Source of the DNA: Plumapathes pennacea
Taxonomy: Eukaryota; Cnidaria; Anthozoa; Antipatharia; Myriopathidae
Direction of reading: 5' to 3'
NCBI GenBank assembly: GCA_964036295.1
Contig: OZ038462.1
Location: forward strand, 37,857,680-37,921,679
DNA: 64,000 nt
The notes under the pieces are model-generated. The model was given only the letters and a program-made list of their open reading frames with translations. It did no database searches and was not told where the DNA came from. Of the stretch, positions 1 through 64,000 are shown piece by piece; the stretch's first letter is position 1, and each line of letters starts with the position of its first letter. Made by a program: the position numbers and the translations under genes.

Positions 1-145
1 AGAAATTCTGTTAATATTTTCTTGGTTTATTTACTTCTGACGCAAATGAATAGGCTGCTTCTCACGGGAAAATACAAATGGTGATTTTAATGCCTAACAT
101 GACACTGCTTTATTTTGCTCAAGAATACCATTCGTGTTTCCTTAC

Positions 146-1378
146 CTCCACGAGTCTTTGGATGCCGCTCTTATTGATGAATTTTAAGGCCACCTGAATA
201 AAACAAAAATTAAAACAAACGTTAGTTTTATAAAACATTGCCCGTGAACTAAGTAAGTATATTTCCAACAAACTATAAGCTAAACGGATAAGAGAGAAAT
301 TGGGAACAAGGCCACACTGAGTTGACCTTAGTCTGCTCGCAGCCGTTTTTGAGGGGGAGGGGCATAAGGTGTTGCGACCACAAAAATGGCTGCGAGCAGA
401 CTAAGTTGACCTTGGTTGTCTTGTGATTCAGTAACACTATTGGCTGATCAGAAAACAGGCATAAATAAGGTTGCTAGCGTGTTCTCTTACGTCTCTCTGG
501 TCGGATTTCCGTGTCGCCTCGTACACTGCTCCAAATCCTCCTTTCCCGAGTAGTTTTCCAATTTTAAACATGGACAGATCTGACATTTGCCTGGGAATTT
601 TCTTCTCTTTGTTTGAGCTGTCTGGTTTGTCCAGTTTCAAGGAGCTCTGAGCCATGGCCGCTTGGCGAGATCCAGGTCTCGTTGGCAAGGATCGGCATTT
701 GCGTGCTTTTCGGCTCTCGTTGCATGCTCGCTTCCTTTCGTGAACTGCACTCCGCGGTCGCTTTGTTCTGCATCGATTGAAGATTAAATTATACTAAGAG
801 GATTTCCACTAAAGTTTCGAAAGTTGTTACATTGAACCACCGAGATAATTTACTTGTAATTGTGATTTTTCACAATTTGGCACCGAAATACGACTCAAAA
901 AAAAAAAAAAAAAAAAAAAAGGGAGGGGGGGGGGGGGGGGGTACAAAAGATCCTATCAAAATCTTATTTTCAATAATTTTGCACACATCGGCTGCTCATT
1001 TTAAAGTTGGGAAAGCGCGCAAAGATCCTAAAGTCTTCCCTTAGTATTTTCGGGGTTAGCCATGAAATACAGTACATCGCAAAAGTAGCTGCTTTGTTAT
1101 TTATTATTTGTATCACACTGCATGCACATGAACAAGAGGAAACTAAACCAAATCCCTCAAACGTGAGAACAGAATTTAGGGAAACCTACCGCTTAGGAGC
1201 TGCATGGTTTTTCGTTGCTGCCTTCGTTGCCTAGGAAAAAAGATTTTTGTCAGATATTCTAAAGAGGTTTCTAATTGCGTACCAATTGCTTTAATGCGTA
1301 ATACTTACCTCACTCTGGAAGCGAGCTTTCTTGTTCGGTGGATTTAGGTCACTGACCTTACGTTTGCCGACCACGGAT
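146..1378 (-). CDS. Ser/Thr protein kinase, 5' exons only (partial gene)
   Basis: Four exons on the minus strand are in consistent phase: 1309-1378, 1190-1230, 491-767 and 146-193. The rest of the gene lies beyond the left edge. The third exon holds the glycine-rich ATP loop (LGKGGFGAVYEA). The fourth starts VALK, the beta-3 strand with the ATP-anchoring lysine, and ends at a clean donor. An ATG in a strong context (GCGGCCATGG) at 655 could start a protein 24 residues before the kinase domain. However, the frame stays open upstream and joins two further exons rich in Lys and Arg (GKRK, NKKAR, HERKR), which would add a basic, nuclear-localisation-like tail. The first exon was not found. The loop resembles Aurora, PLK and PIM kinases, but the subfamily cannot be fixed without the catalytic loop. 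Confidence 0.75.
897..941. repeat. poly(A)-poly(G) purine tract
   Basis: About 24 A residues are followed by a run of G interrupted by one A. It lies in an intron of the kinase gene. It is a simple low-complexity tract, and ORFs across it are artefacts. A similar shorter A/G tract lies near 1672-1705. Confidence 0.9.
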
Positions 1379-3403
1379 CTGAATATAAAATACAATCGGG
1401 TTGATGAGCGGACCAAGTATTCACTATTTTTAAACATTCAAAAAAGATAGAGAGCGGCCAAAGCTTCTGTACCGTGCTTGTGTATCTGATGTGCAAGCTT
1501 TGTGCATTTTCCCATGTCGAGAATCCATTTTTAAATTGATAGTTGTGAGTTTAACGCCCCGCCTCGAAAAATAAACCTTTCTCGATGAGTCCCAGCGAAG
1601 TTCTGATCAAAAACTGACGTCGTCGTTTGTTTTACGACACAGCACGAGCTGCATGTGCGCGAGCTGTGCGTCAAAAAAAAAGGGGGGGGGGAGGGGAGGG
1701 GGCAAGCGGGAGCTCGTAAATATTCTTTGCCATATTTCTTGTCCCAATTAAACTTTCAAATAAAAAAAAAAAGAAAGAAAGAAAAAATACTCATTGCTAT
1801 CAGAACGTGGTCACACCATTTACTGAGGTTTCATTCGAAAGTTCAGGACCTGACAGTTTTCAAGTTCACAAAATTCGCTTAGCTGTCGAATAAAATTAAT
1901 CGACAAATGAGCCTGCAATTATTTCCATTGTTTCTTGTTCGTTTGTGTGTTGTTTGGTCTCATAAATTGCAAGTTGATTAGTTTCCTCGTGATAAAACTT
2001 CCAGTGACGCCAGTGAAGCACGATAGTAACCTGATTGGTAGAACACAGTCAGAGAGCAAAGATGGAAATTATTTCCTCCTCTATTACCGCGTTTTGGGCC
2101 GATAATTTTAACAAATGTCGAGGCACTAGAACATGCTGAAGGAAAAAATGTGTGACTTGATTCCTGATTACCTGCTTTTAAATTAAACTCATTGTTAAAC
2201 CATGAACTGAATCATGCGAAGAAAAAGAATGCCTGATTTTTACTAGTGTAGGAAAAAATTGTCTATTCAAACACTTGTCGTGTTCTCACTGCATAGAAAA
2301 TTGTAGTTCGATACAGACAAAAATAATTTTCGCCAAGCTCGGCACAGGTCGCCAAAGCTCCGATAATGCGCTAAAAGTACTGAAAAACAATAAAATCGTT
2401 TACTTACCCATTTGACTTTGTGACCGTTTGTGTTTATTTGGGGAATTCATAAGGTGATTCTCCATTAAAAGGTGCACAACCCGTGGTGATGGCTCTTGGC
2501 TCGTTCACAACAAGACCAATAAATCCGCTTGATAAATTTGACTGTCCTCAGTAAGCCAAGCTCATAGTAAAGCAAATAACAAACAAGACTACCATCCTCG
2601 GCAAGAAGAGAATATATTGTTGATAGGCAGACCACGATGCAGAAAGTCGAAACCATGCTGTTCAAAACAGTCTCACCGCTCCTGTTAAATTCTTAACATG
2701 TAGTTGGGACTACCGTCCAACTTCTTTTTGATACTTTCGTGTGAACCATTTCCATTCAGTAGCCTGTCAACTTTTTCAAGTGAACCGTGAGCTCTGTGTT
2801 GCGTTTTCAATCATCAAAACTGGAACGAAGTGTCGTGAAACCGACATTCTGATTGGACGGCGATTGAGCGTGCGCTCTCTAAAATTTTTCGGGAGAATTT
2901 GTAACTTGATCATTTTCAATCAATTGTTCTTTTGACCAAATTTCCTTTGTTATTTTATAAAAGTTTGTTTCGAGACCTGCCAAATACCACCAGCGGAATA
3001 ATGTAAAGTGCCATTTGACGCAATTTGGCTGGTGACATTTTATGTGCACAAGGCACTAAAGTCTCTGTGAAGTATTCCTGTATGAGCTGATGAATTGTGG
3101 CCATATACTGGTTGTAATTCGACCATTTCATTGTGGATTTTTTCCTTTAGACGCAACTTTTCTGCATGAGAAAGCATTGCGGAATACTGTGAAAACTGTA
3201 AAACTCAGGGCCCCAAAAGGGCTCTAAAATGTTCCGTTTTTGTGGTAAAAATCCCCCCCCCCTCCTCCCCCGCACGAATATATACAAATTATGTTTTGTA
3301 GAGTGCTTAATCTAGACATTTTGATAGCCTAAACAGGCCCACCAGAAAAAACGTCGACGTCGAGTACTGTGTCCGGTCTGCCACTTACCCGGTACACACA
3401 AAA
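1379..3403. other. intergenic / 5' region of kinase gene
   Basis: No supported gene was seen here. Short purine tracts occur near 1672-1705 and 1766-1790. A poly-C run occurs near 3251-3270. One exon-like piece (2408-2465, minus) is discussed under rejected items. Confidence 0.5.
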
Positions 3404-3409
3404 TTTATT
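3404..3409 (-). terminator. candidate AATAAA polyadenylation signal, convertase copy A
   Basis: The minus strand reads AATAAA about 114 nt after the stop codon. The same hexamer and context are kept downstream of copy B near 9150. A donor-like CCGG/GTAAG lies a few bases further on, where homology between the copies stops. Confidence 0.45.
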
Positions 3410-3522
3410 AAAATGAAACTAACAATTATTCCTAGCATTACTGCTACCGAGACGACATGATAAACCCTAATGTAGATTCTTCCCTCTACAAAAACACCAA
3501 AATACATTGAGACGGCTTTCTC

Positions 3523-6500
3523 TTATTCAGCTGTGCCGTACAATACTAAAGACCAATTCAGTACTCTTCCTGCGATAAGACCATCGGGTGCAAATTCCAA
3601 GTCTTTGGACAAATGTTTCTGCACCTCATCCCGAGTTTCGGACTCATCATTCACTACAGGTATATTGTTCATGTAATCGTCCTTAAACCTCCCGTGTAGA
3701 GTCTCGTCGTACATCTCGCTGGTTTTCCGAGCCTCGCCTTCAGAGACATCGTTCTGCTGTCGAGGTATCGGGACTTCACGTTGTTGTGCCAATATTTTCT
3801 TTCGGATGATATTTGCTTCTCGTTCCTCCATGTCTACGCCAGTTTCTTCAACCATATCGTGTGTGTCTCGCACGGCCACAGTCCATTCCCCAGCAGGGTC
3901 TTCTCCCCACAAGTGCATTGTCATGAATGGCCATTTCCGTAAGCCCTTTTTCGAATCGTCATTGCGCCTTCGTGACAGGAGATTGCTCTGTGTTTCTTGA
4001 GGCGAAGTGACGTCGATGGTCATGTCTCCTCGCCTGCGATGTTCCACTGAGAGGACAACTTGAACATGTTCCAGTCTCTTGATGAAGTTTGGCGTATCTT
4101 TGCATGCATCTGTGGTGAGTTTAAGTTCCAGCTGACCCTGTGAAGGTATGTCGTTCTCTGTCGGCACAGAACCACTAATCACACACACGTGTTGATCTGC
4201 TACATTTTTCCAGTTTAAAGCTGCATCAACCATGGCTCCCGCATCCAGAAGTCCAAAACCAAACTTGTGATTGAACTTGATTCCAACGGCGTTCCTCTTC
4301 CAGCCCCTGTCCATGTGACTGGTCATCTTTGCTGTGTGTACAATAAGGTGCTGTACATCGCGCCAGGTCAGTTGTGGATTTGCTTGAAGAACCAAAGCCA
4401 TGATACCCGCGGCTAGTGGTGCTGGGAGAGGAATAACAAGGTTGTATATAAAGGGCTAAAAATGAATTTTCGCTCGCGTCGGGAAACGTCGCCATCTTTG
4501 TTTTCATAAACAATGACGTCATGTTTGTGGATTATTCTTGCTCAGTTCTGCTGCTGGGCGCAGAATAGACGGGATGGCAATCCAAATATTCCGGAACAGG
4601 AATAGAAATGGGGGCACAAGCATATTATCCGGCTATCATTATTTTGGAACAGTCCCAAACGAACCCGCCCTAAATTGTGTTGCTTTTCAGCAATAAAATA
4701 ATGAAAAATATAGATGACTAAAGAACGAGTGAATACTTTAGCATCATTAGTAATATTAATAATGATAATTTATTTGACAGATTAATTTGTGAAAAAACGT
4801 GAATTTGTAACAATTCCCTCTCTAAATTAGAGTAGGGAGCTTAAGCTAACTAGGACGGCGACGGCAACGCAAGGAACCAGGAAAAAAGTATATCCGTATT
4901 TCTTATGTCTTTGTAACTTTTCCTATTTATAGATTGCTCAAATTTGTTCCGTTTTTGCCGAAGTTCTATTGCCTTTATAGTTTCTTACTAAGAAGAACGA
5001 CTGTCGTAATTTTTCAAAATGACGTCCACGTCCTGACAACAACCTGAAAGAGAAGCATTTGAAGTCGCACGCGAGAGCACGACGACCCCGAGATCATGTC
5101 AATTTCACATATTCACGTGCTCCTTTTGTTTTCCGCAATGAGTTTTATTGTTTCACTGACGTTGCCGTCGTCCTCTCCCGTCCTGGTGCTTAAGTTCCCT
5201 AGTATTTCTTTTGCGGCAGTGCCAACCACAGAGGTGAAATAAAAATGGTCAATAGTTGACTTTTGCCGTTTGACGGCTAAACCAAAAACCTCAAACAATT
5301 TTGCTTCTTGTCTGTGAGTGATGGAAGGTGTTTTCTTTTGAACTCAATTTTTCAAACTTCATGTCAACTAGCGTTATGTTTGTGTGTGTTACAGATCCTA
5401 CCCGCGGAAGAGGTTCCCCTGAATGAATTCGTGCATTTGTGATGCAGATCAGTCGTCACTAGAGGCTTGCCCGCTTCATAAGCGCTGTGTGAATCCGCAG
5501 TATAAATTACAGCGGTGGTGGAAGCGCACATTTCGTCGTACGAAGTGGACAGACCGTACGAACTGACGGATCCAACAGAAATGGTATAGATACTTGACGT
5601 GTAACCATCAGCGTTACAGTCGTCATCGACGTATCCTCCATTTCCTGTTGCCCACACAAAGATATTTCCCTTTCCTGTAAAATAGTAAGGAAGCTGAGAC
5701 GGCAAAACTATTTGTTTGTGAAGATGTTTAACACAAATGTTAAACTTATAAACCATTAATTTTTGTTAACATGCAGGTAAGATTTAAGAGCAGTTTCGTC
5801 TTTCAACTTCTGAGCAGGGATGTATACGGTTTGGTGTGGAGAACTTGGCATTCTGTCATTTTTCTGTAGACGAGTTTTATGTTCCAGCCACGAATACGAG
5901 GGAAAAAATATTAAAACTTTTAAAATGCATTCTTAGTTGGATTCTAAGTCTTGATGAAATAATAATGCAAAATGTGGACCAGCCCTATAGATATTTAGTC
6001 GTGCATGTCTTCGCCTTGTGGGATCGTCCGAAAAGAGAAGTGTTTTAGTCAAGGGAAGGGTCAAACCGACGCTAAACCGTGCAGTGAGAGATTAAAATAC
6101 CGTAAATCTAAGGACGACCAAATATATAAGCACACGAAGAGTCTCTCTGGAGACTAAATCCCTATGGGTTCAAACCATTTACTAGATAATTCATAGTTTA
6201 AAACAAATTTCTTATAGCGATCAGTTGCTAGATTCTCCCAGCAGTGCTACATTATGCTTTTGAGCGTTCGGAAGATAAAAATATGTATTTTAAGTGTCGC
6301 TAGGATTTCAAGGCAAGGTTGAAGAACTGAAACCGTGGTTCCTTATTGTCTACTGGGCACGTGACTTTAGAATATAGCCGAGACAATAAAAGCTCAGTTC
6401 ATCTTCAACCCCAGGCTCATGGGCACGAGGAATTATTTTTCATTTCACTGCCCTTTGCCTCTTCTTCATTGCTCCAGAAGTGGTGACCGCGAGTGTTTGG

Positions 6501-7516
6501 CTATGCAATGAAAATCACCCAACAAAACATTTGACTGCAATCAAACATCACAGGGCCGTTTTTTCTTAACGGTAAAAACACACTAGCAGCCTACCTCCCC
6601 GCCCCTCTTTTGCGCTCTTCTCCAAAGCAAGCTTCCCCAACCTCTCTGGTCCACCAAATGTCTTGCCATCATCTTTCGGCCCCCAAGATGCACTGTAGAC
6701 ATCAATGTACTGGCGTTTAAAACCAATGGCATCAGCTTCCAGCTGGTCTGTAGCTGGGCCGTCTAACATTCGGATGGCTCCCAGGTTCACCATTGGCGCA
6801 ACTCCGACGCCACACAAGCCATTATCAGCCCTTGCACCGATCTCACCCCCGCATTTTGTGCCGTGTGCGTTGTACTCAGTCGAGTCATCTGGAAATGGGT
6901 CTGGATCGTCATTATTAAAATCGAAGCTGGCCTCTGGGTCGTAGTTACCTTTAAATTCAGGATGCGTGTAGTCCAATCCGTCGTCAAGAACAGTAACGAC
7001 TATTCCTTGGCCGCGAAATCTGCGTTGCCAAACTGGCATCACGTTAATGTCGTTTCCCAAAGGTGTTTCACACTGCCCATAATTTAGGAGATACCACTGT
7101 TTGGGCCAGTCCGGGTCATCGAAGAACCCTTTCCCTAATTCTTCCCGTTTTTCCCTTGAAATAGAACCTTGTTTAAGAGGCATCAAGTGTCGCTTCGTTC
7201 TCAACAGAACTCGTTGTTGTTCAAGCCACTGTACACTTGGGTGATCACGTAGTCTTGCTGTCATAGTATCGGCACTGCGCCTGTGACGCGAATTCGTGCG
7301 CTCATGGACAAACTTGAAAAAGCCTGGCAGATCTGCGATTCTTCCCATGCTCGCGAACCCATGGCTTGCGGCGACTTCACTGGCAAAGGATGAATCATCT
7401 AAGTCGAGTTGTACGGCCCAAACGTTTGTGAATAATTGCGGATTATGTTCTTCAGGGACTTGTGTTGATCTCGCTTGTCCAAGGAGCACCGATAAGCGGC
7501 ACAAGAATACTAACAT
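3523..7516 (-). CDS. furin/PC1-type proprotein convertase, copy A
   Basis: A Ca-dependent subtilisin (S8B) protease that cleaves pro-proteins after basic residues in the secretory pathway. Exons are 6595-7516, 5402-5674 and 3523-4421, giving about 697 residues. There is a signal peptide at 1-16, then a propeptide with an internal RHRR site and the autocleavage site LLRTKR. The catalytic Asp (VLDDGLD), His ([11 protein letters not shown]), oxyanion Asn (ATGNGG) and Ser (RGTSSAAPLAAG, spanning exons 2 and 3) are all present. The P domain follows ([14 protein letters not shown]). The protein ends at LVLYGTAE, so there is no Cys-rich, transmembrane or amphipathic tail. About 85 charged residues are inserted in the last P-domain loop. 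It differs from copy B at QRRFRG (copy B: QRGFSG) just before the catalytic Asp strand. The frame is intact, so it is probably active and secreted. Confidence 0.92.
4833..5201. mobile_element. MITE inside intron 2 of convertase copy A
   Basis: It starts TAGGGAGCTTAAGC and ends GCTTAAGTTCCCTA, so the ends are inverted. GC-rich subterminal inverted segments (ACGGCGACGGCAACG and its reverse) lie inside. The matching intron of copy B lacks it, which explains most of the intron length difference (980 against 328 bp). No coding capacity was seen. Confidence 0.7.
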
Positions 7517-9142
7517 TACTGCTTTTACGTTTCAATTTAAGCTTTAAATATTGCCTGAGAAAATATATACGCGCTATAGTAAAACGAAACTGAGCGAGCG
7601 AAGTATGCTGACAATTTCAAATGACTGAATGAGACTTTGCACTAATCAGCATGCACAAATATTAGAGAGGTATGACGAGTTGGCGAGAGGTGAGTAAAAA
7701 GACTGTCGAACAATTGTCACGTGAGATGTGCCGAAACATGTAGGGCAATAATTTAGGACGAGAGGATTGTCTGTTGGAAGTCTCTTTCTTTCTATATATA
7801 TATTTTGTCAACTTGTAATCACATGGCTTATTTCTCCCCGGTGTTAGAACATGGACACTTTTCATTCCTCCCGAGACAGTAAATTTCTCGTGAAGCTTAA
7901 AAAGATAATTGCAAAAATGTGAGGAAAGAAAAAGGACTCGCCTGGACACTGTCATTTTGTGATGAAAAACGTTTCAAACATTAGAAGATAGAACGTCCCT
8001 GTTATAATAAAACAAGCCAGTTTCCTTGGTTGCAATTCATCTTCTTAACTATGACGCGTAATTCTTAGTGTGGCCTTACGTGGGTTTCATAGCCAAGACT
8101 GCGGTGTTTGTCGCCTGATGAATATTTTTTAAAGACTTTAAACTTATGATTGAGAGAGAACTGCAGTCGTACCGGTCACACAAGTTAAAAAATGTTAGAC
8201 TTTGTGGGTTTGGTCGGTCAATTTAACACTGAATTATAGAAAATGATAATTATAATTGTCACAATATACTGTTTAAATTTATTGTTGAACTGTACACTTC
8301 TGACTTCTTCTTAGCGTTCCCCCTAAACGTCGGCAATTTAAGAACTGCCGTTTACTTTCGGACTATTCGTACGATCAGGGCTTTGGGTTTGGCGGGATAG
8401 ATTACGGGAGTTTTAAGACAATTTATAACCCACGCAGATCATATAACAATATTTTAAAGTGGTGAATAATACACACATACTTTAAATTATTCACGTTTAA
8501 CTCACTTTGTGTTCTGCGTTATGACCAAGAATTCAGGTGGCGTACGAAGTTTGAAACTTTATGAGAACCGCCGAAAAACTATTGTTTTTTCGTCCGAAGC
8601 TTTTTGTGACAAACGACGACCATTCGTTACTTTTGCGCTGAATGTTCAAAGTTCAGGCAATGTTAGGAAATGAATAGGGAGAAAGAAGAAAAGGGAACAG
8701 GAGAAGACAGAAACAGGAAGAGGGCTGGAACTACGTGAATAGATGGAAGAAATAATTTCTCGTGGTCCCAAGCATACTCTACAGGAATATTCCAAGTAAA
8801 TTGTAAGTGGGGTTTTACTTTGAAGAAGAAATGAATCAATTAGAAGTGGGAGGAAACGCCATTGCCACTTGCTTGCCGCTTGCCGAGAAGGTCGCAATCA
8901 GGTGTTGTTTTTGTTCTTGTGGCCAAGAGTGCTGCCAAATTTGTTTGGACCAAGTCGAAAGCGTACGCAAAAGCAAAAGCAAAACAGTCACATGATCACT
9001 TTCTTCATAATCTGACTGCTTAGGAATATCTAAAGTAAGTGAAGCCTAATTATTTTGTCATATCAAAATGAAGTCAGAGTTGTGAACTCTGCAGCCTACC
9101 CAAAGTTTTGCAGGAGGAATACTGGGCTCCAATCTGTTTACC
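7517..9142. other. 5' flank of convertase copy A / spacer between copies
   Basis: No gene was seen. Roughly 7560-8300 aligns with 12470-13260 upstream of copy B (for example shared ACGTTT, TTAGAAGATA and GTTTCCTTGGTT stretches). The tandem duplication unit therefore included upstream, possibly promoter, DNA. 8300-9142 shows nothing recognisable. Confidence 0.5.
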
Positions 9143-9275
9143 CGGTACACACAAGATTTATTAAAATGAAACTAACGATTATTCCTAGCATTACTGCTAC
9201 CGAGACAACACGATAAGACCTAATGTAGATTCTTCCCTCTACAAAAACACCAAAATATATTGAGATTTCTTTTTC

Positions 9276-12200
9276 TTATTCAGCTGTGCCGTACAATACT
9301 AAAGACCAATTCAGTACTCTTCCTGCGATAAGACCATCGGGTGCAAATTCCAAGTCTTTGGACAAATGCTTCTGCACCTCATCCCGAGTTTCGGACTCAT
9401 CATTCATTACAGGTATATTGTTCATGTAATCGCCCTTAAACCTCCCGTGTAGAGTCTCGTCGTACACCTCGCTGGTTTTCCGAGCCTCGCCTTCAGAGAC
9501 ATCGTTCTGCTGTGGAGGAATCGGGATTTTATGTTGTTGTGCCAATATTTTCTTTCGAATTTTATCTGCTTCTCGTTCCTCCATGTCTACACCAGTTTCC
9601 TCGACCATGTTGTGTGTGTCTCGCACGACCACAGTCCATTCCCCGGCAGGGTCTTCTCCCCACAAGTGCATTGTCATGAATGGCCATTTCCGTAAGCCCT
9701 TTTTCGAATCGTCATTGCGCCTTCGTGACAGGAGATTGCTCTGTGTTTCTTGAGGCGAAGTGACGTCGATGGTCATGTCTCCTCGCCTGCGATGTTCTAC
9801 TGAGAGGACAACTTGAACATGTTCCAGTTTCTTGATGAAGTTTGGCGTATCTTTGCAAGCATCTGTGATGAGTTTAAGTTCCAGTCGACCTTGTGAAGGT
9901 ATGTCGTTCTCTGTCGGCATAGAACCACTAATCACACACACGTGTTGATCTGCCACATTTTTCCAGTTTAAAGCTGCATCAACCATGGCTCCCGCATCCA
10001 GAAGTCCAAAACCAAACTTGTGGTTGAACTTGATTCCAACAGCGTTCCTCTTCCAGCCCGTGTCCATGTGACTGGTTATCTTTGCTGTGTGTACAATAAG
10101 GTGCTGTACATCGCGCCAGGTCAGTTGTGGATTTGCTTGAAGAACCAAGGCCATGATGCCTGCGGCTAGTGGTGCTGGAAGAGAAGAAAAACAAATTTAT
10201 TAATGAACAAAGAAAGAAAAATAACTTTTAACTAATCCTGAATCCAACATTTTTGTTTACTAGTTTTATCAACGCCCTTAACCGGCTAAACTAAAACCCG
10301 AACAATTTGCTGTTTGCCTTTTGAGTGATGTAGTGTGTCCTTTCAACTAATTGTCAAACTGCAAATCAAATGCCAAACCAAAGGAATTGGACAGTTTCAG
10401 TTTTGAAAGTCAATCAGATACGGCAGCGAAGCTTGCTGCCCGACTGACCGTATACAAGCGTATCGTAAGTGGGTTATCGTTCGTGTGTGTTACAGCTCCT
10501 ACCTGCGGAAGAGGTTCCCCTGAATGAATTCGTGCATTTGTGATGCAGATCAGTCGTCACTAGGGGCTTGCCCGCTTCATAAGCGCTGTGTGAATCCGCG
10601 GTATAGATTACAGCGGTGGTGGAAGCGCACTTTTCGTCGTAGTATGTGGACAGACCGTACGAACTGACGGATCCAACAGAAATGGTATAGATACTTGACG
10701 TGTAACCATCAGCGTTACAGTCGTCATCGACGTATCCTCCATTTCCTGTTGCCCACACGAAGATATTTCCCTTTCCTGTAAAATAGTGAGCAGGGGACAT
10801 CAAAGGGAAACATTTTTGTTCAGTAAAAATGCTCAAAAAGCTTTTGTGAACAATTTTCTTTTGTTAAATCGGCTGCAAAAACGACGAATCCCAGCAGCGA
10901 CTAGAGGCAATTGAAATACCATAACCTAACGACGACCGAAAATATGTTATCACCAGCAATAGTCTACAAATACAAAAACAAAAAAACAAAAAAACAATAG
11001 TCTTTCCGACACAACTCTAACAACCCCGCGGACGATCACACCAAACAACCAAATGGCACCCCTGAACCAGTTGCTATATAAATCATATAGTTTACTTTCT
11101 TATAGCGATAAGTTGCTAGATTTTCCTTGCAATGTTCCATACTGCTGTTGAGAGCTTTTAAGGAGAATAATTATGCATTTTGAGTGTCGCTAGGATTTCA
11201 ACGCGCATGATTCTGTCGTCAGGGGCTTGCCAGTTCCAGCACCGATGACAATGGTTCGTTATCATGATCAAGCACCGAGCAGCTTATAATGTATTGACTG
11301 GAGGTAGGAGACAATCGGAACAAAAAATAAGAAAGCTCCAGTTCACTTTTGTTCATAACTCCCCATTTTATGTGCATGAAGTTTTTTTGTTGCACCATAG
11401 CGATCACCCGGAGGGAGGAGGAGGAGGAGGGCCTCCTTTGTCGCTCCAAAGATTATTCATGGCCAAATAAACTGATTAAGAACACACTAGCCGCTTACCT
11501 CCCCGCCCCTCTTTCGCGCTCTTCTCCAAAGCAAGCTTCCCCAGCCTTTCTGGTCCACCAAATGTTTTGCCATCGTCTACCGGTCCCCAAGATGCACTGT
11601 AGACATCAATGTACTGGCGTTTAAAACCAATGGCATCAGCTTCCAGCTGGTCTGTAGCTGGGCCGTCTAACATTCGGATGGCTCCCAGGTTCACCATTGG
11701 CGCAACTCCGACGCCACACAAGCCATTATCAGCCCTTGCACCGATCTCACCTCCGCATTTTGTGCCGTGTGCGTTGTACTCAGTCGAGTCATCTGGAAAT
11801 GGGTCTGGATCGTTATCGTTCAGATCGAAGCTGGCCTCTGGGTCATAGGCGGACTTAATTTCGGGATGTGTGTGGTCCAATCCGTCGTCTAGAACAGTAA
11901 CGACTATTCCTTGGCCGGAAAACCCGCGTTGCCAAACTGGCATCACGTTAATGTCGTTTCCCAAAGGTGTTTCAGACTGCCCATAATTTAGGAGATACCA
12001 CTGTTTGGGCCAGTCCGCGTCATTGAAGAACCCTTTCCCTAATTCTTCCCGCTTTTCCCTTGAAATAGAACCTTGTTTAAGAGGCATCAAGTGTCGCTTC
12101 GTTCTCAACAGAACTCGTTGTTGTTCAAGCCACTGTACACTTGGGTGATCACGTAGTCTTGCTGTCATAGTATCGGCACTGCGCCTGTGACGCGAATTCG

Positions 12201-12423
12201 TGCGCTCATGGACAAACTTGAAAAAGCCTGGCAGATCTGCGATTCTTCCCATGCTCGTGAACCCATGGCTTGCGGCGACTTCACTGGCAAAGGATGAATC
12301 ATCTGAGTCGAGTTGTACGGCCCAAACGTTTGTGAATAATTGCGGATTATGTTCTTCAGGAACTTGTGTTGATCTCGCTTGTCCGAGGAGCACCGATAAG
12401 CACAAGACTGTAAGAACTAACAT
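9276..12423 (-). CDS. furin/PC1-type proprotein convertase, copy B
   Basis: Tandem paralogue of the 3523-7516 gene with the same three-exon structure: 11499-12423, 10503-10775 and 9276-10174, about 698 residues. The signal peptide ([16 protein letters not shown]), the propeptide sites (RHRR and RTKR), the complete Asp/His/Asn/Ser set and the P domain are present. The C-terminus also ends at LVLYGTAE. It shares the P-domain insertion of about 85 residues between [10 protein letters not shown] and [10 protein letters not shown]. Most differences from copy A are single substitutions, such as SETP for CETP after WYLLNYGQ, and GFSGQG, which is the more usual furin/PC1 form. Introns are shorter and diverged. 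By family knowledge PC1/3 is the closest vertebrate match. The substrate is unknown. Confidence 0.92.
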
Positions 12424-13808
12424 TTCCTTTGATGTCAGGTTTCTTTTCGGCTCTTAAAGGTTGCTTGACTAAATACTTGCCATCCCAACACGAAAGGTGG
12501 CGAAGTATGCTGACAGTTTCAGATGACTGCTTTGCACTAATTTACATGCACAAGGCAATTATGACGTTTTTGGAGGGGTGAGTAAAAGATAAGTTTTGTC
12601 CTGTCATAATAAAAAGATTGTTGTGAGATTTTTAAAAAGGTGGACATTAATTTCGAGTAATATACGACTCTCACTTCTTCTTTCGTGCAATAAATATCTC
12701 GCTATGTCAGCAGATGGCTTATTTTCCCCGCTAAAACACACAGACCTCTTAGCCCTCCCTTGTTCAGTTCTTTGTTGTTAGTAATAATTGTTCGACGTCA
12801 AACGTCAATCGTTCAAAAGATCTTGTTGAACTTATGAATAAAGAAACTCTTCACAAGTTTTGAATTTGTTTGGACTCAAACAGGATTTATCTAAACGCTT
12901 TGTTGGTGATGGAAAACGTTTTAGATATTAGAAGATATAATGTCGCCGTCGTGTGAGGGAACAAGGCAGTTTCCTTAGTTACAATTTATTCTTTTAACAA
13001 TGTGTTATTCCTTTGGCCATACTGGATTTCATTGGCAAAGACTGCGATGTTTGTCTTCATAATTTTTAAATTGATTAAACTGAGATATTCAATGATTGAG
13101 GCAGAACTGCAACTCTACCGGTCACGTAAATGAATATTGGAGTTGCATTCTAAACATGCATCACTGAACTTTAATTGTCGGCAAGCTATATGTAAATTTG
13201 AATCTATTGAACTGTACAGGTCTGTTACCGATTAGTGCTTGTAAACGACGTTTTTTAATTACCATTACTCTCCGAAGGAGTTCGGGTTTCGACTAACGGA
13301 GTATTAATACAATTTAGAACAATTATAATTCAACGCCCTCATCATAACATATATTCAAAAGTGGCGGACAATGCACATGCAAGCCTTGCCCTCCAGCGAC
13401 TTTTTTCACACAAATTTTCTAATTTTTCTGATTGAACTCCAAAAGGGTGCCAACTGTTTTTCACTTTTGGGGCGTAAGAACAAAATCTTATAAACATGAT
13501 TAATTTTGGGTCACGTGACCAATTGTTGAGGAAGGTCTCAAAGGGAGTACGGCGCAGTGCCAACGAAAACTATTCTTTTGTTGTCTAAGGTCCAGGTAAA
13601 TCGCAAGGTAAGTCCATTGTTCAGTTTCTACTCCACAGATTTTTCTTAAATTCGCTACAAAGACTCCTTTTGTGTATCAGATTCGAATTTATACATATAA
13701 AAAAATAGGGGCCACCGACTTCGTTTAGCTGCTATTGTGGCCGGAATATCAAACGCTTTCTGTCCGAATAGAACAGTTTACATATAAGCTCACCAGCTTT
13801 AACTAGCG
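12424..13808. other. 5' flank of convertase copy B
   Basis: No gene was seen. 12470-13260 is homologous to 7560-8300 and probably holds the copied promoter region. The rest is AT-rich and unrecognised. Confidence 0.5.
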
Positions 13809-13850
13809 TGAAATGTCAGTCGTCTCCTGGCCGAGACGACTGACATTTCA
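13809..13850. repeat. perfect 18-bp hairpin
   Basis: TGAAATGTCAGTCGTCTC, a 6-base loop CTGGCC, then the exact reverse complement. It is a small foldback of unknown origin, too short to call a transposon family. No clear target-site duplication was seen. Confidence 0.85.
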
Positions 13851-15561
13851 GGCTACAGCTTTAACCCAAATTCCGAAAGAACTGCTTTACAGAATTTTTT
13901 CTTTTTTCTTCAAAATGCAGATCTTGCATGTAGAGACCTATACCCAAAAACCCAGGGTAGGTCAACGACCTAATTTTTGCGTAATTCGTCTTATCGCACG
14001 GCGGCCATGTTGGATTGACGTCATAGAGTGTAACACGAAACGATGTGGGGCGCAAAGCATGCACGGAAGTGAACTCTGTTGTTTCTTTATGTGAAAATGT
14101 AATGAAAAACATAAAGGATCTCGTAACTTTCACAGTTGTTAAAAATGATTTCAAGTTAGTAAAACCACGCCCATGCGCAAAAAATGTTGCGTCGCGATCG
14201 CATTACCTTAAGGTGGCTCTCAACAGTTCATGCAGTGTTGTTTTCACCAAATAATTGACAATGGGAAATGTAATCCAGCTTTACAGTAATATCATCGTCA
14301 AACAATTTGTGAGCCCCATGTGAGAACAGCTGCCATGGTAACCGTAAGAGTGGTCAAATCTACTCCAATGTTGAACTTTTGAGGATTATAACTTTAAAAC
14401 TACACAATAAAACCTTGTTTTTTATTAACCAAATTTGATAGTATTTATCAAAAGAAAACTTTGACAAATTAATTTTTAAGTTTAAGAAGTGTATGGCCGA
14501 AATGCCCAACAAAAAAGGAGAACAAAGAGAGGAACGCCGAATAGACGAAGGGAAAAATAGACGAAACCAACTGGATAGTGAACATTACTGAAAATTTATC
14601 GACAGTTCAATTTTACAACATCGCGCCAGCGCGGATATGGCAATGCCAAGTTTTATACACAAGTCCAAGAGTTATTTCAATTAACCCGTGCAAGTTAGAA
14701 CATTCAAATCGGCTCCAACGCTTGTCTCACAAAAAGGTAATTTCGCTTGCAAATCCCGGCGAAAATAAAAATTCTAAGCTACTCTCGAGCAGTGTAGGTC
14801 AATACCAAGGAAGTGTCCACATTGTTTCCAGATCAATAAGAGTGTTTTTGTGAGTTGTGCTGAGACTCTTTAAAAATTTCAGCCGATGGTAAACATACAG
14901 GTAAATGCGACAAATATCGTGACATAACTGAATACACTTTACAGTAAATGACTGTTAATTTGTGTGATGATTATTCTATATATTATGTTATGGCCGTACA
15001 GTCTGATATCTACTTGGAAAAGGAGAAGAAGTAGCTGTGCCAACGATAGTTCAGACTTCTTTATTTCACGGGTTAATTGAAACCACTCCAACATCTACTA
15101 CGAAAGTGCAAACGTTTCAGTAATAACTGAAAGTGACGAAATCAATTTAGTGCCTAAGGCAGTTCAAAGAATGGGCTGCTTGAAACTAACCTATACATTA
15201 TAACAGCCATACTTTCTTCTTCGATAAAGAATTTCCCAGACTTTTCTTAGCTAGAAAAGCGAGTCATTTTAGCTCTCTAACCTCACATTACCCAATATTC
15301 TATGTACTAATACCCGTATTTGTATGTCCGATGTGACATTACCCGTTATTAGGACCAAAAACCCTTTTCGCTTGTTGCTTATTTCCCAGCAACGATCATC
15401 AAAATACAAATTCTCTTTACAACATGTGATCAGGGATATGAAGAAGAGAACAGAGAACTTAGCACCTGATCACCTGCACATGCAGCCACGGCTAAAGTAA
15501 TCATTTACATTGACAATCACGGTCGGGGTACTTGGCATTAATTTACAAGCTTCGCAGTCTT
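13851..15561. other. intergenic
   Basis: No supported gene was seen between convertase copy B and the 3' end of the USP gene. The short ORFs show no family features or splice structure. Confidence 0.5.
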
Positions 15562-15567
15562 TTTATT
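15562..15567 (-). terminator. candidate AATAAA polyadenylation signal of the USP gene
   Basis: The minus strand reads AATAAA about 73 nt after the stop codon of the terminal USP exon, a usual distance for a short 3' UTR. Confidence 0.5.
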
Positions 15568-15639
15568 TGCCCCCCGTCCAAGTTTAGCAAAATGTTCAAG
15601 TTGGTTGCAGACGTCAGACATGCATCGCACGGTCATCAG

Positions 15640-16259
15640 TCAAAAAATAAATCTGTTGAACGGTGCGTTATACCCTGGTCCTCCACCACAACTCCCGGGA
15701 GGTCCTTTGTCGCTGTCTTCGTCTGGGTCTCGGTAACGCGTGGAAGACCACGCTTTCTTGCCAGCTCGAAATCTGGCATCGCGCTCCTGTGCCTATAAAA
15801 CATAAAACGAGTTACCAAGGCTGGTCCTCGCTACCCAAAACACGATTAGAGTGGTCCTGCCAACAACAAGTCTTCCTCGACATGCAATCCGTTTCCATCC
15901 AACTCTTTTGAGAAGAACAGTTCCATTTTATACAGACGCCAACTAAACTCACTCGACCGGCCAAAATGGGGTCATTGAAAACCTTACCCCTTTCAAAAGC
16001 TCCAAGATATGGGACCGCAATTCTACCAACCTTCCTCGAAAAGACGAGAATGGATGGTCTGACCAGCATAAATCCAAGCAGGTAATCACCCGCTGCTTTC
16101 TCTACACTGAACTACATAATAGCTGACTACGTAAAATACGGGGAGGTTTGCCTCTGATTACCCTTAGCAGTGACGCAGCTTCACGAATCACTCTTTGCCT
16201 GGTCGTGCGATATATCCAGCAGCTACGCCAGTACAACAACAGAACACAAACAACAAAGC

Positions 16260-16292
<33 letters not shown>

Positions 16293-19200
16293 GAAGACAA
16301 AGCGAGCGTGGTGCCACGGACAATATACCCCGGGGGTAACTACATATAGGTAAGAGCCATATAGGTATGTGGGTATCATTATCAGCATTTTAGTCTGAAA
16401 TAGGGTATCGATTTTGAGCCTTTGGTCTGGAATGGGCTCGGAGATTTTGATACTAGGTCTGAAATAGGGTCGAAAATCGCACATTTTGGTCTCAAATAGG
16501 GCCGAAAAACGCAAATTTTGGTCTAAAGAGGGTTGAAAATCGCAAGCTTTGGTCTGAAGTAGGGTAAGGATTTTTAGTCCGTGGCGGCACACTCCCACCC
16601 AAAATTTTGAGGAGTAACCGGGCGACTTACCTCCTGGTAGAAACGGTTGTCATTATTGACAGCGTCCACAAATTCACTCCTGATGTCCACACCACACTCA
16701 AGCTGAGGCTCGCTGAGATTTTTGTAAATCAGCACGTAGGGAGTGTCCTTGGGAAAACGCTTTGCGACCCCAGCAAAGGCGCTGTAGCGCGTGAAAGAAA
16801 CGCGACTATCATTAAACAGATACCACGTGTCTTCGTCGGTTGCCATGCCCTTGGAGCCGGTAGCGCGGGAATCCTGCTCGACTGAAGAGTTCTTTGCGGG
16901 AAGCAGCGAGCCGGAGGGCCGAGCATAGCAGTAGTAGTGGCCACTTTCCGACGACGTTCCCGAGTGCACGATAATCGAACAAAGTGCATAAACTGTTTCT
17001 GACCGTCCGGCGTGCGAGTCGGCCATCGATTTCTGCTGTTCACAGTCGCTGTTTTGTCTCGTGCGCTTCAACGACGGCTTGAGTTCTTTCGCTCCCTCTT
17101 CTGTGTCCCTGTGGTGATGTAGCGAGGTGGTCTTTAGGTTCAGCAACAAGGGATACTCCACGTTTTGTAGAATCTTGGACCTTTGCTGGGTCTTCACATT
17201 GTACGCAAACCTCTTGAGCGTCAACACCAGAAAGCGCGGTGCTCCAGAGATGGCAACTCTCCGTTCGGCATCTTGCAGGCTCTGACACTGTTCACAGTGG
17301 TACTGATTACTTCCCTCCAACAACTCGGGCTCTAAAAAGTAATCCAACAAACTCTCAAGCGAGGCACTCGGCGACACACAACTTAAACTTGAACCAGGTT
17401 CTTTACCCTGCACTGCTAACTCCATTGGTATGGAGATCGCACTACCGCTGGACGACGCCCCACTACACGCGGGCGGACTAGCCTCGTTCCCAGCCGACGG
17501 GCACGTGATATCTGAGGAATTCTGTGCGATGTCTCCGCCTTTGAGGCTTCTCTCAGAGCTACACGTGTCCATTTTCTCGAGAGGTTCTTCTTTGCCGGAG
17601 CTGCTGGCGGGCTGGTTAAGGAGGGGACGTTCCGCGTGTTCAGTATTTTGAGGAAAAGCGAGAGGCAGGTCAGTGAAGGCTTCTTCTCTGCACGATGTCT
17701 GACTGCACCGCTTGCAACTGTGCTCAATAGACAATTTACCGACAAAGATTTTTTCCACAAGCGTCGGCGATTTCTCCTGCGGTTGTTCAGAGCTGGCTTG
17801 TGGGATTTTGTCTTCCTCGTCGATTCTGTCCAGTAAGTACTTCAGAAACTCGGAACAGTCTTGCTGTGAGCCCGCAGAAAACCACGGAGGTCTTGCCACT
17901 CGTAGAAATTTGATCGGTTCAATTGCTGCTCGCTGTGGAAGACAACAACAACAACAACAAAATCAGGGGAAGTTGAAACGATGTGCACTGGATGAACTTC
18001 ATTACGATCAGCAAGCCCAATGTCGCAAAGTTTTTTTGACGCTGGTTCACACTAATGACAAACGGAAGTACAAGAACAAACAAAATTATGCAGCCCAAAC
18101 ACTCGCGCAAGCACAAGAAAAGGGAATGTTTTCCTTTTTTTCTCAGTGGTTGAGTATGTGTAAACCTGGACGTCGCAAGCACAAACAAAAAAAAAAGAAA
18201 ACAAACAAAAAAAAAACAAACAAAAAAAACAAAAACAAAAACAAAAACAAAAACATAAGGTGTATTTCAGCAAAAAACAAACAAACAAACAAAAACAAAA
18301 AACAGGACCAAAACCAAGATTAAAGTCAGAAACACTAAGAACACAGCGCACTTGCCTGAGTTAGGGACAGGTAAGCAACCACCTCTTGCAAATGGTGAAG
18401 GAGAGGATGTGTTGCAATCATGGTGGGCCGACAACACACCAAGGAACGAAACCTGGAAAGTTGGATGTCGAGTCTTAGAACCACAAAGTATTACCAGTGG
18501 GTCTCTCCATTGCACCATTTACTCACTGTAACACGTCAAGCCTCAACACATACTGTAATGACTGGAACTTGTACTGTTTCAGTGATGCTGCATTTTATGT
18601 CAGTAATGGTGAACAAGCTGCACCGTGCAGCATGTAGTTGGTAATGGATCGATGTGGTCGAAATGTGGTTGGCAGCGTAGTCAGAATGTGGTTGGATTGC
18701 AGTTGGTAACACGGTTGTGTCAATTCACTGCCTGGTCTGAATATCAAAAAGTGTCACCTGGCTGCAACTCCTTGACAGCAAACCTACTAAATCTTCCTGC
18801 AGCTAGTGCCATATACAAAATTATACAGATTACTTGTCATAAACTAAAGCATACTCCTGCCTGCATAATTTCAGGACTATTTCTATTCTGGAATACTTGG
18901 GATACCATTCTGCTCCTGGAATAGCCAGAATATTCCAGAATAATGTCACAATATAACTTGCTATCCTAAAAACAAAGATAGTGGTGTTTTTGGGTGTAAA
19001 CAAAGACTCACCTACAGCTGAACCAGAGAAAAAGGGATTTTCTTGGGGTAGAGCGAATACTCTTCCATGCTCATCAGAATAATTGTTTGTATGGGTTTAA
19101 ATGAGAATCTGTCTATTCTTGATTGTATTCTTATTCCAGAATACCAGTTGCACCCATAATTTCACCATGTAATAAATGTAATAATTTTAGTGTGTAATAA

Positions 19201-21886
19201 TGACAGCAACTTACTCATCCAGCATGAAGACAGCTTGCAGCATGCTGTTCATATAGCAGGTGTTACCCAAGTTCACTAGTCCTGTCTTGCCCGTCTCAGA
19301 CTTTGGGGTTACAGCTGGTGGGGACAGCATGCAGCCTGAGCTTACTACCATCTGGGTAGACCAGGCACCTGACTGAGCTAGCCACTTGTTGATTGCTGTG
19401 TCAGAAGGTCTCGGATAATCCTTGGTTATAAAAATGAGAAATACAAAATGCCTGCATGAGCTAGTTAACATCAGATACACTACATGGGGTACATGTATCC
19501 AAGCCTGAAAATAACCAATGTTTTCTTAGCATTTCTGTCAGTATATACTGTGAAAAATAATCTCTGTTGTACAGTATCCATGTAGACTGTATGTATGCTA
19601 AAATATAGATTTATTTCTACACCTCTGATCTGAACACTTCAGAAGTAATAAAGCTGAAGTACAGAAAAACATACTCTGCTACACTGTCATGGTTTCCCCA
19701 TGTGCTATTCTTGTGTTCTCCCAACTTCTAAAGTGTTCAGATCAGGTTGTACAAAACAAATAAATAAATAAATAAAAAATAAATAAAGAAAATAAATAAA
19801 TAAATAAAGAAAAAGCAGCTTGTATTATTTTGTTCAAAGAAGTAGTTGAGAGTACAATGTACCTGTATAACATCTAGCAGGGGGCCATACAACTCTGGGA
19901 AGCCAGTGTGTAGGTACATGAGACAATGCAGGAGTTCTGTCAGAGTTCGAAGCATCATCACAGATGATCCACTGTTCTCCTTCCTCAAGGTTTTGACCAG
20001 GTCAGGCACATGTCCAACAATCTGTAAGAGACACACAAGGACAACATACAGTTAGGAACAGTTTTTTTACTGGCGAATCAGACCAATATTGGAACGGTAT
20101 TGGTTGAATCAAGTTACAGTAGCTTTATTGTAACCTGTCCTGACTCTAAATGGATTCAACCACTGTATTATGGAACAAAATGTACAAATGATGCAGTGTA
20201 CGTAAGAATTACTAAATGGAATCACTCAATTTCTGATTGGCCTATTAATTCTCACAACATCACTCATACCTTTTCTTCTTGATTGGTTGGGAGAATTGAT
20301 ATTATCAAAAAAGGAACATGTTACCTGGTGGAAAGGTTGTGGTGAATGTTGGTAACTGAGTAGCAGGTGGGACAATACAGCCATAGCACTTTCACGAACA
20401 ATTGGGAAGTAAAGCCTGCTAAAAACCTGCAATATTGTAAAGTAAAAAGTCCTGAATTAAGGTATTACATCATAGGCTAGAAGTTTAGAAAGTCCATTGT
20501 TTTTTTCTTCAGAAAAATTTTTGATGCTTGACACCCAGTTAAATAAGCTCTTCCATAACACCCCCATATATTGGCCAGTATATATTGACCTTACTCATAA
20601 AAGCATGTCTTGTAAAAATTTTGGAAGTACATATCAAAATTGAAAATCTTGATAAAATTGAGTGTTGTAGCTTAAACATTTAAAAAGATTTGTATGGAGA
20701 AAGACAATCGCTTTTCATGTATTATTTTGCTACACTTTCCATACAAATAACTTCACTTTAATTCAAGATTCGCTGATGAAATCACACAAGTGATGTAGTG
20801 TTAGAAGTTTTCTTTTGAAAGTTAACCTTCTAAATGTATGTAAATTAAGTTTCGCCATTATGAATAAGGTCTACAGTATGACACATGCTGGGCTTCAATG
20901 ATAAACACTTTTCAAGCATGTAAATGCTTCAGTAACTGATTATTTGGCTTTCTTACCTCACTAACAGTTTCTGTGGTCACAGACATCAAAATGGAATGTT
21001 TCTGTACCATGGCCAAGGCCTTCACAAATCTAATGATCCACTGATCGACGGCTTTGCCGCCAGGCCATGATAGGCACTTGATCATGCGAATTAATGCTAA
21101 CTCAAGACTCCTGGCTGATACCCCTGGTTTTGAAACCACTGTTCTTGTGGCAGACTCAATAACCTCTTGGGGGAAATACTGCACAATGGATGCTATTGCT
21201 ACTGAAGGATGAGGACCCATGGCAGAAATTATTGTAAATGTTTCATTTAAAACAGGAAACATGAGGCTCTGTTCCTTAGCCCACATTCTACTCAATAAAG
21301 CTCCAATGATTCCTGAGTTCTGAATACATGCTTTTAGTTCTTCTTTTGAGGACTTTGGAAGTTCTGTCTTGGCGAGGGAGTGGACCAAGCTGAGGTTTAA
21401 CTGAAGTAAATGCTCACCGACCGGCCAGCAGTGGTCGTGGTCAATAAGAAGACGACCAATCGCCGCGTTGAACTCGATGGCTGGATTATCTTTAACCCAG
21501 GAGTGAATATTGTCACGAACAATTTTGTAAAGCGACAAAATATGCGAAGTATCTCGGAGAAGACCGAACGAAATTCGCAAATAGTTCACCACATGAATGA
21601 AAATATTTTCCGGGTCTGTCAGCACAGATTTCACATAGTCCACGGTGAAGAAGCGCTGGAATACATCCTTGTGATGCTTAGCCCAAGAGATCAATACGAG
21701 TTTCCCCATGTCATGGTTAAACGCTGAACTCCCTTTCAACATCCATCCAGAGCTAATTTTGAAAATCGATGTGCACTGTGTTTCAGGAATCGTATTGCTC
21801 GCTTTCGTCACCAGTTGTTGAATTAAAAGGGTTTTTATGTTCTCTGAATGATCCGAAACGAGCACTCCGTTTAGTATTCGATCCAT
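15640..21886 (-). CDS. USP38: ubiquitin-specific protease, USP35/USP38 type
   Basis: A cysteine deubiquitinase of about 980 residues (human USP38 is a little over 1,000). Exons are 20957-21886, 20325-20426, 19863-20021, 19215-19420, 18356-18452, 16631-17932 and 15640-15786. The start MDRILNG matches the USP38 N-terminus. Residues 1-400 are the helical USP35/38 N-terminal region. The Cys box NLGNTCYMNS is near residue 452. Zinc-finger CxxC pairs are near 571/574 and 711/714. The His box SESGHYYCYA (His near 830) and LFNDSRV (near 872) complete the triad. A Ser-rich insertion lies between the finger halves. The last exon encodes a Gly-rich tail ending FNRFIF, like the GxxGRLVF end of USP35/38. 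Intron 5 uses a GC donor. USP35 and USP38 share this layout, so the orthologue choice is tentative. Confidence 0.93.
16259..16292. repeat. (CAA)n microsatellite
   Basis: About eleven CAA units in the last intron of the USP gene. A shorter CAA run lies at about 17942-17961, next to the acceptor of the large USP exon. Confidence 0.9.
16385..16575. repeat. degenerate minisatellite, about 30-bp unit
   Basis: Imperfect repeats of the form TTTTGGTCTGAAATAGGGTC, spaced by GAAAATCGCA-like spacers, occur about five times in the last USP intron. Related degenerate copies occur around 60890-61066. ORFs across the array are artefacts of the repeat. Confidence 0.7.
18184..18304. repeat. A-rich (AAAAAC)n low-complexity tract
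   Basis: Irregular runs of A with C about every six bases in an intron of the USP gene. The K/N-rich or F/C-rich ORFs over it are artefacts. Confidence 0.85.
19757..19812. repeat. (AAAT)n microsatellite
   Basis: About a dozen AAAT units with a few interruptions, in an intron of the USP gene just downstream of the 19863-20021 exon on the minus strand. Confidence 0.9.
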
Positions 21887-23427
21887 TGCAGTGCCAACGT
21901 ACAAACGCGTAGAAGTGTGAAACTGAATGACGACAATTGCCGTTTTCGTCAGGCTCTCTTGCAGGAAACTCCCGGATGTGCTCACAGGAGACTGGAACGA
22001 GCAGGGTGTTCCCTTCCTCCTCCACCGGCCCTCTCCGTAAATTTATAGTACCATTTATAGTAGCTCTAATTAATCATTTATAGAGCTGTTTTTAATGGCT
22101 GAAATTCTTTAAATAGCTTTTTGATGTTCGCATACAGTTGCATTTGCGTATTTTTACATTTACACCACTTGAGAAAAGCAACAAATCCCTTGGCCCGCCC
22201 CTGGTCTTGATATATTTTTCGGGAAAAACGAATAAATTGATTAAAAAAAATAAAAATAAAAGCGGAAAGAGAAAAGAGAAATATTAAACAGCATGGCGGC
22301 GGCTTTTCGTGACAAATGGGCGTAAAACTGTTCTCATGTGACTTTTAGAATGTGTTTTTGCTCCAAATAGAAATTTAGAAAGTTCAATGAGTTTATAAAC
22401 TGAACGTGTTTGCAGAAATAATGTTCAAGTTTGAAGGCCAGTCACTCACGGCAAAAAGTAAATACAAACAAATAGATAACCACAAAGGGATAATACGAGG
22501 ACAAACACTTTACTTTCCCCAAGTTGAGTCGAAAGCTTGTGTGATATCACTTGCATGTTTTCAAAATGGATGTGGTCTGGGAAGCCAACAGAAGCGTGAG
22601 AGCATCGCGTGTCGTGGTCGCGTGAATCTCACTTATCCGCCAGCAAATTATTTTGTTGAAAAGGCATTTTAAAAATCTGCATTGTGTCATCTTAAAATTT
22701 ATTCCTCTTGATTTTTTATTAATAGCGAAACGAGCCAATTAGTCCCTGTGTAGAAATCGTGGCGCCAGAACATCTTATGAAAGATTAACCTGACGGTGTA
22801 AGATTTAAGATCATACTTCTAAAAGGCCACGTCTTAAACCATCTATTTCTAATCGAAGTACAATCTTCGTCTCGTTAGAAGACCTAAGTATATTTTGACA
22901 ATTTCAACAAACAATTTGGACCGAGTGGCGCAACTAAACTCATTGCTTGAATTTTTTGCTTGTCTTGCCTTTTCGGGCAGTGTCAAAAAACAAACCAATA
23001 AGAGCGAAGCATCTCGAATTAAACTTTCATCCAAGGTATACGATTCCAATTATCTCGATCAATGAAAGACGGCCTTCACACGGCCAGTGGTCGCAATGAA
23101 TCTGCTGTGCGAAACAACGGAATTGTTCTATTTCCCTCAGTGTTAATTCGGGAAAGCACTCTTCAGGGATCAGGTTGCCGATTTGTTTGCTGGGTGCTGT
23201 GTATTTCCGTCAATTGTGAACAGGCCAGATACTTTGCGACGTTCAACCTGTGTTAGCGGTGCGTGGCGAAGTGACATATGATATGAATACAACGTAACTG
23301 TCAATTTTACCTATATTGTATTCCCAAGGGAGGCCGTTTGCAATCCGCTGTGAAGTGCATCGAATATCGCGAGCGAACGATGGCAGGATTCGCCGATTTA
23401 GAGTCACTTTCATTGCCCGATTGAAAC
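21887..23427. promoter_or_regulatory. divergent intergenic region, USP38-like / ANKRD50-like
   Basis: About 1.5 kb separates two genes transcribed away from each other, so it should hold both promoters. No TATA box or other motif stands out. It is an inferred regulatory region based on gene order only. Confidence 0.4.
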
Positions 23428-26400
23428 ATGGCTCGAAGTGATGGCACTCACAGGCCCTTCTATTGTCGCGAATGGGTTTTTGAGAGGATTCAGACCTGCC
23501 TCGAGCGACGAAAGCACCACGAAGACCTCAAAACCAAAGGTGCCTTTGTGGTCGGTGGGCCTGGCTCGGGAAAGACTTCAGTCTTGTCAGAAATCGTCTG
23601 TCCCAAAGCTAAAGAAGGCCAGCAAGTTGAACTGCGTAAAAAGGTGGTTGCTTATCATTTCTGTCAAGCTCAGAACTCGGACTCTGTGTCCGTATCCGAG
23701 TTTATTCGGAGCTTAGCAAGACAGCTAGCTCAGGCCGAACCGTTAGAAGCCTACAGAGAGAAATTCGATGATCCTAAAATTCAGGGGTATCTCAAAGCCG
23801 AGGAGTGTGCGCGAAACCCAGACCTCGCATTCAAAGAAGGCATTCTGTTGCCGCTGAATTCCCTCCCACCCCCAGATGATGTTTATCTTGTAGTAATCGA
23901 CGCGATCGATGAAGCATTTCTGCGTTCTTTCGACTCTCGAGTCCCGTGTGAGGGGCGAACGATCACGGAGCTGGTGGCCACACATCACGACCTGTTCCCA
24001 GCTTGGCTCTTTCTGGCAGTCAGCGCAAGAAAGCAATCAAAGACTGTGACAAGGATGTTTACGGGTTTTCGTAAACTCACCCTAGACGACCTGCGGAAGA
24101 GCCATGTTGTGAAGGATGTTCAACACTATATTCTGAATCGTTTGGATGATGAGCCGCAGCTAAGGAAGCACTTGACGCGAGAGACGGCTGAGGTGTTCAA
24201 CCAGTTGCACATTAAGAGCAATGGCTGCTTCATGTACCTTGAGCGAGTGCTGGACGGTGTCATAGACGAATTCTTTTCCCTTTTGGAAACACACGAAATC
24301 CCAGGCACCCTGAATGGTCTGTACCTGTGGCTGTGCAACCGGCTATACACCGAAGAGCAGTTTGAGCAGATCAGAGAGGTCCTTAGTGTGATTTTGGCAA
24401 GCCATAAGCCACTGAAGGAGACAGAACTGTTTGAAGCATTGTGGACAAGAGACACCAGTCTAACATCAGAGCAGTTCCAGGAGCTCTTGAATGCCATGAC
24501 ACACATACTGAAAGATGTAAATGGTGCCAAGTGTATCTTCCATCTGTCCTTTGCAGAGTGGCTGTTAGATGTGAAGTACTGCACTGCCAAGTACCTGTGC
24601 AATCCTTCAGATGGCCATGCCATGCTTGCTGTTCGTTGCACTCAGATGGCAGAGAGGCAGCATGCCGTTGATGTTCAGGACTTTGCATTTCACCTGAGCC
24701 GTGCATCCTTCAGGGACACTGTCAACCAAGCTCTTTGGCTTCTTTGGAGCGGGGTACCTTTACGAGATGTCTTGCAAGGTGCTGACATCCCAAAGCAAGC
24801 AGCCCTACAAATTTTGGTTGATGCTGGTGCTGACATTAGCCACCTGGAAGCCAACAGATCATCTGTCAGTTTTGCACAGGAAACGGAAGAGTCGGTTCAA
24901 GCTTTGCTCAAGGGCGGAGCCTCTGTTGACCGTGTGGACAGCGCTGGTCGTACACCTCTGTGTAATGCCTCTTTTAATGGCAACACAGATATTGTTAGAC
25001 TTCTGCTCAAACATGGTGCCAATGTGAATTTCTCTGATCCAGCAGGGCAGTCTCCCCTGATGTTTGCTGCCAGGCAGGGTCATGGAGACATTGTTTTTCT
25101 CCTGGTGAACTGTGGTGCATCTGTCAATCATTGTGCAGATGATGGCTGCACTGCTCTGCGTTCAGCTGCCTCTGGTGGACACACAGATGTTGTATCTGTC
25201 CTGCTAAATCATGGGGCAAAAGTTGATTTGGCAGATGACGATCAGCGCACTGCTCTGCGAGGTGCATCATGGGGCGGGCATGGTGATGTTGTGGAACAGC
25301 TTCTTCAGCATGGTGCCAAGCCCAACCTCACAGACAAAGATGGAAGGACTGCGCTCATTGCTGCAGCATATATGGGGCACAGGAAGATTGTACAGCTTCT
25401 CTTGGACCATGGAGCAGACATCAACCATGCAGACAGTGATGGAAGGACCGCATTGGCTGTTGCAGTTCTGTGTGTCATGGCAAGTGAAAACCATGAAGCA
25501 GTGGTTAAATTGCTTGTTGACAGAAGAGCGGATCTGGATCGTCCTGATCACGATGGTTTGTCCCCTCTCTGCATGGCATGTCTGGAAGGCCATTTTAATG
25601 TGGCTAGTATTTTGGTGGCCGGTGGTGCAGATGCTGGACACTGGGACAGACATGGACGGACACCTCTGTTTGCTGCAGCAGCCAATGGTCATACAAACAT
25701 TGTGGAACTGCTACTCAACAAGAAGGAGGGTGGGTTTCATGTTTATACTTTTTTGTTCTTGCTCATTGTGGTTACATATACTGCATTATAATGTTAGCAA
25801 GTATCCTCAATGCTCCAGGAATTATCAGAATTTTAAGCCTTTCTTGTGTTGTAATGACCAGTAATGTATAAAGTACATGTAATATGTATGATAACTGTAT
25901 TATTTTATGTGTATGTACATTTTATTGTTTGATCAGATACTAAAGCACCTTCCAAGTCTGGATGGATGTCTCCAAAGTTTTCAATGTTTCGTGCAGATCA
26001 CAATGGTTGGACTCCTTTACTAGTAGCAGCCTATCAAGGTCAGTTCTTTAATTTTTACATGCAAGGTTTGCAGGTCAGTGGTTCTGGACATACTGTTAGT
26101 AATTCAAACTCAAAGGTGTAAACTGAGATTCACACACCCTTCCACACCCCAACTGTCTCTTTCACATCCTGAAAATCTCTCAACCCCACCCTGTCTGATA
26201 ATGTGGGTGGAGGTTTAAAGAATTAAACTAAAATTAAATGCTGTGTAGTCCCTGCTAAAATTGTAGTCTCACTCCTTCACAGGAAATGCTGGTGTTGTTG
26301 AGGCATTGCTCAAAGCTAGAGTCAGAGTTGATGTGAGTGATGTTGAAGGTCGAACAGCTTTGATGCTAGCAGCTCAAGAAGGGCATGTCAATGTTCTCAG

Positions 26401-28500
26401 TATGCTCCTAGACAGTGGAGCCCCAATTGATCAAGTTGCTCCTGATGGTCGTACAGCCCTGTTCCTGGCTGCCATGGGTGGGCATGATTCATGTGTCAAA
26501 CTCCTAGTTAAACGAGGAGCCGATGTGAATCACTCTAACAAGCTTGGCCAAGCTCCACTTTTTGTAGCTGCCATTAATGACAACAAGGACATGGTGGTAG
26601 TGTTGTTGGGCCTAGGAGCCTTTGTAGATTGTACAGATGATGAATTTCGTACACCACTTCAGGCTGTTGCATGGAAAGGCTCATATGAATTGGTGGAACT
26701 GTTGCTACAGCACAGAGCAGACGTGAATCATGCAGATGAACAGGGTCGTACGGCTCTAATGTCAGCAGCATGGCAAGGGCACTCATCGATAATCCAGCTA
26801 ATGATCAAGAGAGGTGCAAGGGTGGAGGAAACGTCAAAGGAAGGAGCAACAGCACTTTCTATTGCATCGCAGGAAGGACATGAGGAAGCTGTGCAAATTC
26901 TTCTGGAACATGAGGCAAACATGAATCATGCAGATGAGTTGGGTAGGACTCCCATGCAAGTTGCATCAGAAGCAGGTACTGTACAGTTGTCATATCTTGT
27001 TGTGATTGATGCTGCTGTGTTGCAAATTCAACCCTGAATCATTGAATGAAACGAGAAGTTAGGATGTATCAGGCCAGTATGGCATTTGTGTAGGCCCTTT
27101 CTTGGAATTTTTCTTGTTTTAATTTACTGTACATGGTTGGATGTTAGGTAGCAAAAGTGGAAAACTGTTTGTTTTACAACTTGTTCTGTGGGAGAATGTT
27201 CTTGGTACAGTATGTTCTCAATATGCTAGAGCTACAGTATATGCAGCAAAAGAAACTACTGTACATGGTAAACAATGAATGAATGCAAATGATGATTATG
27301 ATGTTGATGATCAATATACAGTAATTGCCTTAGGAGAACATCTCAGAACACATCCACATGTACATGTAGATGAATTAAGATGTTCACTAATATAGATTTA
27401 TTACACGACTTCACATTTTCGAGTGCAAATACGGGCCAAAACGAGTGCAAAGATGGGAGCGTATTGCACTCGTCAGGAACCAGATCAACTGGTTTATTAG
27501 CTTACGTGATCAGTTTTCGCAAGCAAAGTTTACGAACGCGTCATTTTTTGTTCCATTTTGCGCGCGGCGAGAATGTTTGCCCTGCTTCGTTTGTCGTGTA
27601 ATAAACAATTTATTACACGAAAAGTCGTGCAATACGGCTGTATTTCTACTCGTCAGTTTTATTTTTTCTCGCCTGAAGCAGGCTCGAAAAAATAAAACCG
27701 ACTCGTAAAAATTCTCCGCCGTATTGCACTCCTTCCCGTGTAATAACCTCTTTGTATTGAACTTCTCAATTCCAATAGGCCACACAAAGATAATGAAAGT
27801 TCTGGAGGCATTCAGCGTGATGCGACTAAATGACACCAACTTCACCACCACTTTGAAGAGGAAGCTGTCTGCTACACAGTCTGACAGCAGCTTGGTGTCC
27901 ACTGGCAACTCCGAGAGGAAAAGATCAGACAGTGTGTCCTCGTCGACCAGCTCAGAGTCAGCTGCTGTCTCAGACCTGGAGCATTTACAGTCAGGAACTA
28001 GCCACTTATCATCACCAGGAATGCTTGGAGAAGGAATTCAAGAGAGTTTGGATAGACGTTATTCTGCTAGTTTTTGTGATGTGCATACTGTTGAGCCTTT
28101 CAAAGAGCCTTGGAATGCAGCATGCCCTCCCTACTCATCGCAACACAGCCAAGGCGAGCCTCCGCCCTACTCCGAGAAGCCAAGCGACGGAAGCTTGAGT
28201 CTAAGTATTGATGGTGGGGTCATCACTGCTGGTGCATCATCACACCACAATAAACATAAACAGTCTTCCATGTTGCATAAATTGCGACTGCCGAAAATGC
28301 GAAGCATGTTTTCGTCCAGTGCCTCCCATGGCCATGACAAGGGAAGTGGATCAGGCAGTAAGACTAGTAAGAGTCCGGGTGAGAAGAGGCGCTTGTTTGG
28401 TGGTATCAAACGTTTCAACACCAGTACGGGTCAGCATGACAGTGAGCAGCAAAGGCCTGGCGACTCCAAAAACTCTGGTTCAAGTGAAACCAGGATTTAG
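23428..28500 (+). CDS. ANKRD50: ANKRD50-like STAND NTPase with ankyrin repeats
   Basis: Exons are 23428-25729, 25937-26038, 26283-26975 and 27779-28500, about 1272 residues with all internal junctions in phase 1. The N-terminus FYCREWVFE precedes a P-loop NTPase with Walker A GGPGSGKT (43-50) and Walker B VYLVVIDAIDEA (about 152-163). Residues from about 500 to about 1045 are ankyrin repeats of the type GRTPLxxAxxxGHxxIVxLLL. The tail is Ser-rich and holds a PPPY motif near 1160-1163 and a basic segment (PGEKRRLFGG). The layout matches ANKRD50, a cytosolic endosome-recycling scaffold linked in vertebrates to SNX27 and retromer. TANC proteins share an NTPase-ankyrin plan but have TPRs afterwards, and none are seen here. 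Confidence 0.92.
27397..27746. mobile_element. two abutting MITE-like copies in ANKRD50 intron 3
   Basis: TTTATTACACG at 27397-27407 pairs with CGTGTAATAAA at 27595-27605. Then TTTATTACACG at 27609-27619 pairs with CGTGTAATAA at 27737-27746. The two elements sit end to end, separated by CAA. Both contain AATACGG-type internal motifs. Neither has coding capacity. They end about 30 bp before the exon 4 acceptor. Confidence 0.65.
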
Positions 28501-29495
28501 GACATTGAAACAAAATGTCAGTTGTTCTATTTAGGTGAATGCTTTGCCATGATAAATGACATAGCTAAAGTCATATTGCTATTTTGATCAATACACCACT
28601 CTTGGTGAATGTAGGGGATATGTAGATGCAATTAAAAACACTGTTAGGTGTAAAGATCAAATGCATCTCAAAATTTAGACAATTATTCAGCTTTCACACA
28701 GTGACATATATTTTTAGTCTCTGAGTGATAAGCTAATCATATTTCAGTCAGACTGAAAAATATTGCTGTTAGGCTTGTCACATTTTATTACAGAGACCAA
28801 TATCCAGAATTCACATGTTTGATGTCAAGGTAAAAATGAGACTGCTCAAAGGAGCTTCTAAATAAGTTTAGTCCATTAACTGAACAGAACTTCTTAAACA
28901 CTAAACTTGGCTGAGTGATTAGAGGCAAACATGATAGAGCTGACTTTATATTGGATACATACAATAGAATACTAGCTGCTACAACTAGATTCCGTTGCTA
29001 TTGACTTAGTTAAACAGAATGTATCAACGTAAAGTTGATCCGGATATGCGGAGTGTAACATAAGGAATGTACTGGCTGACTTTTCAAGTGTTGGACTTTT
29101 GTCAGAGCAAATTTGGCACATCCACATCAACCTTTCATATTTGATACATTCAACGAGACAGAGAGAGACCTGACAAATATAGTGCATCTATAGTGCATTT
29201 ATAGTTTGCAATTTTATTAGAAAATCAAAATGGGGGCCAAGGATTCAGTGGGAAAAATTATGTAGCTCTTGAATCCCTCCAATGTTTTTGTGTGCAAAGC
29301 TATTTCAGTAAGGTTAATATTGTCACACAAAGGTTACTGTTTTCAAATATATTAGTCAGTAGCATGTATTTAAAATTACAATATGTGCATATTAGGAGCT
29401 TTGCATTTTATATGATATATATTTAACCTTTGCCTAGGTATGTCTTTTGTAACACTGGTTGTTATTTCTGAATAAGTATTGGCTTTTATAATGAC
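28501..29495 (+). other. probable 3' UTR of the ANKRD50-like gene
   Basis: AT-rich sequence without a supported ORF lies between the stop codon and the first well-placed AATAAA. Inferred from position. Confidence 0.45.
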
Positions 29496-29501
29496 AATAA
29501 A
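29496..29501 (+). terminator. candidate polyadenylation signal, ANKRD50-like gene
   Basis: AATAAA within ATGACAATAAAACATT, about 1 kb after the stop codon. The 3' end has not been shown. Confidence 0.4.
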
Positions 29502-29652
29502 ACATTAAATATAATGTGTCAACCATTTGGATAAAAGATATACATTCAAGTATATATCATACAACCACATCTGATATGAAGAAATTTTAAAAACATGGTA
29601 TGCAGAGTGTACAGTACAAGATGCTATGAAATATTTTTCTTGAGTTATGTGG

Positions 29653-29863
29653 CAGTGCTTGACATAAACAGCTGCCTGATATGCCCAGGGCAACCAAAAA
29701 TTTTGGTTGGGCAGGTAAATTTAAGCCGAGCAATGAGAAATAATTTCTATGAATTTCTAGAAATATTTTCTTTAATAATAATTATTATGAAACTTTCTAT
29801 TGCTTTGAAGTCAATCAACAATCCGAAGGGCAACCAACCTAAAATCTTAATGTCAAGCAGTGT
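29653..29863. mobile_element. short inverted-repeat element (putative MITE)
   Basis: The left end CAGTGCTTGACAT pairs with ATGTCAAGCAGTG on the right, with one mismatch. GGGCAACCAA motifs occur near each end. It is noncoding and about 210 bp. No confident target-site duplication was seen. Confidence 0.5.
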
Positions 29864-30473
29864 GGCGGTCATATAATTGTCTCTAAAAACGACTTTGGGG
29901 AAAGTTCACGTTGGTGAGTTGGGTCGTGGCTATTAGCAACATGTGCTGGTATAGGATTTCTTTTTGAAGGACTTCTTTGAGTTTTGGAGCCACTGGTCTT
30001 GGAGTTTTATAGTCCCCCCTACCAGAAATATAGCTCCAATATTACGCTGAATTATATTGTAGATTGTCATTATTAGATAGTTCTGTGTTGTACGCTTTTA
30101 TGTAATACATTTATCTTGAAAAATCCCAATGGTCCCGCCTATGGTGAACTGAAGAGCAATATAAAAGTCATGTATGATTGTGTATACACAGAAAAAACCC
30201 TTTCGTTTTGAAGTACTGAATTCTTACCTTAGTCTAATAACTTGCTTCTGTGGGCTGTCCTTTTTACATCAATCATCATAAAGAGATGAATCCTTAGCTT
30301 CAAAACAGTTTTCGCTCTTACGCTCAGATTTTCCGCCGCAACATTTGATTGGTCAACATGCAACATGTGACTTGTTACCAGTGCTTGCTCGGTCATTTGC
30401 TTTGAGTCTGACTGAACACCAGTGTTATGGGCCGACGTTGAAGCTGGTCAGTGCAATACTTGTGAAGTCCAAA

Positions 30474-32929
30474 ATGGCGACGAAGTTTCCATCTCTTTTA
30501 CCTCGGTTGTCAGATGATCTCTGGTTCAGTTTGGACAAGCGACTGGACGATGACGCAGCTCTAACAAAGGAAGAGAAAGAATACGCGGCATCGGTTGGTT
30601 GTTTTTGCTTACTTTTCTGTCGACTATCTGTGTGCTTTTCCATGAGCCGTACTTTGTGACCTTTCTTAATACCAGCTTCAGAAGATTGTGGACAAGGGTT
30701 CTGACATCACACCAATCGGGAAAAGGAAAGAGGAGCAAGAGGTATGTGACAATAAAATAAAAAAATCCGAGAAAGGATTAAAAAGAAATCAGTCGATTTT
30801 GAAATCTCGATCAGAGGATAAAGATGTGCAAAACATTTAGTTGCCGAGATTGCTAAATCCAGCTTTTCTAATTTATCTGATGCACATTCCATCAAATTTT
30901 TCCTTGTTTCTTGATTTGGCTTTTGCTTAATACCTAGGCATCAGTTTTTATAGACCAATAAATTGACAATGAATTTAATATTTTATAATAATAATTTATT
31001 GTTTTGCCATTTTAAATGACTGATGGTGTCAGAGTAACTGATCACAGAGAACAGTGTAGGAACTTTCAAGTAACCAACCCCCTAATGGCACAAACATTGA
31101 GGATTGCTAACAATGAGTAATAATATTACTTACTATAGATTTTATGTAGGAATAAAACATTACAAGAAATCTTCACTGACACTGAATGAAGTTGACAAAA
31201 GAAAAGCTTGATGTACTGCACTGATAGACTAGTTAGACAAAAGTATGTCCATACAGAGATGCTTGTAAGCCTGTCTATGGGTGAAACATATCTGCCAAAC
31301 AACAACTTCAATCCTATGGATAGTTCACCATGAAAGTTGTGAAGAAGGGTGGAATACTTGGATGCTTACCTACACCTTGTGTTGGCTGATGTTTTAATCC
31401 TTTCACTCCCAATAGTGATCTACTTTGATTTTCTCCTTCAGTTTCTCACCAGAAACATATGATACAGTAGGGAGAACTTGGCTTTTGATACCTTGCTAAG
31501 ATGAAAGCTGATTAAACTATCAATTCTTGCTACATTACTCATACATTTATTCTTAAAAGGTTGGAAGAATCTACATTTTGAGCTTGGGAGTGAAAGGGTT
31601 AAGCAGTAGCTTCTTTCATTGCTCATTCAGCACATTCTTTACAGCACTGATCAGTTTGCGACAAAGTCTGCATCTGCTAGCTAGCCCAGGGTTACCAGAC
31701 CTTCCTATTTGGCTAATTACATATTCCTAACAAATTGCTGAGGAGAAAGCTGTTTGGACTGTATGGGCTAGTGACTCATGGGTACAGCTTATCCTTGCCA
31801 CACCTTGAAAATACATTTCCACCACATTGCAGCAGATACGTGATGAAGAGGACGAAGATGAAATAGAGGATGACGAAGACACTGGTGAAGATATGGAAGA
31901 TGACACAGATGAATATGAGAGTGCCAGTCCTGATGCAGAGTCCATAGAGGGCGAGGTATGAATCTATAAAATGTGCTGTCTACTCCAGTGTGGTTTGTTA
32001 AAGGTGTGTGCTTTTAGAATCAAAAGTTGGTGGTTGAGAAAAGGCTTTTTTTTTTACACCAGACCAGGTTTTTATTTCTGGACATTAGTAATTTGCAGGT
32101 AATCATTAGTCTCTACTGTCTGACAAAATGTTGGTCTGATGTAGTCCAAATTTGAACCGCTACTGTGACCAATAAGTAATGAGATGTACAAAATGTTACA
32201 AAGCACACACCCCCCCCCCCCCCCCCCCCCCCCTCACTCCCTTAACTTATGTTGTGCATTTCTGGCAATACTGAAAACCACTGAAAAATATTTTCACTGT
32301 TTCTTAGTGACACATTTGGTGAGCGAAAATTTGGCCCTAGGTATAGAAAGGCTTAGAATTGCAACTTTGACTCTACATGTATAATAACAGAGGTAACAAA
32401 ATAACTTTTGGCAGACAATTAATATTCATACATTACAAAACCTTTATAATTTAATAAGCAGAAAGAGTGCTTACATGTAGTAGTCATTAAAATGAAACTT
32501 GATGAAACTGCTGGTATAATACATTTTAGCACTGCAAAGCAACAAATATTTACAAAGCACCCTACTTATTTTGTGCATTTCTGGCAATATTGAAAATGAC
32601 TGAAAACTATTTGCACTGTCTCTTATCAACACATTTGATGTGCAAAAATTAGGCCCTAGGTATAGAAAGGCTTAGAATTGTGACTGTTAATTAAATTGCA
32701 ACTTCCACTCTACATGTATGATAACAGAGCTGGCAAAATTACTTTTGGTGGACAACTAATTATACATTACAAAACTTACATAATTATGCGGAAAGAGAGC
32801 AGCCTTACATGTAGAAGCCATCAAAATGAAACTTGACGAAACATACCAATACACACAGCAACCTTGATATCATTCTGTAACAAAGCCTTCCTATTTCAGG
32901 TTGAGATGCTGGATTCAAGTCTGATTTGA
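30474..32929 (+). CDS. ANAPC15: anaphase-promoting complex subunit 15
   Basis: Four exons, 30474-30593, 30676-30741, 31833-31955 and 32900-32929, all in phase 0, encode 112 residues (human APC15 is about 120). The N-terminus MATKFPSLLPRLSDDLWFSL matches the conserved FPSLxPRxxxxLWFxLD start of APC15. A central TPIGKR matches the VPIGK motif. The rest is strongly acidic (DEEDEDEIEDDEDTGED), as in the family, and the last exon adds only nine residues ending SLI. APC15 sits in the APC/C and promotes turnover of Cdc20 and release of the mitotic checkpoint complex. The last exon is copied at 44019-44048. Confidence 0.93.
31624..31706. repeat. inverted copy of 43113-43195
   Basis: This intronic segment of ANAPC15 (CAGCACTGATCAGTTTG, TAGCCCAGGGTTACCAG) reads as the reverse complement of sequence at the left edge of the downstream duplication. 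It is a dispersed repeat or a trace of the duplication breakpoint. Confidence 0.6.
32199..32800. repeat. tandem pair of about 350-bp repeats with a poly-C tract
   Basis: In ANAPC15 intron 3 a block with GTGCATTTCTGGCAATA, CCCTAGGTATAGAAAGGC and TACATGTAT motifs occurs twice, starting near 32240 and 32565. The first is preceded by 24 C residues (32210-32233). One such block, with a poly-C run (43353-43378), is found at 43350-43900 in the duplicated region. Confidence 0.75.
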
Positions 32930-33123
32930 AACATGAAGCTGTACCAAAATTGTAATTGTATATGTGTATGTACATATTTATAGAATTTTTGTAATGTGTT
33001 GACATGGTTCTCATTCAATGTTACGATAGAATCATTGATTCTATGAATTTTGCTTTCCTAAGTTGAATGTGTAAAATAATATGCCTTCATGCACATATCA
33101 AGGTATAAAATGCTTTTTTTTAC

Positions 33124-33129
33124 AATAAA
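33124..33129 (+). terminator. candidate polyadenylation signal of ANAPC15
   Basis: AATAAA about 195 nt after the ANAPC15 stop codon, in an AT-rich 3' flank. The matching position in the 44-kb copy is altered (ACTCTAAACG). Confidence 0.45.
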
Positions 33130-33620
33130 CATATACAATATTATCAGAAGATTGTATGTTTTTCTTTCGAAGATTTTTGCATCCATACAGGATAAATCGT
33201 TATTGGAAGAGTGGTATAAGTATGTTCTGATTTCTCTCCCTAAAAATATCCAGTTTATTTTTGCGTGCTTCTTGTTGGTTTATCTTCAACGAAAATAGTT
33301 GAGGAGGGCAAAAAAGGAGACTATGTATTTGAAAAAAACGTTTTTTGAAACGATGAGATTTCTTTTCTTCCTCACTGGTCATAGAAATATTGTTGAAACA
33401 GCCTCCGCCTCCATTTTTGTTAAAAAGGTAAACATTCGCATGTGAATTACAAAATACTGCTGAGCGGCCGAATAATTTTAGGAATGTGGAACCCTTCAGT
33501 ACGCTTTTTGCAAATAATCCACACTTTATCGTTTACATGACAAAAAAATTGGGGTGCCGTATCTGAAATAATCGGCCCATGGACCAAAATTAGGAGTGCC
33601 GGGTCCAAAACGCATGTCGT

Positions 33621-33733
33621 GTAAATGGGGCAGGGTCATGAGATGCGCACGCGCGCGTCTCACTTGAAAAAATTGGGCGAATGGTTTCAAGATTCAATCA
33701 AGCGCATGCGCGTCTCATGACACTGCCCGTTTA
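33621..33733. repeat. imperfect inverted repeat (putative MITE)
   Basis: TAAATGGGGCAGGGTCATGAGA on the left mirrors TCTCATGACACTGCCCGTTTA on the right with few mismatches. GCGC-rich inner arms follow. It is noncoding and lies between the convergent ANAPC15 and HEPN-NB-ARC-TPR genes. Confidence 0.6.
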
Positions 33734-34122
33734 AGGACCTCAAACTTGCGACAGCGTGGCGTAACCTGGGTGTATGAGTTCCGTGGAGAAATATTGCGTC
33801 TTTCTGGCCGAGCCTGTTTGACGCATAGGAGTAAACTCTGAAGTGTGTATCAACTTCGAGGCCGCAGATATCGAAATTGGTCCGCCGTAAAAAAGAGCTG
33901 ACGTTGAAAGTTCCGGCCCGTTGAGTTGGATTACCACAACCTTGATCGAGAAGTTGGTACATGCTTGTAAAGTCACACAACATTTGAGATGTGGTACCGT
34001 AGTTGAGTTTTACGGGCGACACAGAACTTTGTGGGTAAATTAGTTTAACTTCATTAGTAATCATTCTAAATCTGAACTTGGACTAAAATACCTCAAACTA
34101 GAAGTTCGATAACATATTCAGT

Positions 34123-37100
34123 TCAGTGAATGTCCACGTCAGTTTCGTCTGTGGAAGTGCAGCAGATGTCCCTGGATTCTCCTCGGCTGCCAATTGCATC
34201 TTCGCAATCTTTCACCTTTTCCATTTCTTTCTTGGCGTCAGCTTCTCGTCCAAGCTTCTTTAACACTTCTACATGCTGTCGATAAACCTTGACCAGTTCT
34301 TCTTTGGTGTCCGACACCTTTTCCTGCATCAAGGCTGCTCGTTGGATGTATTGAAGCGCTTTCTCCAGTTCTTCTGGGGATTCTGTGGATCCCTGTGCAT
34401 TGTGCGCAATTCCCAGGTCGTAGAGTGACTTGGCCGTGTCCTGGTGATCGCCAAGGAACTTGCTTCGTATCTCCAGGGCTTGCTCAAAATAGTCGATTGC
34501 CGATTTAAATTTCTTGAGCTCGTGGTAGTTGTTGCCGATGTTGTTGAGGATGGTTGCTGTGAATGGGTGATCTCCCAGCTTCTCATTGTAAACTTTTAAA
34601 GTATGATCAAGTCTGGTTTGAATTGCCTCATCGTGCTTCCCATTCAAGGTTTGCGCCACTGCAGAAAAACAAAGCAAATAATAACGCTCAGCTCGGCCTA
34701 ATGGACCCGGGATACAGGAAGAAATTATGTATATATTGTAACGTACCCATGGTCCACAAACACAGGAAACAGAGCTTCAACAACGTCCAACTGTATTAAC
34801 CTCTCAACAGTACGTCGACTCATACAAAACTCATACGAGATTCTCATACAAACGCCCGTACAAAACTCGTACAACAACCGCTTGTGATCCCTTTTATACT
34901 AGATACACGCTAACCGATTCGCTATCAGTCGCCACTTTAACGGACTTTACTACATACGCTAACACTTAACGGATAACAAACGAACTAAACTTGCACAGTC
35001 CGTGAACGCCTCGCGCATTACATTTGACTAACGAACTCAACTCAATACTTGCTAGCACCTAATGCTCGCGCATTACACTAATATGTTACCTGTAAGAGGA
35101 ACAGAGACAGCCTTGTGCAGCAGTCAACCACAAACGCAAGAAGCAACTAACGTCAGTAAAAGCAACAACAGCAACCACTAACAGCAAAGGCAACAATAAC
35201 TATATAGAAACACTGACGAGAAGGTGAAACTCGGAATTCACAATGCTGGAGTGACAACAACATCAAGTACGACCTTGAATTAACAATGGTGATCCTCATA
35301 AAATGCTAAATGTTGAGCAGTAAAGCAGTATTCAATGTTATAAAGGAGCATTACTTTTATTTCTGTTGGTTCAATTATACCTACCGGCGAGGTCATTGTG
35401 GGTAGCAGCCAACATCACTGGGTCCTTCTGAGCGTTCTTTCTTCGAATTCCAAGCGACTTTTCAATGAGTTTTCGTCCCTTTTTAAAGTTTCCTTCGAGC
35501 GCGTAGCAACGCCCAAGCTTGGCAAGGCACTGAGCACGGCTGTTGTCTGCGATGTCTGTCTTGGCTTCGAGTGCTTTGATGAAGCGGTCTTTGGCTCTCT
35601 TTTTGGCGGGGTCACACAGCTTTGGGGAGCAGGAGCAACTGAAAATGATCTTGATGCCCATTGATATCCAGCACTCGGTCACCCTTCTCTCGTCCCCTTG
35701 GCATTTTTCAGCCAATTTGGTAAAGATTCTCTCAAATTCATTTCGTCGGATCAACTTTGCTAGCAGTTCGCCCACTCTGTTGAAGGTGTCTACGCATTCT
35801 TTCCTGAGGCTGTCGTCCATAAACGGATCTTCAGCGCACCAGTACAAGAGTTGTTTGATGTTTTCCTCCTCCTCCTGATAGGCCTTAATGGCTTGAAGTG
35901 AATTCATGCTATAGAATTTCTTGAATAGTTCCTCCAAGCACACAATGTAATGGTGGATGAAGCGTTGTTTGGCATCATCATACGTCTGCTGAAGTTGTGA
36001 GTCTTCCTTGCATGCCAAAGAGCAGACCCCACTGATCGCTGCCAAAAAGGCATATCGCGATCCTGGTGTCTCCACCAGTAAGGAGTGGTCGACCAGGTTT
36101 GTCAGATGTATGCTGACCGTCTGCTGACCATCCTCCAGGTTGAGAATGTGTTTTGCTCTCTGCATGGTGAAAGGACCCTTGAGTACGGACAGTTGCACCA
36201 AGACTTTCTGCAGCAGGGGTTGAAGCCGTTCAAAGGACTGAAAGATGCGCTTGATAATGTTGTCTTCATCCGAAAGGCTCGTCATGTTCATCATGAATTC
36301 AGCGAAGTCTCCTGGAGGAGTGCTGCTCAGCTCTGTGATAATTTCTGGATTACGGATCAAGGCCAGACTTCGAAGCATGAGTGGTATTCCTCCTCCAAGT
36401 TTCAGGACCTTCTCGGTTCCTCTTTCGCCGAGCTTGCATTGAAGGTTTTCAAGAAGCTCTACTGAATGCTTGTCACTAAAGGCATTCAGGCAAATACATT
36501 CCTGATTCAAATCAGGAAACGTCATATGTTTCCTGCTCGTCATCAGGATTGAAACATTTTTAGCCGTCTTTCCAATGTCTGACACAAATCGCAAGACGTG
36601 CTCTTTTGGTTTTGGGGTGCAGATGTCGGGCTGACTTTTGAAAGTACTCGTAGAGGGTTGGGACGTCTTAGCTTTTGGGTACAGAAGATTGTCAAAATTA
36701 TCTATAACAAGCAAAGTCTTTTCAGTCTGAGAGCATAACCGTTGAATTGCTTCTGAGATGGGCTTGTCACTTGGAAATCGGTTGAGGTGATTCACGATCT
36801 TGTGTGCCAGCTCGTCTAAAAAGCGCATAGGTCGGCAGTTAACGTACAAAATTTCCCAATCACCAGTCATCATATCGTTTGCCACTTTTAGAGCTGTTGA
36901 TGTTTTTCCAATGCCGGGAGGGCCTATAATAGAGATGAGATTGGCTTGCCTTGAACTTGATAGGTGGGACCTAATTTTCTGGCATTCATCAACTCGGTTC
37001 ACGAAGTGGCGGTAAGTGATGGGAAGGAAGCATCTGAAAGCCTCTGCAATGGAAATGAAAAATATTTTATGGACGAGATGTCGTGGTGAAAGTATGTTAG

Positions 37101-38302
37101 AGAAAAATACGGCCTAATACTCTAAAACTTCTGAAGCCAAAGGTCTTTTCCTGGACACTACGATGCTGCAAAGAATTCAGAAGGTCGGTGGTTTAACTTC
37201 TCATCCTGTATATTTCCGTAGTTTACACAACGGAAGGCGGGAAACGCTTTACCTGCCTTGATGTGATTGAATTCAAGTGCAGAATTATAGCCTTCACGCT
37301 ACACGAACAGTTTCACTCAGTGAGTACGTCATAACCACAGTGCGCTTTTCCAAGGGAAGTAATTCAATTGCATTTGTGGTATATTTAGTTTGGGAACTGA
37401 AGCCGAGGGTTTTGATACTATCCATGGCTCAAGCTACACCCCAAGTGGCCTTACTATGTTTGGACCCGATATCAAGGATAATCGCTTGCGGGGGATCCCA
37501 GAGCAGAAGCATGCAATACCAATCAATCTCAAATACACTCATCAATAGTCAGTCTGCTGTAACAATTGTATAACAGTTGTGAGAAAGGCTTACCCTCATC
37601 TGCAGTGTGCGACGATCGGTCTCCCAGTTGCAGCTTTATTTTCTTAATATCCTCTTTTATATCTTGCAACTCTTTTTTTACTTCATCAAAGTTGCACCAG
37701 TCGTCCAGGTTCTCTACGTAGCGTGAGGCATCGATTGTGGATGGAACCTTTTTCTTCAGTTCAACCATGGCTTGCTGCCATTCTTCGCCTTTTGCAGTAC
37801 TGACAGAACCAGCCAAGCGCCTTAGAGCCTCGCTGATCTCCTTCCACAGAAATTCCATCATCTCATTGCTGATCTTCATCTCAGTCACATGTGCATAGGT
37901 GGTGTTACGATAGTACTTTACTCTCGCCAGGTCATCGGAAACGCTTTTATCTGCGGAACCGGGTAGCGTATCCCACCGGCCAGACTGGGGAGCTTCAAGG
38001 TTACAGATATGAATGAGCAGCACGGATAGTAACGTTATGTCAAAATCAGTTGACTTCCCGTAGCCTCCCCCCGAAGGATACAAACACTTCCACTGTGGGC
38101 TTACGTTTCCCAATCTCTTCAGTTTTCCTTTGATTTCAGGATCGGCTAATACATCAGGGAGGGTGGATGGTGGATGGATGGAATCAAACACTTCCCTCAG
38201 GATTTGGGTTCCGCCTGATATCAACAGATGGACAAGATGTAGGAAGTTCTTCCTTTCGGGAGTTAGTTCTAATGCTTCTTTGGCAGGACTCGTCTTATCC
38301 AT
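34123..38302 (-). CDS. HEPN (DZIP3-like)-NB-ARC-TPR protein, copy 1
   Basis: Exons are 37594-38302, 35385-37043 and 34123-34658, with both junctions in phase 1, giving 967 residues. Exon 1 (1-236) is a DZIP3-type HEPN domain with the ribonuclease-type motif RNTTYAH (Arg132, His138) and a charged helical end. Exon 2 is an NB-ARC-like STAND ATPase: FVNRVDEC, Walker A GPPGIGKT (277-284), Walker B LLVIDNFD (about 347-354), sensor ILMTSRKH and GGIPLMLRSLA. A winged-helix/helical region and TPRs follow. Exon 3 carries kinesin-light-chain-like TPRs (NNIGNNYHELK, SLYDLGIAHNAQG). The plan is that of NLR/APAF1-like cytosolic sensors. The role in immunity or cell death is inferred from architecture. An acceptor 5 bases before the ATG suggests an upstream noncoding exon. 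Confidence 0.88.
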
Positions 38303-38307
38303 GGCCT

Positions 38308-39230
38308 CTGTATTGATACGTCAGAGGGAAAAAACAGAGATAACTTAGCACATGTTTTATTTTTAAATCTGTTTCACTGATAAAGAAAATAAATTATACA
38401 AATACATTAATAAAATGTGCTGACCAGAAACACGCACACATAGGCGTCGTGGCAGGGCAATGGCATCACCCTACGCTAATACCACAGGCCAACATAAATA
38501 TACAATAATACTAACATAATATACATACTAACATACATACACCGACAATTCGCAGATGTCCCCTACTCAACTGGTTGGGGATATGATCTGTGATTTCTAC
38601 TGCACGTGTGTATGTGTTGATTTTGGGGGAAACCAAGTGCTGTTGGAGGTTATCAGTGGTTCTCCCGTGAGACTACGTAAATTATCTGTTTTTCCGCTTT
38701 ATAGTTTTGACTGAAATACATTGTCACAGTAAAGGAAATTGCTATGTAGCTTTGGCTGCTCGAACTGCACAAAGAGCGGGAAAAAACTCGTCTTTATTTC
38801 TAATAAGAATAATAGCACGACCGTTACTAGTTGTGTGACCAGGTGTTTATTGATGCGCGAATATTGGCCTTTGGTATGAACATCGTTTTAAAATGTGTTA
38901 CTGTACGTCTTGAGCTTACAGCCACCTAAATTTGTATTTATATGTATTTTCATTAAAAATATGTTTTAAATAGTTGACTATTTATAAACGAATAGATGCT
39001 TTGCGCGTCCAGTGACTGACGGCGGCCATTTTCGTATCATACGGAAATGGCGGATTCTCATGTTTTTCTATGTTTTATTGCAAAATAATTCAGCACAAAC
39101 TTAGAATACGGCAAGCAATGACAGTCAGATCGATCAGTCATAACGTGAGCTAACGTGGGCGCCTCAGGAAAGTCGAGCTCCAGATGAAAATATAAACATG
39201 GGCGCGCAAAGCATCTACGGTGAGAGGGTC
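38308..39230. other. 5' flank of copy 1
   Basis: No coding sequence was seen. It should hold the noncoding first exon and promoter of the HEPN-NB-ARC-TPR gene, but neither could be placed. Confidence 0.35.
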
Positions 39231-39234
39231 TCTT

Positions 39235-39515
39235 TAACACCCACTCCGGGGATCACGTTGTTTAAACATTCCTTGCATAGGTACTCTATGACGATAATGT
39301 TTGAAAAGCTTTTCGCTTTCTTCAGCATAAAAAGCTTCATGAGGTAAGCGGTTTTTAATTTAGCACCTCGCAGATTTCGGGAATAAAATGGAGCGGCTTC
39401 CTCTATTCCTTATTTGAACTGTCGTGACTGCATTAAAGAGTTCATTTTCAGAAAAAATCCTTAGTTAAATAGAAGCTGACAGTCTAGTGATATTAAAAGT
39501 TAGTTCCTGTACGTG
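39235..39515. repeat. dispersed repeat, copy at 61075-61345
   Basis: The segment with CATTCCTTGCATAGGTACTC, TTAGCACCTCGCAGAT and AAAATGGAGCGGC occurs again in the same orientation near the right end of the window. It is noncoding. Confidence 0.8.
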
Positions 39516-41668
39516 CAAGTTTATGATCCTTGGCGAGTGTTTACTATGTTGTGCATGAAAAACTCCTGCATGCGGAAATTTTTAACTGTCAGATCAAACC
39601 GAACTGAAAGTAGCCACGAGTTACAGACTATTTATAAACGAGATTACAAAAGAGCAGTGTCTTCTTAAACGGTAATATGACAACATTTGTACTTACATTA
39701 TCGTTCGAATATGTCGCTGTCCGATTTCCTTTCATAAGATGGCCGCCATGTCGAGAATCGATCGAGAAGTGTTAGATCCGGCCACCGCTGAACCGCAGGC
39801 CTCTGTTTTGGTTGAAAAGTGTGCTCAAGCAAAGGAATCTCTCTTTGGTATTGGCTAACGAGGATTCAAGGCAGCATGGAACATCGACACATAAAAAAGA
39901 AAGCCCATTCGGCTCCGGCAACAACACTGATCCCTCTGATGACGAGTGACATGCCTCGTTGACTCCCAGTAGGACCATTATAATAGTGATGATGTTAGCA
40001 TTTATATAGCGCAAATTCTATGTGTGAATTAGTGATATGGTAATGGATGACAGTTCACAGCACTGGGAAAATTTCCCTGCTCTTTTCGAGAAGTTTGCGA
40101 GTTTAAAGTCCCTCATATTGAATTAGTAAAGATTGCCGACTAGATCAACGGCTTAACGTCCTCACCTAAGGACGGAGGGTAGCTCAGACAGGAACATAGG
40201 TATGACAAACCTATTTGAATACAGATAACTTTTGTGATGCTTGTTTACTAGTTTTGTTTCATATAAAATCCTATTATCCTTAACATTAATGTGTGTGTCG
40301 TGTACGAACATTTAGTTACACCGTTGTATGCCCGTCTGCCCCTTGTTACCCGAGGTCACGGCTCTATATTTTTATTGGCAAACGGTAACAGGACTAGCTT
40401 TCCGTTAAAGAAGAATTTCTTTCCGAAAACTCTCATAGAAACAATTAAATTGAGTCAGAGATAATATATCTTTAGACACTCATCTACATAGTACATCCAG
40501 CAGCCCTGCCTGTAAACGTAACACTTAAAAATTGATATTACCTTTGCAGTGTTTAACTATCAGATAATATCAAGAATAGCATGTAAATTATGCCTGCAGA
40601 TTTCACACAATGGCGCGCATATGCTGACTGGAAGTTCTCAAATTTGACGGTTGGTTCCTCTTCCTTTTGACCCCCAAAATAGTATTTCCGCCCGTTGCAC
40701 CAGCTTCTTCATCTCTTATTTTCACAATCCTTCGGGCTTCTTTTGTTTCGTCTTTTCCTCGTTTCTTTTTCCCTCTCTCTGCTTGTCTCTTTAACAACTT
40801 CGGTCATGGTCGAAGTGATCCGCCTTATAACTGCTGCTATACTGCATGCCGGGCGCGGTCTAGAGCCAAAAACTGGGACTCCTTCTCTTCACTTTAAAAT
40901 GATCTCCTTGGAGTCTTTCTTGTCGACGCTTCTGGAAGTAAAAGTTGTTTTTAATTTTCTGTTTAAACAAAAGATAATTTCATCAAATTTCGGAGATTTT
41001 CTGATTGGCAAGCTCCAATGAAAACTGGACGTAATCCTGCTCCTTCTTCATCTTCTCGTCATTATTTCCGAACAAGAAGTCATCTCTCATGTATTCAGAT
41101 GAATCTTAGTTATGACAGAACTCTCCGAGCCTTTCTAATTGCTGTGGTCCAAAGACAACTGGAACTTTCAGAGGAATCCTCCTCCTTCTCATATCTCCTT
41201 GTCTTCATTGTTTGCCTCCAAACGGGACTTATTGCTGAAAGAAGTCTTACGAGTCTTTCTGATCGGCAAGATCCCAAAGAAAACTGTCCTGCAATTGCAG
41301 TAGCGTGCTCGCAATGTCATGTGACGTATAGCCTACAATGTCGATTATCTCTTCATCGTCGTTTTCAAGCCGGACGCTTACGAATTGCCTTGAAAGCTGA
41401 ATAGAACAAACAGTCGTAATTTACATGTGATACCATTAAAACTTTATATAATATTAGCAGTTCCGCATCCTGCAGATCCCTTTGTTGCTGCCGACGATAG
41501 GAGGCAGCGACACTAATTCTGCTTTGTGACTCAACTCGTGGATGTCGGTCTGGATGATCAGTGATGTGACAACTGACGTTGCTGTTTGTGACTCGACTCA
41601 CGGATGTCGGTCTGGATGATCAGTCATGTGACAACTGATGGCCAATTGAACGCAGACATAATGCTCAG
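39516..41668. other. intergenic, no supported gene
   Basis: Small ORFs lack splice structure or family motifs. At about 41525-41640 a segment of about 63 bp with GGATGTCGGTCTGGATGATC is repeated in tandem twice. Confidence 0.45.
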
Positions 41669-41776
41669 TAGCCTGAGAAAACAGACGTCTCTCATCGCGC
41701 GCTCGATCCAAACCGAACACACTCGAGTTCGGTTTGGATCGAGCGCGCGATGAGAGACGTCTGTTTTCTCAGGCTA
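41669..41776. mobile_element. foldback MITE, perfect 50-bp arms, 9-bp target-site duplication
   Basis: The arm at 41669-41718 starts TAGCCTGAGAAAACAGACG. Its exact reverse complement is at 41727-41776, with an 8-base loop ACACTCGA. AATGCTCAG flanks both sides (41660-41668 and 41777-41785). A 9-bp duplication is typical of Mutator-like elements. The arms have no mismatch, so the insertion is recent. Confidence 0.9.
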
Positions 41777-41785
41777 AATGCTCAG

Positions 41786-43112
41786 GGGACCGTGAGAGTT
41801 CCTTCGTTGTAACGAATCGAGTATCAAAGTGAAACATCGCCTGATCTTCCTGATAATCTCTGCCAAAGAAGAACACGTTACATTCGCGATGTACCAGCAA
41901 ACGGTATGTCTTTCGTGTCAATGCATGTGCCCCTCAATGTTTATCTGTTTCATCATTTGGCTTTACATTTGGTGATCCATGTGAGTAAAAAATAAATAAA
42001 CTGCACTCTGACTTGAGATAACAATTTTTGTCGTTAACGCTCGTTTCTTCGCTGTTGACTCGATACCGCGTTGCGTTACTCACGATTAAATACATGTTGC
42101 GAGGGTCAATCACGGGCATTCACTGCTGGCAATCCATTTCTTGTGCAAAATTCAAAGCAGTATGGACACATGTATTTTGTGTGCAACCTCCTCAAAATAA
42201 TTGGCGACTTATGAACAGATTTTGGCAGATTTAAATTCTGAAAGAGCCTTCGACCGATGAAGACGAAAGGAGAGATGTCATGTTGTTTGGACTTTATACA
42301 ATGGCGGAGGTAGTACGAACGCGGATTCTTGTAAGCTTCTGATCTGTCCAAGACAGTATGTTTCTTCGTTGCGTTTATCAGAGATGGATTTGTGGAGTTA
42401 TTCGTCTTGATATTGACCGCGAAGCAAATCCGTAGGAAAGAAATATCGTTCAATTTCTTCGTGAAACTGACTTTGTTTATCACCACGTGGCGATGCACTT
42501 CGCACAATTATTTCCAGTCCGCTTGCTAATTTTGCTTCTATTTTGTCTGCAGATTTATTAGATTTGCTTTAACGAGATCGATCTGTGAATTTAGAATATC
42601 AGTCTGAAGTTTAGAACCATTTCACTTAAGTTTTGTATAATTCGCTGTTCGGACTCTTCGGATGGACGAACGCTGCGAACAAAATATTTCATTCAGTGGT
42701 TTATAATTTCAGGTTATATTGCATTTTGAATTATCTTTTGTCCTTTTTATTATATGTTTTGGTCATGTATTCTAGTTTCAAATAAATTTTAATTAGGAAT
42801 GGACGGAGATCTCGCTTCTGTAATTACTGCGCATTTGGTTTATTTTTGCGAGTCGCGTTGCGTTATCGTTCCCGTACAACTTCCCATAAAGGAATTTGAA
42901 GGTATAGCTGCACGCGTTATTTCTCCAGGAGTGAATGGGTTAATAGATTTAGTTACAGTTGTAAACAAGAAAGAAACTTTCTTGCTTCCGTGTTCTGACT
43001 TGTTTTAATCAGCTAGGGTAAGCCTCGGCAGCATTCACCTGACCTTTGGTTACTTCTAGTATTTTCTCTATATTTTAGCGAGTTAATAAGCAGTCATACA
43101 AAGTTCTCGTAA
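41786..43112. other. intergenic, no supported gene
   Basis: AT-rich sequence. The short ORF at 42799-43008 has no recognisable domain or splice sites and is not called. Confidence 0.4.
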
Positions 43113-46100
43113 GAAGGTCTGGTAGCCCTGGGCTAACTAGCAGACTTAGATTTTGTCACAAACTGATTAATGCTGTGCCGAATGCTGTAAAAAATGTAAA
43201 AGCGCCTTTTCAATACTGTCAAACAAAAATTGGTCCAATTTGGTCTAAAGCTTAACCAGTACTGTGATTTATAAGTAATGAAAATGTCAAGAGTAGTTCT
43301 CGTTTTAATAAAATCAGTGTAGCACAGTAAAGCAACAAACATTTACAAAGCACCCCCCCCCCCCCCCCCCCCCCCCCCTCTCCCCCAATGATTTTGTACG
43401 TTTCTGGCAACATTGAAAATCACTGATATTTTATCTGATACTTAATGACACATTTGGTGTGCAAAAATTAGGCTTCAGGTATAGAAAGGCTTGGAATTGC
43501 GATTGTTTGAAATCTAAGGCATACTAATTTACTGCTTTCACTTTGGCAATACTATATACAAAATGTAACTAACACACAATTATTGCTATCACCGTGATTT
43601 GTATTCTCCAGATAAATTTATCTACAAGTTCTAAAAGCACTGCAATGGTCATGCTCTAATTACGTGCAATCACCTCATGCAAGTCATTTGCATCTAAATC
43701 TTATTACAGTACTACAGTGTAAAGATGTCTTGTCACCAAACAACCCCATGAATCTAACAGAGAGCCGAGGCTAATATAGGGACAGGTTGTCTCCCTGATA
43801 GCCTGACGAGGTTATCTAACATTACTAGTGAATGCAGTCCACTCTTCATGTGCAATAACAGAGATGGCAAAATTACTTTTTTGGAAAACTAATTTATACA
43901 ACCCTTAAAGAGTGCGGCCATTGCAGTCATCAAAACGGGACATGACAATTGGTTAGATTCCCAGAACATAGTCACAGCAATCTTGATACCATTCTCTAAC
44001 AAAGGCTGCTTATTTCAGGTTGAGATGCTGGATTCAAGTCTGATTTAAAACAGGAAGTTGTACCAAAATTGTAAATATATGTATGTACATGTACATGTTT
44101 ATATTTTTGTAATGTGCTGACATGGCTCTCATTCAATACTATGATAGAATCAATGTATTTTACTTGAATGCATAAAATAGTATGCCTTCGTGCACAGATC
44201 GGTGCTTAAAGTCGTTTTCTACTCTAAACGCATACAATATTATCATAAGATTGTTTTTTTCTTCTGAAATCAGATTAAAAAAATCAAATCAAATTTGACT
44301 TATCCTCAATAAGTTAGATAGCATACTGAGTGCTAGTTAGACTGAGCCTTAAAATCTGAAAATACTAAATGGAATATAAATTCTACAAGATTAAAATGAC
44401 TTATAAAATTCACATTGCACACCATGTAAAAATCCATACACGGATAAATCCGGGCTTTAGTACGTTTTGATTTCGCGCCCTAAAAACATGCAGTATGTTT
44501 TCTGTACTTTATGTTGGCTGAAACCATTTAATGGCATTGATTACGAGACAGTGTGTCAACCTCGATACTGAAGATGGTCCGCTGTAAAAAAAGAAGCTAA
44601 AATATTGAAAAATTGTGGCCTCTCAAATTGGATTACTGCAACCTATATCGATAAAATGGTACATTGTTGCAAGGTAACACAACGTTTGAGATGTGCTCCG
44701 TGTTTAAATTTTACAGGGTGACACAGACGTCCGTAAGTAAATTAGTTTATTAAACTATTTATCATAACACGAACTCGAACTAAAATACCTCAAACTACAA
44801 GACAGCACTGCGAAATTATTGCGTTCCGGCCCGTTGTGCACGTTTCATCGGTGGAAGTGCAGCAGACGTCCCTGGATTCTCCTCGGCTGCCAATTGCATC
44901 TTCGCATTCTTTTACCTTTTCCATTTCTTTCTGGGCGTCAGCTTCACGTCCAAGCTTCTTTAACACTTCTACATGCTGTCGATAAACCTTGAGCAGTTCT
45001 TCTTTGGTGTCTGACACTTTCTCCTGCATCGAAGCTGCTTGTTGGATGTATTGAAGCGCTTTTTCCAGTTCTTCTGGGGATTCTGTGGATCCCTGTGCAT
45101 TGTGCGCACTTCCAAGGTCGTAGAGTGACTTGGCCGTGTCCTGGTGATCGCCGAGGAACTGGCTTTGTATCTTCAAGGCTTTCTCAAAATAATTGATTGC
45201 ATTTGTGTAATCCTTCAGCTCGTGGTAGTTGTTGCCGATGTTGTTGAAGATGGTTGCTGTGAACGGGTGATCACTTAGCTTCTTACTGTAAACCTGCAAA
45301 GTATGATCAAGTCTGGTTCGAATTGCCTTTTCGTGCTGCCCGTTAAATGTTTGCGCCACTGCAGAAGAACAAAGCAAATAAAAATACTCAGCTCAGCCTC
45401 ACAGACTCGGGCTACGGGCTATATGTTACTTGTAGGAACAACAGGGACACCAGACAAGCATAACCGCAAAAAGCAACTGACGTATTATTTAACAGTAACA
45501 GCAAAAACAGCAGCCACTAACAGAAAAGGTGACAATAAATATAGTAACATTGATGAGAAGGTGAAACTCGAAGTTCAGAATGCTGGAGCGACAATAACAT
45601 CAAGTACGACCTTGAGATAACAATGATGATCCTCACAAAGTGCTAAAGACTGATCAGTAAAAAGGCATTACTTAGCCTAAGAATACGGTATTCACTGCTG
45701 TAATGGAGCATTATATTTGTGCTGATTTAATTATATACCTACCGGCGAGGTCATTGTAGGTGGCAGCCAGCATCACTGGGTCCTCCTGTGCGTTCTTTCT
45801 TCGAATTTCAAGCGCCTGTTTAATGAGTCCTCGTCCTTTTTGAAAGTTTCCTTCGAGCGCGTAGCAACGCCCAAGCTTGGCAAGGCACTGAGCGCGGCTG
45901 TTGTCTGCGATGTCTATCCTGGCTTCAAGTGCTTTGACGAAGTGGACTTTGGCTCTGTTCTTGGCGGGGTCACACAGCTTTGGGGAGCAGGAGCAACTGA
46001 AAATGATCTTGATGCCCATTGATATCCAGCACTCGGTCATCCTTCTCTCGTCTTCTTCGCATTTTTCAGCCAATTTGATGAAGATTCTCTCAAATTCATT

Positions 46101-47720
46101 CCGTCGGATCAACTTTGCCAACAGTTCGCCCACTCTGTTGAAGGTGTCTACGCATTTGTTCCTGAGGCTATCGTCCATGGAAGGATCTTCAGCGCACCAG
46201 TACAGGAGTTGTTTGATGTTCTCTTCCTCCTCCTGATAGGTCTTAATGGCTTGAAGTGAATTCATGCTGTAGAATTTCTTGAATAGTTCCTCCAAGCACA
46301 TACTGTAATGGTCGATGAAGCGTTGTTTGGCATCATCATACGTCTGCTGAAGTTGTGAGTCTTCCTTGCATGCCATAGAGCAGACCCCACTGATCGCTGC
46401 CAAAAAGGCATATCGCGATCCTGGTGTCTCCACCAGTAAGGAGTGGTCGACCAGGTTTGTCAGATGTATACTGATTGTCTGCTGACCATCATCCAGGTTG
46501 AGAATATGTTTTGCCCTCTGCACGGTGAAAGGACCCTTGAATACGGACAGTTGCACCAAGACTTTCTGCAGCAGGGGTTGAAGCCGTTTAAAGGACTGAA
46601 AGATGCGCTTGATAATGTTGTCTTCATCCGAAAGACTCGTCATGTTCATCATGAATGCAGCGACGTGTCCTGGAGAACTGATGCTCAGCTCTGTGATAAT
46701 TTCTGGACTACGGATCGAGGCCAGACTTCGAAGCATGAGTGGTATTCCTCCTCCAAGTTCCAACACCTTCTCTGTTTCTCTTTCGCCGAGCTTGCATGGA
46801 AGTTTTTCAAGAAGCTCTCTCGAATGCTCGTCACTAAAGGCATTCAGGCGAATAGGTTCCTGATTCAAATCAGGAAACGTCATATGTTTCCTGCTCGTCA
46901 TCAGGATTGAAACATTTTTAGCCGTCTTTCCAATGTCTGACACAAATTGCAAGACACGCTCTTTTGTTTTTTGGCTGCAGATGTCGGGCTGGCTTTGGGA
47001 AGTACTCGTAGAGGGTTGGGACGTCTTAGCTTTCGGGTACAGAAGATTGTCAAAGTTATCTAGAACAAGTAAAGTCTTTTCAGTCTGAGAGCATAAGTGT
47101 TGAAGTGCTTCTGAGATGGGCTTGTCACTTGGAAATCGGTTGAGGTGATTCACGATCTTGTGTGCCAGCTCGTCTAAAAAGCGCATTGGTCGGCAGTCAA
47201 CGTACAGAATTTCCCAATCACCAGTCCTCAAGTCGTTTGCCACTTTTACAGCTGTTAATGTTTTTCCAATACCGGGAGGGCCTATGATAGAAATGAGGTT
47301 TGCTTGTCCTAAACTTGATAGATGGGACCTAATTTTCTGGCATTCATCAACCCGGTTCACGAAGTGGCGGTAAGTGATGGGAAGGAAGCATCTGGAAGCC
47401 TCTGCAATGGAATACGAAAAATATTTCATGGACAAGACTAGATATTGTGCTAAAAGTATGCTAGGGGAGAAAAATACGCTTATATTACTCTAAAGCTTGA
47501 ACCCAAAGGTCTTTTCCTGAGCATTACGATGTTGCAAAGAATTCAGAAGGTCTGCAGTTTAACTTCATATACTGTATGTTTCCGTAGCTTACACAACGGA
47601 AGGGGAACGCTTTACCTGCCATTATGCGATTAAATATAAGTGCAGAATTATAGCCTTCACGCTACACCAGCACTTTCAAGGGAAGCAGTTCAATTATATT
47701 TTTGGTTTATTTAGTTTAGG
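43113..47720. repeat. segmental duplication of about 32.1-37.4 kb
   Basis: The order of intron block, poly-C tract, last ANAPC15 exon, TPR exon, intron and NB-ARC exon is the same as at 32.1-37.4 kb and in the same orientation. Similarity continues into the intron upstream of the NB-ARC exon, to about 47720 here and about 37395 in copy 1, and stops before the HEPN exon. The left edge carries the inverted copy of 31624-31706. Confidence 0.85.
44019..44048 (+). pseudogene. orphan copy of the last ANAPC15 exon
   Basis: After an intact TTATTTCAG acceptor it reads VEMLDSSLI then TAA, the same peptide as the true last exon (which uses TGA). Flanking intron and 3' UTR sequence match as well. Exons 1-3 of ANAPC15 are not present upstream, so it is a passenger of the segmental duplication. 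Confidence 0.85.
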
Positions 47721-50700
47721 ACGCATGCATGTCCAATACCACAGCTCGTAATGCGCCTTTTCCTCTAGTCACCTTGGTTTTGACCGACCAAGGGATTCAT
47801 TTCTTGTTTCGAGTCGCTCAAAAGGTACGATAATTCAACAAAATAATATTGTATCATATCTATTTTATACTACAATAATTTATTGCCAGTTACATTTTTG
47901 TTGTTTTCGTAATGTTTTATGAATTGTTGAGGTATCCAAGGTGGCATAATAAAGTTAAGTCGTATGTCAGTCAGTCAGTTGGTCAGTCCGTCGGTCAGTC
48001 TGTGACCTCCAGGCGCGGTGACTAAGTAATTCAAGTTTAATTCATTACGGTGTTTTTTACTACAAGATGCAGTCGGTCGGCTGTAAAATGCCCAGATATT
48101 ATGCCTTGCATGGGAGGCACGTTTGTGGCCGTAAAATGAATGAAACGATCTCTTTTTGGCATCAACTGCAGCCAATCTGAGCACAATCCCAGACGCCAAT
48201 ATCTTGTTAAAACTCAGTTACTTCTTCAGAAAGGATCAGCAAAATACAGTCAGTGGAAATCGAACAATCATGCACCGTGGCATATTTCACCGTTTGACGT
48301 CAAATGTGGCACGATATAAGAGTTTCTGATTTTGCTCTTGTTAAAACCCTTGCATTCAAGTTTGGTGCACGGAATAAGAGTTTCTGATTTTGCTCTTCTG
48401 GTGGCGCTTAAACAAGTTTGCGCCCGTGAAAATGGTGAGCCCTTTTGGTAAAACCATTATTTTATGGTCAAAACCTTTAAAAATTGCACGTGTAAAAATG
48501 ATGAATCCTTTATGAACCCTTTTGGTGGAAAACATTATTTTATAGTCAAAAGCATTAACAATTGCGAGTGTGAAAATGGTGAGCCCTTTTTGCTAAAACG
48601 ATTGACGTTGACAGAAGCTAAGTTTTGACAAGACTGCCACCAGCGCTTAATGCAATGGAGATTGTAGTAGGGCTGCTTTATATTTCGAAATCACTGAACG
48701 ATAACTTAGACAATATTGGATTTTGTTTCATTTACTTGAAAAGAGATGAAACTACGACTTTCAGGAACTGGTAAGTTTTTAGTAAGTACAGTTGACGAAC
48801 AGCATGCTAATTTTTAGTCTATGTTATCACTCTTGTACTTCAAAACTTGCCGTGTATTTTGTGGTTTGATGCCCCGGGAGCTGTGATAAAGGCCAAGTAG
48901 GACTACCTTTTTGTTAATTTTCGAGCTCCTTGAGATTGCCTTCGTACAAGATGACCTTTTCAGGGTCGGGGTCAAGATAACCTTTTCAGGCAGCTAGTTT
49001 GAAGCTTGCGACTGAGACTTAAATTTTCGTAATTTACATATTTCAGAGATTTCGAAAGAGTAAACATGCGACTCTCGTTTTTAGTTTAAATTTGATACAC
49101 TCGAAGAAACGTAATTTATACAGTAGCAAAGTAAAAAATTATACACGTATTTGGCTAGGATGCCGCGTTGGCTTGAGCAATCGCGGCTTCTGCTTAAACT
49201 AGAAATACGATAATCGCAGATACCCCCTCGCTCTGCCATTGATGGGACTTTTACTTTGGTACTCCCAACAAGAGTAGCCTTTGTTTTACCGAAATGTTGA
49301 CTCAATCTTTTCTTCAAAGTCAAATGCTACACGCAAAGGAAGGAGAATGGTGTGTGTTATACTTTTGCGTTGAAAAAAAAAAAAAGAATCGTGAGTGACG
49401 GAGTACGTATTTCCCACGGTCGGCACGACAAATTAGTTCATACAGTCTGCCAAGCACGTTCTCAAAATCTAATACTCAAATTTTGAAGTTGGTCGGCCGT
49501 CGTAGTACGGGAAAAAAGAAACATTGATTTTCCAATTTTGAATTCATAGGCAGTACAATTAAATAGGCTTCCTGAGCAATTTGTTTTTACTCTGGACTGC
49601 ATGTACAAGACTCAGGCATGCATGTTTAATGAGCTCGAATTGTTTTGTACGTGAATCCGCTCAAAACAACATGATTTCTCCCAGAATCAAAGCAAAACTT
49701 GAACGGTTTACTTCAAATTATACACGGGCTTCAGACCTAGTCATACTTCTAAGGGCTTGTGAACGATTCTCGCTGCAATCACCGCATGTCAAATTACAGT
49801 ATTTGTTACAGTTTTAGTCTTGAAAGAAATAATAAGACATCTGACTAAATCATTCAAGACTCCAAGTTCCGATTGCTCTGAGCGAATACGGTAGCCGAAA
49901 CTGGCGACAGAAGCGTATTAAAACAATACTTCGAGGGAAAATGATCAGCATACAGATTTTAATACATTCTTGAAGTGATCGAGTTACAAGATACGGGTAG
50001 AATATTTGTCACGGTGATTGTTCGATTTCCACTGACTAACCTTTGTTGCTTGTCCTTTCTGAATAAGTATCTCAGTTTAACACAAAACGGCGTCCGATTT
50101 GCTTTCAAGCGCTGTTCCCTTTGCGGAGCCGTTTCTTCGGCACGCTTCCGTTTATGATGCTGTCGTTTATCACATGTTTGTCGTCTTTTCTCTAGACGTA
50201 TTTGGCGCTGTTCGATCGTTTGACGATTTCGCCTTGCCCGTGCCTGTTCCCTTCTCTTTTGAAGACGAGCTTCGCGAGACTGTTCTGTTTCAGGTTTTCC
50301 AGTTTTCAAATTCATTTTCGTGAACGCAGTTACGTACAATTGTTGTCAGTAAAATTAACCACTGGTCAGTAAAACCAGACGCTAATCGATAATTATTACG
50401 TCATTGCCTTAGGCACCTGGCCTAAAAAGTCGTACGCCAGACAGACAGACTGACTGACTGACAGACGAACATTAAATTTCGAGATGGCGACACGCTTGGA
50501 GTCTTCGAATGAGGCGATACTACTGCATTAGCGTTGTGATTATTTCCTTCGCTTCGCTCGGGTATTAAAGAGACTCTAACATCAAAAGGACGAGGATGCT
50601 CCTCGCGATTTTCGTTTTGACCTCTACAAGGTAGTAAGATGGGCGTTCCTCTAATCATTTTAACTCATAAAAGGTACGAATAAAAGTGTACCAAGAATTT

Positions 50701-51386
50701 ATAGTTTCGATGCCTTTAACTGCTATAAAGACCCATGCAATAAAAGTTGCCACGTCAAATAAAAATGTCAGCGTTTGATGTTGAGAATCCAGTACCAAAA
50801 CCGGTATTTTCACCACTAAGAGGTACGACGAGCATCCCCATTCTTAGGTTTTGGGAGTTTTGGGACTCCCCTCCCCCCTTCCCCCGTCCCCTCGGATACA
50901 ACCATGGAACTATGATTCCTAAAAACGATCAATAAACGATCAATAATCTCCAAACGGAAAATAGACAAGAATCCCACTTTCCGAAAACCTACCACAGGGC
51001 GAGGGGATATCTGCGATTATTGCAATTTCTAGTATTTCTCGGCCCTTTTATTTCCGGTCGTAAAATTACTACACCGAACATGGCTTACCAGTAGTAGTCT
51101 CACAGTATTTTTCCGCTAGACCCTGCTTGCCTTCGCGTCTCAATGCTTCTGCCAGCACGCAGAAGGTAGCAGCCCTCCCTTGGTCGTGCCACTTCTTTAA
51201 TATCGCAAATGCCTTTTCTTGAGGACAGGGGTATTGAACATTATTGCTCCTAATTCCATCGATTACAGCTCCAGTCAAACCAAGTTGAATCCCCAAGGTG
51301 TCCCAGTAATCACCGAGCTCCTTGGCTAAGTCATTGAGCACTTGTAAACTTGGTATGCCCTCAAGTTGCACGGTATTCGCTTCCAT
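44790..51386 (-). CDS. Death domain-NB-ARC-TPR protein, copy 2
   Basis: Exons are 51089-51386, 45743-47401 and 44790-45358, giving 841 residues if joined. Exons 2 and 3 are near-identical paralogues of the 34.1-37.0 kb gene: GPPGIGKTLT P-loop, LLVLDNFDNLL Walker B, ILMTSRKH, GGIPLMLRSLA and TPRs. The C-terminal 15-20 residues differ. The HEPN exon is absent. Exon 1 encodes 99 residues with a Death-domain pattern (LNDLAKELGDYWDTLG, LGLTGAVIDGI, AFAILKKWHDQG, LAEALRREG) and ends in phase 1 at a strong donor (CTG/GTAAGCC), matching the phase-1 acceptor at 47401. The 3.7-kb intron holds a repeat element. The join is inferred. The alternative is a truncated gene starting at an ATG at 47429 in former intron. 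Confidence 0.72.
47955..50665. mobile_element. degenerate TIR element A inside the copy 2 intron
   Basis: Both ends carry TGTCAGTCAGTCAG-type inverted sequences. The right end (50415-50600) is the reverse complement of 61525-61690. Internal blocks (for example GATAATCGCAGATACCCCCT at 49208) recur in element B at 61.5-63.86 kb. A minus-strand ORF at 49959-50339 is Arg-rich (QKRREQARARRNRQ) and resembles linker regions seen before transposon helicases in cnidarians. The class is not certain. Confidence 0.6.
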
Positions 51387-51399
51387 GGCTTGCGATGAC
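51387..51399 (-). promoter_or_regulatory. 5' UTR end and acceptor of the Death-domain exon
   Basis: The minus strand reads TATTTTTAACAG/GTCATCGCAAGCCATGG, so a splice acceptor lies 13 nt before the ATG. This suggests a noncoding first exon further right (not found). Copy 1 likewise has an acceptor just before its ATG. Confidence 0.5.
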
Positions 51400-51404
51400 C
51401 TGTT

Positions 51405-52280
51405 AAAAATAACCAGTATGAAGCTTCAAGATCCCGTTTGTTTCAAGCAAGGTCAGGCTAACCCTGGGTTAAGGCCATGTAACACGAGGCAATTTTTCTT
51501 GCAACTTGCTATGCAACGCCATTGCGGAGACAAGGAGTGCAGAAGAAATTGCGTGTGCGACACCCTACTTTGCAACTGCAACTCAAAAAAAAAAAAAAAA
51601 AAAAACCCTACGAGACAATTAGTTGCAAAAAACGTCATGTCATGAGGAGCCGCAGCCGGGTTGAGCCGTAAGTACCCGTTGCTAACCAAGCTGTTTTAAT
51701 CCCAATTAACTGCGGCGAACAAAGGTGTAAGCAAAACAGCACGCAAGCGCCTCGATCCTTGGGGTGAGAATGTTTCCCGTGGGGCAAACGCCAGCCTGCT
51801 GAGCTGCTTTGTGAAAGCCGGATATCAAGAATTCACTGAGCTTTGGGGCCGTTTTGCTGTATTGTTTTGAGTCTCTTCAAAGTTTGTCATTTTTTCTTCG
51901 ACAAATGGGCTGATACACTAAACTATTGCGCAAATTTAAAGTAACCGTCCGTCGCCGAGTAAAATTGACAACTTTTTATCCTATCAAACTGAGCTGATAC
52001 ACAAGATTGAAGCGTATATCAGTCTTGGAAAAAAGCCAATCGCTACAAAAACGGTTTTACTTGATTTCAACTTCACTTCCGTACAATATTCCCTCCCAAA
52101 GATTTGTGTCGAAACGTCCACTTCCTGGGAACATTGCAGCAACTAAGATTCTGTCTGGTCAGGTAGTAATAGAAAGACCCCAAATGGCTGAAATTTCAGG
52201 TCCAAAAAAGCTGAGATGTTTACTAAGATCTTATTTGTGTTTTTGTTTGAGTTACGATCGCGACGACAAGAAGACTGCTG
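51405..52280. other. intergenic, repeat-derived
   Basis: A poly-A tract lies at about 51587-51604. The 52060-52200 part is a diverged copy of the repeat described at 52300-52880. No gene was seen. Confidence 0.5.
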
Positions 52281-52299
52281 AAACTGGACGGCTACAAGC

Positions 52300-52880
52300 T
52301 ATTTTACTTGAATTTGACTTCACTTCCATACAATGTTCCTTCACAAAGATTCGTGCCGAAATACACACTTCCTCAGAACATTGCAGCACTAAGATTCTGC
52401 CGGGTCAGGTAATAACCGAAGTCGTAAAATATATATCCGAAATTATAGTATTTCGCAGTAATAGTAGCCGGTTGAAAGCCAAGGTGTTCTCTTTTTTTCG
52501 CACAAGGTTGCGGTTCAGCTCAACGGCCCCCAAACACCACTAGCTGAAAACACCAGTAGAGTTCTCGACAAAAACTTCAATCAAACTAAAAATACTTCGC
52601 CCTGTAATTGATCAAAGACCCAAACGACCATGTACGAGTTAATGCTCTTGTACTTTCTGTGTGAGTCTGCCCGGAGTTTTGTCTTGTGTTCTCCTAACAA
52701 AGCTTAATTTAGCTTTGAACCATTCATTTGCCGCAATGAGTAAAATACATTCCATAAAGCTGCCTGCAATCTCCAAACATCAATCAGTTTTGAAAATTAA
52801 ACTTAACCTTTCGCTATGACTATACAAACCTTTGGGCCTGCATGAGCTTACAAGTAACCATGTTATGATCAGATAATACT
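52300..52880. repeat. dispersed repeat, second copy at 58520-59075
   Basis: Segments such as TTGACTTCACTTCCATACAA, CACACTTCCTCAGAACATTG and AACGACCATGTACGAGTTA are shared in order with 58520-59075. A diverged direct copy lies at 52060-52200 and an inverted one at 59880-59960. The ORFs at 52007-52543 and 58131-58736 are made of this repeat. Confidence 0.8.
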
Positions 52881-53784
52881 ATATTACTAAATTTTCGATT
52901 CCATACGCGAGAAGGGCGACGTTTTTGCTAAAACAGCTGCGTTTGGAGTATCTGCTGGGCTCCTGAGGGAGTGAGGATTTACTATTTGTGGTTCTGCTTT
53001 TTTTCCCGCCTTTCGAACAAATAATATGCTTCAAGTCGCCGGGTAAGTAATGAAGTTGCGCCATGATCGTTCCGTATTTAATGCATTAACTCAACCAAAA
53101 CAGATTTTTTTCCTCTCCTACACAAAGCTTTCAAGCGGCTCGCCCAAGCTTTTGGAGAGGAAACTGTGGCTTATTTATTCCGATTTGTTTTTCGAGCTTC
53201 TCGGCCTATTTTTCCTCTCCTACACAAAGCTTTCAGGGTGTCTCGAAAACTAAGACCTAAGGACCTCGAAAACTAAGACCCCCAAATATACGCTAAACGA
53301 TTCGATCGTTTCTTCTTCCAATTGCTTTTACGGGAAGCTGGTTGAGGGAGACTTCAAACAATGCAGTAGCCATTTCGCACATCACGAGCCAGAAGTGCAC
53401 ATTTCTATGGTGGCCGAGGAGTGTCACCTTTGAAATGTCATTTTATGTCGATTATTTTATCAATTTTCTCTTTTTTAATATTTGTAATTTAATTTTCTTT
53501 CTTTCTTTTTTTTTCTTTCATTTCATTTATGTTTAGTTTCGGTCTTTTTGAAGTTAAAAGAAAATCGAAACAAAAAGAAAATCGAAACAAAATTATTTTT
53601 AAATGAAAATGAAATGAAAATCTTCGTGGCCGAGGAGTGCCACCCTGGCCGAGGAGTGCCACCCCACCCTAGTGGGGAACCTTTTGTAGAACGAGAGACC
53701 CTGGTAGTGAGCTCCAATATGGCGGACTCATCAGCTCCGTGGAAAAACGATCATAGGTTACGGGAAGCTTTGGAAACGCACGTG

Positions 53785-54436
53785 TTACGAGGACTGCAAC
53801 GCAGCGAAGTTCTCGATTTTGTGGGGAGAGATTTCCCAATGTACGAGTGGAGCCTTACCTCCCTCAATCGTCGTTTGCGCTTTTTCGAAATCTACTATAA
53901 CCGAGGTGCTTCGACAGAGGCCGTGAGAGATGCACCCGTAGATGGCTAAGGGGAACGTGCTGCATTGGTACCCCATGAGCTTGTCATGGCCATCTAACGA
54001 GTGCACCCAGTTGGGCCCTTTAGAGCTGAAGTTACCTTTTTTCTGCGTTTCTTCGCTCCAATCCCCCCTCGTGCTTCAAGTCCTTCTGGATCAAGTTCTT
54101 TCATCACAGTGTATACCTCATCCCTACTCACACTGAGACCATACTCTTGCCGCACTTTTTATGCATTGCCCGGTACCCGAGAAGTCGTCCAGGGCCGTCT
54201 AGTTCCTTCTGAACGGCATCTCTCACGGCCTCTGTCGAAGCACCTCGGTTATAGAGATTTCGAAAAAGCGCAAACGACGATTGAGGGAGTAAGGCTCCAC
54301 TCGTACATTGGGAAATCTCTCCCCACAAAATCGAGAACTTCGCTGCGTTGCAGTCCTCGTAACACGTGCGTTTCCAAAGCTTCCCGTAACCTATGATCGT
54401 TTTTCCACGGAGCTGATGGGTGCGCACGCTTCGCAA
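53785..54436 (-). pseudogene. integrase-core transposase fragment, frameshifted
   Basis: Minus-strand pieces at 54128-54436 (up to the RAMHKK region) and 53940-54125 (up to HSLDGHDKLMGYQ, STFPLAIYGCI) are in different frames. At about 53940 the sequence runs into the opposite arm of the hairpin. No complete catalytic domain remains. A plus-strand ORF over 53548-53949 is the inverted copy of the N-terminal part. Confidence 0.7.
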
Positions 54437-54613
54437 TCCCTCAAAACGAGATCACAGAGGTTTCGCTGTGCTCATGGCGGTTAGATAACCTAACCATGAC
54501 CATAACCTAACCCTAACCCTAACGTAATCCTAACTCTAAACCTAAACCTAACCTCCCTAAGCGAGGAGAAACTTCGGTGATCTCGTTTTGAGGGATTGCG
54601 TAGCGCGCTCACC
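54419..54613. mobile_element. nested MITE with telomere-like internal repeats and 9-bp target-site duplication
   Basis: Inserted in the right arm of the hairpin transposon. GAGCTGATG flanks it at 54410-54418 and 54614-54622, and the left arm of the host element has the uninterrupted site. The terminal inverted repeats run GGTGCGCACGCTTCGCAAT and, inverted, GGTGAGCGCGCTACGCAAT. The shared CCCTCAAAACGAGATCAC follows. The centre (about 54486-54556) is made of CCTAAC / CCCTAA units. Confidence 0.88.
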
Positions 54614-54923
54614 GAGCTGATGAGTCCGCCATATTGGAGCTCACTACCAGGGTCTCTCGTTCTACAAAAGGTTCCCCACTAGGGTGGGGTGGCACTCCTC
54701 GGCCACGAAGATTTTCATTTCATTTTCATTTAAAAATAATTTTGTTTCAATTTTCTTTTTTTTCGATTTTATTTTAACTTCAAAAAGACCGAAACTAAAC
54801 ATAAATGAAATGAAAGAAAAAAAAAAAAGAAAGAAAATTAAATTACAAATATTAAAAAAGAGAAAATTGATAAAATAATCGACATAAAATGACATTTCAA
54901 AGGTGACACTCCTCGGCCACCAT

Positions 54924-56397
54924 ACATTTCCTCCTTCGCAGCAGGGCCTCCTGATTGCTACCGATTAATGACAAATCTGACGCCGCGAGCTCACTGGGAA
55001 CCCCAGTCTTGTTTGACACGGAGTCCTGGCTACCAAACCTGAGTGCTCCAGGGGACACGAGTTGAATATTTTGCTTGTTTCTGTGGATTTCGACCATTGT
55101 AAACACGGACTTTGTTTCTACTTTGTTCTGATGTAGTACTATGCAAATACTAAATTTTTCATTGAATATACAGTATGTTTGATTTCGTCTCGGCGTCTGA
55201 CATTCAACCAGGACAATGACTAACCACAATTAGATTCATTGTGGTTTTCGGTACAAGAGAAACCGCATATTTCCCGTTGTTTGTATTTTGGTGCCCACAC
55301 ATCACAGCATAATAATGTAGTTCACAAAAGCTTAGGAATTTCCGCCTTTAATTCTGATGGATCTTCGACTAAACAAACGCTTCGTCATTCGACTTACTCT
55401 TCACTCTGTTTGCAGAATATTGAAATATGTCAACGATGAATAATAGAAAAAAAGTCGACAATAAAGTGTAACAAACATGTAGGTAGCACTTTACTACAAA
55501 GGTAGATAACAGTTGATGTACCAAAGCAGGCTACCTTTCAGCAAGATTTGAGGCCCTAATTTGACTGACCACGGGTATGAATAGATACATTAGACAGAAA
55601 TAGAAAAATAGATGGACCGACGAACAGGTGCTAGTCAGCCAGATAAATTTACAAATAAACTGCTACACAAGATCAGACAGAATATACTATGCTAATCAGC
55701 GGCACCTTGACTCGCAAGGAATAATACTGCAATAAATCATGTTGTTACAGAGTTATTATGGACTCCTTTAATATGTTTCAATCCAAGGATATGGCTAGCA
55801 TAACTTACCGTTTTCAATAATTTCAAAACAGACAGAAGTCTTCATGCAACCGCAAAACATTTCGGCAATTACATTTAGAAACGCGGGCGAAATTTGTCTT
55901 GGCGACTGCTCGATTTTCACCGAATGAACTTTGCTTTTCCTTCCTGATAATGTATCTCATTTTTAAGACGTAATTTGTACTTTGTTGTGCTTTGCTTCAT
56001 CCGCCATTAATCAAACTTAAAAAACGTTAGCCTTACGTTTTCAAGTTTTGCAAGCTGTCAGAGTACCGCGCGTCACAGCTCATGACAGAGCCTCTTTAAT
56101 TCGCAGGGAAATATGGAAATGATCAAGCAGTATCAGAATCATTTCGAACTTTACTATGTGGACATTTGTTGGTTACAGATATGATTTGATGTACCATTGT
56201 AAGTTTGTTGGTCCTGACGCTTAAGTTACTTACCGAAACTTCAAGCAACCAGCGTCAATGTCTTTAGTCTTGTTTTGCGTTGTTGTTTGGGGGTTTGCGT
56301 GCTTTTACACTTTTACTTGGTCCAATCAGAGGCAACATATTGTACTGACTTAATGACTATTATGTTGATGCACTGGGAAACTGTTTGTCTGTTTCCT
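54924..56397. other. intergenic, no supported gene
   Basis: Short duplicated stretches (GAGTGCTCCAGGGGA, ACGAGTTGAATATTT) occur at about 55040-55090 and again at about 56870-57010. No gene was seen. Confidence 0.45.
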
Positions 56398-56400
56398 TTA

Positions 56401-56663
56401 GGCCCTTGTCAAACGGTCACAACAGTTGTTTCAACGTTCTCTCAACATTGTTGAGAGATGTTGAGAACGTGCCGTGTCAAACGGCCTCAAAATTTCTAGA
56501 ACAAAAGAAAAGTTGAGACGATGTTGAGGCAAAGTTTAAACAAAACCCAAACTCTTCTTACATGTCTTAACAATGTTGAGAGGGGGTGTCAAACGGCCTC
56601 AACACCGGCTCTTAACAATGTTGAGAGAATGTTGAGACAAATGTTGTGACTGTTTGACAGGGC
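56401..56663. mobile_element. MITE with TTA target-site duplication (PIF/Harbinger-like)
   Basis: Ends are GGCCCTTGTCAAACGGTCACAACA and, inverted, GCCCTGTCAAACAGTCACAACA. TTA flanks both sides (56398-56400 and 56664-56666). Internal GTTGAGA/TCTCAAC and TGTCAAACGGCCTCAA motifs are repeated. It is noncoding. Confidence 0.8.
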
Positions 56664-56669
56664 TTAAAG

Positions 56670-58519
56670 GTTCTCACGCATCACATAAAAATAGCAGCAT
56701 AACAATGTAGTTCATAAAGCTTCTGGAATAACGCCTTGAGGTGATTCCATTGAAAATGAAGTTGCGGTGACTGTTTTAAAACTTTGCATAACAATTACTG
56801 ACCAATTATGGTACATGAAAGAAATAAGATAAAAAATGGGGTTAGGGTGCTTGTTCCCGCTATCAAAACTGAGTGCTCCAGGGGATACGAGTTGAATATT
56901 TGTTTGTTTATGTGGATTTGTTGTGCGCCGCAGAACTTAAACGATTTAAATTCTGTCAGCGCTTGTTGCGCGAGTCCTGGCTACAAAACCTGAGTGCTCC
57001 AGGGATGCGAGCCGTACAAAACTCGCATCCTTCCTGGCAGCTGTATTTAATAAACGTGAAGCTGGTCCACTATCGCGCGCGGAACATCCAGGAAATTCGC
57101 ATCAAATCAAATTCGCTATAAATCGCTATAAATGTAGCATCTTGTTATGCGTTGAGTGACAAGAAACTGAGGCATAATAACTATCTGGAAAATCTGAATA
57201 ATCATAACTTTGATGCATATTTAAATTTTCCTACTGCCTTTTGTCAAACTGTGAAACAGGATTTCTATTTGTTTGACAAGATTTATATCAGTTCGGAGGC
57301 GGGACTAGTTATATGCGTATTACATATTGACGCTGAGACGTGCAGTGAATTAGTGCACAAAAAGGCGTCTTCTTTAACAAGAACTTGATCCATAAAAAAG
57401 AGTCACGAAAAGGTATAACATCATTTGCTTCTCAATTTTTGGCTATCATAAATGTCTATCATTCCTCCAGTTTCTGGCCTACAGCTCTTGGCTATAATAT
57501 GGTTCAACAGCCAAGCTCTTCTTCTTCTTCCAGTAAAACTCACCTCCTTATTACTTCTTTCTTGTGCACATCTCTGAGACCCGATCCGACTTTTGCTGGA
57601 ATCTCTCTGTAAGAGGGGTCGAAGTAAGGAAATCGGTTCATGTACTTTAGCTGCCGTCGGCCGACGTATCGACGTATCGACGGTCGACAGACTGTCAATG
57701 GCGAAACCGACCGACAATCGGTTGGCAGTCGGCAGGAAATGCCTAAGAAGGACCGTACTATTATCGCAATTAATATTATTAGGCGATACTATTGTATGAG
57801 ACAATTATTACTAATAGAAGTTTGGTACTTCTGCTTTGCTGCTTGTATTGAGTTATGGCTTGAAATATTTGTAACATGCTTTGACCTTACATTTCACTGA
57901 TTGGTTAAAGACTTGCAAACGTACATCGTTTGGGAACCCGCTTGAAGCGTCCAGCGGACAGCCAGCCATTAAATTCACATCTCTGTCAGTGTTGTTTAGG
58001 GTTTAATTTCTGTGTTAAAGGCATTATGAAAAAATATATCGCACTGATAGTCCGTGGATTCACTTCCAAGTGGCCCTGTACGCAAATCCAATGTTTTTGT
58101 TAACATCTGAAAACCGAACAATTAACTCGCTTGGCGGTCGACAGTCGACAGCTTTTGGAGAGGAAACTGTGGCTTGATTCCGAAATGTTTTCGATTTCTG
58201 CCTGGTCTTCCTCTCCCTCACAGAGCTTTCAGGCGGCTCGCCCAAGCTTTTGGAGAGGAAACTTTAGCGTATTTATTCCGAAATGTGAACGAAATGTTTT
58301 CGAATTTCTCGGCCTGGTTTTATTCACCGCGGAAACATTTGAAAAACTGTGGCCGCGGTTACGCAGTTACGCTTGCGCAGTAGTCCGTAGGAGTGACGCT
58401 TTTATTATCCCAAAACATCCACTTCTTGCTGAAGTGAACGCGCTCAAATATCGGACCCTGCTGAGAATTTTGGCACCTTCAATGTTAGATACAGGAGGAG
58501 GGCGAAAGAGTGAAGCTCG
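56670..58519. other. intergenic, repeat-derived
   Basis: 58140-58330 matches 53110-53250 (CTTTTGGAGAGGAAACT, GGCTCGCCCAAGCTTTTGG). 57650-57735 is GC-rich with inverted CGGTCGACAG/CTGTCGACCG motifs. No gene was seen. Confidence 0.45.
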
Positions 58520-59075
58520 TCATGCTAAATTTGACTTCACTTCCATACAATGTTCCTTCACAAAGATTCGTGCCGAAACACACACTTCCTCAGAACATTG
58601 CAGCATTAAGATTCTGTCGGGTCAGGTAATAACCGAAGTCGTAAAATATATATCCGAAATTATAGTATTTCGCAGTAATAGTAGCCGGTTGAAAGCCAAG
58701 GTGTTTTCTCAACTCAAAACCCCCAAACACCACTGAAAACACCAGTAGAGTTCTCAACAAAAACTTCAATCAAAATATAAATACTTTGCCCTGTAATTGA
58801 TCAAAGACCCAAACGACCATGTACGAGTTATGCTCTTGTACTTTCTGCGTGAGTCTGCCCGGAGTTTTGTCTTGTGTTCTCCTAACAAAGCTTAATTTAG
58901 CTTCGAACCATTCCCTTTGCCGCAATGAGTAAAATACATATTTCCATAAAGCTGCCTGCAATGTCCAAACATCGATCAGTTTTGAAAATTAAACTTAATC
59001 TTTCACTATGATTATATAAACCTTTGGGCCTGCGCGAGTTTACAAGTAACCATGTTGTGATCAGATAATACTATA
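58520..59075. repeat. dispersed repeat, partner of 52300-52880
   Basis: Direct-orientation copy of the 52300-52880 repeat, with a few small indels. It is noncoding. Confidence 0.8.
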
Positions 59076-60712
59076 CGCGGGCCGAGGGCTAGACCTTTGA
59101 CAAGTACCCTGGGCTTCGTTCGCGAGGTGATCTCGCAGTAATATGGTTCGCTCAAAACCACCGATTGAACGGATCTGGCCGTCACACAAAAAGAGCCACA
59201 ATCACTTCAACATATAATTTTTACAGCTATGAGCCATACTTCAAGAAACATAAGTCTAAACTAATATATCTACCCATCCTGAAATTTGCAGCTAAACAAT
59301 TCCAGAGCAAGATCCGGCCACAAAACCAACCATTTGGCCAGAACGTACACATGGGAAATAAGCCCAAATAAATCTCGCGGATTAACTAAAATAGCGATAG
59401 CTTACCCTCAACCGATATACCACCACACAAGTGATTCGCTAGCCCTCTCAATCCTGCCTCTTGTCCTTCCCGCGTAAAAAGTAATGCCCCGCAAATGTAT
59501 TTTTATTCCTAAAACAGGAACTGGATGCTATCATGCTGATATCAGGACAGCTGAGAGTTGCCTGATGTGGATGAGCCTGATTGAATCGACTATTGAAATA
59601 ATACCGCGGGACATTTTTCACTGATAATTAGCCTTGAAACAGTCTTTTGTAAGATTTTGATAACGGCTTCAGCATCTAATTTAAATTTCGGATCTAGAAA
59701 AATTGATTTTCGATTCGGCACATTGTCTGCAAACAGCTGATTCAGTCATAAAACTCGATAACGTGACATAACAGGGAAGAGCTCGCTGACTTTAACAGGC
59801 TTTGATTGAACGGACATATTATAGCTTTTTGATTGCGGTACATAGAAACCATTCATTGAATTTTTCGGCGACTACCTGCTGTAATGTTCTCAGGAAGTGC
59901 ATGTTTCGACACGAATCTTTGTGAGGAAATATTGCACGGAAGTGAAGTCGAATCAATGACATTGTTTGTGACAGGCGGAAAACTAATAAGATTTTTTTTA
60001 CTGGACGTCAAGCTCTTTCGTTAGATGCTGACTGATAATTTTCGCCACATAAGCGTGAATTCTGTTATAGAGTGAGAAAGGCACCCCAGAGAACGATTGC
60101 CGGCTAAAATTACAATTTCTAATTCAGGACAAAGTGATTTATCGGCACACCGACTGTGCTAATGGTTCTCTCATTCATACCAAGCAGACTGCACTCCACG
60201 GGCGGTGGGGACAAATTGTCCCTACCGAAAGGCCGTTGTCAAGGCGTGTGGCTCGTCATGTCTTGCTGCACCGTGTCACATGTACTTTGCAACTTTGTAT
60301 CGCAATGTTGTCGTCAGCGTTGCGACACGTTGTATGGAAAATTGCCATGTCCTTTAGGTATGACCTTTTTTGTCGCTTTTAAAGGGACAATGTCAAGGCT
60401 GTGCGCAAGTGTAGATTCAGAGCTGAAGCATACTGGGAGTCTTAAGCGAAAGTGCTCATTATTCCAAAATTGCACGAGAAATCATGTGATCACTTGTTAA
60501 TAACATACAATAATTTCCGTCAAATCTGTCAGCCATTTTGTTTCGTTTGGTTCACCTGTCTATATGCATTTTCAACATCAAAATTCTGCACTGTTAACTT
60601 TACATATCTGCACCGTTAGTTTCACATTTTTGCACTGTTTGGGTAAATTGGCATGCTCTCAGTCAATCAGAATACAGAAACTATTGTACGCATGTTATTA
60701 AGTCTGAAATAG
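59076..60712. other. intergenic, no supported gene
   Basis: An inverted fragment of the 52-kb repeat lies at 59880-59960. The other ORFs lack family features. Confidence 0.45.
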
Positions 60713-60872
60713 TACAGTCAACTCTCTCTAAGGCGGACACTAAATCTAGTCCCGAGGGTGTCCGCCTTAGAGAGAGTTCAGTTACAAAGAAACAAGTGAA
60801 AATCGGCAAAGGACCAAATCTGCATGCTGTCCGCCTTATTCAGAGGTGTCCGCTTGGAGAGAGTTGACTGTA
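60713..60872. mobile_element. MITE, Tc1/mariner-pogo type, TA-flanked
   Basis: The left end TACAGTCAACTCTCTCTAAG continues GCGGACAC. The right end read inverted is TACAGTCAACTCTCTCCAAG with CGGACAC. An internal inverted copy (GTGTCCGCCTTAGAGAGAGTT) follows the left end. TA borders both ends. Confidence 0.8.
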
Positions 60873-60889
60873 TATAGATTGTCCCTCCA

Positions 60890-61066
60890 AGGCCTGAAAT
60901 AGTGTTCAGTGGCTTTTGTCTGTTGGTATTTTGTCCAAATGTTTAGCAAAGAGGCCTGAAACAGGCCTGGAAAAGGAATTTTTATGTAGAAGTCTAAAAT
61001 AGAGTCGAAAAATCGTATTTGTTCTGAAATAGGGATAGGAATTTTCAGAACGTGGCAGAACACTCA
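60890..61066. repeat. degenerate minisatellite related to 16385-16575
   Basis: Spaced TCTGAAATAGGG-like units (GGCCTGAAACAGG, GTCTAAAATAGAGTCG, TTCTGAAATAGGGAT) followed by AACGTGGCAGAACACTC resemble the array in the USP intron. It is noncoding. Confidence 0.55.
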
Positions 61067-61074
61067 AAATTATG

Positions 61075-61345
61075 TTAACACTCGCTCCTGGAGACACGTT
61101 GTTCACATTCCTTGCATAGGTACTCTGCGATGAGAATGTTTGAAAACAATTTCGATTTCTTCAACATAAGAAGCTTCACGAGGTAGCGGTTTCAATTTAG
61201 CACCTCGCAGATACCGGGTATAAAATGGAGCGGCTCCCTTTATTTCTCATTTGAACTGTCGTGACTAGATTAAAGAGTTATCATAAAAAGCCTTAGTTAA
61301 ATAGAAGTTGACAGTCTAATGATAATTAAAATTAGCTCTTGCACG
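61075..61345. repeat. dispersed repeat, partner of 39235-39515
   Basis: Same orientation and order of motifs as 39235-39515 (CATTCCTTGCATAGGTACTC, TAAAATGGAGCGGC). Confidence 0.8.
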
Positions 61346-61524
61346 TGCACTTCCCAACATTTTTTTGTTATTCCGATTTATATATGCCCATCCCCAAACC
61401 CCTTACAAAGTTACTTCAGCCTGGCGCTTACAATCAGTATTTCAAAGGCGTACAACCATTGTTTATACAAATGAAATTTAAAGTTTTCACAAGACGTTTT
61501 TTCACCCTTTTACGACTGTTGGGC

Positions 61525-63861
61525 TATGAGCAAGTTGTGATCCCCGAGCGAAGCGAGGAAAATAATCACGACGCTAATGCAGTAGTATCGCTTTATTCGG
61601 AGACTCCAAGCTGGTCGCCATCTCGAAATTTAATGTTCGTCTGTCAGTGTGGCGTACGACCTCGTTCCCAGGCTCTTAGGCAAAAACTGTAAACCGGTGA
61701 CATGCGAGTACGAACGGAAGTGATTTTCTACAACAAGATGCAGATACAAGGCCAAGCAGTTCGACGGATGGCTGTATATTGCCCGGATATTTTGCCAGTG
61801 TATCGGAGGCAAGCTTGCTAGTCGTGAAACGAATTCACTGGCCGACCTGAACACAATTCCAGACCCCAGTATTGTGTTAAAACGCAGACACTTCCTCAGA
61901 AAGGAATAGCAAAATACAGTCGGTGGAAATCGAACAATCACCGTGGCAAATTGCACCTTTTACAATAACAGAATTGTAGTTTTCAGAATCCAAGTTTTGG
62001 CAAGATGACGACGCACAATACGATGGAAAGTGGAATTTTCCCATTGTATGAGGACTGGTCTATACAGTGTATTTTGAAATCATTGAAGACGTAAACAATA
62101 GTGTTTTGGGTTTTGTTTCCTTAGCTGGAAAGGAGCTAAAGCTATGGCTTTCAGGAACCGGTGCGTTTTGAAAAATTACATCAATTAACGTACAGTACGC
62201 GTATGCTATTTTAAAGTCGTGTTATCATTCTGGTATTTCAACAGTCACCGTATATTTTGTCGTTTGAAGTGCTCTTGCTTTTTGAAGGCTATTTAAGTAG
62301 AAAATACCCGGCCAGGGGCCACTGCTATCCAAACTAAACAATTACAGTCTATTTGTATATTATTGTCTATGGGTGGCCGAATTTGCTCGCTCAACACAAT
62401 CGGACCTCGTACTATTTAATGACCGGGTTGGCTCGCTCAGTACAATCGGGCCTTGTATTATTTAGTGACTTGATTTCTTTTTTCTGTCAAAGATTTTAAA
62501 TTCGTCAAGCGCGGTTTGAAATGTTGCTGTGTTTAAAATTGGATCCTTGCCAAAATTCACACATTTTGCGAGACTTCGAAAGCGTGTAAAAAAGCGACTC
62601 TCGCTTTGACAGTTCTAAATTTGTTACACAGGAAGAAGAGTATTAAATTTACTAGAAATACGATAATCGCAGATACCCCCTCGCTCTGCCATTGATTGGA
62701 CTTTTACTTTGGTACTGCTCAACAAGAGCAGCCTTTGTTTGACCGAAATGTTGACGCAATATTTCCTTCGAAGTCAAGTGTTACACGCAGTAGAAGGAGA
62801 AAAAGAATGGTGTGTGTTATACTTTTGCGTTGAAAAAAGTGTCTATTGCGTGAAGCCGTATGTATTTCCTGCGGTCGGCACGTCAAATTAATTCATACAG
62901 TCTGCCAAGCACAATCTCAAATTTTAATACTTAAATTTTGAAGTTAGTACGGGAAAAATGGAACACTAATTTTCCAATTTTGAATTCATAGGCAATACAA
63001 TTAAATAGGCTTCCTGTGCGATTTTTTTTTTACTCTGGACTGCATGCACGAGACTCAGGCATGCATATTTAATGAGCTCGAATTGTTTTGTATGTGAACC
63101 CGCTCAAAATAGCATGATTTCTCTCAGAATCAAAGCAAAACTTGAACGGTTTACTTCAAATTATACACAGGCTTCAGACCTAGTCATACTTCAAAGGGCT
63201 TGTGAACAATTCTCGCTGCAATCACCACGTGTCAGATTACAGCATTTGTCACAGTTTTAAGGTGGTGTTACACTGGTCGATTTGCAACAATACGACGTTG
63301 CACTAAAAATCGTTCAGGTGTAACACCCCATTGCGAACGATTTTTCGCGATGTTTGCAGTGCTGCAACGCGTTGCAAGTTTTTGAAAGCGATTCAAAACT
63401 TGCAACACCGCTGCGTGAATTTGAAGCGAATCGGCGTTGCAAATTGTCGTTGCAAATCGACCAGTGTAACACCAGCTTTAGTCTTGAAAATAGAAAAAAG
63501 ACATCTAACTAAATTATTCAAGACTCTAAGTTCCGATTGCTCTGAGCGAATACGGTAGCCGAAACTGGCGACAGAAGCGTATTAAAACAATTTCTTCGAG
63601 GGAAAATGATCAGCATGCAGATTTTAATACACTCTTGAAGTGATCGAGTTACAAGAAACTGGATAGAATATATTTGTTACGGTGATTGTTCGATTTCCAC
63701 TGACTGACCTTTGTCGCTTGTCCTTTCTGAATAAGTATCCGAGTTTAACACAAAACGGCGTCTGAAGCTCCCGATTTGCTTTCAAGCGCTGTTAATTTTC
63801 TTCGGCACGCTTCTGTTCATGATGCTGTCGGCTATTTAATAAATTTCCACTGGTTTGCCGT
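61525..63861. mobile_element. degenerate TIR element B, relative of 47955-50665
   Basis: The left end (CCCGAGCGAAGCGAGG, CGCTAATGCAGTAGTATCG, CATCTCGAAATTTAATGTTCG) mirrors the right end of element A. The internal order of blocks is the same as in A (for example GATAATCGCAGATACCCCCT, TCGAATTGTTTTGTA, GTGATTGTTCGATTTCCACTG). It lacks a long ORF. A foldback element interrupts it at 63862. Confidence 0.65.
63260..63477. mobile_element. PIF/Harbinger-like MITE with preserved empty site at 49814
   Basis: Terminal repeats AGGTGGTGTTACACTGGTCG and, inverted, AGCTGGTGTTACACTGGTCG continue into GATTTGCAAC. TTA flanks both ends (63257-63259 and 63478-63480). The paralogous element A at 49808-49822 reads ACAGTTTTAGTCTTG with a single TTA, the empty site. 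Confidence 0.92.
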
Positions 63862-64000
63862 GGTGTGGACTCTTATTTACCACGATTTACGTCATCACAT
63901 GGTCAAAATGTTGTGGACTCACGAGGCGCTTCGCCGAGTGAGTCCGCAACTAATTTTGACCATGTGATGACGTAAATCGTGGTAAATAAGAGTCCACACC
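63862..64000. mobile_element. foldback element at window end
   Basis: GGTGTGGACTCTTATTTACC, CACGATTTACGTCATCACAT and GGTCAAAAT are followed by a short centre (GAGGCGCTTCGCC) and a near-perfect reverse complement ending at base 64000. The arms are about 60 bp and the element may extend past the window. Confidence 0.85.

Follow-up and report, generated by a model that had tools for sequence, protein, structure and literature searches.

The closest described systems are coral NACHT/NB-ARC genes. In Acropora digitifera, as here, NB-ARC is combined with TPR repeats, Death is among the N-terminal effectors and the loci occur in pairs or triplets (PMC4083563, on Hamada et al. 2013). N-terminal effector shuffling was proposed there to have followed the diversification of the NACHT/NB-ARC-repeat types, whereas the available part of that account contains no sister pair with a resolved intronic breakpoint and phases and no mention of HEPN. 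In Porites and Pocillopora, NB-ARC likewise occurs mostly with TPR, many of the genes carry an N-terminal DZIP3-like HEPN, and tandem duplication is pervasive, as in the present locus, but no adjacent HEPN versus Death pair is described in the available text (PMC10236652). In pearl oyster NACHT genes, too, the N-terminus can be either Death or a DZIP3-like HEPN; they differ in having NACHT instead of NB-ARC and, in the portion of the source available, no resolved sister pair (PMC9646362). In zebrafish, N-terminal repeat types track different NACHT groups, which was termed exon shuffling, and gene conversion is reported in NACHT; that family differs in consisting of NACHT-LRR-B30.2 proteins with N-terminal peptide repeats (PMC4852459, partial text). 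The same pattern as here is seen in fungal NLR pairs, whose NODs are 80-99% identical with different N-termini and were interpreted as a swap, according to the accessible text of PMC4986451. Those pairs carry fungal effector domains, while the present pair belongs to an animal-type genome, its two genes are direct neighbours, and their similarity stops within a phase-1 intron.

The pair studied here has two sequence features of N-terminally swapped NLRs, namely 88% protein identity in NB-ARC and effector exons unmatched elsewhere in the window, which is the whole stretch of 64,000 nt that was analysed. Among the matches listed in the literature searched, covered as titles and abstract beginnings, neither this pair nor any adjacent HEPN/Death NB-ARC-TPR sister pair is reported. 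N-terminal effector shuffling itself was already proposed for coral NACHT/NB-ARC genes in the available sources, and the present locus is a clear new example. Both genes are on the minus strand with a spacing of about 10 kb, and the features are as follows.

37594 to 38302, minus strand: first coding exon of copy 1, HEPN_DZIP3 (709 nt, phase-1 end, Pfam E 7.3e-34)
35385 to 37043, minus strand: NB-ARC/STAND NTPase exon of copy 1 (1659 nt, phase 1-1, Pfam and motifs)
34123 to 34658, minus strand: TPR exon and stop codon of copy 1 (TPR_12, E 1.6e-21)
51089 to 51386, minus strand: Death-domain exon, presumed coding start of copy 2 (298 nt, ATG to phase-1 donor, Pfam E 5.7e-11)
45743 to 47401, minus strand: NB-ARC/STAND NTPase exon of copy 2 (1659 nt, phase 1-1, motifs intact)
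44790 to 45358, minus strand: TPR exon and stop codon of copy 2 (TPR_12, E 2.7e-26)
37348 to 37395, minus strand: last part of intron 1 that still matches, marking the 5' limit of paralogy in copy 1 (blastn match to 47721-47674)
47674 to 47721, minus strand: 5' limit of paralogy in copy 2 (blastn and alignment)
47951 to 50480, no strand assigned: repeat element within what would be intron 1 of copy 2 (inverted pairs and self-comparison)

The HEPN and Death exons share a phase-1 end that matches the phase-1 start of the NB-ARC exon, so the frame is open with either effector. The joined model of HEPN, NB-ARC and TPR in copy 1 is 967 aa long and that of Death, NB-ARC and TPR in copy 2 is 841 aa, both without internal stop, with TPR exon starts refined to 34658 and 45358. 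The exon anatomy and coordinates given by a sequence-only reading of this DNA hold, with open models and Pfam domains in place, including the HEPN exon with a phase-1 end ahead of copy 1 and the close paralogy of the NB-ARC and TPR exons. The NB-ARC exons differ by 113 mismatches in 1659 nt (93.2% DNA identity).

Both NB-ARC copies contain GPPGIGKT, LLV(I/L)DNF, ILMTSR and GGGIPLML, in keeping with a P-loop NTPase that has Walker A, Walker B and GxP motifs. The Pfam NB-ARC profile is matched with 26.9 bits in copy 1 and 28.3 bits in copy 2 against a cut-off of 23.5 (E 3.4e-6 and 1.3e-6), and is outscored in both by AAA_22 (E 3e-10 and 2.1e-10), NACHT, nSTAND3 and AAA. The C-terminal superstructure repeats are TPR. 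A PDB search with copy 1 gave 54 matches at E ≤ 0.01, which were TPR proteins, replication factor C chains and designed or engineered chains, with no APAF1 or NLR chain among them. From their domain order of effector, NB-ARC and repeats, both genes look like NLR-like STAND proteins.

The HEPN exon of copy 1 ends at a phase-1 donor at 37594 (AGG/GTAAGC region, exon end at the slash), and its R132-x5-H138 fits the R-x4-6-H motif. Relatives are plentiful in the protein collection (304 matches), and among the 120 listed, which are gene-caller open frames, the motif R is kept in 119 and the H in 118; 114 have a Met aligned at the same position, and 105 have no residues upstream. The domain is a putative RNA-cutting domain, and for its fold, structure comparison gave a signal too weak to rely on.

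Self-comparison gave paralogy in pieces between 32188-37315 and 43335-47678. The DNA similarity ends inside intron 1, between the HEPN donor at 37594 and approximately 37395, about 200 nt from the donor, while the NB-ARC acceptor and the preceding T-rich stretch are conserved in both copies. Upstream of the breakpoint, the regions 37403-43335 and 47726-56000 show no similarity at E 0.01. The repeat element that follows in copy 2 contains the inverted pairs 47951-48061/50479-50368 and 48192-48285/50094-50004, and related sequence is found by self-comparison at 61540-63830.

The nearest Pfam-recognisable exon upstream of NB-ARC 2 on the same strand is the Death exon, with 42.8 bits against a cut-off of 22.6 over profile positions 3-81 of 86. 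It has weak similarity to the death domains of CRADD and RIPK1 (E 0.006-0.009), and its donor scores 9.1 bits with a donor-site matrix. Four candidates were obtained in the protein search for homologues, none at E ≤ 0.01, and structure comparison of the Death model gave no significant match, with two DNA-binding chains ranked above the death-fold entries. When 300 first-order random sequences were modelled on 47402-56000, 1 contained an ATG exon that ended in phase 1, was 90 codons or longer and had a donor scoring 8.5 bits or more; in the real region there is one such exon, the Death exon. We infer that splicing joins the Death exon to the NB-ARC exon of copy 2.

A HEPN remnant beside copy 2 and a Death remnant beside copy 1 were both considered and rejected. 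In tblastn of the whole window at E ≤ 10, the HEPN exon found itself and short weak matches (best E 1.2), as did the Death exon (best E 0.25). A Pfam scan of all three minus-strand frames, in which stops were written as X, over 38303-44500, 47402-51088 and 51387-61300 found no domain at E ≤ 0.05, a scan that short or split domains could escape. Three earlier proposals from the sequence agree with these results: copy 2 has no HEPN exon, the upstream phase-1 exon with a strong donor encodes a Death domain, and the duplication broke between the HEPN and NB-ARC exons. The similarity in intron 1 ends near 37395/47721.

Most simply, the locus is explained by a single partial tandem duplication with an intronic breakpoint. 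With a probability of roughly 0.6, the 5' breakpoint of this duplication lies in intron 1, and the copies stand behind HEPN_DZIP3 and Death, respectively, with effector-specific outputs. The gene models could also have arisen if an ancestral HEPN gene had been duplicated whole, copy 2 then losing its HEPN exon, perhaps in a rearrangement associated with the repeat element, whereupon a Death exon already in place took over its position. The repeat element does occupy a large part of what would be intron 1 in copy 2, and such HEPN exons are common in the protein collection, but this history is unlikely: a HEPN remnant and shared sequence upstream of the breakpoint are both absent, the repeat element starts about 230 nt past the end of similarity, and one event more than in partial duplication is needed.

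It is rather unlikely that copy 2 lacks an effector and encodes NB-ARC-TPR alone, from the ATG at 47429 or from a short leader exon, the Death exon then being a small gene of its own or the opening exon of something different. That ATG is in frame through the acceptor (MKYFSYSIAEAS) and absent from copy 1, a candidate leader exon of 28 codons, which begins with ATG and ends at 47773 in a phase-1 donor of 8.1 bits, is nearer to NB-ARC 2, and the Death exon is 3.7 kb off, beyond the repeat element. Against this stand the acceptor and T-rich stretch retained in both copies, the lack of a minus-strand Pfam domain between the Death exon and NB-ARC 2, and the ATG contexts, which by the Kozak rule are poor at 47429 compared with GCCATGG in the Death exon. 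Splicing of the Death exon, at least in part, to copy 1 would make one locus with alternative effectors, as Death-HEPN-NB-ARC-TPR or Death-NB-ARC-TPR. An acceptor-like site, AG followed by AGGCCATGG, lies directly upstream of the HEPN coding exon (exon edge 38307), and a Death–HEPN join would be open because this site is in frame with phase 1. Such splicing is nevertheless most improbable, as two exons would be skipped across 12.8 kb, gene callers place the start of most HEPN-exon relatives at the same Met, and no observation calls for it.

Silent divergence between the copies is 0.136 in the NB-ARC and 0.254 in the TPR exons, with dN/dS of 0.40 and 0.29, and the intron parts that align differ by 23%, although these alignments are gapped and the intron figures may be biased. 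Replacement changes are less frequent than silent ones (Fisher p 1.3e-5 and 9.2e-5); both copies look constrained. Tested against 8 outgroup proteins one at a time, unique NB-ARC changes are evenly distributed between the copies (p 0.50-1.00); because 7 of these outgroups are alike, the rate tests are not independent. The outgroups were the 8 best of 121 matches (120 listed), with scoring limited to the 8000 candidates sharing most words; the other 112 listed were left aside (E 5e-23 or weaker, 20-32% identity). The nearest relative (P0001), an open frame from a 7437-base contig, is 54% identical, and a search of viral contigs with it found no relative.

The NB-ARC exon shows less silent divergence than the TPR exon does (p 0.028) and than the introns do (p 2.7e-5, with possible bias from the gapped intron alignments), a pattern that gene conversion could leave. 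A recent conversion tract in the NB-ARC exon was rejected, the longest identical run of 93 nt being not unusual (P 0.13). Homogenisation was argued not to be the common mode in coral gene families, which counts against conversion (PMC10236652, available text).

The locus had been described as an effector swap in progress with exchanged N-termini. Silent divergence of 0.14–0.25, introns 23% apart, constraint on both copies and equal NB-ARC rates give no support to "in progress". As for "exchanged", one NB-ARC-TPR body does stand behind two unrelated N-terminal exons with phase-compatible junctions, but reciprocal exchange is not needed, and the data favour neither HEPN nor Death as the older N-terminus.

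Under partial tandem duplication, for which we infer a single event and the following mechanism, the unit that is present twice, made up of the NB-ARC and TPR exons together with about 2 kb of 3' flank, would have been duplicated from a 5' breakpoint in intron 1, giving an NLR-like STAND gene pair in which each duplicate came to stand behind an unrelated effector exon, HEPN_DZIP3 in copy 1 and Death in copy 2. Ligand sensing by the TPR would release the NB-ARC switch and lead to oligomerisation. In copy 1, oligomerisation would place HEPN domains next to one another and so switch on RNA cleavage; in copy 2, clustered Death domains would recruit death-fold partners or caspases, and therefore the same or a similar trigger would feed two outputs. 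Statements in the available parts of two papers count against this mechanism: a RIPK1/2 orthologue was not found in Trichoplax, as in cnidarians, and TPR-type NLRs seemingly do not recognise PAMPs (PMC6321704), and Death-domain adaptors were not detected in Acropora (PMC4083563).

Because the NB-ARC exons are still 88% identical and their silent divergence is lower than that of the TPR exon or introns, the products of both copies might even co-assemble into a mixed wheel with HEPN nuclease and Death arms, which we consider improbable. If so, the wheel would couple RNA cleavage with cell-death signalling, and the ratio of the two genes would set the output.

Effector shuffling in NLR-like genes elsewhere was inferred mainly from mismatched trees or domain lists, as far as the available sources go. 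The present pair locates the break in intron 1, tolerable because phase-1 boundaries flank both sides, with apparent constraint on both copies, and it may serve as a natural test of one sensor body driving two outputs.

The two paralogous NB-ARC-TPR genes, copy 1 behind a HEPN exon and copy 2 presumably behind a Death exon, are modelled with the following coding exons.

Coding exons of copy 1 and of the proposed copy 2 model, with Pfam assignments
38302-37594, minus strand: copy 1 HEPN exon, 709 nt, HEPN_DZIP3 (7.3e-34)
37043-35385, minus strand: copy 1 NB-ARC exon, 1659 nt, P-loop NTPase
34658-34123, minus strand: copy 1 TPR exon, 536 nt, TPRs
51386-51089, minus strand: presumed copy 2 Death exon, 298 nt, Death (5.7e-11)
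47401-45743, minus strand: copy 2 NB-ARC exon, 1659 nt, P-loop NTPase
45358-44790, minus strand: copy 2 TPR exon, 569 nt, TPRs

Each effector exon (the N-terminal coding exon) leaves one base of a split codon that takes two bases from the start of the NB-ARC exon, which is itself phase 1-1, with one base of the next codon left at its 3' end. The joined models are open, with 967 aa for copy 1, 841 aa for copy 2 and no internal stops. Since AAA_22, NACHT, nSTAND3 and AAA outscore NB-ARC in the NTPase part, where NB-ARC is also above the Pfam cut-off, the name NB-ARC appears to be a fair label, not an exclusive one. Among the 54 matches listed when copy 1 was compared with PDB sequences, none is an APAF1 or NLR chain.

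Self-comparison of the window showed paralogy, broken into pieces, between 32188-37315 and 43335-47678, with an additional short match of 37395-37348 to 47721-47674. Since no similarity was found at E 0.01 beyond 37395/47721 towards the effector exons, the 5' limit of paralogy is placed, from the alignments, within intron 1 (between effector and NB-ARC exons), roughly 200 nt away from the donor of the HEPN exon. This fits the sequence-only reading of a duplication broken between the HEPN and NB-ARC exons. Inside the intron 1 presumed for copy 2 lies a repeat element (47951-50480, about 2.5 kb) that carries inverted repeats, as does a related element at 61540-63830. The intronic element begins about 230 nt past the end of similarity, so its involvement in the break is possible. 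The element holds a lysine/arginine-rich open frame (49959-50345) with no Pfam match above cut-off. Intron 2 is 726 nt in copy 1 vs. 384 nt in copy 2; the copy 1 stretch 34719-35080, flanked by two matched pieces, has no counterpart in copy 2 and represents either an insertion or a loss.

Elsewhere in the window, 3385-7699 and 9138-12587 form a second tandem duplication, of exons encoding a proprotein convertase (S8 pro-domain, Peptidase_S8, P domain), with 90-96% identity in the longer blocks and 71-76% in two shorter ones. Near the NB-ARC-TPR pair, a different NTPase gene, TANC1-like with ankyrin repeats, is found at 23425-25791 (plus strand; HTH_TANC1 7.7e-31). USP38-like deubiquitinase exons occupy 16574-17962 and 20912-22042 on the minus strand (UCH 3.5e-34, Usp38-like_N 1.6e-76), and a plus-strand open frame at 30282-30659 matches APC/C subunit 15 (7.7e-10).

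Between the copies, dS is 0.136 and dN 0.055 for the NB-ARC exons (ratio 0.40), and 0.254 and 0.074 for the TPR exons (172 codons; ratio 0.29), while the intron parts that align are 77% identical. Silent changes are commoner than replacement ones (Fisher p 1.3e-5 and 9.2e-5). Unique NB-ARC changes are similar in number in both copies against each of 8 outgroup proteins, seven of which resemble one another; with the remaining one, P0001, the nearest relative, the counts are 14 vs. 11 (p 0.69). These values do not support the proposed swap in progress; the gene pair is settled and retained. The NB-ARC exons show less silent divergence than the TPR exons, and less than the raw divergence of the introns (23%), as might result from partial gene conversion.

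A protein search with the HEPN exon gave 304 relatives with E values no higher than 0.001. Of the 120 listed, 119 share the motif arginine, 118 the histidine and 114 the Met at the start column. One of them, P0144 (48% identical), is named in its source record as a protein of Orbicella faveolata; together with the domain make-up, this suits a coral-like anthozoan. The AlphaFold2 model is all helices (pLDDT 80), with R132 and H138 within helix 121-138.

The splice from the Death exon to the copy 2 NB-ARC exon is suggested by strand, phase, donor strength and the lack of a domain-bearing rival. In 47402-56000, a single phase-1 ATG exon reaches both 90 codons and a donor score of 8.5 bits, namely the Death exon; 1 of 300 first-order random sequences modelled on this region held an exon of that kind. 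With a simple weight matrix, donors score 9.1 bits for the Death exon and 8.8 bits for the HEPN exon. The same region contains two shorter phase-1 candidates further upstream with stronger donors (39 and 17 codons; 10.4 and 10.3 bits) and one of 28 codons nearer to copy 2 (8.1 bits). The proposed model is weakened, however, by an in-frame ATG at 47429 in copy 2, absent from copy 1, by the 28-codon candidate as a possible short leader exon of copy 2 ending at 47773, and by the HEPN exon, which could itself be spliced in frame behind a phase-1 donor (edge at 38307). The protein search found no relatives of the Death exon; CRADD and RIPK1 death domains match it weakly (E 0.006-0.009), and its single-sequence structure model has six helices at low confidence.

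By analogy with the established workings of APAF1 and NLRs, the TPR part would keep the switch off until ligand binding, after which the NB-ARC part would oligomerise. HEPN domains would then be clustered in copy 1, and in copy 2 Death domains, which may recruit death-fold partners. The R-x4-6-H motif of HEPN has been interpreted as an RNase site (PMC3710099 and PMC9646362), and PMC4083563 reports Death-domain adaptors as not detected in Acropora.

Early descriptions of APAF1 homologues in Nematostella, amphioxus and sea urchin include some with TPR replacing WD40 and with other N-terminal domains replacing the single CARD (PMC2246300). TPR occurs in 57 of 489 Acropora NACHT/NB-ARC proteins, per a later table (PMC7642931), and is the main partner of NB-ARC in Porites and Pocillopora, where an N-terminal DZIP3-like HEPN is frequent in NACHT/NB-ARC proteins (PMC10236652); HEPN-NACHT fusions are widespread in anthozoans (PMC8260672). 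Tabulated fungal NLR pairs have NODs 80-99% identical and different N-termini (PMC4986451), and N-terminal exons are shuffled in zebrafish NLRs (PMC4852459). To this known kind the locus adds a clean new case, in which both the phases and the point where similarity ends are resolved.
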